This document shows, in pieces, positions 1-38,588 of a DNA stretch of 38,588 nt. Within the stretch, counting starts at the first letter, position 1. The number at the start of each line of letters is the position of its first letter. The DNA is taken from assembly GCA_020831765.1 (NCBI GenBank), contig JAFIFY010000117.1, positions 1-38,588 of the forward strand. Direction: 5' to 3'. The notes beneath the pieces were generated by a model, which was not told the origin of the DNA, made no database searches, and was given only the letters and a program-made list of their open reading frames with translations. A program made the position numbers and the translations under genes. The DNA comes from Phycisphaeraceae bacterium. Its GTDB lineage: Bacteria; Planctomycetota; Phycisphaerae; Phycisphaerales; Phycisphaeraceae.

Positions 1-148
1 CCTCCGGTGGAATCCAGAGAAACGCACGATGCGAGCCACGCTCGGTCTGAACCGGAATCGAGTACTGAAACGTCCAGGTCACCGCCGGAGCGGAACCGCA
101 GAGTGCCAGGATGATGATGGGAACCAGCAACTTAAGGGATGAGAACAT
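1..148 (-). CDS. Secreted protein, N-terminal 49 residues only
   Basis: This is the 5' end of a gene that runs off the left edge of the window. The ATG at 148 follows a GAGG Shine-Dalgarno sequence at 5-nt spacing. The first 23 residues form a clear signal peptide: a short polar start, the hydrophobic run LLVPIIILAL, then a small-residue cleavage region around GSAPAV. The mature part begins WTFQYSIPVQ and continues to HRAFLWIPPE. That last string resembles the start of alpha/beta-hydrolase or esterase-like exported proteins, but this is only a guess from a few residues. It lies 167 bp downstream of the pseudo-protease gene on the same strand, so it may belong to the same operon or start a new one. 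Confidence 0.6.
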   Translation of the reverse strand, partial: MFSSLKLLVPIIILALCGSAPAVTWTFQYSIPVQTERGSHRAFLWIPPE

Positions 149-315
149 GACAGCCTCGCGATGGGATACAGGGACGATCGACGCCGGGTAAAGCGATCCC
201 CATTGCGATTTGTTGCACGCCTGAAATTAATGGTATTGCGCGGCCACCGGGAACCTCCGCGGCCGAAACGCAAAACATGATGAATCAATGGTCAAAACCA
301 GCTTGCGGATTCGGC

Positions 316-1653
316 TCAAGCCTCCGGTTCGAGCTCTTCCTCATACCCGGGGATCGCCGGCATCTGGTCATCATCGCCGCCATGGTCCTCGGGGGTCTCC
401 GGAGCCCGCGGCGCTTCTGGAGCTTCCGGGGTTGCCGGGGGTTCCGAGGATTCCGGGGGTTCGGGGGATTCGGCATCGCGTGGCGGTACGGGCTGTATGC
501 CGGGCCGGTCGGGTTGTCCGGGCTGGACGGGGATCACCTGCCGGATATCGGGCTGGACGGGTTGGGCCGCGGCGTCGGCGCCTTCGGCCAACGTCACTTC
601 CACGGTCAGTTCCTCATCGCCGCGCCGAATCACAAGCTGAATCTTCTGTTCGGCGATGAAGCGGTTGGTCAACTGGCGCATGTGCATCATGTCCAGGATG
701 CGAATGCCATCGACCACCAGAATGCGATCGCCGGTCTGGAGTCCGGCCTCGGCCGCCGGCGAGTCGTCCTGCACGTTGGCGATCTCCACGCCGCGCTGCC
801 CTTGCTGGCGAAGATTCACGCCGATCCGGCCCCGGCGGATCGTCTCACCTTGCTTCATTCGATCGATGATCGGACCAAGGTCCGAGAGCGGCACGACAAA
901 GCCGATGCCCGAGTCGTACCATTCCACACCGGCCATCGCGCCCCGGGCCGTCGGCGACACGGGTACGTTGATCCCGATGACCCGACCGAAGATGTCGATC
1001 AGCGGCCCGCCGTAGTTGGCCGGGCTGATGTTGGCATCGGTCTGAACCAGACGACCGCCGATTCGATCCATCGCGCTGATGATCCCGGAAGAGACCGCGT
1101 TCTGGCCGCCCCCATATCCGACGCCCAGCGATATCGCCCACTGCCCGACGCGCAGGTCATCACGCGACGCCGGTCGCGCCGGGGTCAGCTCGCGGGCCGT
1201 GTTGATCTTCAACAGGCAGATGCGGCGGGTTTCATCGCGACCGAGCAGCTCGGCGACATACTGCGAATCGTCCTCCAGAATCACCGTGATCAGCGACGGT
1301 TCCTGAAGAAAGTTATACGTGCTCGTGATGATGTAGCCATCTTCGGAGATGATCACACCGGTCGTCGGGCCCTCGCCCGGCCGACTGATGCCGCCCGATG
1401 GCGCTTGACGCCGGCCCGGTTGCCTCGGGCCATCGGGCGTTCGCACCACGCCACCGAAAGTTTCAATGGTGACCACGCTCGGGGCGACCTGCGCCGCGGC
1501 GTGGCGGAACACCGCCGGGGCCAGTCGATAACCGGCCTGCACTTGCTCGAGGCGCTGTAGCGCCTCATCATCAGCGCCGGCCACGCCGTTGAACATGAGC
1601 GTCAGCGCGAGAATCGGAACAGCGCCGAGGATGGAAAGCTTGCCGGATCGCAT
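316..1653 (-). CDS. HtrA-like pseudoprotease with PDZ domain (all three triad residues lost)
   Basis: A 445-residue exported protein with the S1C/HtrA layout: signal peptide (residues 1-27, ending VAGA), trypsin-like domain (about 45-265), one PDZ domain (about 275-357, GRIGVN to VTLAE) and a Pro/Glu-rich acidic tail (about 365-445). The fold markers survive (GVIISEDGYIIT, LGVGYGGG, YGGPLIDIFGRVIGIN), but the catalytic positions do not. The His of the TNxHV motif is Tyr113 (GYIITSTYNF), the Asp before the ALLKI strand is Arg144 (RRICLLKI), and the Ser of GNSGG is Tyr214 (PANYGGPL). It should therefore be inactive as a protease. The PDZ and protease folds could still bind peptides or regulate the active paralog. 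A GTG at 1656 would also work. ATG at 1653 gives a TGATG junction with the upstream gene and a better distance from AAGGA. Confidence 0.9.
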   Translation of the reverse strand: MRSGKLSILGAVPILALTLMFNGVAGADDEALQRLEQVQAGYRLAPAVFRHAAAQVAPSVVTIETFGGVVRTPDGPRQPGRRQAPSGGISRPGEGPTTGVIISEDGYIITSTYNFLQEPSLITVILEDDSQYVAELLGRDETRRICLLKINTARELTPARPASRDDLRVGQWAISLGVGYGGGQNAVSSGIISAMDRIGGRLVQTDANISPANYGGPLIDIFGRVIGINVPVSPTARGAMAGVEWYDSGIGFVVPLSDLGPIIDRMKQGETIRRGRIGVNLRQQGQRGVEIANVQDDSPAAEAGLQTGDRILVVDGIRILDMMHMRQLTNRFIAEQKIQLVIRRGDEELTVEVTLAEGADAAAQPVQPDIRQVIPVQPGQPDRPGIQPVPPRDAESPEPPESSEPPATPEAPEAPRAPETPEDHGGDDDQMPAIPGYEEELEPEA

Positions 1654-2912
1654 CACTGCTCTTCCTTTTCAACCGGGTTGGGTGTGATTCGCACGACGGC
1701 GAGGGCATCGTGATCGCCTTCCCGCCGCTTGATGACGAAGATCGCTTCGCGTTCAGGATTGAGCCTCGAGACGATGCGGTCATAGTCCCGGATGGTGTAG
1801 ACCTGTTCGCCGTTGATCGAAAGGATCATGTCGTCGCGTCGAAGGCCCGCACGCCGCGCCGGGCCGGTTCGGGTGATGCGATCCACGTAAGCCGCCGCGC
1901 GCGGCCCCGGCAGACGGAAAAGCTCAAAGCCAAAGTCCAGCTCCCGCGTCGCCTGCGCTTCGGCGGCCAGCGCCTCCTCATCGAGTTCGCCATCGAGGAA
2001 CTGCCGGATCACATCATTGGGGATGGCGTAATTGATCCGCGTGTTGGTGCTGGCGCTTTCAAGCATCTTGCCGACCACCCCGGCCAGCCGTCCATCCACG
2101 GTCACCAGCGCGCCGCCGGGAGCGCCGGGGTTGCTGGTGATCGCATCGATGAGGTAGATATCCGTGAGAATCTCCATGTCGGCGGCGCGGCGTTTGGTGT
2201 CCACCCGGGCCCGCATCGAAAGCACACCCAGGTTCACCGACATGGGCTCATCACCGTCGGCCACCTTGAACGGATTACCCACCGCCAGAACCCAGTCGCC
2301 CTGATCGACGATCGGCCGGGAGAGCACCGGAAAATAATCCGGCGTCTGGGCATCGATCTTCAGCAGCACGATCTGAGCCGCCTCGCTCTGGCGCTCGACC
2401 TGGGCCATGTGAACCTGGCCGTTGGGCAGCACCACCCGGATGCGGTCACCGGTCACATACAGGCCATGGGCCGTCAGGATCCGCCCGTCGGCCGAAATGA
2501 TCGTGCCCGTGGCGTAGCCGTGCTCAAGCGCGATGCCGGCACCGTAAATCTTGACCGTCCGCTCCTGGGCCATGCGGATGGCCTGATCGAAGATGTTGGC
2601 CCGTTGGGGTGGCGGCGCATCGGTTCCTTCCACGCGCTTGGGCTCGGACACGGTCGAAGTCGCATCGCCCCCTTCCCGCACGGCCTCGCCGGCTTCTTCG
2701 GCTTCCTTGGCTTCCGACTCCGTCACCGCCGCGGGCGCTTCATCGTCTCGCGCCTCCTCAGCGGGCTCCACCTCCGTGGAGACCGTCTCACTTTCGGCGG
2801 GTGCCTGGGCATCGGACGATTGCGCGTGGATCGGGAAAGCGATCAACGACAGCGCCGCCATAGCCGGCAGCCACCATCGCCCAATCGTTCGTGCCATCTG
2901 AACGCTCTTCAT
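1653..2912 (-). CDS. HtrA-like pseudoprotease with PDZ domain (Ser and Asp lost)
   Basis: A 419-residue exported protein and the second of three tandem trypsin-like paralogs. The signal peptide covers residues 1-30 (MKSVQMARTI to AFPIHA). An acidic, Ala/Glu-rich low-complexity linker follows (about 31-100), then a degenerate trypsin-like domain (about 105-305) and a C-terminal PDZ domain (about 325-410; RAGLRRDDMILSINGEQV). A histidine survives at 149 (RILTAHG), one position off the usual motif. The serine loop reads NPGAPGGAL, with Pro265 where Ser should be, and the Asp position is Gln180 (AAQIVLLKI). Peptidase activity is unlikely. The ATG at 2912 was chosen because it starts at the signal peptide, 7 bp after the upstream stop; a longer in-frame reading would overlap the active protease gene. 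Confidence 0.88.
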   Translation of the reverse strand: MKSVQMARTIGRWWLPAMAALSLIAFPIHAQSSDAQAPAESETVSTEVEPAEEARDDEAPAAVTESEAKEAEEAGEAVREGGDATSTVSEPKRVEGTDAPPPQRANIFDQAIRMAQERTVKIYGAGIALEHGYATGTIISADGRILTAHGLYVTGDRIRVVLPNGQVHMAQVERQSEAAQIVLLKIDAQTPDYFPVLSRPIVDQGDWVLAVGNPFKVADGDEPMSVNLGVLSMRARVDTKRRAADMEILTDIYLIDAITSNPGAPGGALVTVDGRLAGVVGKMLESASTNTRINYAIPNDVIRQFLDGELDEEALAAEAQATRELDFGFELFRLPGPRAAAYVDRITRTGPARRAGLRRDDMILSINGEQVYTIRDYDRIVSRLNPEREAIFVIKRREGDHDALAVVRITPNPVEKEEQ

Positions 2913-2919
2913 CGCCTGT

Positions 2920-4836
2920 TCACTCCTGCTCCACCGATTCGACTTCTTCTTCAGCGGCTTGCGTGTCATCTTCTTCGGCCTGTTCGGCGGGCTCGGGTTC
3001 CGGTTCGGCGGCGGGGGCGGGGGCCGGGCGGGGCTCGGACCAATGCTCGAACTCGGCCACATCGCCGAGGAGTCGAACGGACCTTCCCTCAAAGGTCAGC
3101 AGTAACGATTCATCGTCGCCTCGCACGAACCGGCGTTGGAACGGGATGCGGACATCCTCCACCTGCCGGTAATCGCCCAGCACCATGGCCACGCCCAAGG
3201 GCTCGCCTTGTTCGTTGGCGCGCGAAACCTTGATCAGGCGCGGCTCCAGCCTCGTGTTGCTTCGATCCATCACACTGATCCAGATCATCCAGTGCTCATC
3301 GTGCCGGTCGGTCAGGTGGATTCGGAACGCGCGCTCACCGGCGGCTCGATCACCGCCGAGCAACCGCACGCGCCTCCAGTGGCGGCGGTCGCTGCGCAGG
3401 ATGATCGATGCCGCCTCGGCGACCGGCTCGCCCAGCGTCGAGAGCGATCGGACGGTTCGGTCGGGCATGTCCTCGAAGACCTGGCCGAAACGCTCGCCGG
3501 CGCGCCGCACCGCCAGCCGGTGCGTGCCAACTTCGCGATCGCCGTCAATCACGGCCGTGACAATCTCAAGCCCCGCGTAATCGTTGAGTTCGCCTCGCCA
3601 GCGAACCCACTGGTCGAAGATTCTCGCTCCCTCGCGGTCGGCGATTCGGGTATCGCGAATCTCGCCGGGCGTTGTCGTTGGCGGCGCGGTGGGTGAACGC
3701 GGGTTGCCCGGTCGTCGGTCCGCCCCGGGATTGCCGCCCGAAGTCGGGGCGAAGGGCAACGGGGTCAGCCTGACCACCGCGTGCATTCGCTCGCCGCCCC
3801 GCTCCCAGACCACATTCACCGGCCAGTTCGCCGGGAAGATCGTGATCACGCTCGCGAACTGATTGGCCGATCGGATCCGCCTTCCTTCAAAGCTCACCAG
3901 GCGGTCGCCCGGCCGCATGCCCGCCCGGGCGATCGGCGAATCGAGATTGATCGACTGGCAGACCACCACGCCCGGCTCGCGCTGCGCGAACACGGCGTCG
4001 AGCGTCCCGTGCATCGTCGTTCTGGAGGCCAGCAGATCGGGAATGAAATTCTTGACCTGTTCAGCGCTGATCGCGTAACCCAGGCCAACATTGACCCGGC
4101 CCCGCTCCTCGAAGGAACCGCGGCCATTGATGCCGATGATCCGGCCGTCCATGTTGAACAGCGGCCCGCCGGAGTTGCCCGGGTTGATCGAGGTATCGAA
4201 CTGGATGCAGTCGCCGTAGACCAGCATCTGGCGCGTCGGGCCGGTTCCGGGCTGGAAGCGATTGACGCCGCTGATGATGCCCATCGTCACCGTGGGCTTG
4301 AGGTCTTCGGTCAGCGAGAACGGGTTGCCCATCGCCAGGGCCCAGTCACCGACCCGGACATCATCCGAATCGCCGAACTCGGCGTAAGGAAACGGCTCCC
4401 GACCATCGAGCTTGATGATCGCCACATCCCCGCCCGGATCGATGCCGACCAGGTTCCATCGGTAAAGCTCGCCATCGGCCAGCCCGGCCCACCCGCTGGT
4501 GCCCGCCGCGGCCACGACGTGGTAGTTGGTGACCGCGTAGCCATCAGGATCGATCAGCACGCCCGAGCCGCCACCGCCTCGCTGATTGCCGTAGATCGCC
4601 ACCACCGTGGGCGCGACCTTTTCCACCACGCGGACGCGCGCCTGCTCGGCTTCCATCACCGCGCGGACCGCCGCGGGCAAAGGCTTACCATCCTCATTGG
4701 CGATCGCGACGCCCGAAGGCGACAGGAACAGCAGAACCAGCAGCGCGGCCAACCATCGGCGGACCAGCGCGCAAGGCACCGGGGCCGATGGGATCGAGCG
4801 GGAATTATCCGGCGATAGGGAAAGCCTCGACGGCAT
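2920..4836 (-). CDS. HtrA/DegP-type serine protease with PDZ and long C-terminal extension (active triad)
   Basis: A 638-residue exported S1C-family serine protease. After an N-terminal signal or anchor (hydrophobic about 28-46, LAALLVLLFLSPSGVA), the protease domain spans about 60-265. It has His106 (AVTNYHVV), Asp137 (GGDVAIIKL) and Ser222 (INPGNSGGPL), so the triad is complete. One PDZ domain follows (about 278-358; ARAGMRPGDRLVSFEG). A Pro-rich linker leads to an extra domain of about 200 residues (400-600), then a strongly acidic tail (600-638). The extra domain has alternating beta strands and the string LGDYRQVEDVRIPFQRRF, which recalls the LolA/outer-membrane lipoprotein-sorting fold; I am not sure of that. 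GGAG lies 6 nt before the ATG and overlaps the upstream stop. It is the only catalytically complete member of the trio and probably acts in periplasmic quality control. Confidence 0.92.
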   Translation of the reverse strand: MPSRLSLSPDNSRSIPSAPVPCALVRRWLAALLVLLFLSPSGVAIANEDGKPLPAAVRAVMEAEQARVRVVEKVAPTVVAIYGNQRGGGGSGVLIDPDGYAVTNYHVVAAAGTSGWAGLADGELYRWNLVGIDPGGDVAIIKLDGREPFPYAEFGDSDDVRVGDWALAMGNPFSLTEDLKPTVTMGIISGVNRFQPGTGPTRQMLVYGDCIQFDTSINPGNSGGPLFNMDGRIIGINGRGSFEERGRVNVGLGYAISAEQVKNFIPDLLASRTTMHGTLDAVFAQREPGVVVCQSINLDSPIARAGMRPGDRLVSFEGRRIRSANQFASVITIFPANWPVNVVWERGGERMHAVVRLTPLPFAPTSGGNPGADRRPGNPRSPTAPPTTTPGEIRDTRIADREGARIFDQWVRWRGELNDYAGLEIVTAVIDGDREVGTHRLAVRRAGERFGQVFEDMPDRTVRSLSTLGEPVAEAASIILRSDRRHWRRVRLLGGDRAAGERAFRIHLTDRHDEHWMIWISVMDRSNTRLEPRLIKVSRANEQGEPLGVAMVLGDYRQVEDVRIPFQRRFVRGDDESLLLTFEGRSVRLLGDVAEFEHWSEPRPAPAPAAEPEPEPAEQAEEDDTQAAEEEVESVEQE

Positions 4837-4839
4837 GGG

Positions 4840-6114
4840 TTACTCCGGCATGGGTTTGAGCAATCGCGCATCGGCCCAGTTGGCGATGTCCGAAAGCGAG
4901 AGGTCCTCGCCGTACTCGACAACAAGCGTCAGGCGCTGGACACCGGCGATCGGCACGGTGACCGGTCGGGGTGGGTCGATGCCCCGCACTCGTTGGCGCA
5001 GGACTTCCCGGCCATCGGCGAGAACAACGAACTCGCAATCGCCGGCGCCTCGCGTCAGGGCATCGATGCCCATGGTCACCGCGAAGGTCTCGTAGCGGCC
5101 TCCGATCTCGAAGGTCAGGCGGCAGTAGGAACGAACCCCCAGTCCCTTCTCGAACGTCCGCTCGCCAATGACCAGATCACCGCCATGCACGTTGCGATCG
5201 CGTTGCCATGGCCGAGCAATATCCAGCAGCGGATCCTCGACCACCTCGACGGGATTCAGGTCGGAAAGAAAAACCATCCGATCACTGCGCACATCGATGC
5301 GCCAGACCGCCGTCCACGGTACACGCGCCACCTGGTCTTCACCCGGCCCAAGCTCAAGCACCGCGCGATTGCCGTCGCGGGTGACCCGAACGGCGGGAAT
5401 GGACGAACCATCCACCAGATGCGCGGTCCAGACATTCGTCGGCAAAGCATCCGGTGTGGCCAGCCGGACACCGATCACCCGTTCCCGGCCGATCGATCGG
5501 CTTTCGCCCCGGAAATTGAAGCCCACATTCTCATCACCGATGCCCTCGAGCACACCCGTCACCGGAAGCACCCGGGCCGGGCGATCGTCGGTGGCGGGCT
5601 GGACCGCGAAAAGCCGGTCCTCACGAACGTCGCCGGCACGCAACGATGCATCAAAGAGCTCGGTCGAAAGCCCATCGGGCGCTTCGCTCAGGCTGACCGC
5701 CTTGATCGACTCGAGATTGAAGCTCATCCGGCCGTAACGTGTCTGAGCGTTGAGCAGACCTTCGGCGACGGTCACGTTCGATGCGCCCAGTTTTCCTCCT
5801 GAGGCGAAATGCACCCAGTGTTCGACGGATCGAGTCGAGGGGGAAGCATCGGTGCGAACGGCCCGCCGAATGGTCAGCGGATCGCGATCCGAGTCCTCAC
5901 CGGCGAGTCGCACCGCACTCTCGCCCCAAGTCCGGATCGAACCTTCAACGGTCGTTCCATCCAGAAGCGTGATGCGCCACGCATCCCCTTCCGAGGCCGA
6001 CGCTTGAAGTGGAGACAACCCGGCCAGCAGGGTGATCAGCAAGGCCGGCACAACAACGCCCAACGCCAGCGTCGAACGAAGCAGGTGATCGCATTTCAAC
6101 ACAACATCCCGCAT
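4840..6114 (-). CDS. Secreted NPCBM-domain protein
   Basis: A 424-residue protein with an N-terminal hydrophobic export segment (about 15-40; LALGVVVPALLITLLAGLSPLQASA). Its C-terminal 125 residues match the NPCBM (novel putative carbohydrate-binding module) pattern: GLGVRSYCRLTFEIGGRY, then FVVLADGREVLRQRVRG, VPIAGVQRLTLVVEYG and a closing ANWADARL. The middle (about 45-290) is beta-rich and has repeated SH3-like strings of the LDGTTVEGSI / LVDGSSIPAVRV type. NPCBM domains are often attached to secreted glycosidases, but no catalytic domain is visible here, so a binding or scaffold role is inferred. The TAA stop sits inside the Shine-Dalgarno region of the downstream htrA gene, 3 bp from its ATG, which indicates co-expression. 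Confidence 0.82.
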   Translation of the reverse strand: MRDVVLKCDHLLRSTLALGVVVPALLITLLAGLSPLQASASEGDAWRITLLDGTTVEGSIRTWGESAVRLAGEDSDRDPLTIRRAVRTDASPSTRSVEHWVHFASGGKLGASNVTVAEGLLNAQTRYGRMSFNLESIKAVSLSEAPDGLSTELFDASLRAGDVREDRLFAVQPATDDRPARVLPVTGVLEGIGDENVGFNFRGESRSIGRERVIGVRLATPDALPTNVWTAHLVDGSSIPAVRVTRDGNRAVLELGPGEDQVARVPWTAVWRIDVRSDRMVFLSDLNPVEVVEDPLLDIARPWQRDRNVHGGDLVIGERTFEKGLGVRSYCRLTFEIGGRYETFAVTMGIDALTRGAGDCEFVVLADGREVLRQRVRGIDPPRPVTVPIAGVQRLTLVVEYGEDLSLSDIANWADARLLKPMPE

Positions 6115-6165
6115 AGCCTTGGTTCCCCGGGCGACCGACCGGAATCCGGATCACCCGCCTTCGGA

Positions 6166-7440
6166 TCAATCCTCGTCGTAAGCCTCGCCGGATTGCTCCG
6201 GCCGCGCCAGATCGCTCTGGCGAATGCTGTCGTAGTACTGCTCGACCAGCTCGCGATACCGATCCGGAAAGTTCTGCCGCAGGGCGGACATGACGCGCTC
6301 GCGTTCATATTCAGGAAGCCCGCCCCAGGGCTGGGCCTGCGTGCGCCGCTCTTCCTGTCGGCCCATGCCACCCTGGCCGATCACTTCACTGGATTGGGCA
6401 GCGCCGTCACCTGCCGCATCCCCGCCGGCGGCACCCTGGCCTTGCCCCTGCCCCTGACCTTGCCCCTGTCCCTGGCCCTGGCCCTGGCCCTGCCCCTGCT
6501 GCTCCTGCTCTTCGGCTTCCTCGATCAGCCGATCGAGCATTTCGATGATGCGGCGGTGCTCGGTCTGGGTCGGGTCGCCCGAATCGCCCAAGTCCAGCTT
6601 GCGGCGGGCGAACGACATCCTGTTCTGCACATCGTAAAGACTACCTTCGTATTCGAGCATGATGCGAAGGTCGTAGATCATCTGCCTGGCGCCTTCGAGC
6701 ATGCGCTCCGAGGCGTCCGGGAACGATTGCGTGAACGATCGAAGCATCGCCAGGGCTTCAGCGCGCCGCAGCGTCTGCGACTGGCTGACCGCAAGCAGGA
6801 AGACGATATCCGGGGCGAAGAGCGTCTGATCCAGGCCTTCTTCCATGAGCGGGGCCAGCAGGTCATAGGCATCCTCGAATCGTTCCTGGCCGACAAGAAG
6901 CTGTGCCCGATAGAAGCGGGCATGGGCCGCCACGGATGGAATCTTGTGGTCCACCAGCCGGGCAAACCCGGCCAGAGCGCGGTCGGCCCGCTCATCGATC
7001 ATGTCATCGATCGCTTCGCCCAGGACCGGATAGAGGTCGGCCAGCGCAAAGGCCACTTCATCGGGATCGGGCGAAGGACGCTGAGCTTCGGACCGCAACG
7101 CCTGGATCGCACGGTCGCGCTCCTGGCGATTGACATCACCGTCGGTGCCAAGCTGGGCAATGATCTTCTCGATCACTTCCGCGGGCGGCTTGGCCTGAAT
7201 CTCAATCAGCGGCAATTCCTCGCGCGGCGCCGGTGGCTGGGCATCGGCCTCGCCGGGCACGGGAATCGGCACGGCCTCCATGGGCGGCAAGGGCGCTGCG
7301 GCATCTTCCTCCGCCGGAACGGCTTCGGCGGCGGGCGCGATGGGCGTCGCTTGTTCGTCGGCCACGGCGGCGGGGTTGCTGATAAGAAGTCCCAGGCTCA
7401 GCAGGGCCGGGATCGCGAGAATGTGTCGTTGCTTGAGCAT
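6166..7440 (-). CDS. Exported helical-repeat protein with Gly-Gln tract
   Basis: A 424-residue protein of unknown function. The signal peptide covers residues 1-28 (LAIPALLSLGLLISNPAAVA) and is followed by a Pro/Ala/Glu-rich linker (30-80). The central part (about 85-310) is helical and reads like degenerate TPR-type repeats (ALAGFARLVD, AHARFYRAQLLVGQERFEDAYDLL). A run of alternating Gln-Gly then spans about 315-336. The C-terminal segment NFPDRYRELVEQYYDSIR is amphipathic and typical of planctomycete proteins that sit beside VWA/MoxR clusters. The start is well supported: AAGGAG lies 7 nt before the ATG. The gene sits 58 bp downstream of the coiled-coil gene and 51 bp upstream of the NPCBM gene. 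It may act as an adaptor in the same envelope complex (inference). Confidence 0.8.
   Translation of the reverse strand: MLKQRHILAIPALLSLGLLISNPAAVADEQATPIAPAAEAVPAEEDAAAPLPPMEAVPIPVPGEADAQPPAPREELPLIEIQAKPPAEVIEKIIAQLGTDGDVNRQERDRAIQALRSEAQRPSPDPDEVAFALADLYPVLGEAIDDMIDERADRALAGFARLVDHKIPSVAAHARFYRAQLLVGQERFEDAYDLLAPLMEEGLDQTLFAPDIVFLLAVSQSQTLRRAEALAMLRSFTQSFPDASERMLEGARQMIYDLRIMLEYEGSLYDVQNRMSFARRKLDLGDSGDPTQTEHRRIIEMLDRLIEEAEEQEQQGQGQGQGQGQGQGQGQGQGQGAAGGDAAGDGAAQSSEVIGQGGMGRQEERRTQAQPWGGLPEYERERVMSALRQNFPDRYRELVEQYYDSIRQSDLARPEQSGEAYDED
6433..6504 (-). repeat. Short-unit repeat coding for a Gln-Gly tract
   Basis: Alternating CAG/CAA and GGC/GGG codons give about eleven Gln-Gly pairs. The plus strand shows cccctg, gccctg and acctt units. 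It encodes a flexible linker between the helical region and the C-terminal segment of the protein at 6166-7440, and may vary in length between strains. Confidence 0.8.
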
Positions 7441-7498
7441 GGATCAGCTCCTTGGTGTTTGGATCCGGCGGCGAGCCGGAAACCAGACCGGAAAAATC

Positions 7499-9787
7499 TT
7501 AGTTTCGTTCAATCAATTCATAGGCCATATCGGCGACCTGACGCTGCAATTGGGCCAGATTGCGGGCGAAAGTCATGTCCGTTTCGCCCAATTCGGCCGG
7601 TCGCGTGCGGTCGAAGACCTCGGTGCGGTTGTTCACGCGAAGTTGTGCGGCTTTGAGCAGTTTCAGTTCCGCCGAATCCGGCACCAGGGGCGGATTCTGC
7701 TGTTCGCCGGAGTCGTCGCCCTCGCCCTCGCCGCCTTCGCCTCCCTCATCATCCTGCATTTCCTGAGCCTGCTCGAGCGCTTCGATCAGCTCCCGCAGCG
7801 TGGCCTCGATTTCCTTCTGCATGGTGACGGTCAACTCGCCGGCATCCTCGGCGGCCATGCGGTCGGCGACCTGCATCATGTCATCCCGTAGCTGGGCGAC
7901 GATTCGCGGGAAGACCACCGTCGTGCCATCCTCGATGATGATGTCCAGGGCACGCTGCGCCATGGCGCTGAGCGCGCGTTGATCGCTGGAGCGATTACGA
8001 ATCAGCAGTTGCTGAGCGCGCTGCCATTGCGAACGTTCGACCCTTCCGATCAACTCGGTGTCCCGCGTGATCGGCTCCTGCAGGGCCAGCATCTGTCGGA
8101 AGCGGGCCTCGAGCGCGGCCAGCAGTTCATCCTGCATCTCTTCGCGAAGCTGAGCCAGACGACGCTCGATCTCCTCAAGCGCGCGCTCCAGGTCACGACG
8201 CGCCTGTTCCTGTTGCCTTGCCGCATCCCGGGGGTTATCACCTCGCAGGTCTTCAGCGGCCTGCTGCATTCGTTGCTGGGCCTGGCGAACATCCTGAGAT
8301 GGTCCGGCATCCTGTGGCTGCTGTTCGCCACCGGGCTGACCTTCACCGCCGGGCTGGCCTTCGCCGCCGGGCTGACCTTCGCCACCGGGCTGGCCTTCCG
8401 CCTGGGCCATGCGATCCGCAAGATCACCGGCCTCGGATGCGACCTGATCCTGCTCACCGGCGACCTGTTCCGGCGGTAGGCTCGCGATGCGATCGTGCTC
8501 GCGTCGCAGCTCTTCCAAAGCCCGCTCCAGTTCGGCGATCGCCCGCTCACCTTCGCGTTGGGCGGTCTGCGGACGGCCTCGCGACAGTTCATTTTCGGTA
8601 TTGCGCTGAGCGTCCACCGCTCGCTGCATGGCTTCCTGGCCCGGCTGAGGCGCCTGAGGCCGCTGCTCGGCCTGCTGTTCACCGCCGGGCTGGCCTTCAC
8701 CACCAGCTTGCGCCTCGCCACCGGGCTGACCTTCACCACCCGCCTGTGCCTCACCGCCCGCCTGTGCCTCACCGCCCGGCTGGCCTTCGCCACCAGCCTG
8801 CGCCTCACCGCCCGGTTGACCTTCGCCGCCAGCTTGCGCCTCGCCGCCGGGCTGACCTTCACCACCAGCCTGCGCCTCGCCGCCCGGTTGACCTTCGCCA
8901 CCAGCTTGTGCCTCGCCGCCCGGTTGACCTTCGCCACCAGCTTGCGCCTCACCGCCGGGTTGACCTTCGCCACCCGCCTGAGCCTCACTTCCCGGCTGAC
9001 CCTCGCCACCAGGCTGTGCATCGCCAGGCTGCGCATCGCCAGGCTGTGCATCGCCAGGCTGCGGCTGACCGGCTGATGGGTCGCCCAGTTCGCGTCGAAT
9101 CGCATCGGCAAGCCGCTCCGTGTCCCGCCTAAGGCCATGCTGCTCATCGGCGATCCGACCCAACGCCCGCAGGCCTCGATTCTGATTCGACTGGACCGTC
9201 TCCACCAGGTCACGCTGTTCCTGGATAATCGATTCCAACTCCGCGATGCGTTCAGCCAGGCGACGCATCACCTCTTCCCGTTCGGAAAGTTTTTCGCTTT
9301 CATTCTGCAACCGATCCGTTTCGCGGATCAGCCTGTCCAGGTCCTTGCGGAACTCCTCAAGCCGCCTGATCTCCTCGATCTGGCTGTCCAGAAGATCCTC
9401 TTCCTGCAGGATGGCGATGATCTCCTGAAGCTTGGCGATCACCTCGCCCTGAAGTTCATCCGCGGCGCCGAAGTCGCGACGATCCACCAGCGTGGCAATG
9501 GCTTCCATCATCCGGGCCAGGCCCAGTTCGCGCGATCGGTCATAAGCACCACGGAGCCGATCGGCCTGATCCGGATCGTTGCGCTCGATCGAATCGGCCA
9601 GCTCGGCCATCTTGGCTTCAAGCTCGGCCAGCGACTGGCTCAGCCGCTCCTGTCGAACCTTGACCCCCGCCGGTGTCGCTGAACCCGATGCACCATCCTG
9701 AGCCGTCGCCGGCCGCGCCGGCAGCCAGGCTCCGAAAGCCATCACGGAAAGGATCAGCACCATGATTGTGAGATGGGATGGTTTCAT
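7499..9787 (-). CDS. Exported coiled-coil protein with long Gly/Gln/Glu repeat region
   Basis: A 762-residue protein of unknown function. The signal peptide covers residues 1-30 (TIMVLILSVMAFGAWL to PATA). A long charged coiled coil spans about 40-225 (for example RRLEEFRKDLDRLIRETDRLQ). It is followed by a low-complexity block of about 125 residues built on the 12-residue unit AGGEGQPGGEAQ. A second coiled coil, a short repeat of GGEGQP units (about 460-490) and a C-terminal helical domain (about 500-762) complete it, with a Glu/Gly/Asp-rich patch near 700. ATG at 9787 was chosen over an in-frame TTG 15 bp upstream because GAGG sits 8 nt before it. The helical plus disordered-linker build suggests a tether or scaffold in the periplasm (inference). 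Confidence 0.82.
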   Translation of the reverse strand: MKPSHLTIMVLILSVMAFGAWLPARPATAQDGASGSATPAGVKVRQERLSQSLAELEAKMAELADSIERNDPDQADRLRGAYDRSRELGLARMMEAIATLVDRRDFGAADELQGEVIAKLQEIIAILQEEDLLDSQIEEIRRLEEFRKDLDRLIRETDRLQNESEKLSEREEVMRRLAERIAELESIIQEQRDLVETVQSNQNRGLRALGRIADEQHGLRRDTERLADAIRRELGDPSAGQPQPGDAQPGDAQPGDAQPGGEGQPGSEAQAGGEGQPGGEAQAGGEGQPGGEAQAGGEGQPGGEAQAGGEGQPGGEAQAGGEGQPGGEAQAGGEGQPGGEAQAGGEAQAGGEGQPGGEAQAGGEGQPGGEQQAEQRPQAPQPGQEAMQRAVDAQRNTENELSRGRPQTAQREGERAIAELERALEELRREHDRIASLPPEQVAGEQDQVASEAGDLADRMAQAEGQPGGEGQPGGEGQPGGEGQPGGEQQPQDAGPSQDVRQAQQRMQQAAEDLRGDNPRDAARQQEQARRDLERALEEIERRLAQLREEMQDELLAALEARFRQMLALQEPITRDTELIGRVERSQWQRAQQLLIRNRSSDQRALSAMAQRALDIIIEDGTTVVFPRIVAQLRDDMMQVADRMAAEDAGELTVTMQKEIEATLRELIEALEQAQEMQDDEGGEGGEGEGDDSGEQQNPPLVPDSAELKLLKAAQLRVNNRTEVFDRTRPAELGETDMTFARNLAQLQRQVADMAYELIERN
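8680..9064 (-). repeat. In-frame 36-bp tandem repeat region of the coiled-coil gene
   Basis: About ten imperfect copies of a 36-bp unit code for AGGEGQPGGEAQ. They are preceded by 15-bp units coding for QPGDA near 9008-9064. Third positions vary between copies (GCC/GCT and GGT/GGC alternate), so the array is diverged rather than freshly expanded. A second, shorter array of 18-bp units coding for GGEGQP lies at 8321-8398 in the same gene. Confidence 0.85.
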
Positions 9788-10084
9788 GTCTTGTTTCCTC
9801 AATCAGACCGTTCGGTCAAGGAGAACCGTGAGAAACGCCAACGCACGATACGGCCCCTTAGGAGACGTCGGCGAAGGGGTTACCCGGTCATAACCCGCGA
9901 TTCTCAACGATAAACCACTGAACATTATCCATTTATGCATGCCATAAGAGCGGGAAGGCGATCGGCGGCTCCCCAGGCCCCCGGCCCCCGGGCCCACCCA
10001 CCGTCCGCGAAGGTGACCGACGCCCCGCTTTGGACGCTCCAGCCGATCCGACGGTTCGCCCAAATGGTCCGATTCGACTCACCA
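9788..10084 (-). promoter_or_regulatory. 297-bp leader of the coiled-coil gene with overlapping inverted repeats
   Basis: This is the largest gap inside the minus-strand gene train, and no convincing gene lies in it. Three inverted repeats sit close to the coiled-coil gene: CCCCTT (9854-9859) with AAGGGG (9874-9879); GGGTTA (9877-9882) with TAACCC (9891-9896); and GACCG/CGGTC around a 2-nt loop (9806-9817). The first two share bases 9877-9879 and so cannot form together. The part near 9970-9995 is a C-rich stretch without an obvious stem followed by a T run, so I do not call a terminator. Confidence 0.35.
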
Positions 10085-12397
10085 TCAATCGAATATCTCG
10101 CGCGTCTCGCGTTCAACCGCTTCCTGAAGCTGGCGACGAATACGGACCTGATCTTCGGACAGCGCCCGGAGTTGGTTGACCAACTCCTGGTAGCCCTCCC
10201 AACGCTCCATGTACGTCAACACCTCTCGAAGCTGATCGATGATCTGACGCTGCATGTCGTTGGTCTGAGCGACCAGATCGATCCGCTCCTCCTTTTCGCG
10301 CCCGGCCTGTCCGGCCTGTTCCAGCAGGTTGGCCGCCGCGGGCGTCGAATTGATCGCCATCGCGCGCAGGGGAAGGATGATCCGATCATTCATTCTCCTT
10401 CGCACCCGACCGCCATCATCATCCATCTTGTTGTTCTCGTGCTCCTGCATGATCGCGCTGAACTGCTCGGCGACCGAGCGAAGCTGATTGCCCGCAAGGC
10501 GCTGGGCCCGCTCGGCCTGAATGATGACGGCGCGGTCATCCTCGCTGAAGCTCTCCCGACGCGCCACATCGGCCAGCATCGCTTCCAGGTCGGTGACCAT
10601 CTCCTGATGGGTACGCAGAACACGTTCGGTCTCTCGACGTTGCTCCTGCTCGCGGCGCAAGAGCTCCTGGGCCAGCACATCACGGGAGACCACGCGAAGG
10701 AAAAACGGCGTCGATTCCCCTTCATTGGGACCGCCGATGTCATCGTTGTCCAGGGCCACGATCATGAACTGAATCGACTGGCCCACTTCCAGATCGAGCG
10801 GGATCAGTTCCAGTCGATGGGCGACCGGCCCGACCTGATCCTGTCCGAGCCATTCATCGAACGCGCGGGCCGGCATCCGAATCTCCCGGGGCCCGCCGGC
10901 CGTTTGCGGCCCGCCAGGCTCTTCGTCACCGGCCTGATCATCGGGATCATCCCGCTGATCGCCATCCCGCTGCCGACGCAACTCCTCAAGCCGGGCGCGT
11001 TCAATCTCCAGGGACCGATCCGCGGCGCCGCCGCGAATCTCCGCCTTCAGCGCAACCTCCATGACCGCGAAATCATCCTCGATCGTCGTCAGCATCGGGA
11101 TCGTCGCCTCGGGCACGACCATGGAACTGATGCCAATCAACTGGGTGTTGATCCGCGGTCGATCATCACGACGGATGGTGAGGTTCATGCGATCGGCGCG
11201 GCGGGTGCGCAGGCCATCCTCAGCCACAAGATGGAATTCGAAAACGCCGTTGTCGACTTGCTCCGCGGGCACCTTGCCGCGGACAGCCATGTTCGGCACG
11301 CCTTCATGCTCGACCACTTCCAGCGTCGCCACATCCCGGCCCATGTGCCGGACCGTCGCCGAACGGATCGGTTTGTTGACCACCCCTTCCACCAGGACGC
11401 TCGAACCCCGGTAGACGAACTCGGCGTTCTGGTTCGGTGGCAGCTTCCTGGGCTCACGCCGGGTGCGCGGCGGAGAATTGCGGACATAGTCCGGCGGCAC
11501 GATCGTCAGCGAAAGCTCCTCGTAGGCCGGGCGCTCGCTGAGCGTGACGCTCTGCCACTCGATGACATCATCACCGCCGCGCACACGGAACCGAAACGGC
11601 TCGCGAATGTTCTGGAATGTGACGCTGAAGGTGTCATCGCCCAGTTGCCGCATGACCTCGGTCACGCGTCCGGTGCCGCTGTCGGGCCGGAAGTCGATGT
11701 GGACCATCGAGGGCACCACTCCCTCCGCGCGAACCAGTTGCGTCCAGTTGTCGCCTCGGGGAACCACGCCGGTGAAATCAACCAGGTGAAGATTGGTCTC
11801 CTTCGGCCACTCGGCGCCGCCAAGAAGCACCATGCGATTGAACCATATCCGGAAACTGTCGGGCGAATACAGGCCGGCGACGGCGATGCCCATGGCCAGC
11901 GCCAGCGCGGCCATCGCGCCTTGCAGCAGGTAGCGCCGACGCGAGGCGACATCGACAATGTCATTGAACCGCGTCACCTGGGCATTCTTCAGGCCCAGAT
12001 CGATCGTGGCCGCGACCATGCTCTCGGAGACACCCAGTGCCTGGGCATTCTTCAACCGGACGAACTCGACCGCACTGAGCAGGCTTTCGCCGGTTTCCGG
12101 ATGCCTGCGTTCAACCCGGGCCAGAAGATCCTCATCCCCGAGCCGGCGACTGGCCGGGACCAGCAGAAATCGCCACAGCAGCCACAGCAGCCCGGCGAGC
12201 CCCATGAGCAGCAGGATGCCGCGCTGAGCCCGATCGAAGCGCATCATGTAATCCAGCACACCGGTCGCGACGATGAACACGCCCAGGCTGATCATCAGCT
12301 TGGCCCAGAGTCGGGCGAGAATCCAGCCCCGGATGGCCCGCCGAAGCGATGCCAGACGACCGGTGACCGGGGCAAGTGAAGCGATTTGAGCGGACAT
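10085..12397 (-). CDS. DUF4175-like membrane protein with large extracytoplasmic domain
   Basis: A 770-residue protein. Two transmembrane helices lie near residues 35-55 and 62-85 (LISLGVFIVATGVL; ILLLMGLAGLLWLLW), and a third lies at about 140-160 (LLQGAMAALALAMGIAVAGLY). A large beta-rich region follows (about 170-450) and then a helical, coiled-coil-prone region to the C-terminus (about 470-770). The segment WPKETNLHLVDFTG, with the later LTIVPPDYVRNSPP and LVAEDGLRTRR, matches the general pattern of DUF4175-type proteins found beside MoxR/VWA genes. The molecular function of that family is not established. The start was chosen at 12397 because AAGGAA lies 6 nt upstream; ATG at 12403 would leave no spacing. 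It sits between the second VWA gene (58 bp upstream) and the coiled-coil gene. Confidence 0.75.
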   Translation of the reverse strand: MSAQIASLAPVTGRLASLRRAIRGWILARLWAKLMISLGVFIVATGVLDYMMRFDRAQRGILLLMGLAGLLWLLWRFLLVPASRRLGDEDLLARVERRHPETGESLLSAVEFVRLKNAQALGVSESMVAATIDLGLKNAQVTRFNDIVDVASRRRYLLQGAMAALALAMGIAVAGLYSPDSFRIWFNRMVLLGGAEWPKETNLHLVDFTGVVPRGDNWTQLVRAEGVVPSMVHIDFRPDSGTGRVTEVMRQLGDDTFSVTFQNIREPFRFRVRGGDDVIEWQSVTLSERPAYEELSLTIVPPDYVRNSPPRTRREPRKLPPNQNAEFVYRGSSVLVEGVVNKPIRSATVRHMGRDVATLEVVEHEGVPNMAVRGKVPAEQVDNGVFEFHLVAEDGLRTRRADRMNLTIRRDDRPRINTQLIGISSMVVPEATIPMLTTIEDDFAVMEVALKAEIRGGAADRSLEIERARLEELRRQRDGDQRDDPDDQAGDEEPGGPQTAGGPREIRMPARAFDEWLGQDQVGPVAHRLELIPLDLEVGQSIQFMIVALDNDDIGGPNEGESTPFFLRVVSRDVLAQELLRREQEQRRETERVLRTHQEMVTDLEAMLADVARRESFSEDDRAVIIQAERAQRLAGNQLRSVAEQFSAIMQEHENNKMDDDGGRVRRRMNDRIILPLRAMAINSTPAAANLLEQAGQAGREKEERIDLVAQTNDMQRQIIDQLREVLTYMERWEGYQELVNQLRALSEDQVRIRRQLQEAVERETREIFD

Positions 12398-12455
12398 ATC
12401 CATTTCCTTGCGTGCAAGCCGGCCGCGAAGCACCCGGGCCTCGCCCGGCCGGCGA

Positions 12456-15194
12456 TTACATCAGCTTGTATCCCTTGCGAAACGCCCATTCGAGCGTGAG
12501 CAACGTGCCCAGGAGGGCCAGCGTGAACCACGAATCCCAGAGGCGCTGCGGAGCCCGCGGAATGGTGATCGATACCGTCGGTGCCGTGATCATCCGGGCA
12601 AGCTCGACCGCCTCACCGGGCATCAGCGCCATGCCGTTGGTCCGTTCGGCAAGATCGCGCCAGAGGGCCATGTCCAGCGTCGGCTCCTCGAACTCGATGC
12701 GCGGCACCTCGACGGTGAATCCCCGTGTCTGGCGAACCGCGCGGTCGGTGGTCGGCAGGTCCACGGCGAATTCATAGTCGCCCGGCTCACCGGCGATGAT
12801 CACCGCCTCATAGACCGTCGGCCGCTCCATCTGGCCGTCGGCCACCGGTCGGTCCTGCCGGCCATCCCGTTGCATCTCCATGTCGATTCGCGAAGGCGGA
12901 AGCACCGTGCCATCCCGGCGCGTCACGACATACGTGGCCGGCAGCGAATCGGGCAGGCTCATCGTCCTGGCCTGCTCAGGCGAGATCGAGAGGCGAACGC
13001 GGATGCGATCGCCGATCTTGTACTCATCCCGATCCATCAGAATCTGGGCCCGGCGTTGATCGCCGACCAGCTTGCCTTCAGTCAGGAAGCGAACCATCTG
13101 GGTCCAGTACCGGTCGAAATATTCATGGTTCTCGCCGACGCGCCGCCAACGCCATGAACTGTTGAACCCCATGTACATCGTTCGACCGGAGCCGAACTGC
13201 GCCGAAGCCAGAAGCACGCCGGGATTGCCGTCCACGCCCCGGAACTCGGCCGATGGGTGTTCCATGAGCACGATCGAGCCCGGCATCGCCTGACGCGCGG
13301 CCAGGGACCAGTAGATGCCCGGCAGAATTCGCCAGATGGACCGGTTGTCCTCGGCGTTGCCCGCCATGCGCGTGACGATGTGGTCATCGGCATCGGCCGT
13401 GAGACGGATCGGATACTGGGTATTGAAGCGGCGGCCGAGGTTGGCCGCTTCCCGGCTGGGCGCATCGCTGAGGTCGACGGGGAGAACGTCGAGGATGCCG
13501 TTGGAATCGGGAAACGCCGAGGAGAGAAAACGTCCGGTGAACTTGGGCCCGGCCACATACAGCAGACCGCCGCCCTCACGCACGAAGGTTTCCAACGCCT
13601 CGTTCCACTGTTCGGTGAACTGCCGCGGATCAAGCGTCGGCGCCGGGTCGGGATCGAACATGATGATCACGTCATACTCGGACAAACCTTCGCCCACCAT
13701 CGATTCGCCGCTGATCGGATCGCGATAGGCGAAATCCCGGTAAGCCTGGGGCAGCGTGTTGATCGGCGTGTTGCCGTCCTGGCGCATCTGGGGGTCCTGC
13801 GACTGGAGCCAGCAGGAAAGGTTGATCGATGGATCGCGCTCGAACAGGCCGCGAACCGTCCGATACTCCCATGTCGGCGAGCCGGCGATGATCAGGACAC
13901 GAGCCTTCTGGCTGAGGACCTCCACCGTCCGTGAATCCATGTCGTTCTGGGGAAACTGATCCGGCGGGCCGTCCAGCGTCTCGATGCGGACCGAATAGAC
14001 ATACCTGCGGCTTTCGCCGTCCCGGCCTTCGTCGTCTTCCAGCTCCAGCGGCGGCGCCGAAAACTCGACATTTCGCCGAAAAGCCGTGCGTGACATGTCC
14101 TCGCTGACCGGAATCTGGATGTCCTGGGAGTCGATATGCACGGGGTTGGTCTGGCCCAGCTCGGTCTTTTCCAGGTTGACGCGAACCCGCTGCCCGTCCA
14201 TGCCGACGGCTTCCATCACGGCGCGAATCTGGAAGGGATCGCCGCCCCAGACCTTCTCGGGTGCCGCCATGGCCGCGATCCGGGCATCGGGCAATCGACG
14301 CGTATCGCCGATGGCGACCGTGTGGATCGGAATTCGCATCTGCTCGGCAAGATCAGCCACATCGCGGGGATCATCGCCTTCGTTGTTGCGGAAGTCTCCG
14401 ATGATCACGATCGCGGCGATCGGATCGCCCCGGACCGAAGCGATGGCCTCGCGGATCGCGGCGGCCTTGTTCGTACTGGTGCCCGAGGCATCGAAGGTCA
14501 ACGGGGTTGACGGCACGACGCCGGACGGGGCGGGTGATTCCTGATCGGCCACCGGCGTCAGAGGATCGTCGGTTTCAGCCTCGTCATCGCCGGTGACGGC
14601 CGGACGGGAGAACCGGAGGCGGGCGGTATCGGCGAATTCAAAGACCTTGTAGTTGCCCAGTCGTGAAAGGTCGCGAAGCAGTTCCTGATCGTTTCGGTTC
14701 AAGAGCCACTGGGCCACTTCGATTCGACTTGGCTGAAGCTGTCGCAGATCGGCGACCTCGATCACTTCGTCCCGGCCGTGGGACAAAAGCGCCGCGGTCT
14801 CCCCGGCAAGGCGTTCATCCTGGTAAGCATCCTGAACGGTCATGGACAGGGTGTTGTCCACCAGCACGATGACCCAGGGTTTCTTCACCTGCGTGACATT
14901 GACGGCCAGCGTCGGCCCCAACAGGACCAGGAAGATCGCGATCAGCGTCAGGGTCCGGATCGTGGCCAGGCCGATCTTGATCTTCGGCGGGCAGACCTTC
15001 ATCTCGCGCCGATAGAGCCAGAACGTGCCCATGATCAGGCCGATGAATACGAACAGGACAACAAAGAGCACCCACGATCCGACGGCCGAATCCCAGACCA
15101 GCGTGGCCTGGGCATCATCGGTCATCACCGAGGAATCGATTCCGAACATCTTGTAAAACAGGTCTTGCAAAGCAGTGGCTCCGTTGTCGTTCAT
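12456..15194 (-). CDS. VWA-domain membrane protein with glutamine-amidotransferase-like domain
   Basis: A 912-residue protein. Two N-terminal transmembrane helices lie at about 39-60 and 75-97, and one lies at the extreme C-terminus (about 890-906; LALLGTLLTLEWAF). A von Willebrand A domain begins at WVIVLVDNTLSM. Its MIDAS motif is Asp113-x-Thr115-x-Ser117, with Thr in place of the first Ser, and AAIVIIGDFRNNEGDD follows near 280. The middle has beta-sandwich strands. At about 500-660 there is a class I glutamine-amidotransferase-like Rossmann fold (EYDVIIMFDP, then FVREGGGLLYVAGP) without a convincing catalytic Cys. The same build (TM, VWA, sandwich, GATase-like, TM) occurs in the BatA-like gene at 20008-22299, so the two are probably ancient paralogs. 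It is likely a client or partner of the MoxR ATPase encoded upstream. Confidence 0.85.
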   Translation of the reverse strand: MNDNGATALQDLFYKMFGIDSSVMTDDAQATLVWDSAVGSWVLFVVLFVFIGLIMGTFWLYRREMKVCPPKIKIGLATIRTLTLIAIFLVLLGPTLAVNVTQVKKPWVIVLVDNTLSMTVQDAYQDERLAGETAALLSHGRDEVIEVADLRQLQPSRIEVAQWLLNRNDQELLRDLSRLGNYKVFEFADTARLRFSRPAVTGDDEAETDDPLTPVADQESPAPSGVVPSTPLTFDASGTSTNKAAAIREAIASVRGDPIAAIVIIGDFRNNEGDDPRDVADLAEQMRIPIHTVAIGDTRRLPDARIAAMAAPEKVWGGDPFQIRAVMEAVGMDGQRVRVNLEKTELGQTNPVHIDSQDIQIPVSEDMSRTAFRRNVEFSAPPLELEDDEGRDGESRRYVYSVRIETLDGPPDQFPQNDMDSRTVEVLSQKARVLIIAGSPTWEYRTVRGLFERDPSINLSCWLQSQDPQMRQDGNTPINTLPQAYRDFAYRDPISGESMVGEGLSEYDVIIMFDPDPAPTLDPRQFTEQWNEALETFVREGGGLLYVAGPKFTGRFLSSAFPDSNGILDVLPVDLSDAPSREAANLGRRFNTQYPIRLTADADDHIVTRMAGNAEDNRSIWRILPGIYWSLAARQAMPGSIVLMEHPSAEFRGVDGNPGVLLASAQFGSGRTMYMGFNSSWRWRRVGENHEYFDRYWTQMVRFLTEGKLVGDQRRAQILMDRDEYKIGDRIRVRLSISPEQARTMSLPDSLPATYVVTRRDGTVLPPSRIDMEMQRDGRQDRPVADGQMERPTVYEAVIIAGEPGDYEFAVDLPTTDRAVRQTRGFTVEVPRIEFEEPTLDMALWRDLAERTNGMALMPGEAVELARMITAPTVSITIPRAPQRLWDSWFTLALLGTLLTLEWAFRKGYKLM

Positions 15195-15233
15195 TGTCCC
15201 GGGATCGGTCCTTCCTGATTGCCCCGGCCGCGC

Positions 15234-18200
15234 CTATCGCCGCTCGGCCCGATACGCCCGCGCTCCGTCGTTGGCGACCACGATGATCGAATCGCCGCGC
15301 ACCATCGCCATGCCCAGATTGTTGAAACGGCCATTGGCCGGACCGGGCAATCGGTTCTCGGTTTCCTCGCCGTCCTTGCGGCGAACCAGTCGGACCTCGA
15401 AGTTCTGACGGTTGTTATCCATGGGAACCGCCCGGGGCAGCACACCTTCGGCGTGGACCTTGCCGAACGAACTGCTTCCGATGCCCTGAAGTATCGCGGT
15501 CGTCCTCGGGCCTCCCAGATCGATCGGCTCATCCGGGCCATCCTGGGCGAACAGCAGCCAGGTCATCTGGAACCGCTGATCCCGGCCGACCAGCACGACA
15601 TCACCGTCGCGGCTCATCGCCGCATCCAGAATGCCGCGCTGCATCTGGGGCGCTTCGCGATGGGTGATGACTCGGTTGCGCTTGCCGCTGGCGATTTCCA
15701 CGGCCATGAAGTTGGCCTGGACGTTCGGCCCCCAGATCAGGACCGTGCCATGGTCGGTCAAACGGATGTTCGGCTGCGCCGGACCGTTGACCGCCCACCG
15801 CAACTCGCCATCGGGGATGGACACAAAATTAACCCGGTTATTGTTGGTCACATAGAACAATCCATCCGGGTGCCAGAGCATCTCCGTGTTCGCCGAGCGC
15901 CCGTTGAGGCCGAACTCGCCGGTCTGCCGTCCATTCCACCGGTCGAACAGCACCACGTTGTCGTTGCCGACCAACACCCCGATCATCCCATTGCTGATCC
16001 CGACGCCCATCGGCTGATTGCGATCGAACCGTCGCTCCCAGAGCACACGGCCCGTCCGGGTTTCGAAGACGCGCAATACCGGAACGCCCAAGTTCTGATC
16101 GGTCACGATCACCGCGACAACGCCCGAACCCACCGCCACCGTGTCCAGCCCCCTGAAGCTCTGATCACCCGAGAAACCCGGAAATCCGGGGAAATGGTTG
16201 AACCAATTGCCATCCAGTTCGCGATCCCAGATCGGATCGATCGTGCGATTGGGGCGGCCACCGCGATTAACCAGTCCGTAAGCCATCAACTGGTTCTCCG
16301 AGACCATGAAGCCCATATGGCCGTCACGGAGCAACTCACCGTTGGCTTGAACGACGGCGTTCCCATTGAAGGTGATCCAGTGCGTCCCGAAAATCCGGGT
16401 CGCGCCGGAGGCCGGTAGCCTGAGAATCCATCGGTCCGAACCATCGGCCGTTCGCCCGATGAGCGTGTTGCCCTGCTGGCGGGAACCGAACAGCACAAGC
16501 TCATCGAGGTGATCCGATGAATCCAGTGAACCCAGTCGCAATGAAATCGGCATCGTCAACGACTCATGCCAGGCCTGCCGATAGGCCGCATCGCGGAGGA
16601 CGCCGGCATTCGAATCGATCCGCCCTTCGAGGCGGGCGATCGCTTCACGGGCCTTCCGCGAAGCCGTGATCGCGGTACGCCGATCCTCCGGCGCGGCCTG
16701 CCCGTTTTCCGGAGCAATCTCTTCTTCCGAACCGTTCTCTGGACCGGTTTCATCGACCATGAACGCACCGGCGATCGGAGCGACCGGGCGGCGCTGGGCC
16801 GCCTCCTGCTCGTAGCCAATGATCTGGTCGCCCAGGGTCCGGTCGATCAACATCCATCGATCCATCGCACTCTGGGCCCAACCGGCTTCCTCCAGCAATT
16901 CCGCCATCGCCATGTGCAGCCACGCCGCCTGGCTGGGGCTGTGCCCGATGCCCTGCCTCAACACCGCCTCGGCAAGCTCGACCTGGTCCCCGGCCATCAA
17001 TTGCCTGGAGGCCTCGATGAAAGCATTTCTCGCCGGCTCGCTGTCCGGATGGGCGTGCGCGGCACTGATCATCGAGTCGATGTCGCCGGCCTGGATCGCG
17101 GCCTGGATCGCCTCGGCCTGAAGCGATTCGAGCTTCGATCTCAGTTCAGGCGCATCGGCGATCAAACGGCTCAGGCGATTGGCGGCATACGTTGCGACGG
17201 CGATAAGGGTCGGTCCGTCGTCGCCGCGCGGCTCGATCATCTGCCCTGAGCGGTCCAGGGCGACTTCAAAGTAGAGTGCGAAAGCGCGCTCCCGATCGCC
17301 GGCGGCCGCGGCATTGGCGGCCCGCGCCATGGCCAGTTGGGTGATCTGGGCATCGCTGCGCGCCAGGTTCGCGGCCTCCTCGAGGATGACTCTCGAGCCT
17401 TCCACATCACCGGCGGCGATGATCATCAGGATGTCGAACAGCCCAGCCTCAAGCGGCTGGCGTTCATCGGTACGCCGGGCCAGGGCGATCGCCCCGCGCA
17501 TATCGTCAGCCGCTTCGTCCAAGCGACCCATGATGCGCAGCAGGTTGGCACGCCGTTCCAGGAGCCGGAAATCCCGGCCTTCACCACCCTCGATGCGCTC
17601 GGTCAGGAGCGCAAGCTGGCTTCCGGCATTGACCGCCGAGTAGACCTGCCCCATCGCCGAGACCAGAACCTGCCGGCCCGCCGGGTAGACATTGCCCATC
17701 GGAACCTGCGCTGAAAGCTCGCTCTCGGGGAGATTGATGTGAATCTCGCGCTGCGGGCGCCCGTTGGCCAGGTTCAGCACAACCACATTCTGACCCGACG
17801 GCACATAGATGCCGTCCTCACCCATCGCCCCGCGCCCGAACTTATCGCTGACCGATTGCCTCCAGACCTGCCGGATGCGGGTCCGGCTGACTTCGTATCG
17901 ACTGATGCCGGCACTACCGCCGACCACGATGCCGTTGTCGGTCGCCCCGAGGACATAGCTGTTCTGCTGGTCGCGGTGGCTGGTCAGCAGTCGGCCCGAG
18001 GCCCGGTCAAAAACAGAAATCTGCTGGGCATCCGAAGGCATCACGGCCAGCACATCGCCCAGGGGAATGACTGAATCTTCGCTGAACCCGGTGCTGGGGA
18101 TCGGCTGGCCGCGCATCGCCGCCATTCTGACCTGATTCGCATCCATGGTCTGCGAGCTGCGTTCGTAGTAGCTGGCCCAGACAATCTCGCCATCCACGGC

Positions 18201-19979
18201 TCCGACCGCCAGCAACACGCCGCGCCCCGTGGCCACGTAGATGTCGCCACCATCCATCGCGATGCCCACCGGCGTGTGCGATGCCACCTGGGCCATGTTC
18301 GAAGCGCAGAGGAACGTCTCCCAGACGATCCGCGCGTTCATATCGCGGCTGTCGATCGCCGGGTCCGGATCGATGGCGATCAGGTAAAGCCCATCGTTGC
18401 TCTCGGCGACGGTGTAGATCAGGTCGCCGAACGAGACCGGGGCGGTCATGAATGTGCGTGGCACGTTGTCCGGGCTGGAGTCATCATCCCCGGAAATGCG
18501 CCAGAGCACCTTGCCGCTGCGGGCGTCGATCGCCGCCAGGCGATTGCCCGCGTTGGGACGGGCGACGCCGCCAAAGCCCACATTCTGATGCCGCATGCCC
18601 ACAAACCACGAATGGCCTTCCACGGTGTAAACCACCCCATCGATCACGCTCAACTGCTGCCCGATGCCATCGGAGAACAGAAGCTGTTCCTCCACGGTGG
18701 TCGGGTGCGTGGTTCGCATGTTCGGGTGAGCCACCATGGGCATGAACCCCACGCGCCCCTGCTGTCCCGCCCGCAGCGCCGCCGGTGCCGGTTCATCGGA
18801 CGCCCACTTCAGTTCGCCGGTTTCGATATCCAGGGCGACGGTGGCTGGGATCGGCGTCGCGTTGCGGCGATAGGGGTTGACGAAGTGATGGGTCTTGAAG
18901 AACGCCGTATCGCCCTGGAAATAGACCTGACCCGACGGAAGCCAGTTGCCCGACCGCCAACGTCGCGCGATCTCGGGCCGATTGGGCTGCTGCTGCGGCT
19001 GTTGACGGATATTGGGAACCGACCAGACGGGCGAAGGCAGCCCGATCATCGAACTGGAGGTCTGCCAGAGCGAAGTCCAGACACCACCGGACTCCTCCTC
19101 GCTCACCAGCGACGGCATCACGCCACGCCGCGATGAATCGCCCATGACCATCGGCCGACCGGAAGAGGGCGCTCGCTGAGCCAGAATCCGGCGTTGCCGG
19201 TCAAGAATCGTCCGCAGTTCCCGGTTGATGGATTCGGGAAACGATGCCCTGCGATCTTCGAGCAGCTCCTGAATGCGTTCCAGTTCCGGCCCATCGCCCA
19301 GGAACGCGGCCACCGCGGCCAGTCGCCGATGGATGTCCGCTCGATCGATCGTCGGATTGGGGTGCGAGAGCGCGCGCTCGAACATCCGTCGAGCGCCGAC
19401 GAAGTCGCGACGGTCCAGATAGATCGCGCCCAACCGGAAAGCCGCCACATCACCCGAGCGCGAGAAGAACAACCGGCCTTCGATCTCCCGAAGCGGCCGC
19501 TCATCGTACCGGCGTTCCGCCGCCGCCAGCAGGCCGCGCGCCTCGCCGTCGGCCAGAATCCGGTAAGCGTTGAGCAGTTCCGTGTCATCCTGAAGCAGCC
19601 GCTCCACCGCCACACGGATCGGAACGAACGTGCCGTTGGGATCGGGAATGAGCAGGCTGCGACGTTCATGGGCCTTGTCCAGCACCTGCTGAATCACCAT
19701 CGCCGCATCGCGGAATCGACCTTCCTGGGCATATCGCCGGGCGTTGCGGATCAGCGGCTCGATATCCGGATCCTCATCCAGATCACCTCGCGATTCCGGC
19801 GGTTCGGATTCGTTCGCCTGCGCGTCATTCACGAACGCCGATGGATATCCCAGCCCGAAAACCATCCCCGCCAGCAGGAGACACCACAGCCCGGATCGGG
19901 CTGCGCGGCGAACACGCCGACCGCCGAGCGAAACACACCGGCGGTATCGGGGAACGACCAACTGTGTATTCCTGTTCAT
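15234..19979 (-). CDS. Giant exported TPR / PQQ-type beta-propeller protein
   Basis: A 1581-residue protein, the largest in the window. The N-terminal export signal is unusually long (hydrophobic about 31-49 after an Arg-rich start). Helical TPR-type repeats occupy about 70-290. A first beta-propeller of PQQ-type blades spans about 340-730 (LAAIDARSGKVLWRISG, AVGAVDGEIVWAS, SVFDRASGRLLTS). A second helical-repeat block follows (about 755-1080; ERRANLLRIMGRLDEAADDM). A second propeller lies at about 1150-1570 (LRVFETRTGRVLWERRF, MAVEIASGKRNRVI). The residues needed to bind PQQ as a dehydrogenase cofactor are not evident, so a structural, BamB-like role is more likely than catalysis. AAGGA lies 7 nt before the ATG. 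Gaps to its neighbours are 28 bp and 39 bp. Confidence 0.85.
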   Translation of the reverse strand: MNRNTQLVVPRYRRCVSLGGRRVRRAARSGLWCLLLAGMVFGLGYPSAFVNDAQANESEPPESRGDLDEDPDIEPLIRNARRYAQEGRFRDAAMVIQQVLDKAHERRSLLIPDPNGTFVPIRVAVERLLQDDTELLNAYRILADGEARGLLAAAERRYDERPLREIEGRLFFSRSGDVAAFRLGAIYLDRRDFVGARRMFERALSHPNPTIDRADIHRRLAAVAAFLGDGPELERIQELLEDRRASFPESINRELRTILDRQRRILAQRAPSSGRPMVMGDSSRRGVMPSLVSEEESGGVWTSLWQTSSSMIGLPSPVWSVPNIRQQPQQQPNRPEIARRWRSGNWLPSGQVYFQGDTAFFKTHHFVNPYRRNATPIPATVALDIETGELKWASDEPAPAALRAGQQGRVGFMPMVAHPNMRTTHPTTVEEQLLFSDGIGQQLSVIDGVVYTVEGHSWFVGMRHQNVGFGGVARPNAGNRLAAIDARSGKVLWRISGDDDSSPDNVPRTFMTAPVSFGDLIYTVAESNDGLYLIAIDPDPAIDSRDMNARIVWETFLCASNMAQVASHTPVGIAMDGGDIYVATGRGVLLAVGAVDGEIVWASYYERSSQTMDANQVRMAAMRGQPIPSTGFSEDSVIPLGDVLAVMPSDAQQISVFDRASGRLLTSHRDQQNSYVLGATDNGIVVGGSAGISRYEVSRTRIRQVWRQSVSDKFGRGAMGEDGIYVPSGQNVVVLNLANGRPQREIHINLPESELSAQVPMGNVYPAGRQVLVSAMGQVYSAVNAGSQLALLTERIEGGEGRDFRLLERRANLLRIMGRLDEAADDMRGAIALARRTDERQPLEAGLFDILMIIAAGDVEGSRVILEEAANLARSDAQITQLAMARAANAAAAGDRERAFALYFEVALDRSGQMIEPRGDDGPTLIAVATYAANRLSRLIADAPELRSKLESLQAEAIQAAIQAGDIDSMISAAHAHPDSEPARNAFIEASRQLMAGDQVELAEAVLRQGIGHSPSQAAWLHMAMAELLEEAGWAQSAMDRWMLIDRTLGDQIIGYEQEAAQRRPVAPIAGAFMVDETGPENGSEEEIAPENGQAAPEDRRTAITASRKAREAIARLEGRIDSNAGVLRDAAYRQAWHESLTMPISLRLGSLDSSDHLDELVLFGSRQQGNTLIGRTADGSDRWILRLPASGATRIFGTHWITFNGNAVVQANGELLRDGHMGFMVSENQLMAYGLVNRGGRPNRTIDPIWDRELDGNWFNHFPGFPGFSGDQSFRGLDTVAVGSGVVAVIVTDQNLGVPVLRVFETRTGRVLWERRFDRNQPMGVGISNGMIGVLVGNDNVVLFDRWNGRQTGEFGLNGRSANTEMLWHPDGLFYVTNNNRVNFVSIPDGELRWAVNGPAQPNIRLTDHGTVLIWGPNVQANFMAVEIASGKRNRVITHREAPQMQRGILDAAMSRDGDVVLVGRDQRFQMTWLLFAQDGPDEPIDLGGPRTTAILQGIGSSSFGKVHAEGVLPRAVPMDNNRQNFEVRLVRRKDGEETENRLPGPANGRFNNLGMAMVRGDSIIVVANDGARAYRAERR

Positions 19980-20007
19980 GTTCAGATCCTTTCCAGCATC
20001 ATTTCAT

Positions 20008-22299
20008 TCAGGATCGACGACGGCCAAACCACCACCCAAGGAGCAATTCCGCGGCCAGGACCATGACCAGCAGGGTCAGGAGCGTCCGGCTCAGCTCGCG
20101 ACGGCCCCCGCCCGTCCCCGCCGCCTCGGCCACCTGGTCACCCGTAATCACGCCCAGCTTTTCGACGCCGTAGCCGCGGACCAGTTCGCCGGCATCGACA
20201 CGCGTCAGGTCGCTTTCCCGGGGATCCACGTTCGTGGCGTAAAGCCACTCCACCTCGCCGCCCTCCCGCTCGGAGAGCCGCAGACGATAGAAGCCGGCCG
20301 CGCTCAGCCGGGCCCGCTCATCGGCTTCCTCCGCTCCACCGAACATGATGTGCGTCAGGCCGGTCTCGTCATCGGTGGTGACCAACCGTTGAACATCATC
20401 GCCCGCGGGCGGACGCAATCGAACCCTGGGCTCGAAGCGGGCCAGATCGATCTCTTCAACAATACGCGAGCCAACCAGCATCGTCCCGCGACCGGCGTCC
20501 GATCGGGTCACCCACTCGGTTGCCCGCTGCAGGGCGACCACGGTCACCGGCAGATTGATCAGGTTGTTCCAGTTGGGGCGCGGGCCGGTGGTGGTGACCA
20601 GAACACGACCGAGTCCGAAATTCCGCGACACCATCAGCGGTGACCGCTGGGGATGATCCACCCGGCTGATCAGCGTCGCCTGGCCGCCGTCGATCAGATC
20701 CTCGGGAATCTCGGTATGCCACCACAGAAACAGCCGCGCTCCGAGCATGATCTCGGGTGAGAAGATCGTAGCCAGTTGGTGGCCGGTGCTGACCGGAACG
20801 GCGCTGTATCCGGTCTCGCGACGGGGATCGCCTTCGATATCGATCAGGCGGACGGGCAGGAGCCCTTCGCCATCGCGATGCATCATGTCGTTGTAGAAGT
20901 CGCGCCTCGCCTTGTCGCCGAGATAGATCAGCAGCCCGCCGCCGGCCTCGACATACTCCTCAAGCTCACGGACCCGCGATTCACTGAGCTGATAGACGTT
21001 GGCCAGGTAGATGACATCCGGGCGCTGAAGATCGCGCCGGGAAAGGGATTCAAACTCATCCACCGACACCACGCGGATCACATGGCCCGATCGCTGTCGG
21101 CCAGCCGGGTCCACCGCATGGCGGAGAAACTCGACCTCCGACCGGCCGGACACGGCGCCCGGCAGATCCGGATCGCCGCCATCGACCATCAGAATGCGAA
21201 CACCACGCACCACGCGCGCCGCCAGGTGATGGGTATTGTCCGCCGGCATCATGTCGGGGAACTCCAGTTCCACGACCACTTCCTCATGGCCGGTCTGCAC
21301 GAACGTCATCGGAATGTTGACCACCTGCTCACCGCCGGCCGGAACCGCATCCAGCTCGCGCGTGATCATGGCGCCGGCGGCGACCAGTCGAACCGTCGCA
21401 CCGGTGGCATCGGTCGGGCCGAAGTTGGAAACCGTCACACTGAAATTGGTCGGCCGATCGCGGACGATCGACTTTTCAAGGACCTGGACATCGGTGATGG
21501 CCAGGTTGGTCGTGTCCTGCTCGCCGAAATCCACGATCAGGATCGAATCGACATGGGGCTCCAGCGCCGCCATCGCGGCCTTCACCGAATCCTCGCCCGA
21601 TTCCTCGCCTTCATCGATGGGAAAGTCATGTTCGCGAAGATCGGTCAGAAGATAGACCGCTCGATTCGGTGAGACATCCTGCTCATCGATGTGCCGGCGA
21701 ACCTGCTCGAGCGCCGCGGCCCACTGCGCATACCGATCCGACGGCTGAAGCCCATCGTCGGCGCCTCCGGCCCCCTCCAGAGCTTCGCGGAACCGCTGCC
21801 CGAACTCCTCATTGAGTATCTCACCGGAAAACAACGGCCGTCCGGGGTTGGATGTCAGCATCAGGGTCAGCTTATTGTTGCCCCGCTGGGCGATCAGACT
21901 GTCGACCAGTTCGATCGCCCTGGCCTTGGCCTGGTCGAAAGCCGACCGAGGCCCCTGGCGCGCCGACATGCTCGGGGAATCATCCAGGACCACGATCCGC
22001 TCGACTTCCGCCGTGCCCAGCGCCAGTGCCGCCAGACCCGTGGGGGTGAACATCAGGCGGGCCAGCAGCAGAGCGATCAGGATCATGATCAGGCAGCGCA
22101 AGAGCAGCAGGATCAGGTGCTCGAGCTGGACGCGACGCCGATTGCGCTTCTGGGCATCCAGGAGAAAATCCATCGCGGCCCAGTAGATCGTCCGATACCG
22201 GCGCCGGGCCAGAAGATGAATAATGATCGGGGAAGCGACAGACAGCGCCCCGAGAAGAAGTAGTGGATTCGCGGCCGACAGGCCAAACAGTCCGGGCAT
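20008..22299 (-). CDS. BatA-like membrane protein with VWA, CARDB-like and GATase-like domains
   Basis: A 763-residue protein. The N-terminus is the BatA-type membrane segment: NPLLLLGALSVASPIIIHLLARRRYR, then AAMDFL, a basic stretch, and LILLLLRCLIMILIALLLARL (TMs at about 10-30 and 60-82). The VWA domain starts at RIVVLDDSPSM and has a complete MIDAS motif, Asp106-x-Ser108-x-Ser110. A CARDB-like sandwich follows (about 255-350; NFSVTVSNFGPTDATGATVRLV). Next is a GATase-like fold (about 360-540; VEAGGGLLIYLGD). A C-terminal helix (LLTLLVMVLAAELLLGWWFG) closes the protein. ATG at 22299 was chosen over TTG at 22305 because of GAGG 7 nt upstream. VWA proteins of this type commonly work with MoxR ATPases. 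This one probably projects its domains outside the cytoplasmic membrane. Confidence 0.88.
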   Translation of the reverse strand: MPGLFGLSAANPLLLLGALSVASPIIIHLLARRRYRTIYWAAMDFLLDAQKRNRRRVQLEHLILLLLRCLIMILIALLLARLMFTPTGLAALALGTAEVERIVVLDDSPSMSARQGPRSAFDQAKARAIELVDSLIAQRGNNKLTLMLTSNPGRPLFSGEILNEEFGQRFREALEGAGGADDGLQPSDRYAQWAAALEQVRRHIDEQDVSPNRAVYLLTDLREHDFPIDEGEESGEDSVKAAMAALEPHVDSILIVDFGEQDTTNLAITDVQVLEKSIVRDRPTNFSVTVSNFGPTDATGATVRLVAAGAMITRELDAVPAGGEQVVNIPMTFVQTGHEEVVVELEFPDMMPADNTHHLAARVVRGVRILMVDGGDPDLPGAVSGRSEVEFLRHAVDPAGRQRSGHVIRVVSVDEFESLSRRDLQRPDVIYLANVYQLSESRVRELEEYVEAGGGLLIYLGDKARRDFYNDMMHRDGEGLLPVRLIDIEGDPRRETGYSAVPVSTGHQLATIFSPEIMLGARLFLWWHTEIPEDLIDGGQATLISRVDHPQRSPLMVSRNFGLGRVLVTTTGPRPNWNNLINLPVTVVALQRATEWVTRSDAGRGTMLVGSRIVEEIDLARFEPRVRLRPPAGDDVQRLVTTDDETGLTHIMFGGAEEADERARLSAAGFYRLRLSEREGGEVEWLYATNVDPRESDLTRVDAGELVRGYGVEKLGVITGDQVAEAAGTGGGRRELSRTLLTLLVMVLAAELLLGWWFGRRRS

Positions 22300-22436
22300 G
22301 TCCAATCCTCAGTAAAGTCCATCACAACGCTGAACGACCGTCGGGGGCCGGAACCCCAGGTCCGGAAGCCGTTTAACGCCCGGCGGCGCGCACCTGGCCG
22401 ACTCGGCTGGCTTGGGCCCTCGGCCGTTCGCTCAAC

Positions 22437-23369
22437 CTACCGACGCCGAGCCCCTCGAATCGCCCGCTGCCTGAAGGCCAGGTAGCTTGAAAGCGCCGCA
22501 TCCAGCGAATCGGTCGTCGAGAGCGGCACATAATCGATCCCACTGGTCGAACAGGCCCGCCGAACCTGCGACTTGAAACGATCGACCGCCTCCAGGTAAG
22601 TGCGCCGAAGCGCCCTGGGTTCGGTCAACAGCTCCATATCGATCTCCAGCCCCTTGAAAAGCACGTTGTCCTGAAACGGGAACGTCACCTCATCATCATG
22701 CATGACATGGAAAACCACCATCTCGTGCTTGCGATGCCTGAAGTGCCGCATGGTCTCCTGGAGCGTCCTGGTGTCCACGAAAAGATCCGAGACCAGCACC
22801 ACCAGCCCGCGCTTGCCGATCTGCTCGGCCAGCCCGTGGAAGACGTCGCCGACATCGGTCTTGTGGTCGGGCTTGGCCTGGTCCAGTTCGTGGAGAATCA
22901 GCTTCAGGTGCGCGGGATTGCTCGATGCCGGCAGCGCCTTGCGAATCGCGGTATCGAACATGACCAGTCCGACCTGATCCGCCTGGCTTTGAAGCAGATA
23001 CGCCAGCGACGCGGCGATGGTGGCGGCATAGTCGAACTTGCCCGGCCCCCGGCGATCCCGCCCGGTCTGCCCATAGTCCATCGACTTGGAGCAATCCAGG
23101 ATGATGGTGCACTTTAGGTTGGTCTCTTCCTCGTACTCCTTGATGTAGAGCCGGTCGGTTTTGGACCACACCTTCCAGTCGATGTGCTTGATCTCATCGC
23201 CGGGCACATATTCACGGTGCGTGGCGAACTCCACGGCGAACCCGTGATACGGGCTCTTATGCATGCCGGTGATGAATCCATCCACCACCGCGCGGGCGCG
23301 GACATCCATCCGCTTGATCTTTTCGATGATGGAGGGGTCTAGGAATTGTTGTCCTGCGATCTTGGGCAT
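22437..23369 (-). CDS. DUF58 family protein
   Basis: A 310-residue protein without a membrane segment. The DUF58 signature (residues about 54-83) is clear: YVPGDEIKHIDWKVWSKTD followed by LYIKEYEEETN. It runs into a VWA-like fold with Asp92-x-Ser94-x-Ser96 (LDCSKSMDYG) and GLVVLVSDLF near 195. DUF58 proteins are encoded next to MoxR ATPases in many bacteria and are thought to be their partners. ATG at 23369 has GAGG 7 nt upstream; a TTG 54 bp further up is a worse choice. It lies 58 bp after moxR and 137 bp before the BatA-like gene. Confidence 0.93.
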   Translation of the reverse strand: MPKIAGQQFLDPSIIEKIKRMDVRARAVVDGFITGMHKSPYHGFAVEFATHREYVPGDEIKHIDWKVWSKTDRLYIKEYEEETNLKCTIILDCSKSMDYGQTGRDRRGPGKFDYAATIAASLAYLLQSQADQVGLVMFDTAIRKALPASSNPAHLKLILHELDQAKPDHKTDVGDVFHGLAEQIGKRGLVVLVSDLFVDTRTLQETMRHFRHRKHEMVVFHVMHDDEVTFPFQDNVLFKGLEIDMELLTEPRALRRTYLEAVDRFKSQVRRACSTSGIDYVPLSTTDSLDAALSSYLAFRQRAIRGARRR

Positions 23370-23427
23370 GAACCGGCCTCGATGGGAAGGAGCGGCGGAA
23401 AAACAACTGGCCGTGCCGGGCAATGCC

Positions 23428-24489
<1,062 letters not shown>

Positions 24490-24813
24490 GAATGCCTCCA
24501 AAGATCAGATTTGCAAAGGGTTACCGGGAATTCCTGACCATGTCCAAACACAGGACCGGCCGTGTGGCCGCCGCGCTGCGGCAACAAAACCACCAAAGCG
24601 ACGGGCGAGCCGCTTCAGCCTAGAGACGCATGGACTTGGGGGGGTCTGTCAAAAGTTGGGCAAACCCGAGTTCGCGCTGCGACAGGCCGCTGATGGAACG
24701 CCCTTAGCCAGACCCCGCCACCGGGCTACCTTCGGCCCACGCCATCCGAATCGTCGTAACCCATCCACAAAGCCCAACCTGCCTGTTAGGCATCCTCGCC
24801 CGGGGTTGCTAAA
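24490..24813. promoter_or_regulatory. Divergent intergenic region between moxR and the ATP synthase cluster
   Basis: These 324 bp hold no convincing gene and should carry the promoters for both transcription units. On the minus strand a TTGACA lies at 24652-24647, but I see no good -10 at 16-18 nt from it. On the plus strand TAAAAT at 24810-24815 could be a -10 for the atp cluster, again without a good -35. GC-rich inverted repeats lie at about 24559-24582 (CGGCC-GTGT-GGCCG, then CCGC-GCT-GCGG). Confidence 0.4.
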
Positions 24814-25368
24814 ATGCCGTCGTTCGAATCTGCAGGCGATTCGACGGTCGAGCACTCCATGAGCCAATCTCCACCCTCGGATCCGGCTTTCGACAAGCCC
24901 AAGGCGGTTTTCCCGCTTGCCTTGGCCCTGTTGTGCGTGGTTCTGGTCGGCGCAGTCGGAACAACGCTGGGCGCATGGCTTCTTCCCGGCTGGCTCAATG
25001 CCGACAACCTGGAAACCGCCCGCGCGGGGGCGATCTGGGGCGGTGTCGTGGCCACTCTCTGCGCGGCCATCGCCATGATCCCCATGCGATGGATGTCCGG
25101 ACGAGGCTTGGAGCGGGTGATGATCGTCTGGTTCGGCGGGACCGGCTTCCGGATGCTCGGGTGCATCATCGGAGCGGTAACACTGATTCTTGTCGGGGGA
25201 TACCCGCCCCAGTCCACGGCGCTGACCTTGATGTTCGTGTATCTTCTGGCACTCGCCGCCGAGACGGTCTGGTTCAGCCGGTTTCTCTGGCGGCATGATT
25301 CCACGGGCGGGGGCCTGAAACCGCACACTCCCGCGACCTCCGCCACTGTTCAGGAGACGGGTTCCTGA
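24814..25368 (+). CDS. AtpI-like membrane protein preceding the ATP synthase genes
   Basis: A 184-residue protein, or 169 residues from the second ATG at 24859. Four hydrophobic helices are visible at about 33-57 (FPLALALLCVVLVGAVGTTLGAWLL), 71-90, 108-128 (GTGFRMLGCIIGAVTLILVG) and 135-155 (ALTLMFVYLLALAAETVWF). The position directly before atpB, with a TGATG overlap, matches the AtpI/Atp1-type proteins that help assemble the c-ring or supply ions. The sequence itself is too divergent to assign by motif. The start is uncertain: neither ATG has a strong Shine-Dalgarno. The first ATG lies inside the possible -10 TAAAAT, which would favour 24859. Confidence 0.7.
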   Translation: MPSFESAGDSTVEHSMSQSPPSDPAFDKPKAVFPLALALLCVVLVGAVGTTLGAWLLPGWLNADNLETARAGAIWGGVVATLCAAIAMIPMRWMSGRGLERVMIVWFGGTGFRMLGCIIGAVTLILVGGYPPQSTALTLMFVYLLALAAETVWFSRFLWRHDSTGGGLKPHTPATSATVQETGS

Positions 25369-26312
25369 TGCCTTATGTTCCCATTCTGGCCGCCGACGAC
25401 CCGATCAGTCACGTTGTGGACCATCAACTGCTGGGCTGGTATGTCAGCAACACCACGGTGATGCTTTTTCTAAGCGCCCTGATCACGTTTCTATTGATGC
25501 GATACGCCGCGGCGCGCATCATGACGGGCAAGGGCGGCTCGCTGGATGACTACCGGGCCAAGGGCGTTGTGGCCAATCTCATCGAGGCGATCTGCCTCTT
25601 CCTTCGCAACGATGTGTTCAAGCCCGTGCTGGGCGATCAGACCGACAAGTTCGCCCCGATCCTCTGGACGCTTTTCTGGTTCATCCTGATCTGCAACATG
25701 ATGGGCCTGGTGCCGCTGCTGGACCTGACGGCGACCATCGGCAAGGTGATCGGCGTCCCCATCGGCTATGGGGGACACGGCATCGGTGGGACGGCGACCC
25801 AGTCGATCTACGTCACCGTGACGCTGGCGGTCATCGCGTTTCTTTACTGGAACGTGATCGCCATCCGGAAGGACTGGCGGGCATATCTGAAGCACATGAC
25901 CGGTGGCGCTCCGGTCTATGTCTGGTGGATCATGATCCCCGTCGAGATCATCGGCATGCTCGTCAAGCCGGCCGCGCTGGCCATTCGACTCTTCGCCAAC
26001 ATGACCGGCGGCCATATTCTGCTGGCGGTGGTCCTGGGCTTTGTCGGCCAGGTGATCGTCGGCATGGGCACCGTCGGGTTCGCCTTCGCGATCATCCCGC
26101 TGGTCGGTGCGGTCGCGATTTATCTGCTGGAAGTTCTGGTCGGCACCATCCAGGCGTATATTTTCACCTTCCTGACGTGCCTGTTCCTGGGTCAGCTTGT
26201 GGTGCATGAACATGATGAACATGCCGAGCACGAGCACGACCGGGAAGAGGAAGCCTTGGGAGTGGTCGCGTCCCCTTTGCCGGTTCCGGGCGGCACGGGA
26301 TCAATGCGTTAG
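25368..26312 (+). CDS. atpB: F-type ATP synthase subunit a
   Basis: A 314-residue integral membrane protein forming the Fo stator and proton half-channels. The conserved core is clear: IPVEIIGMLVKPAALAIRLFANMTGGH carries the essential Arg207, followed by GHILLAVVLGF and the C-terminal helix pair LVGAVAIYLLEVLVGTIQAYIFTFLTCLFLG. An earlier helix has the expected FILICNMMGLVPLLDL. The C-terminus has a His/Glu-rich extension (HEHDEHAEHEHDREEE, about 270-285) beyond the normal end; its role is unknown, though metal binding is possible. The ATG overlaps the stop of the preceding gene. AtpE follows after 137 bp. Confidence 0.95.
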   Translation: MPYVPILAADDPISHVVDHQLLGWYVSNTTVMLFLSALITFLLMRYAAARIMTGKGGSLDDYRAKGVVANLIEAICLFLRNDVFKPVLGDQTDKFAPILWTLFWFILICNMMGLVPLLDLTATIGKVIGVPIGYGGHGIGGTATQSIYVTVTLAVIAFLYWNVIAIRKDWRAYLKHMTGGAPVYVWWIMIPVEIIGMLVKPAALAIRLFANMTGGHILLAVVLGFVGQVIVGMGTVGFAFAIIPLVGAVAIYLLEVLVGTIQAYIFTFLTCLFLGQLVVHEHDEHAEHEHDREEEALGVVASPLPVPGGTGSMR

Positions 26313-26449
26313 CCCGGATGGAGCACGGCGGAAATCGATCAGTCACAAACGCTCCGGCGCCGGTCGAGTAAGGCGGCTGGACGGCCCGCGAGGGCGGAGC
26401 GAACAACAGGCGTGACCTTGCCGCGCCGAACCGTATCGGAGATGCATCG

Positions 26450-26794
26450 ATGAACAAGTGGATTTGGATGGTGCCCGTGGTGGCCCTGATGATGATGGCC
26501 GCGCCCGCGATGGCCGACAATGGTGGCGAGGCCGCGGCCCCCGCCGGATTCAGCCTGATTCCCGACGGCAATGCCGGCATCGCCCTGGCCGCCGGCATTG
26601 GAGCCGGCCTGATCATCATGGGCGGTGCCCGAGGCATCGGCAACATCGGCTCTTCGGCCGTCGAGTCCATCGCTCGTCAGCCCGAGGCCGGCGGACGTAT
26701 CTTCACCTCCATGGTGCTCTCGGCCGCTTTCGTCGAAGGCGCAACGCTTTTCGGTGTGGTGGTGATGATGTTGCTGACTTTCAATATGACCTGA
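26450..26794 (+). CDS. atpE: F-type ATP synthase subunit c
   Basis: A 114-residue proteolipid that forms the rotating c-ring. It begins with an extra cleavable-looking signal segment (MNKWIWMVPVVALMMMAAPAMA, 1-22) and a short linker, which makes it longer than the usual 70-90 residues. Helix 1 spans about 42-66. The polar loop ARQPEA (75-80) contacts gamma and epsilon. Helix 2 carries the ion-binding Glu96 in SAAFVEGATLFGVVV. The residues around the carboxylate (VEGATLF) look like proton-type c subunits and lack the Glu-Ser pair seen in Na+-type rings. GGAG lies 8 nt before the ATG. Confidence 0.95.
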   Translation: MNKWIWMVPVVALMMMAAPAMADNGGEAAAPAGFSLIPDGNAGIALAAGIGAGLIIMGGARGIGNIGSSAVESIARQPEAGGRIFTSMVLSAAFVEGATLFGVVVMMLLTFNMT

Positions 26795-26938
26795 CCGCGA
26801 TGCGCTTGGGAGTCTTTGGCTCCGAAGCCCGGATATTCCGCACGCCGCCTTCGGGCCGCGTGCCTGCCCGGCCCGGCGCTCGGGAATCGTCCGGCCTGGC
26901 GGGCTCACGGCCCGCTGAAAACCCATGAGGATTGATTG

Positions 26939-27511
26939 ATGATCTTTCGAGGACTTCTGCTCACAATGCTGCTGCCGGCCGCGCCCCTGCTGGCCGCCGC
27001 CGATGAAGATGTCAGTGTTTTCGAGGGCACGCCCTGGCAGTCGCTGGCCGCCCTGATCGCCTTTACGGTGCTGTTTTTCGGCTTGAAGAAGTATGCCTGG
27101 GGCCCGATTCTCCAGGGGCTTCAGGATCGCGAACAGAAGATCAAGGATGACCTGGCCAAGGCTCAGCGGACCTTCCAGGATGCCCAGAAGCTGCTTGATG
27201 AACATCGGGCACTGATGGCGACCGCCGACCAGGAAGCCCGCAAGATCATCGATGCCGGCCGACGCGATGCCGAGACGGCCGCGGCCCAGATCCGCGAGCA
27301 GGCCGAGAAGGAGATCACCGCCGTCAAACAGCGCGCCCGACAGGAGATCAACGCAGCACGCGAGCAGGCCCTGGCGGAGATATTCTCTCGCGTCGCGGTC
27401 ATCAGTTCCGAACTGGCCGGCAGCATCCTGAAGCGCGAGATCAACCCCGATACGCACCGCGAGTTGGTCGAACGCTCACTGAGCCAACTTGAAAGCCGCA
27501 ACAGCAACTGA
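26939..27511 (+). CDS. atpF: F-type ATP synthase subunit b
   Basis: A 190-residue protein forming the peripheral stalk. An N-terminal signal-like hydrophobic segment (1-20; LLLTMLLPAAPLLAAA) precedes the true membrane anchor (about 33-50; SLAALIAFTVLFFGLKKYAWGPI). A long, highly charged right-handed coiled coil follows (about 60-160; DREQKIKDDLAKAQRTFQDA, ARKIIDAGRRDAE). The start was placed at ATG 26939, with GAGG 8 nt upstream; a TTG directly before it (26936) is less likely. It lies 144 bp after atpE and 43 bp before atpH. Confidence 0.94.
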   Translation: MIFRGLLLTMLLPAAPLLAAADEDVSVFEGTPWQSLAALIAFTVLFFGLKKYAWGPILQGLQDREQKIKDDLAKAQRTFQDAQKLLDEHRALMATADQEARKIIDAGRRDAETAAAQIREQAEKEITAVKQRARQEINAAREQALAEIFSRVAVISSELAGSILKREINPDTHRELVERSLSQLESRNSN

Positions 27512-27554
27512 ACGTCCTTCAACGCCCACGACCTGGCAAGCCGGAAACGCCCCC

Positions 27555-28172
27555 ATGATCAAGCGCCGCGTGCAGACCATCGATCACACCTACGCCCGGG
27601 CTCTGCTGGAAACAGCCACGGCCCACGGCGAGGTTGAATCGGTCGAAGCCGATTTCAAGACGGTCACCGACGCCCTGGAAGCGCATCAGGAGCTTGGCAT
27701 CTTTCTGGCCAGCCCGCGGATCCCCACGGAACGGAAAACCGAGTCGATCAAGCGGATGTTCGGCGAAGCGATCGGCACGATCATGCTCCACTTTCTGCTG
27801 GTCCTCAATCAGCGGAACCGGCTCGACCGCCTCCGATCGCTTCACGATGCCTGGCGCATCCTCCGTGATCATCGCGATGGCCGTGTTCATGGCGCGGTGA
27901 CCACCGCCCAGGAAATGGCCGAGGGCGACCTGGATCGCATCAAGCAGGTGCTCGGTCGCTGGATGGGGCGGGAATTGAGCCTGGAGCAGAAAGTCGAGCC
28001 GGCCCTGATCGGCGGCATCAAGCTGCGTCTTGAGGATGATCTGCTCGATGGTTCGGTTCAGGCTCAACTCCGATTGGCCCGGCGAAATCTCCTGGATCGG
28101 GGCCGGAGCGAAGCCCGCGCCATGGCACGTCAGATTCAGGAACAGGAACCGATCAGCTTCAAGAACAATTGA
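27555..28172 (+). CDS. atpH: F-type ATP synthase subunit delta
   Basis: A 205-residue protein connecting the peripheral stalk to the top of F1. The N-terminal helical domain is recognisable from DHTYARALLETATAHGEVE and from LGIFLASPRIPTERKTESI, and is followed by LMLHFLLVL-type helices and NRNRLDRLRSLHDAWR-like text. The C-terminal domain shows the diagnostic VEPALIGGIKLRLEDDLLDGSVQAQL string. ATG 27555 was chosen; the longer in-frame TTG start would overlap atpF. GGAAA lies upstream of the ATG. Confidence 0.93.
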   Translation: MIKRRVQTIDHTYARALLETATAHGEVESVEADFKTVTDALEAHQELGIFLASPRIPTERKTESIKRMFGEAIGTIMLHFLLVLNQRNRLDRLRSLHDAWRILRDHRDGRVHGAVTTAQEMAEGDLDRIKQVLGRWMGRELSLEQKVEPALIGGIKLRLEDDLLDGSVQAQLRLARRNLLDRGRSEARAMARQIQEQEPISFKNN

Positions 28173-28232
28173 AACCAGAACCACCGCCACAAGACCTTCC
28201 GGGACTGAAGACAGATTCAGGAAAACGCAAAC

Positions 28233-29798
28233 ATGAAGATCGAATCAGCGGAAATCACCAGCATCATTCGGCGTGAGATCGAGCAGTTCTCCGGCGAGCT
28301 TGAAATCAGCCAGGTCGGCACCGTCGTCGAACTCGGTGACGGCATCGCCCGGGTTTACGGGCTCTCGCGCGCCATGGCCTCGGAGATGCTCGAGTTCGAC
28401 ACCGGCGAGGGCGAAGTGGTCATGGGTCAGGCCTTCAACCTTGAACAGGACATCGTCGGCGCGGTGGTCCTGGGCGATTATCGGAAGATCAAGGAAGGCA
28501 TGACGGTGCGGACCACCGGCCGGCTGCTCTCGGTTCCGGTCGGCGAAGCGCTGCTGGGACGCGTGGTGAACTCACTGGGCGAGCCGATCGATGGCAAAGG
28601 CCCCATCCATGCCACCGAGACGCGCAACATCGACATCATCGCGCCGGGCATCGCCGAGCGCCAGCCGGTCAAGCAGCCGCTGCAGACCGGCATCAAGGCC
28701 ATCGATTCGATGATCCCCATCGGACGAGGCCAACGCGAGCTGATCATCGGCGACCGCAAGACCGGCAAGACCGCCATCGCCATCGACACCATCATCAACC
28801 AGAAGTACACCCACAAGACCGATGAGCCGGTCTACTGCATCTACGTCGCCATCGGCCAGAAGGAATCCACCGTCGCCGCGGTGGTCGAAGCGCTACGCGA
28901 AGCCGGCGCGATGGACTACACCACCGTCGTCAGCGCCTCGGCGGCCGAATCGGCCCCCTTGCAGTACATCGCCCCCTACTCCGGCTGCGCCATGGGCGAA
29001 TACTTCATGTGGAACGGCAAGCATGTGCTTTGCATCTACGACGACCTGAGCAAGCAGGCCACGGCCTATCGCCAGCTCTCACTGCTGCTGCGCCGTCCGC
29101 CCGGACGCGAGGCGTATCCCGGCGACGTGTTCTATCTGCACAGTCGCCTGCTCGAGCGCGCCACCAAGCTCAGCGAGGACAACGGTGGCGGCAGCCTCAC
29201 CGCCCTGCCCATCATCGAAACCCAGGAAGGCGATGTTTCGGCCTACATCCCGACGAACGTGATTTCCATCACCGACGGCCAGATTTACCTGACCAGCGAC
29301 CTCTTCTACGCCGGTGTGCGGCCGGCGATCAACGTGGGCATCAGCGTCTCGCGCGTGGGTGGCAATGCCCAGATCAAGGCCATGAAGCAGATCGCCGGTT
29401 CGCTGCGGCTTGACCTCGCCGCATACCGTGAGCTGGAGGCCTTCGCCCAGCTCGGCACCGAGTTGGATCGGGCGACGCAAGCGCGTCTGGACCGCGGCGC
29501 CCGCATGGTCGAGGTGCTCAAGCAGCCGCAGTTCGCCCCGATGGATGTCTTCGACCAGGTCATTCAGATTCTTGCCGGGTCATCCGGTGTGCTGGATACG
29601 ATTCCGCTGGCGGAGGTGGCCGGTTTTTCCGAGAAACTGCTGGCGTACTTCAAGAAGGAAGGCCTGCCGCTTCGGGCGCAACTGGTTCAGGGCAAGTCGC
29701 TGAATGACGATCTTCGCAACGCCTTCGTCAAGACCATGCGCGAGTTCAAGGAAGCCCTGGCCGAAGGCCGCGAACCTCCCGCGCCGGCGGCGATATGA
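28233..29798 (+). CDS. atpA: F-type ATP synthase subunit alpha
   Basis: A 521-residue regulatory nucleotide-binding subunit of F1, of normal length. The N-terminal beta-barrel domain has [17 protein letters not shown]. Walker A is GDRKTGKT (173-180), and the Walker B region is [12 protein letters not shown]. The alpha signature [17 protein letters not shown] and the C-terminal helical domain are intact. No frameshift or truncation is visible. It is the last ATP synthase gene in the cluster. The next genes normally expected (atpG, atpD, atpC) are not present before gltA at 29953 or anywhere else in this window. Confidence 0.97.
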
Positions 29799-29952
29799 CC
29801 GCAACCGACCCCGTCCGGGACGCCGCGCCGGATATTCGGGATGTGGAAGCGGCGGATCGAGCTCCGTGGGATCGCCCGATCGGCATCGATGGCCTGGTTG
29901 TCCTGACGGCCCGATTCAGCCGATTTTCTGAAGCAAGGAGTACGGGATCATC
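29799..29952 (+). other. Intergenic spacer where atpG-atpD-atpC would be expected
   Basis: 154 bp between the atpA stop and the gltA start. An ATG at 29795 overlaps the atpA stop in ATGA fashion, and its frame stays open into gltA. The translation ([20 protein letters not shown]...) does not resemble the gamma subunit. I see no hairpin with a T run. Confidence 0.4.
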
Positions 29953-31281
29953 ATGCCCCATTCAACCGCCCACAATCAACCCGCCCCCGCACCGAGTTCC
30001 GTGGGCGCGGCCACGCTCAAGATCGATGACCGGACCATGGAACTGCCGATCGTCGAAGGCACGGAAAGCGAACGGGCCATCGACATCAGCAAGCTGCGGC
30101 AGGAAACCGGGCACATCACCGTCGATCCGGCTTACGGCAATACCGGCTCGTGCAACTCGGCGATCACCTTCATCGATGGCGAGAAGGGCATCCTGCGCTA
30201 TCGCGGCGTCCCCATCGAGCAACTGGCTGAACGCAGCACGTTCATCGAAACCGCCTGGCTTCTGATCTATGGACAGTTTCCCACCAGGAAGCAGCTCTCA
30301 TCCTTCAGCGGCCTGCTGACCACCCACCAGATGCTCCATGAGGGGTTGCGGAACCACTTCGATGGCTTCCCCAACACCGCCCACCCGATGGCGATCCTCT
30401 CTTCCATGATCAATGCGGTGAGCTGCTATCACCAGGATGTCATGGACATGGAGGACGACGAGACGTTCGAGTCGGCCGCGGCCCGCCTGCTCTCAAAAAC
30501 CCGGACCATCGCCGCGGCGGCCTACAAGGCTTCGATCGGCCGGCCGATCATCTATCCCCGCCCCGATCTGAACTACTGCCAGAACTTCCTGCACATGATG
30601 TTCTCGCTGCCTTATAGCGAACATGAGCCCAATCCGGACGTCGTGGATGCCCTCCAGCTTTTCCTGATTCTTCACGCCGATCATGAGCAGAACTGCTCGA
30701 CCAGCACCGTTCGCATGGTCGGTTCGAGCGGCGCCAATCTCTTTGCCAGTTGCTCGGCCGGCGTATGCGCGCTTTGGGGGCCGCTGCACGGCGGGGCGAA
30801 CGTGGCGGTGATCCAGATGCTCCATGAGATCCATGATCAGAAGATCACCATGAAGGAGTATGTGCAGCGGGTCAAGAAGCGGGAAGTCAAGCTGATGGGC
30901 TTCGGCCACCGGGTCTACAAGAACTACGATCCGCGGGCGAAGATTCTCAAAGGTGCCGCCGACAAGGTGCTGGCGACGCTGAAGGTACACGATCCCATGC
31001 TCGACCTGGCCCGCGAACTGGAAGAAACCGCCCTCGAGGACAGCTACTTCAAGGATCGAAACCTCTATCCGAATGTCGATTTCTACTCAGGGATCATCCT
31101 GCGGGCCATGGGCATCCCGGTCAACATGTTCACCGTGATGTTCGCCATCGGCCGCATGCCCGGCTGGATCGCCCACTGGCGCGAGCAGTGGCTGGACACG
31201 GCAAGCCGCATCGCCCGTCCCCGGCAGGTTTACACCGGCCAGACCCTGCGGGATTATGTGCCCATGGACCAGCGCGGCTGA
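29953..31281 (+). CDS. gltA: Citrate synthase
   Basis: A 442-residue type II (hexameric, gamma-proteobacterial-style) citrate synthase that condenses acetyl-CoA with oxaloacetate to citrate in the TCA cycle. The catalytic residues are in place: His279 (WGPLHGGAN), His319 (GFGHRVYKNYDPRA) and Asp376 (NVDFYSG). The N-terminal region with the beta-rich start (LKIDDRTMELPIVEGTE) is typical of the long bacterial form. AAGGAG lies 12 nt before the ATG, a rather long spacing. It sits 154 bp after atpA, where gamma-subunit genes would normally be found. Confidence 0.97.
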   Translation: MPHSTAHNQPAPAPSSVGAATLKIDDRTMELPIVEGTESERAIDISKLRQETGHITVDPAYGNTGSCNSAITFIDGEKGILRYRGVPIEQLAERSTFIETAWLLIYGQFPTRKQLSSFSGLLTTHQMLHEGLRNHFDGFPNTAHPMAILSSMINAVSCYHQDVMDMEDDETFESAAARLLSKTRTIAAAAYKASIGRPIIYPRPDLNYCQNFLHMMFSLPYSEHEPNPDVVDALQLFLILHADHEQNCSTSTVRMVGSSGANLFASCSAGVCALWGPLHGGANVAVIQMLHEIHDQKITMKEYVQRVKKREVKLMGFGHRVYKNYDPRAKILKGAADKVLATLKVHDPMLDLARELEETALEDSYFKDRNLYPNVDFYSGIILRAMGIPVNMFTVMFAIGRMPGWIAHWREQWLDTASRIARPRQVYTGQTLRDYVPMDQRG

Positions 31282-31341
31282 TCCATGCCACATCGGTCAC
31301 GCCAACCACCCGCGCCGGGCTGTCAACATCGAAGCGCAACC

Positions 31342-32535
31342 ATGAGGACAACCGATCCTGACCTGACCCGCCGTCGGTTCATCGGCATTGCCGCCGGAGC
31401 CGCGGCCATGACAGTGCTGCCCGCCCATTCAAGAAAGGCGGCCGACATGGAAACCGGCTTTCCACGATTCACCGTTCATGAGATCGCCAGGATCGGCAAC
31501 AAGCTCGGCCAGACCTCGCTGGTCGATATCGATCGTGATGGCCGACTGGAATATCTGGTTGGAGCCAGAAACGGCTCGGCCTGGTGGTTCAAGTATCGCG
31601 ATGCCGACCGGTGGGATCGCCATCTGATCGGCGAGCGGACTTCAACCGATGTCGGCGGGACCGCCTTCGATGTCGATGGCGATGGGTGGATCGATCACGT
31701 GGCCTCGGGCACCTGGTATCGCAACAGCGGACGGCCCGCGGACCGGGGTTTTACCCGCCATACCAACGGCGTCCCCTCGGGGCACGACAATGTCGCAGCG
31801 GATATCGATGGCAATGGCAGACTTGACCTTGTTGTCATGAGCCGAAGGCTGGCCTGGTACCGCATTCCGGAGGACCCGACCCGAAACTGGATCGAAACAG
31901 ACATCGGCCCGGCGGTCCACGGCGGCATCGCGCCGCGTGGCGTGGGCGATATCGACGGCGATGGCGATCTGGACATCGTCCGATCCAACGGCTGGTATGA
32001 GAATGTTGATGGCAAGGGCACGCGCTGGCGCTGGCATGAGAACATCCCCGGCGGCCGGCCCGGGGGGCGTTACCCACTGACCACCCGAGCCTGGGTGGTC
32101 GATTTCAACGGCAATGGTCACATGGACATTGTCATGACGGATTGCGATCTGGACTCGCCCAACGGAAGCGCGTATTGGCTTGAGAACGTCGAGGGGGACG
32201 GCAGTCGATGGGTTCGTCATGACATCGCAACGGGCAAAGGCGACCTGCACAGCCTGGTGGTGGCCGACTTTGATGGCGATGGACAACTCGAAGTGTTCTC
32301 CGGCGAAGGGCCGATGGGCGGTTCCGGCCCCGTTCACGCCAAGCGTTGGTTCATCTGGAAGTGCACCGATGAGCGGCGAACCCGCTGGACCGAGCACATC
32401 ATTCTTGAAGGCCCCGAATGCCACGAGGCCGTGGCGGGCGACCTGGATGATGATGGCGATATCGACATCATCGCCAAGCCGTGGAACGGCGACCAGCATC
32501 TCTTTCTTCAGAATCGGCTTCGTGATCCGGCATGA
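31342..32535 (+). CDS. Tat-exported FG-GAP/VCBS repeat protein
   Basis: A 397-residue protein with a twin-arginine signal (LTRRRFIGIAAGAAAM, about 8-23), so it is exported folded. The rest is a beta-propeller made of FG-GAP/VCBS repeats. Each blade carries an Asp-rich calcium-binding loop: VDIDRDGRLEYLVG, DVDGDGWIDHVASG, DIDGNGRLDLVV, DIDGDGDLDIV, DFNGNGHMDIV, DFDGDGQLEVFSG and DLDDDGDIDIIAKP, giving seven or so repeats. Proteins of this type are abundant in Planctomycetota, and no enzymatic motif is seen. ATG 31342 begins just before the Tat motif. It converges on the pgpH gene, with 46 bp between the two stops and no clear terminator. Confidence 0.9.
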   Translation: MRTTDPDLTRRRFIGIAAGAAAMTVLPAHSRKAADMETGFPRFTVHEIARIGNKLGQTSLVDIDRDGRLEYLVGARNGSAWWFKYRDADRWDRHLIGERTSTDVGGTAFDVDGDGWIDHVASGTWYRNSGRPADRGFTRHTNGVPSGHDNVAADIDGNGRLDLVVMSRRLAWYRIPEDPTRNWIETDIGPAVHGGIAPRGVGDIDGDGDLDIVRSNGWYENVDGKGTRWRWHENIPGGRPGGRYPLTTRAWVVDFNGNGHMDIVMTDCDLDSPNGSAYWLENVEGDGSRWVRHDIATGKGDLHSLVVADFDGDGQLEVFSGEGPMGGSGPVHAKRWFIWKCTDERRTRWTEHIILEGPECHEAVAGDLDDDGDIDIIAKPWNGDQHLFLQNRLRDPA

Positions 32536-32581
32536 GGATCGACGACCCGGGACAGGGCCGATGGGGTGCACGACCCGATAT

Positions 32582-34927
32582 TCACGACGCGACCTGGGAT
32601 GTGCCCGAGGGTTTGGCGTCCATGACGGCGGTCTCTTCGTTCGGCTTACTTTCCGAAGCGCCGCCGGGGTAGGCGATGCGGCCGTGGTAGATGGCGCACA
32701 AGCTCTTGTGGATCGCCTGCTCGATGGCGTGCAGTTCCTTCAGTGTGAGATTGCACTCATCGAACTGGCCGTCGGCCAGGCGCTTCTGGGCGATGGAGTG
32801 AACCAGCGTTTCAAGCCGCGATGGCGCTGGATCGCTCAGCGTCCGGCTGGCGCTTTCGATCGCATCGCAGAGCATCATGATCGCGGCCTCGCGGGTTTCG
32901 GGCTTGGGGCCGGGATAGCGGAAATCGTGATCCGAAGGCTGGCTGGCGCGTTCCCCCTCGGCGGTTTTCTGCTGCTTCGCCTGGTTGTAGAAGTATTCGA
33001 CCAGTGTCGTGCCGTGATGCGATTCGATGAAATGTCGGATCGGCCGAGGCAGGCCGAACTCACGCGCCATTTCGACGCCGTCCTTCACATGGCCGATGAT
33101 GATCAGAAGGCTCATGGCCGGACTCAACCGGTCGTGGCGGTTGATGCCCGCCGTCTGGTTCTCGATGAAATACGCCGGCTTGTTCATCTTGCCGATGTCG
33201 TGATACAAAGCACCGACCTTGCACAGAAGGCTGTTGGCCCCGATCGCCTGCGCGGCCGACTCGGCCAGATCGGCGATGCGAAGACTGTGCTGGTAAGTGC
33301 CCGACGCCACATCCGCCAGTTGCCGAAGCAGCGGGTGCGAAGCATCCTGAAGCTCCTTGAGCGTCATCGCCGTGGTCACCTGGAAGATACGCTCGATCAT
33401 CGGCAGCATGGCCTGTACGACGATGCCCGTGGCCAGGGCCGTGCCGAACCCGAGGATAATGTCCAGGCCGATCTCCCGGAACTGTCCGGGCAGATGCAGC
33501 GGCCGCTCGACCAGCCCCGTCAGCGCCACCGCAAGCGCAACGGCAAGGCCCGTCCAGAACCCCACCGCGACCAGCTTGCTCCGGGTCCGCAGCTCATCCA
33601 TCTGATGCACCGCCACCGCCGCGCCCACCAGAAGCACCAGCAGAAACCCGGTCGATTGGCCGAGACTGACGGTCACCAGCATGGCGTGCATCGCCCCGGC
33701 GGCCAGGGCGAAACGCTGGTCATAAACGATCGCCAGCAGCAGCGTCGCCATCAGCGTCGGGAACACCCCCACCACCATCAGCTCCGACGGCCGCACACCC
33801 GCGCCGATCACCGCGGCCAGATAGGTCAGCAGCATGATGCCGGCCAGGGAAAACCCCCGCAGCGGATTCTCGATGACCCTCGGACTGTAACGGCCGGCAT
33901 AGAGCCACATGCCCGCCACGATGGTCAGGATGATGCCGGCCAGCGTCAGGTGGGAAACCAGCAGCTTGCCCCGGCCCAGCGATTCTCGATAAATCCGCGA
34001 TTCCTCACGCAGCTTGATGATCGTGGCCCTGTCCAGCGGCTGCCCGGCTGCGGCGATCACCTGCCCATCCTGAATCTCGACGAACTCCTGCCCCTCTTCC
34101 ATGACCTGCGCGAACACCGCCTGCCGACGCGCTTCGGTTCGATCCGGATCGTAACGCAGCATCGGCTGTCGAAGATCGATCACCAGTTGGGTGAAGTAAT
34201 CAGCGATGGCCGCATGGCGAAAATGCTGATTGGCCAACTCGGCCACGCGCTGCTGCATCGGACCGATATCGCCGGTGACGTTGAGCAGTTGGCGCAGGCG
34301 AAACTCTTCAATCTGCCGGCCCTCGGCATCGAGCACCACGATGCGCGCTTCGGGCCGTTCGCCGGGGCGCTCATCTTCGATCCGCGAGGCCGAGACGATC
34401 GGCAGCCTGAGCAGGCCTTCGACGAATTGCCGGACCTTGCCCGGCCATTCGGCCTGTCGAACCTCACCCACGGCCTTTTGAAGCTCATCGTAACCGGCGC
34501 TGCGCAAACGCAAGCGCTGCGTCACCTCCGGCGCCAACCCATCAAACGGCTTCGCCTCCGGCCCAACGCACAGCCTGTGCAGCTCATCGGCCAGCTCCGT
34601 CAGCGTCTGGACCAGCGCGGCGTTGTGAACATAGACCGATGGCTCTTCCCGGCGGCGCTGCTCGGCCAGGGCAAGGGTGCGCTGCTCATCCACCGCCCGA
34701 AAGCCGACCCGTGCCACCGCCGGCTCCTGCAAGGTGTCGCCAAGCTGCCAGGAGGAGTATTCCCGCATCTCGATCGCCGCCCAGGAGGCGATCGCGGCGA
34801 ACATGCCCACGAACAGGCACGACCAGAGGATGCGCGGGCTCAAAAGCACGCGAATCCACTGCGGCGATTGCGCGGGCAGACCGCGTCGGATATCGCGGCG
34901 ACGGGATGGGGCGGGGTTCTTAGCCAT
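32582..34927 (-). CDS. pgpH: 7TM-HD cyclic-di-AMP phosphodiesterase, PgpH type
   Basis: A 781-residue membrane protein. The layout matches the 7TMR-HD family: an N-terminal TM helix (about 33-52), a long extracytoplasmic 7TMR-HDED domain (about 60-325), seven closely spaced TM helices (about 330-520) and a cytoplasmic HD domain (about 540-720). The HD core shows TYQHSLRIADLAESAA, ALYHDIGKMNKPAYFIENQ (His-Asp near residue 575) and IRHFIESHHGTTLVEYFY, all metal-ligand motifs of the family. Characterised members hydrolyse c-di-AMP to pApA. ATG 34927 was taken; a TTG 9 bp upstream, 4 nt after GAGGA, is an alternative. It lies 33 bp after phoH, so the two are co-transcribed. Confidence 0.93.
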   Translation of the reverse strand: MAKNPAPSRRRDIRRGLPAQSPQWIRVLLSPRILWSCLFVGMFAAIASWAAIEMREYSSWQLGDTLQEPAVARVGFRAVDEQRTLALAEQRRREEPSVYVHNAALVQTLTELADELHRLCVGPEAKPFDGLAPEVTQRLRLRSAGYDELQKAVGEVRQAEWPGKVRQFVEGLLRLPIVSASRIEDERPGERPEARIVVLDAEGRQIEEFRLRQLLNVTGDIGPMQQRVAELANQHFRHAAIADYFTQLVIDLRQPMLRYDPDRTEARRQAVFAQVMEEGQEFVEIQDGQVIAAAGQPLDRATIIKLREESRIYRESLGRGKLLVSHLTLAGIILTIVAGMWLYAGRYSPRVIENPLRGFSLAGIMLLTYLAAVIGAGVRPSELMVVGVFPTLMATLLLAIVYDQRFALAAGAMHAMLVTVSLGQSTGFLLVLLVGAAVAVHQMDELRTRSKLVAVGFWTGLAVALAVALTGLVERPLHLPGQFREIGLDIILGFGTALATGIVVQAMLPMIERIFQVTTAMTLKELQDASHPLLRQLADVASGTYQHSLRIADLAESAAQAIGANSLLCKVGALYHDIGKMNKPAYFIENQTAGINRHDRLSPAMSLLIIIGHVKDGVEMAREFGLPRPIRHFIESHHGTTLVEYFYNQAKQQKTAEGERASQPSDHDFRYPGPKPETREAAIMMLCDAIESASRTLSDPAPSRLETLVHSIAQKRLADGQFDECNLTLKELHAIEQAIHKSLCAIYHGRIAYPGGASESKPNEETAVMDAKPSGTSQVAS

Positions 34928-34960
34928 GCGGGTCAAGTATCCTCGGTCAGCGTGGCCGCA

Positions 34961-36094
34961 TCAACGCCCATCAGGCGCCGCGGAGCTTCTTTCCTCGGTG
35001 ATGGGCAACTGAGCATCGTCGGCGGCCACCTCCGGCCAGCTTTCTTCCTCCGAACCCGCCTCCACCTCGCTTCCAGCATCGCGCTGGGCGATCGTGGAAG
35101 TCAGGTCGAACGGCGAAGCACGCGAGGAACGCTGTTCATCACCATAAGCCTCGACAATCCGCTGGACCAGACTGTGCCGGACAATATCGGCCTTGTCCAG
35201 CGTCACCATGCCGATCTCCCGGAACCGCCGGAGTCGGCGAACGGCATCGATCAGCCCGCTCTCCCTCGGATCCTCAAGATCGATCTGCGTGGTGTCGCCG
35301 GTGACCACCATCTTGCTGCCATGGCCCAGACGCGTCAGGAACATCATCATCTGACTACGGGTCGTGTTCTGCCCCTCATCCAGAATGATCATCGCATCAT
35401 TCAGCGTCCGGCCACGCATGAAGGCCAGCGGGATGATCTCGATCACATCGCACGCCATGAACCGCTGAATCTGCTCAAAATCCATCATGTCATGCAGGGC
35501 ATCCAGCAGCGGGCGCAGGTATGGATTGACCTTCTGCTGCATGTCGCCGGGCAGGAAGCCCAGCTTCTCCCCCGCTTCGACCGCCGGCCGCACCAGCACA
35601 ATCTTGCGAACCTGCCCGGTCTTGAGCGCCGCCGCCGCCGCCGCGACCGCCAGAAACGTCTTACCCGTTCCCGCCGGGCCGATGCAGAAGGTCAGATCGT
35701 GATCAAAAAGCGTCCGCAGATAAACCTGCTGGCCCTCGGTCGCGGCGCGGATCCGCTTGCCCTGAACATAAACCGCAAGCCCTTGCTCGACGTTCATCGT
35801 GCCGCCATCGAGCCCCTGCCGAACCGCATCGCCCGACGAACGCCCCGCCTCGGCGATCAGATTCAATAGCTCCTGCCGGTTGACCGTCCTCCGACGGGCC
35901 GCCTGGGTGCGCAACTGCTCGATCACCTGCACCGCCTGGCCCACCGGAGCCGATTCACCGGCGATGCGCAAAGACAAATCGCGCGACCAGATGGTCACAC
36001 CCAGACTCTCCCGGATGATCTTCAGATTCCGCTCCGCGGGCCCGACAACCGCAAATCGCTGCTCGTTGGCCGGTAAGCTGATCGTCAGTTCCAC
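34961..36094 (-). CDS. phoH: PhoH-like ATPase (YbeZ type)
   Basis: A 377-residue cytoplasmic P-loop NTPase. An N-terminal KH-like segment (about 1-60) precedes the PhoH domain. Walker A is GPAGTGKT (139-146). KIVLVRPAVEAGEKLGFLPGD follows, then Walker B in AMIILDEGQNTTRSQMMMFLTRLG and the sensor KMVVTGDTTQIDL. The family works with YbeY in RNA metabolism. The start is a GTG at 36094, chosen because AAGGAG sits 5 nt upstream; reading further upstream would translate the 14-bp tandem repeats. The C-terminal 50 residues are acidic and low-complexity. It is usually followed by pgpH and ybeY. Here pgpH is present, but ybeY is not in the window. Confidence 0.94.
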   Translation of the reverse strand: MELTISLPANEQRFAVVGPAERNLKIIRESLGVTIWSRDLSLRIAGESAPVGQAVQVIEQLRTQAARRRTVNRQELLNLIAEAGRSSGDAVRQGLDGGTMNVEQGLAVYVQGKRIRAATEGQQVYLRTLFDHDLTFCIGPAGTGKTFLAVAAAAAALKTGQVRKIVLVRPAVEAGEKLGFLPGDMQQKVNPYLRPLLDALHDMMDFEQIQRFMACDVIEIIPLAFMRGRTLNDAMIILDEGQNTTRSQMMMFLTRLGHGSKMVVTGDTTQIDLEDPRESGLIDAVRRLRRFREIGMVTLDKADIVRHSLVQRIVEAYGDEQRSSRASPFDLTSTIAQRDAGSEVEAGSEEESWPEVAADDAQLPITEERSSAAPDGR

Positions 36095-36505
36095 ATAAGC
36101 TCCTTGGCTGGACACATCACCCACCCCCGGAATCACGCCCCCGGAATCACACCCCCGGAATCACGCCAACCGGAATCACGCCCCGGGAAACACCGCCGGA
36201 CGTTCAGAGCCCCGGAAGTCTGGAGCCCCGCGAGGTTCGACCCGCCTGGCAGTCCCGAATTTCCGGTCGGCTGTTCGCCCGGCAATCCATCGTCTCGAAC
36301 CGATACCCTAACTCGCCGATCCGGCCGCGCGGCCGACACCGTCGAAAACCAACGCCGACATTTTAGATCACTCCCCCGGCCAGAGGAAGCACCCGGGCCA
36401 AACAGGGATCGCTTTCCGTAAACAAGTTTCAAAAATGGAGTTATGGCCTCGGGCTCGAACAGGACACCCAATCGCCGCGCGGCAATACCTTGAAACGGCA
36501 CCCCA
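36095..36505 (-). promoter_or_regulatory. 411-bp phoH upstream region
   Basis: No gene is supported here. It contains the GTG-proximal AAGGAG, the 14-bp tandem repeats at 36127-36182, and a possible -10 TAAAAT on the minus strand at 36365-36360 without a good -35. Its left part (36200-36330) is GC-rich and featureless to my eye. Confidence 0.4.
36127..36182 (-). repeat. 14-bp tandem repeat in the phoH leader
   Basis: The core CCGGAATCAC (plus strand) recurs at 36127, 36141, 36155 and 36170, giving a 14/14/15-bp period with unit CCGGAATCACGCCC. A degenerate fifth copy, CCGGGAAACAC, lies at 36183. The array lies 33 bp upstream of the phoH start codon, so it falls in the leader or promoter region. 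Confidence 0.85.
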
Positions 36506-37141
36506 TCATCGTGCTCGGACGCCGCCGATCAACGTGTCGAGGTCGATCGGTTGCCCCTGACCGGTCGAGCGTCGGCGCTCGTTCTCACGCTCCACCGCAA
36601 GCTGGAGGTCCAAGGGCGAGAGGAATTCGACTCGTCCATCGGCGTACAGGACGTTGTGGCCACCCCGCGTCGACCCCCGTCCTTGGCCGAACGCGAGGAT
36701 CGAATTCGCATTCCGCGCATCCACACCCTCGAACACAAAGTACAGATTCCCGAACTTGTATGCCGGTCCACCGGGCATGTCAGGTCTGTATTCAGGCGGC
36801 TGTCCGGGTTGCCTGCCAAGGAAGAGCTCCGGGTCAATGCCGTTTGGCATGGTGGTCAATCGCCCGACATGATCCGGAAACCGGCCATGTTGAGCGTGGT
36901 AGATGCCCAGGCTCGATCCGATGAGTCGCAAATCCGCCGCCTCGGCCAATCGATTGGCCGTTGCGCGAGCCGAGCCCAGCGCCGGCAGCAAGATGCCGAT
37001 CATCAGGGCAATGACCGCCAGGAGAATCGCGCCGCCACCAATGACAATCACCACAATGATCAGAGGGTTCATGCCACTTGAACGCGGTTGCATATCCGGA
37101 CGAGGCGAACCGGGCGGAGGCGGAGGAGGCACTTGGGACAT
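36506..37141 (-). CDS. Pseudopilin-like protein with H-X9-DG-type motif (copy 1)
   Basis: A 211-residue protein. A Pro-rich cytoplasmic N-terminus (MSQVPPPPPPGSPRP) leads into one transmembrane helix (about 25-52; LIIVVIVIGGGAILLAVIALMIGILLPAL). The juxtamembrane helix LGSARATANRLAEAADLRLIGSSL is typical of type II pseudopilin or DUF1559-like planctomycete proteins. The periplasmic part includes GGPAYKFGNLYFVFEG and ends with HNVLYADGRVEFLSP, which resembles the H-X9-DG C-terminal motif. AGGAAA precedes the ATG. It is a clear paralog of the next gene upstream, 68 bp away. Function unknown. Confidence 0.85.
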   Translation of the reverse strand: MSQVPPPPPPGSPRPDMQPRSSGMNPLIIVVIVIGGGAILLAVIALMIGILLPALGSARATANRLAEAADLRLIGSSLGIYHAQHGRFPDHVGRLTTMPNGIDPELFLGRQPGQPPEYRPDMPGGPAYKFGNLYFVFEGVDARNANSILAFGQGRGSTRGGHNVLYADGRVEFLSPLDLQLAVERENERRRSTGQGQPIDLDTLIGGVRAR

Positions 37142-37209
37142 GGGGAGTTTCCTTTCGCTAAAGCCCGCCGGGTAAAGTCAGCCGGGTGAAGTCTGCGCGG
37201 CTGTTCCGT

Positions 37210-37854
37210 TCATGGTGATGGGGGACCGCCGGTGAACCTGCCGAGGTCGATCGGCTGCCCATGACCGGTCGCGCGCCGCTGCTCGTTGTCCCGCTCCACA
37301 GCGATTTGGAAGTCCGGGTCTGGCAGCCACTGCGTGCGCATATCGCCAAAGAGGACATTTCGCCCCGCACCCCGGCGTTCCGGCCCGAACGCCAGGATCG
37401 TATACACATCGTCCAGTCTCGTTCCCTTGTAGACAAAGTGGAAATCGCCGAACTTATACGCCGGGCCGCCCGGCATGTCCGCGGTGTACACCGGCGGGGG
37501 CTGATTACTGCGGGGGCTCAGAAACTGCTCCGGCTCAACCCCATGTCTGTAGCCGATCAAGCGGCCGACATGCTCGGGAAATTCACCATGCTCGTCCGCG
37601 TAGATGGCCATGGATTGTCCGATATGTCGCAGATTGGCCGCCTCGGCGATGCGCGTGGCCGTCTCGCGCGCCGACGCCAGCGCCGGAACCAGGATCGCGG
37701 CCAGAATCCCAACAACAAACAACACGAAAAAGCCGCAGGCGACCACCACGATCACAACGATCAACGTGTTCTTGTTGCCGGAGCGGGCCGGCGAACCGTG
37801 CTGTGGCTGAACTTCCGGGCCTGAGGGCGGGGGCGGAGGAGGTGCTTGGGTCAT
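37210..37854 (-). CDS. Pseudopilin-like protein (copy 2, paralog of its neighbour)
   Basis: A 214-residue protein with the same plan as the protein at 36506-37141: Pro-rich start, one TM helix (about 27-55; LIVVIVVVACGFFVLFVVGILAAILVPAL), then ASARETATRIAEAANLRHIGQSMAIY. The shared strings DMPGGPAYKFG, FPEHVGRL / FPDHVGRL and AVERxNExRR near the C-terminus show that the two arose by tandem duplication. Here the C-terminal motif has decayed to RNVLFGDMRTQWLP, lacking the His and the DG. ATG 37854 was chosen over an upstream in-frame start because it matches the start of the paralog (MTQAPPPPPP against MSQVPPPPPP). Confidence 0.85.
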   Translation of the reverse strand: MTQAPPPPPPSGPEVQPQHGSPARSGNKNTLIVVIVVVACGFFVLFVVGILAAILVPALASARETATRIAEAANLRHIGQSMAIYADEHGEFPEHVGRLIGYRHGVEPEQFLSPRSNQPPPVYTADMPGGPAYKFGDFHFVYKGTRLDDVYTILAFGPERRGAGRNVLFGDMRTQWLPDPDFQIAVERDNEQRRATGHGQPIDLGRFTGGPPSP

Positions 37855-37999
37855 GAATGTTCCCCTGTCTTTGGAGCCATTGAGGATAAAGCACCGGTCC
37901 ACCGGCGATCAACGTTCAACCCCGAGCCGATACCCATACGATTATCGCGGCAAGGCGGGCCATGCGTCAAGGCCGCCAACAACACGACGCGGTGGATGA

Positions 38000-38263
38000 T
38001 TGGCTAAACTGGATCAGGTTCGTCCCGCCCGGGAGTTCACTTCCACGGGGATCTTCGCACGGGAGCGATTCAATTGGGTCAATATCGGCGAAAAGGTGAG
38101 CCTGATCCGGTCTGTGGCGGAGCTGCTGCGGGGGCCGTACGAGATCAATTTCAACCGATACTTCCACACGCACACGCCGCCCCATCCCCTGGAGAAGATC
38201 GAAGCGGACCACAAGCGGATCGAAGCCGAAATCGCCGGAATGCTCGCGGAGGTGACTGAATGA
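38000..38263 (+). pseudogene. Internally deleted type I restriction methyltransferase gene (hsdM remnant)
   Basis: An 87-codon frame (TTG start) made of the two ends of an HsdM-type N6-adenine methyltransferase. Residues about 26-47 (NIGEKVSLIRSVAELLRGPY) match the N-terminal helical bundle of HsdM. Residues about 47-87 (YEINFNRYFHTHTPPHPLEKIEAD, then IEAEIAGMLAEVTE) match its extreme C-terminus. The roughly 400-450 residues normally between them, including the methyltransferase motifs NPPF/Y and the SAM-binding region, are missing. The reading frame is preserved across the join. No methyltransferase activity is possible. It begins 145 bp from the divergent pseudopilin gene. Confidence 0.75.
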
Positions 38264-38469
38264 GCAGCTTGGCAACCTCCAATAAGACCAAACGATCACG
38301 CGGACGAACCAAGGGCGTCTTCTGCCTGGAGGGTAATTGGTGGGGAACTTTGGAACGCCCCTCATCACTCCGGCCTATTCTTGATCTGGTTCAACAGTCC
38401 GAGCAGGGACGGTTACCCTTTATCCACCACCGGTTGAGCTATTGTCAAATCCTGTGGATGACTCCTTGA
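38260..38469 (+). pseudogene. Truncated gene of unknown function, interrupted by an IS end
   Basis: A 69-codon frame whose ATG overlaps the stop of the hsdM remnant in ATGA fashion, so the two were one operon. The N-terminus is basic (TSNKTKRSRGRTKG) and then reads GVFCLEGNWWGTLERPSSLR and GRLPFIHHR, which resembles an uncharacterised family of longer proteins often seen in accessory regions; I cannot name it with certainty. The last 11 residues (LSYCQILWMTP) do not continue that pattern and are encoded by what appears to be the terminal repeat of the adjacent IS element. The gene is therefore probably cut off near 38435. Confidence 0.55.
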
Positions 38470-38588
38470 TCAGGCGGCCTGTTTCTTCTCGCCGTCGATG
38501 AACGTCACCTTGGCGATCACATCCTGAATCAACTCGTATTGCCTGAGCCTTCGCCAGCGTTTCTCGGCTGACTCGCAGAGCTTGAAGA
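38436..38588 (-). mobile_element. End of an IS256-family insertion sequence (partial)
   Basis: The right edge of the window enters an insertion sequence whose transposase points leftwards. The likely IS boundary is near 38436, where the neighbouring frame loses its own character. The candidate terminal repeat starts GAGCTATTGTCAAATCCTGT. The matching repeat at the other end is outside the window, so the boundary is inferred. Confidence 0.5.
38470..38588 (-). CDS. IS256-family transposase, C-terminal 38 residues
   Basis: A partial gene whose stop codon (TGA, plus-strand tca at 38470-38472) is in the window and whose start lies beyond the right edge. The readable C-terminus is FKLCESAEKRWRRLRQYELI, then QDVIAKVTFIDGEKKQAA. 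The pattern of aromatic/basic WRRL, then a short spacer to VI..V.F.DG near the end, is that of IS256-type (Transposase_mut) DDE transposases. The gene length cannot be judged. Its tail lies about 34 bp inside the presumed IS end. Confidence 0.75.
   Translation of the reverse strand, partial: FKLCESAEKRWRRLRQYELIQDVIAKVTFIDGEKKQAA

Follow-up and report, generated by a model that had tools for sequence, protein, structure and literature searches.

The window, that is, the whole stretch of 38,588 nucleotides that was analysed, carries three adjacent genes, here called A, B and C. All of them lie on the minus strand and are transcribed in the order A, B, C, as follows.

2920 to 4836, minus strand: A, active-type HtrA protease, 638 aa, with Trypsin_2, one PDZ domain and a C-terminal region of about 270 aa
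1653 to 2912, minus strand: B, pseudoprotease of HtrA build with PDZ, ATG start, 419 aa, with Gly, Gln and Pro at the triad sites
316 to 1656, minus strand: C, pseudoprotease of HtrA build with PDZ, GTG start, 446 aa, with Tyr, Arg and Tyr at the triad sites and a SPANYGGPL motif

An alternative, longer frame of B starts with TTG at 3092, within A. A sequence-only reading of this DNA had described three adjacent genes sharing a trypsin-like plus PDZ build, and the Pfam scan bore this out. The values for Trypsin_2 (cut-off 27.6 bits) were 115.6 for A, 55.0 for B and 87.8 for C, and PDZ models were matched by all three proteins; in A, a C-terminal PDZ is present, with PDZ_2 at 31.4 bits against a cut-off of 27. 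Profile-profile comparison backed the full-length homology of the three (hhalign, 99.7-99.9%). The N-termini are mostly of the hydrophobic export type. Structure predictions of C and B, made from three-row alignments, gave mean pLDDT values of 54.4 and 45.1 and were too poor for use.

The closest PDB relatives by profile were 7xs0 (DegP-like) for A and B and 4a8a (DegQ) for C. DegP and DegQ are homo-oligomers of active subunits. A differs from these best relatives in having one PDZ domain and a C-terminal region without known family; for this region nothing significant was found in Pfam (best E-value 0.0021, in one of the ten members searched), and the PDB gave zero matches up to E 1. Against the NCBIfam Do family (TIGR02037), A reached 206 bits, below the cut-off of 416.2. 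Thus A is HtrA-like but lies outside the Do subfamily by this cut-off.

The triad sites were then read directly from the codons. The triad His106/Asp137/Ser222 that had been assigned to A was confirmed at 4519-4521, 4426-4428 and 4171-4173. In B, the codons specify Gly (2463-2465), Gln (2373-2375) and Pro (2118-2120), and in C, Tyr (1315-1317), Arg (1222-1224) and Tyr (1012-1014), so that the Gln and Pro read earlier in B and all three residues read in C proved correct. One hhalign alignment moves the His site of A against B by one gap; we adopted the ungapped column match, in which the T of T-N-[YF]-H in A is aligned to the T of T-x-x-G in B. The displaced His that had been ascribed to B does exist in the window (2466-2468), but it is unconserved, being found in 2 of 8 aligned close sequences with that of the window included. 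Judged from these residues, B and C are pseudoproteases of HtrA build and not HtrA proteases.

The same state was found among the orthologs. His-Asp-Ser was kept in A of 98/98 orthologs (96 by alignment and two by direct reading). In contrast to this, Ser at the nucleophile site occurred in none of the 97 B orthologs, of which 2 had His and 27 still had Asp. In the 98 C orthologs the nucleophile site held Tyr (96) or Phe (2) and never Ser, and the other two sites held His in 0/98 and Asp in 0/98. These orthologs were picked with profiles made from B and C copies that are dead; with deviations at three of about 310 positions, an intact one should be caught by such profiles as well. In the class sample there were 78 strong C matches, of which 30 were read. 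The GNPF aromatic residue, part of the HtrA trimer core, was present in A (60/60) and B (63/63) but in only 42/60 of C. The N-terminal aromatic pair of HTRA1 and HTRA2 was not evident in A of the window.

We calculated dN/dS for the protease domain alone within one genus, which belongs to a family other than that of the window. The medians were 0.0105 for A, 0.022 for B and 0.0135 for C, obtained from 4, 5 and 6 of 36 pairs, respectively, those under the synonymous-difference limit; no end motif was found for B, and its domain was therefore cut at alignment column 200. That is, both dead protease domains are under strong purifying selection. The earlier proposal of selection on a non-catalytic role of B and C is strongly supported by the lack of Ser in the orthologs and by dN/dS far below 1. 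Orthologs with intact triads (a sign of recent decay or sequence error), or dN/dS near 1, had been named as findings that would refute this role; no such ortholog appeared, and the values for the protease domain were about 0.02 for B and 0.01 for C. A recent duplicate that has decayed or carries sequence errors would account for the lost triads, and stop codons do occur in C of G286, between the protease and PDZ domains, and in B of G650, near the match start (real or sequence error). We nevertheless reject this explanation, to which we give practically no credence, on account of the low dN/dS and of orthologs without Ser at the nucleophile site in either gene.

In the phylogenetic analysis, A, B and C formed three clades with a FastTree support of 1.0 each and a UFBoot value of 100 each. 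A sister relation of B and C had a support of 0.595 in FastTree and was absent from the IQ-TREE consensus. The 188-tip tree left out six of the nine genomes in genus g347 and domains of 230 residues or fewer, and IQ-TREE was run on 24 of the 49 complete trios. The triad had been said to erode step by step along the operon. We reject such an evolutionary series, since both trees set A, B and C apart as separate old clades.

The three genes were shown to be present together and absent together. At the chosen cut-offs, the 392 genomes included 71 with A, 65 with B and 65 with C; all three occurred in 64 and none in 321, and the number of B-C overlaps expected by chance, a figure that ignores shared ancestry, is 10.8. 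There were two near-misses: G704, where C fell below the cut-off, and G629, where A and C each lie close to a contig end, on the side on which B is expected. Five genomes had a match to the A profile without B or C, four of them weak (241-255 bits) and one, G454, stronger (294 bits). A genome-contig search with B alone returned a single record, a 54-residue match in a Desulfobacteraceae MAG. Orthologous trios are spread across the phylum, and the genes are usually adjacent. In G532 and G549, A, B and C lie at three separate places, and in G733, C lies about 390 kb away from A and B; in these genomes all three genes are kept, and B and C are dead. The sequence-only observation on the trio was right, and understated.

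Expansion of DUF1559 is a marker of Planctomycetota. This domain was counted 122 and 57 times in two relatives, 15 times in the window genome (best 8e-9) and 3-4 times in three others, with a count of 0 in G568 and in G664, and it occurred in 0/14 controls. On this basis, the phylum that carries the trio is probably Planctomycetota.

A and B were found as one open frame in 10 of the 96 genomes having both, and these fusions come from 7 families. A strongly hydrophobic segment (14-residue mean of at least 2.0) precedes B in 64 of 86 unfused frames versus 0 of 10 fused linkers. The fused frames lack the hydrophobic stretch that a signal peptide of B would have. C-B fusions numbered 0 among the orthologs read and A-C fusions were not seen, and the case for C therefore rests on co-occurrence and synteny. 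Taken together, the A-B fusions and the co-retention of the genes after dispersal speak for a physical association of the proteins, if only between A and B.

Upstream of the trio, the operon of the window continues with the following genes. For context, 46 loci were chosen from the matches, and the 43 with A were used for the counts.

4840 to 6114, minus strand: NPCBM/NEW2-domain protein, directly upstream of A (PF08305, 105.5 bits; recognised in 37/43 loci)
6166 to 7440, minus strand: TPR-type protein with a weak YbgF-like region (TPR in two orthologs, one above cut-off; 32/43 loci)
7499 to 9802, minus strand: low-complexity operon protein, no known family (DUF4175 below cut-off in one ortholog; 37/43 loci)
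10085 to 12433, minus strand: operon protein, no known family (zero Pfam matches; 28/43 loci)
12456 to 15194, minus strand: VWA-type protein (VWA above cut-off in 1 of 4 orthologs, below it in two; no Pfam match in the window's own sequence; 29/43 loci)
15234 to 19979, minus strand: PQQ/TPR protein, inserted here (PQQ_2, 60.2 bits; 0/43 loci)
20008 to 22305, minus strand: protein with a BatA N-terminal domain and a weak VWA match (PF07584, 55.4 bits; 22/43 loci, many ending before)
22437 to 23423, minus strand: DUF58 protein (PF01882, 153.5 bits; 10/43 loci, counted on the trio's strand; most loci stop short of it)
23428 to 24501, minus strand: MoxR AAA+ ATPase (PF07726, 217.6 bits; 3/43 loci, counted on the trio's strand; most loci stop short of it)

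The trio adjoins recognised genes of a common BatA/VWA/TPR/NPCBM operon in 41/43 loci, and in 42/43 the recognised genes on its strand are ordered as in the window. TPR proteins are also contained in Bat operons. When copies of the operon's VWA family were ranked in the order sample, the top seven were all in trio genomes. The next copy belongs to G142, a 66% complete genome without detected B; in the eighth trio genome, G145, where the trio contig is only 3.2 kb long, the VWA copy ranks lower (532 bits).

From these results we think it probable that B and C are pseudoproteases dedicated to A and fixed long ago as its partners, which act jointly with it in the envelope as part of a MoxR/VWA-type operon. 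Because the build of B and C is kept and the cutting site is lost, they are probably fixed helper subunits of A. B and C plausibly assemble with A, in the simplest case as a mixed HtrA trimer or a higher oligomer, in which each set of the three would have a single active site. The protease-fold domains of B and C may give the neighbour contacts needed by the HtrA active site, and their PDZ domains may capture substrate or sense a signal; under this proposal, cutting would depend on the partners and not on self-assembly. In C, the Tyr or Phe in place of the nucleophile would hold the protomer in one fixed state. Several observations weigh against this reading: the GNPF aromatic residue is kept in only 42/60 of C, the N-terminal aromatic pair is not evident in A of the window, five genomes have an A-profile match without B or C, Asp persists in 27/97 B orthologs, and stop codons occur in C of G286 and B of G650.

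Another explanation is that B and C never join A and are non-catalytic peptide-binding or chaperone modules for the operon's VWA/TPR machine, the co-retention reflecting a shared pathway. The PDZ domains kept in B and C, the steady linkage to NPCBM, TPR, VWA and BatA genes and the place of the top VWA-family copies of the order sample in trio genomes are all consistent with it. However, the A-B fusions, in which B has lost its hydrophobic segment, tie B to A and not to other genes, and the trio was kept in G532 and G549 although its genes lie apart. We consider this explanation rather unlikely.

The locus may also be compared with the MoxR-vWA biological-conflict systems that have an inactive trypsin effector (PMC7159879), with which it shares MoxR and VWA neighbours and dead trypsin-like domains. 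Such systems also have a third component (VMAP, iSTAND, FtsH or a beta-propeller) and variable effectors. A PQQ-propeller-type protein does sit in the operon of the window, but it was recognised in none of the 43 relatives' loci. The operon's MoxR scored far higher with the general AAA_3 model (217.6 bits) than with the model of the beta-propeller systems (47.2 bits). In addition, the trio shows strong purifying selection and phylum-wide constancy instead of hypervariability, and the N-termini of its proteins mostly point to export. Judged from the MoxR, VWA, propeller-type and trypsin-like proteins compared here, it is highly improbable that the locus is such a system.

Returning to B and C as partners of A, we compared the trio with known combinations of active and inactive HtrA proteins. 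In MamE/MamO of magnetotactic bacteria, as in the trio, an active HtrA and a dead HtrA belong to the same gene island; the triad of MamO is dispensable, MamO is required for MamE-dependent processing, and the authors deduce that selection has favoured an inactive copy alongside an active one (PMC4794232). MamE has one dead partner, whereas the trio has two. In MamO, Ser is replaced by Thr and a di-His motif binds metal (PMC4794232), whereas the columns with at least 95% conservation in B (63 rows) and in C (60 rows) include no His; we therefore reject a MamO-like metal binding by B or C. With the MamO model (cut-off 800 bits), A reached 48.8, B 25.3 and C 36.7, and none of them is a member.

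Engineered dead HTRA1 protomers restore the assembly and activity of another protomer in mixed trimers (PMC11252331). That is a laboratory construct, while the trio is a natural, phylum-wide set of three genes for which we propose a similar action. The same study bears on a reading of opposite sign, in which B and C join A but inhibit or buffer it, acting as dominant-negative subunits whose removal would await a signal. The genomic evidence for this reading is identical to that for the helper subunits, the aromatic residue in C fits a locked protomer, and dominant-negative inactive peptidase domains have been proposed in other MoxR-vWA systems (PMC7159879). On the other hand, the dead D174R-S328A HTRA1 protomer left wild-type HTRA1 unhindered in mixed trimers (PMC11252331), and an inhibitory role seems improbable to us.

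As for the helper subunits, a more specific form of the proposal is an obligate hetero-oligomeric HtrA with one active and two dead subunits in a fixed ratio, in which A would be inert alone and which would be controlled by MoxR/VWA and kept through much of the phylum. We hold this to be possible though doubtful. It would resemble proteasomes and ClpP/ClpR, where paralogous dead subunits are fixed in a ring.

HtrA proteases are textbook quality-control enzymes of the envelope, self-activating and homo-oligomeric. Searches of the open literature brought up no paper that could be recognised as an account of the trio. A set of this kind, phylum-wide and with two partners that are dead for good, one of them aromatic at the nucleophile site in all orthologs read, would offer a natural test of the non-catalytic neighbours of the HtrA active site. 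As in the window, MoxR and Bat genes are clustered in the Bat/MoxR operons of Bacteroides aerotolerance, where metal loading of the MIDAS site in Bat proteins is postulated to be a task of MoxR and the function of the Bat proteins is called elusive; an HtrA trio, which the window operon has, is not mentioned in the available part of that source (PMC3557215). The trio is a concrete partner set for MoxR/Bat-type operons, the function of which is unsettled.

The triad sites of the three HtrA-type genes in the window were read codon by codon. These genes, called A, B and C here, form the end of a closely packed run of minus-strand genes.

2920-4836, minus strand: A, HtrA-type gene with Trypsin_2 and PDZ matches
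1653-2912, minus strand: B, HtrA-type gene with Trypsin_2 and PDZ matches
316-1656, minus strand: C, HtrA-type gene with Trypsin_2 and PDZ matches

A has His/Asp/Ser at the triad sites, B has Gly/Gln/Pro, and C has Tyr/Arg/Tyr. This confirmed the claim of the sequence-only reading that the genes are a tandem HtrA trio, one active and two without the triad. By their coordinates, A and B are 7 bases apart, B and C overlap by 4, and 3 bases separate the NPCBM gene from A. Profile-profile comparison showed that A, B and C are related over their length; one such alignment shifts the His-site column by one through a gap, and the ungapped match was adopted. The region of A that is C-terminal to the PDZ domain (window 2923-3738) had no significant Pfam or PDB match. 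Among the unfused A orthologs listed it is poorly conserved, and it is at least 184 aa long except in genomes G005 and G038 (about 130 aa).

With B as the query, clear orthologs were found in 7 of 150 other genomes of the order (44-62% identity among the matches listed), and the remaining listed B matches in the order had an identity of 34% or less. Five of these seven have NPCBM, A, B and C in one cluster; the exceptions are G020, which has C on another contig, and G145, where the locus is truncated by a contig of 3.2 kb. A and B form a single open frame in three of the seven. In the alignments the triad of A was kept in 8/8, and the Asp site of B was Gln in 8/8. B carried the motifs T-[AS]-x-G-[ILV]-Y at the His site and NPG[AS][PA]GGA at the Ser site, and C carried TST[YF]NF and SPANYGGPL in 6/6.

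Residues at the triad sites across all orthologs read
A (n=98; two rows by direct reading): His 98; Asp 98; Ser 98
B (n=97), His site: Ser 65, Gly 13, Asn 9, Gln 3, His 2, Thr 2, Ala 1, unread 2
B, Asp site: Gln 29, Asp 27, Gly 20, Lys 7, Glu 7, Arg 2, Ser, Ala and Leu 1 each, unread 2
B, Ser site: Ala 44, Pro 22, Gln 13, Gly 6, Tyr 6, Phe 3, Asp, Thr and Glu 1 each, Ser 0
C (n=98), His site: Phe 78, Tyr 10, Trp 6, Ile, Val, Glu and Leu 1 each
C, Asp site: Met 23, Arg 22, Gly 19, Lys 15, Asn 7, Gln 6, Ala 6
C, Ser site: Tyr 96, Phe 2

As shown in the table, the nucleophile site of C is aromatic in 98/98. Such constancy is better explained by selection for a shape than by drift. Ten of the matches checked contain stop codons, which in eight cases fall among the final few residues. 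Of the other two, one interrupts C of G286 between its protease and PDZ domains and one lies early in the B match of G650; each may be real or a sequence error. In family f51 the C frames are about 655-700 aa long, and many contain a second PDZ-like stretch C-terminal to the first.

The dN/dS values were calculated by the Nei-Gojobori method in nine genomes of one genus, which is not that of the window, and 4-6 of the 36 pairs were usable. For the protease domain alone the values were 0.0105 for A (4 pairs), 0.022 for B (5) and 0.0135 for C (6); for PDZ alone they were 0.004, 0.052 and 0.061, respectively (5 pairs each); and for both domains together they were 0.009 (4 pairs), 0.032 (5) and 0.030 (5). 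The closest pair, G495 and G515, gave higher values (A 0.053, B 0.092, C 0.033). In both B and C the dead protease domain is under tighter constraint than the protein's own PDZ domain. The earlier proposal of a selected non-catalytic role for B and C is thus well supported, by the low dN/dS of the dead domains and by the loss of the triads across orthologs.

The C profile matched 78 of 397 genomes of the class at E values of 2.2e-75 or lower, and the next match was at 9e-64. Among 392 genomes of the phylum, A was found in at least 71 (at 1e-70), B in at least 65 (1e-40) and C in at least 65 (1e-66), counts that may be low because five candidates per genome were scored. All three genes occurred in 64 of these genomes, A and B in 1, A and C in 1, A alone in 5, and none in 321. 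By chance B and C would overlap in 10.8 genomes (hypergeometric p of about 1e-71, ignoring shared ancestry). In the A and B case (G704), C is present below the cut-off; in the A and C case (G629), A and C are each close to the end of a contig, on the side facing the expected position of B. One active HtrA protein and two pseudoproteases make up an ancient module that spans the phylum, a larger finding than was first noted.

A and B form a single open frame in 10 of the 96 genomes with both, from seven families (G020, G042, G148, G416, G484, G491, G664, G682, G779 and G794); no B-C fusion was found among the orthologs read. Before B there is a strongly hydrophobic stretch in 64/86 unfused frames but in 0/10 fused linkers (77/86 versus 1/10 with a laxer cut-off). 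Its absence from the linkers speaks for genuine fusions and for a location of B on A's side of the membrane. The genes can also be dispersed: they are at three separate places in G532 and G549, in G733 about 390 kb separate C from A and B, and C is on a different contig from A and B in G764 and G780. In the first three of these genomes all are present, with B and C dead. Set beside this dispersal and against the fusions, the reading that B and C are modules that never assemble with A is unlikely, yet deserves some weight. In genus g376 (G532, G549), B adjoins a different gene set (L112 13564-15051; L113 13872-14990), away from A and C.

On the simplest and most likely model, the three proteins would assemble in the envelope, where B and C may supply contacts and PDZ binding while A does the cutting. 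The sequences show the conservation, the lost triads, the co-occurrence, the A-B fusion and the constraint; from these we infer contact among the three, its stoichiometry, the sign of regulation and the substrates. In the parts seen of a study of HTRA1, activity requires multimeric assembly, and in mixed trimers a dead protomer can rescue an assembly-defective one (PMC11252331). The alternative that B and C dampen A as inhibitors seems quite improbable.

The operon context was compared in 46 loci, of which 43 contain A and 42 all three genes.

Genes upstream of A in the window (all minus strand), with the number of the 43 loci with A in which each was recognised on the trio's strand
4840-6114: NPCBM, 37
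6166-7440: TPR gene, 32
7499-9802: low-complexity gene, 37
10085-12433: 10085 gene, 28
12456-15194: VWA gene, 29
20008-22305: BatA, 22
22437-23423: DUF58, 10 (most pieces stop short of it)
23428-24501: MoxR, 3 (most pieces stop short of it)

The recognised genes held the window's order in 42/43 loci; in G465, MoxR and DUF58 adjoin A. MoxR is on the opposite strand in G689. Among the context loci no neighbour was recognised in G572 and G320, and NPCBM was not recognised in G664, G472, G719 and G564. In the window the operon, otherwise conserved, also contains a large PQQ/TPR gene (15234-19979); this gene was recognised in 0/43 loci. The protein of 7499-9802 has a long low-complexity stretch with GGEGQPGGEAQA-type repeat units. 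The VWA family is widespread, occurring in 135 of the 151 genomes of the order. The seven top-ranked copies are those of trio genomes; the next is from G142 (66% complete, no B detected), and that of G145, the eighth trio genome, stands further down.

Pairing of active and inactive HtrA proteins is already known in MamE/MamO, which the trio resembles. No description of the trio was recognised in open-licence PMC text (titles and abstract openings, with few subscription papers and no preprints covered). In the parts seen, a paper on planctomycetes reports many PDZ proteins and lacks the word 'inactive' in its main text (PMC6411480), and one on Rhodopirellula mentions one cold-induced htrA gene, not a trio (PMC2754498).

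A, B and C were each monophyletic in both FastTree and IQ-TREE, and together with one further HtrA protein of the window's own genome, from locus L007, they formed a group (FastTree 0.895, IQ-TREE UFBoot 99). L007 is a second adjacent pair (G000:C52, 1171-2319 and 2319-3410). Read by eye, its first protein is HtrA-like and retains His and Ser (TAGHVS, GGDSGGP), and its second has KASEL (no His), a kept Asp and QMGGP (Met for Ser), with a PDZ-like stretch inside the protease domain.
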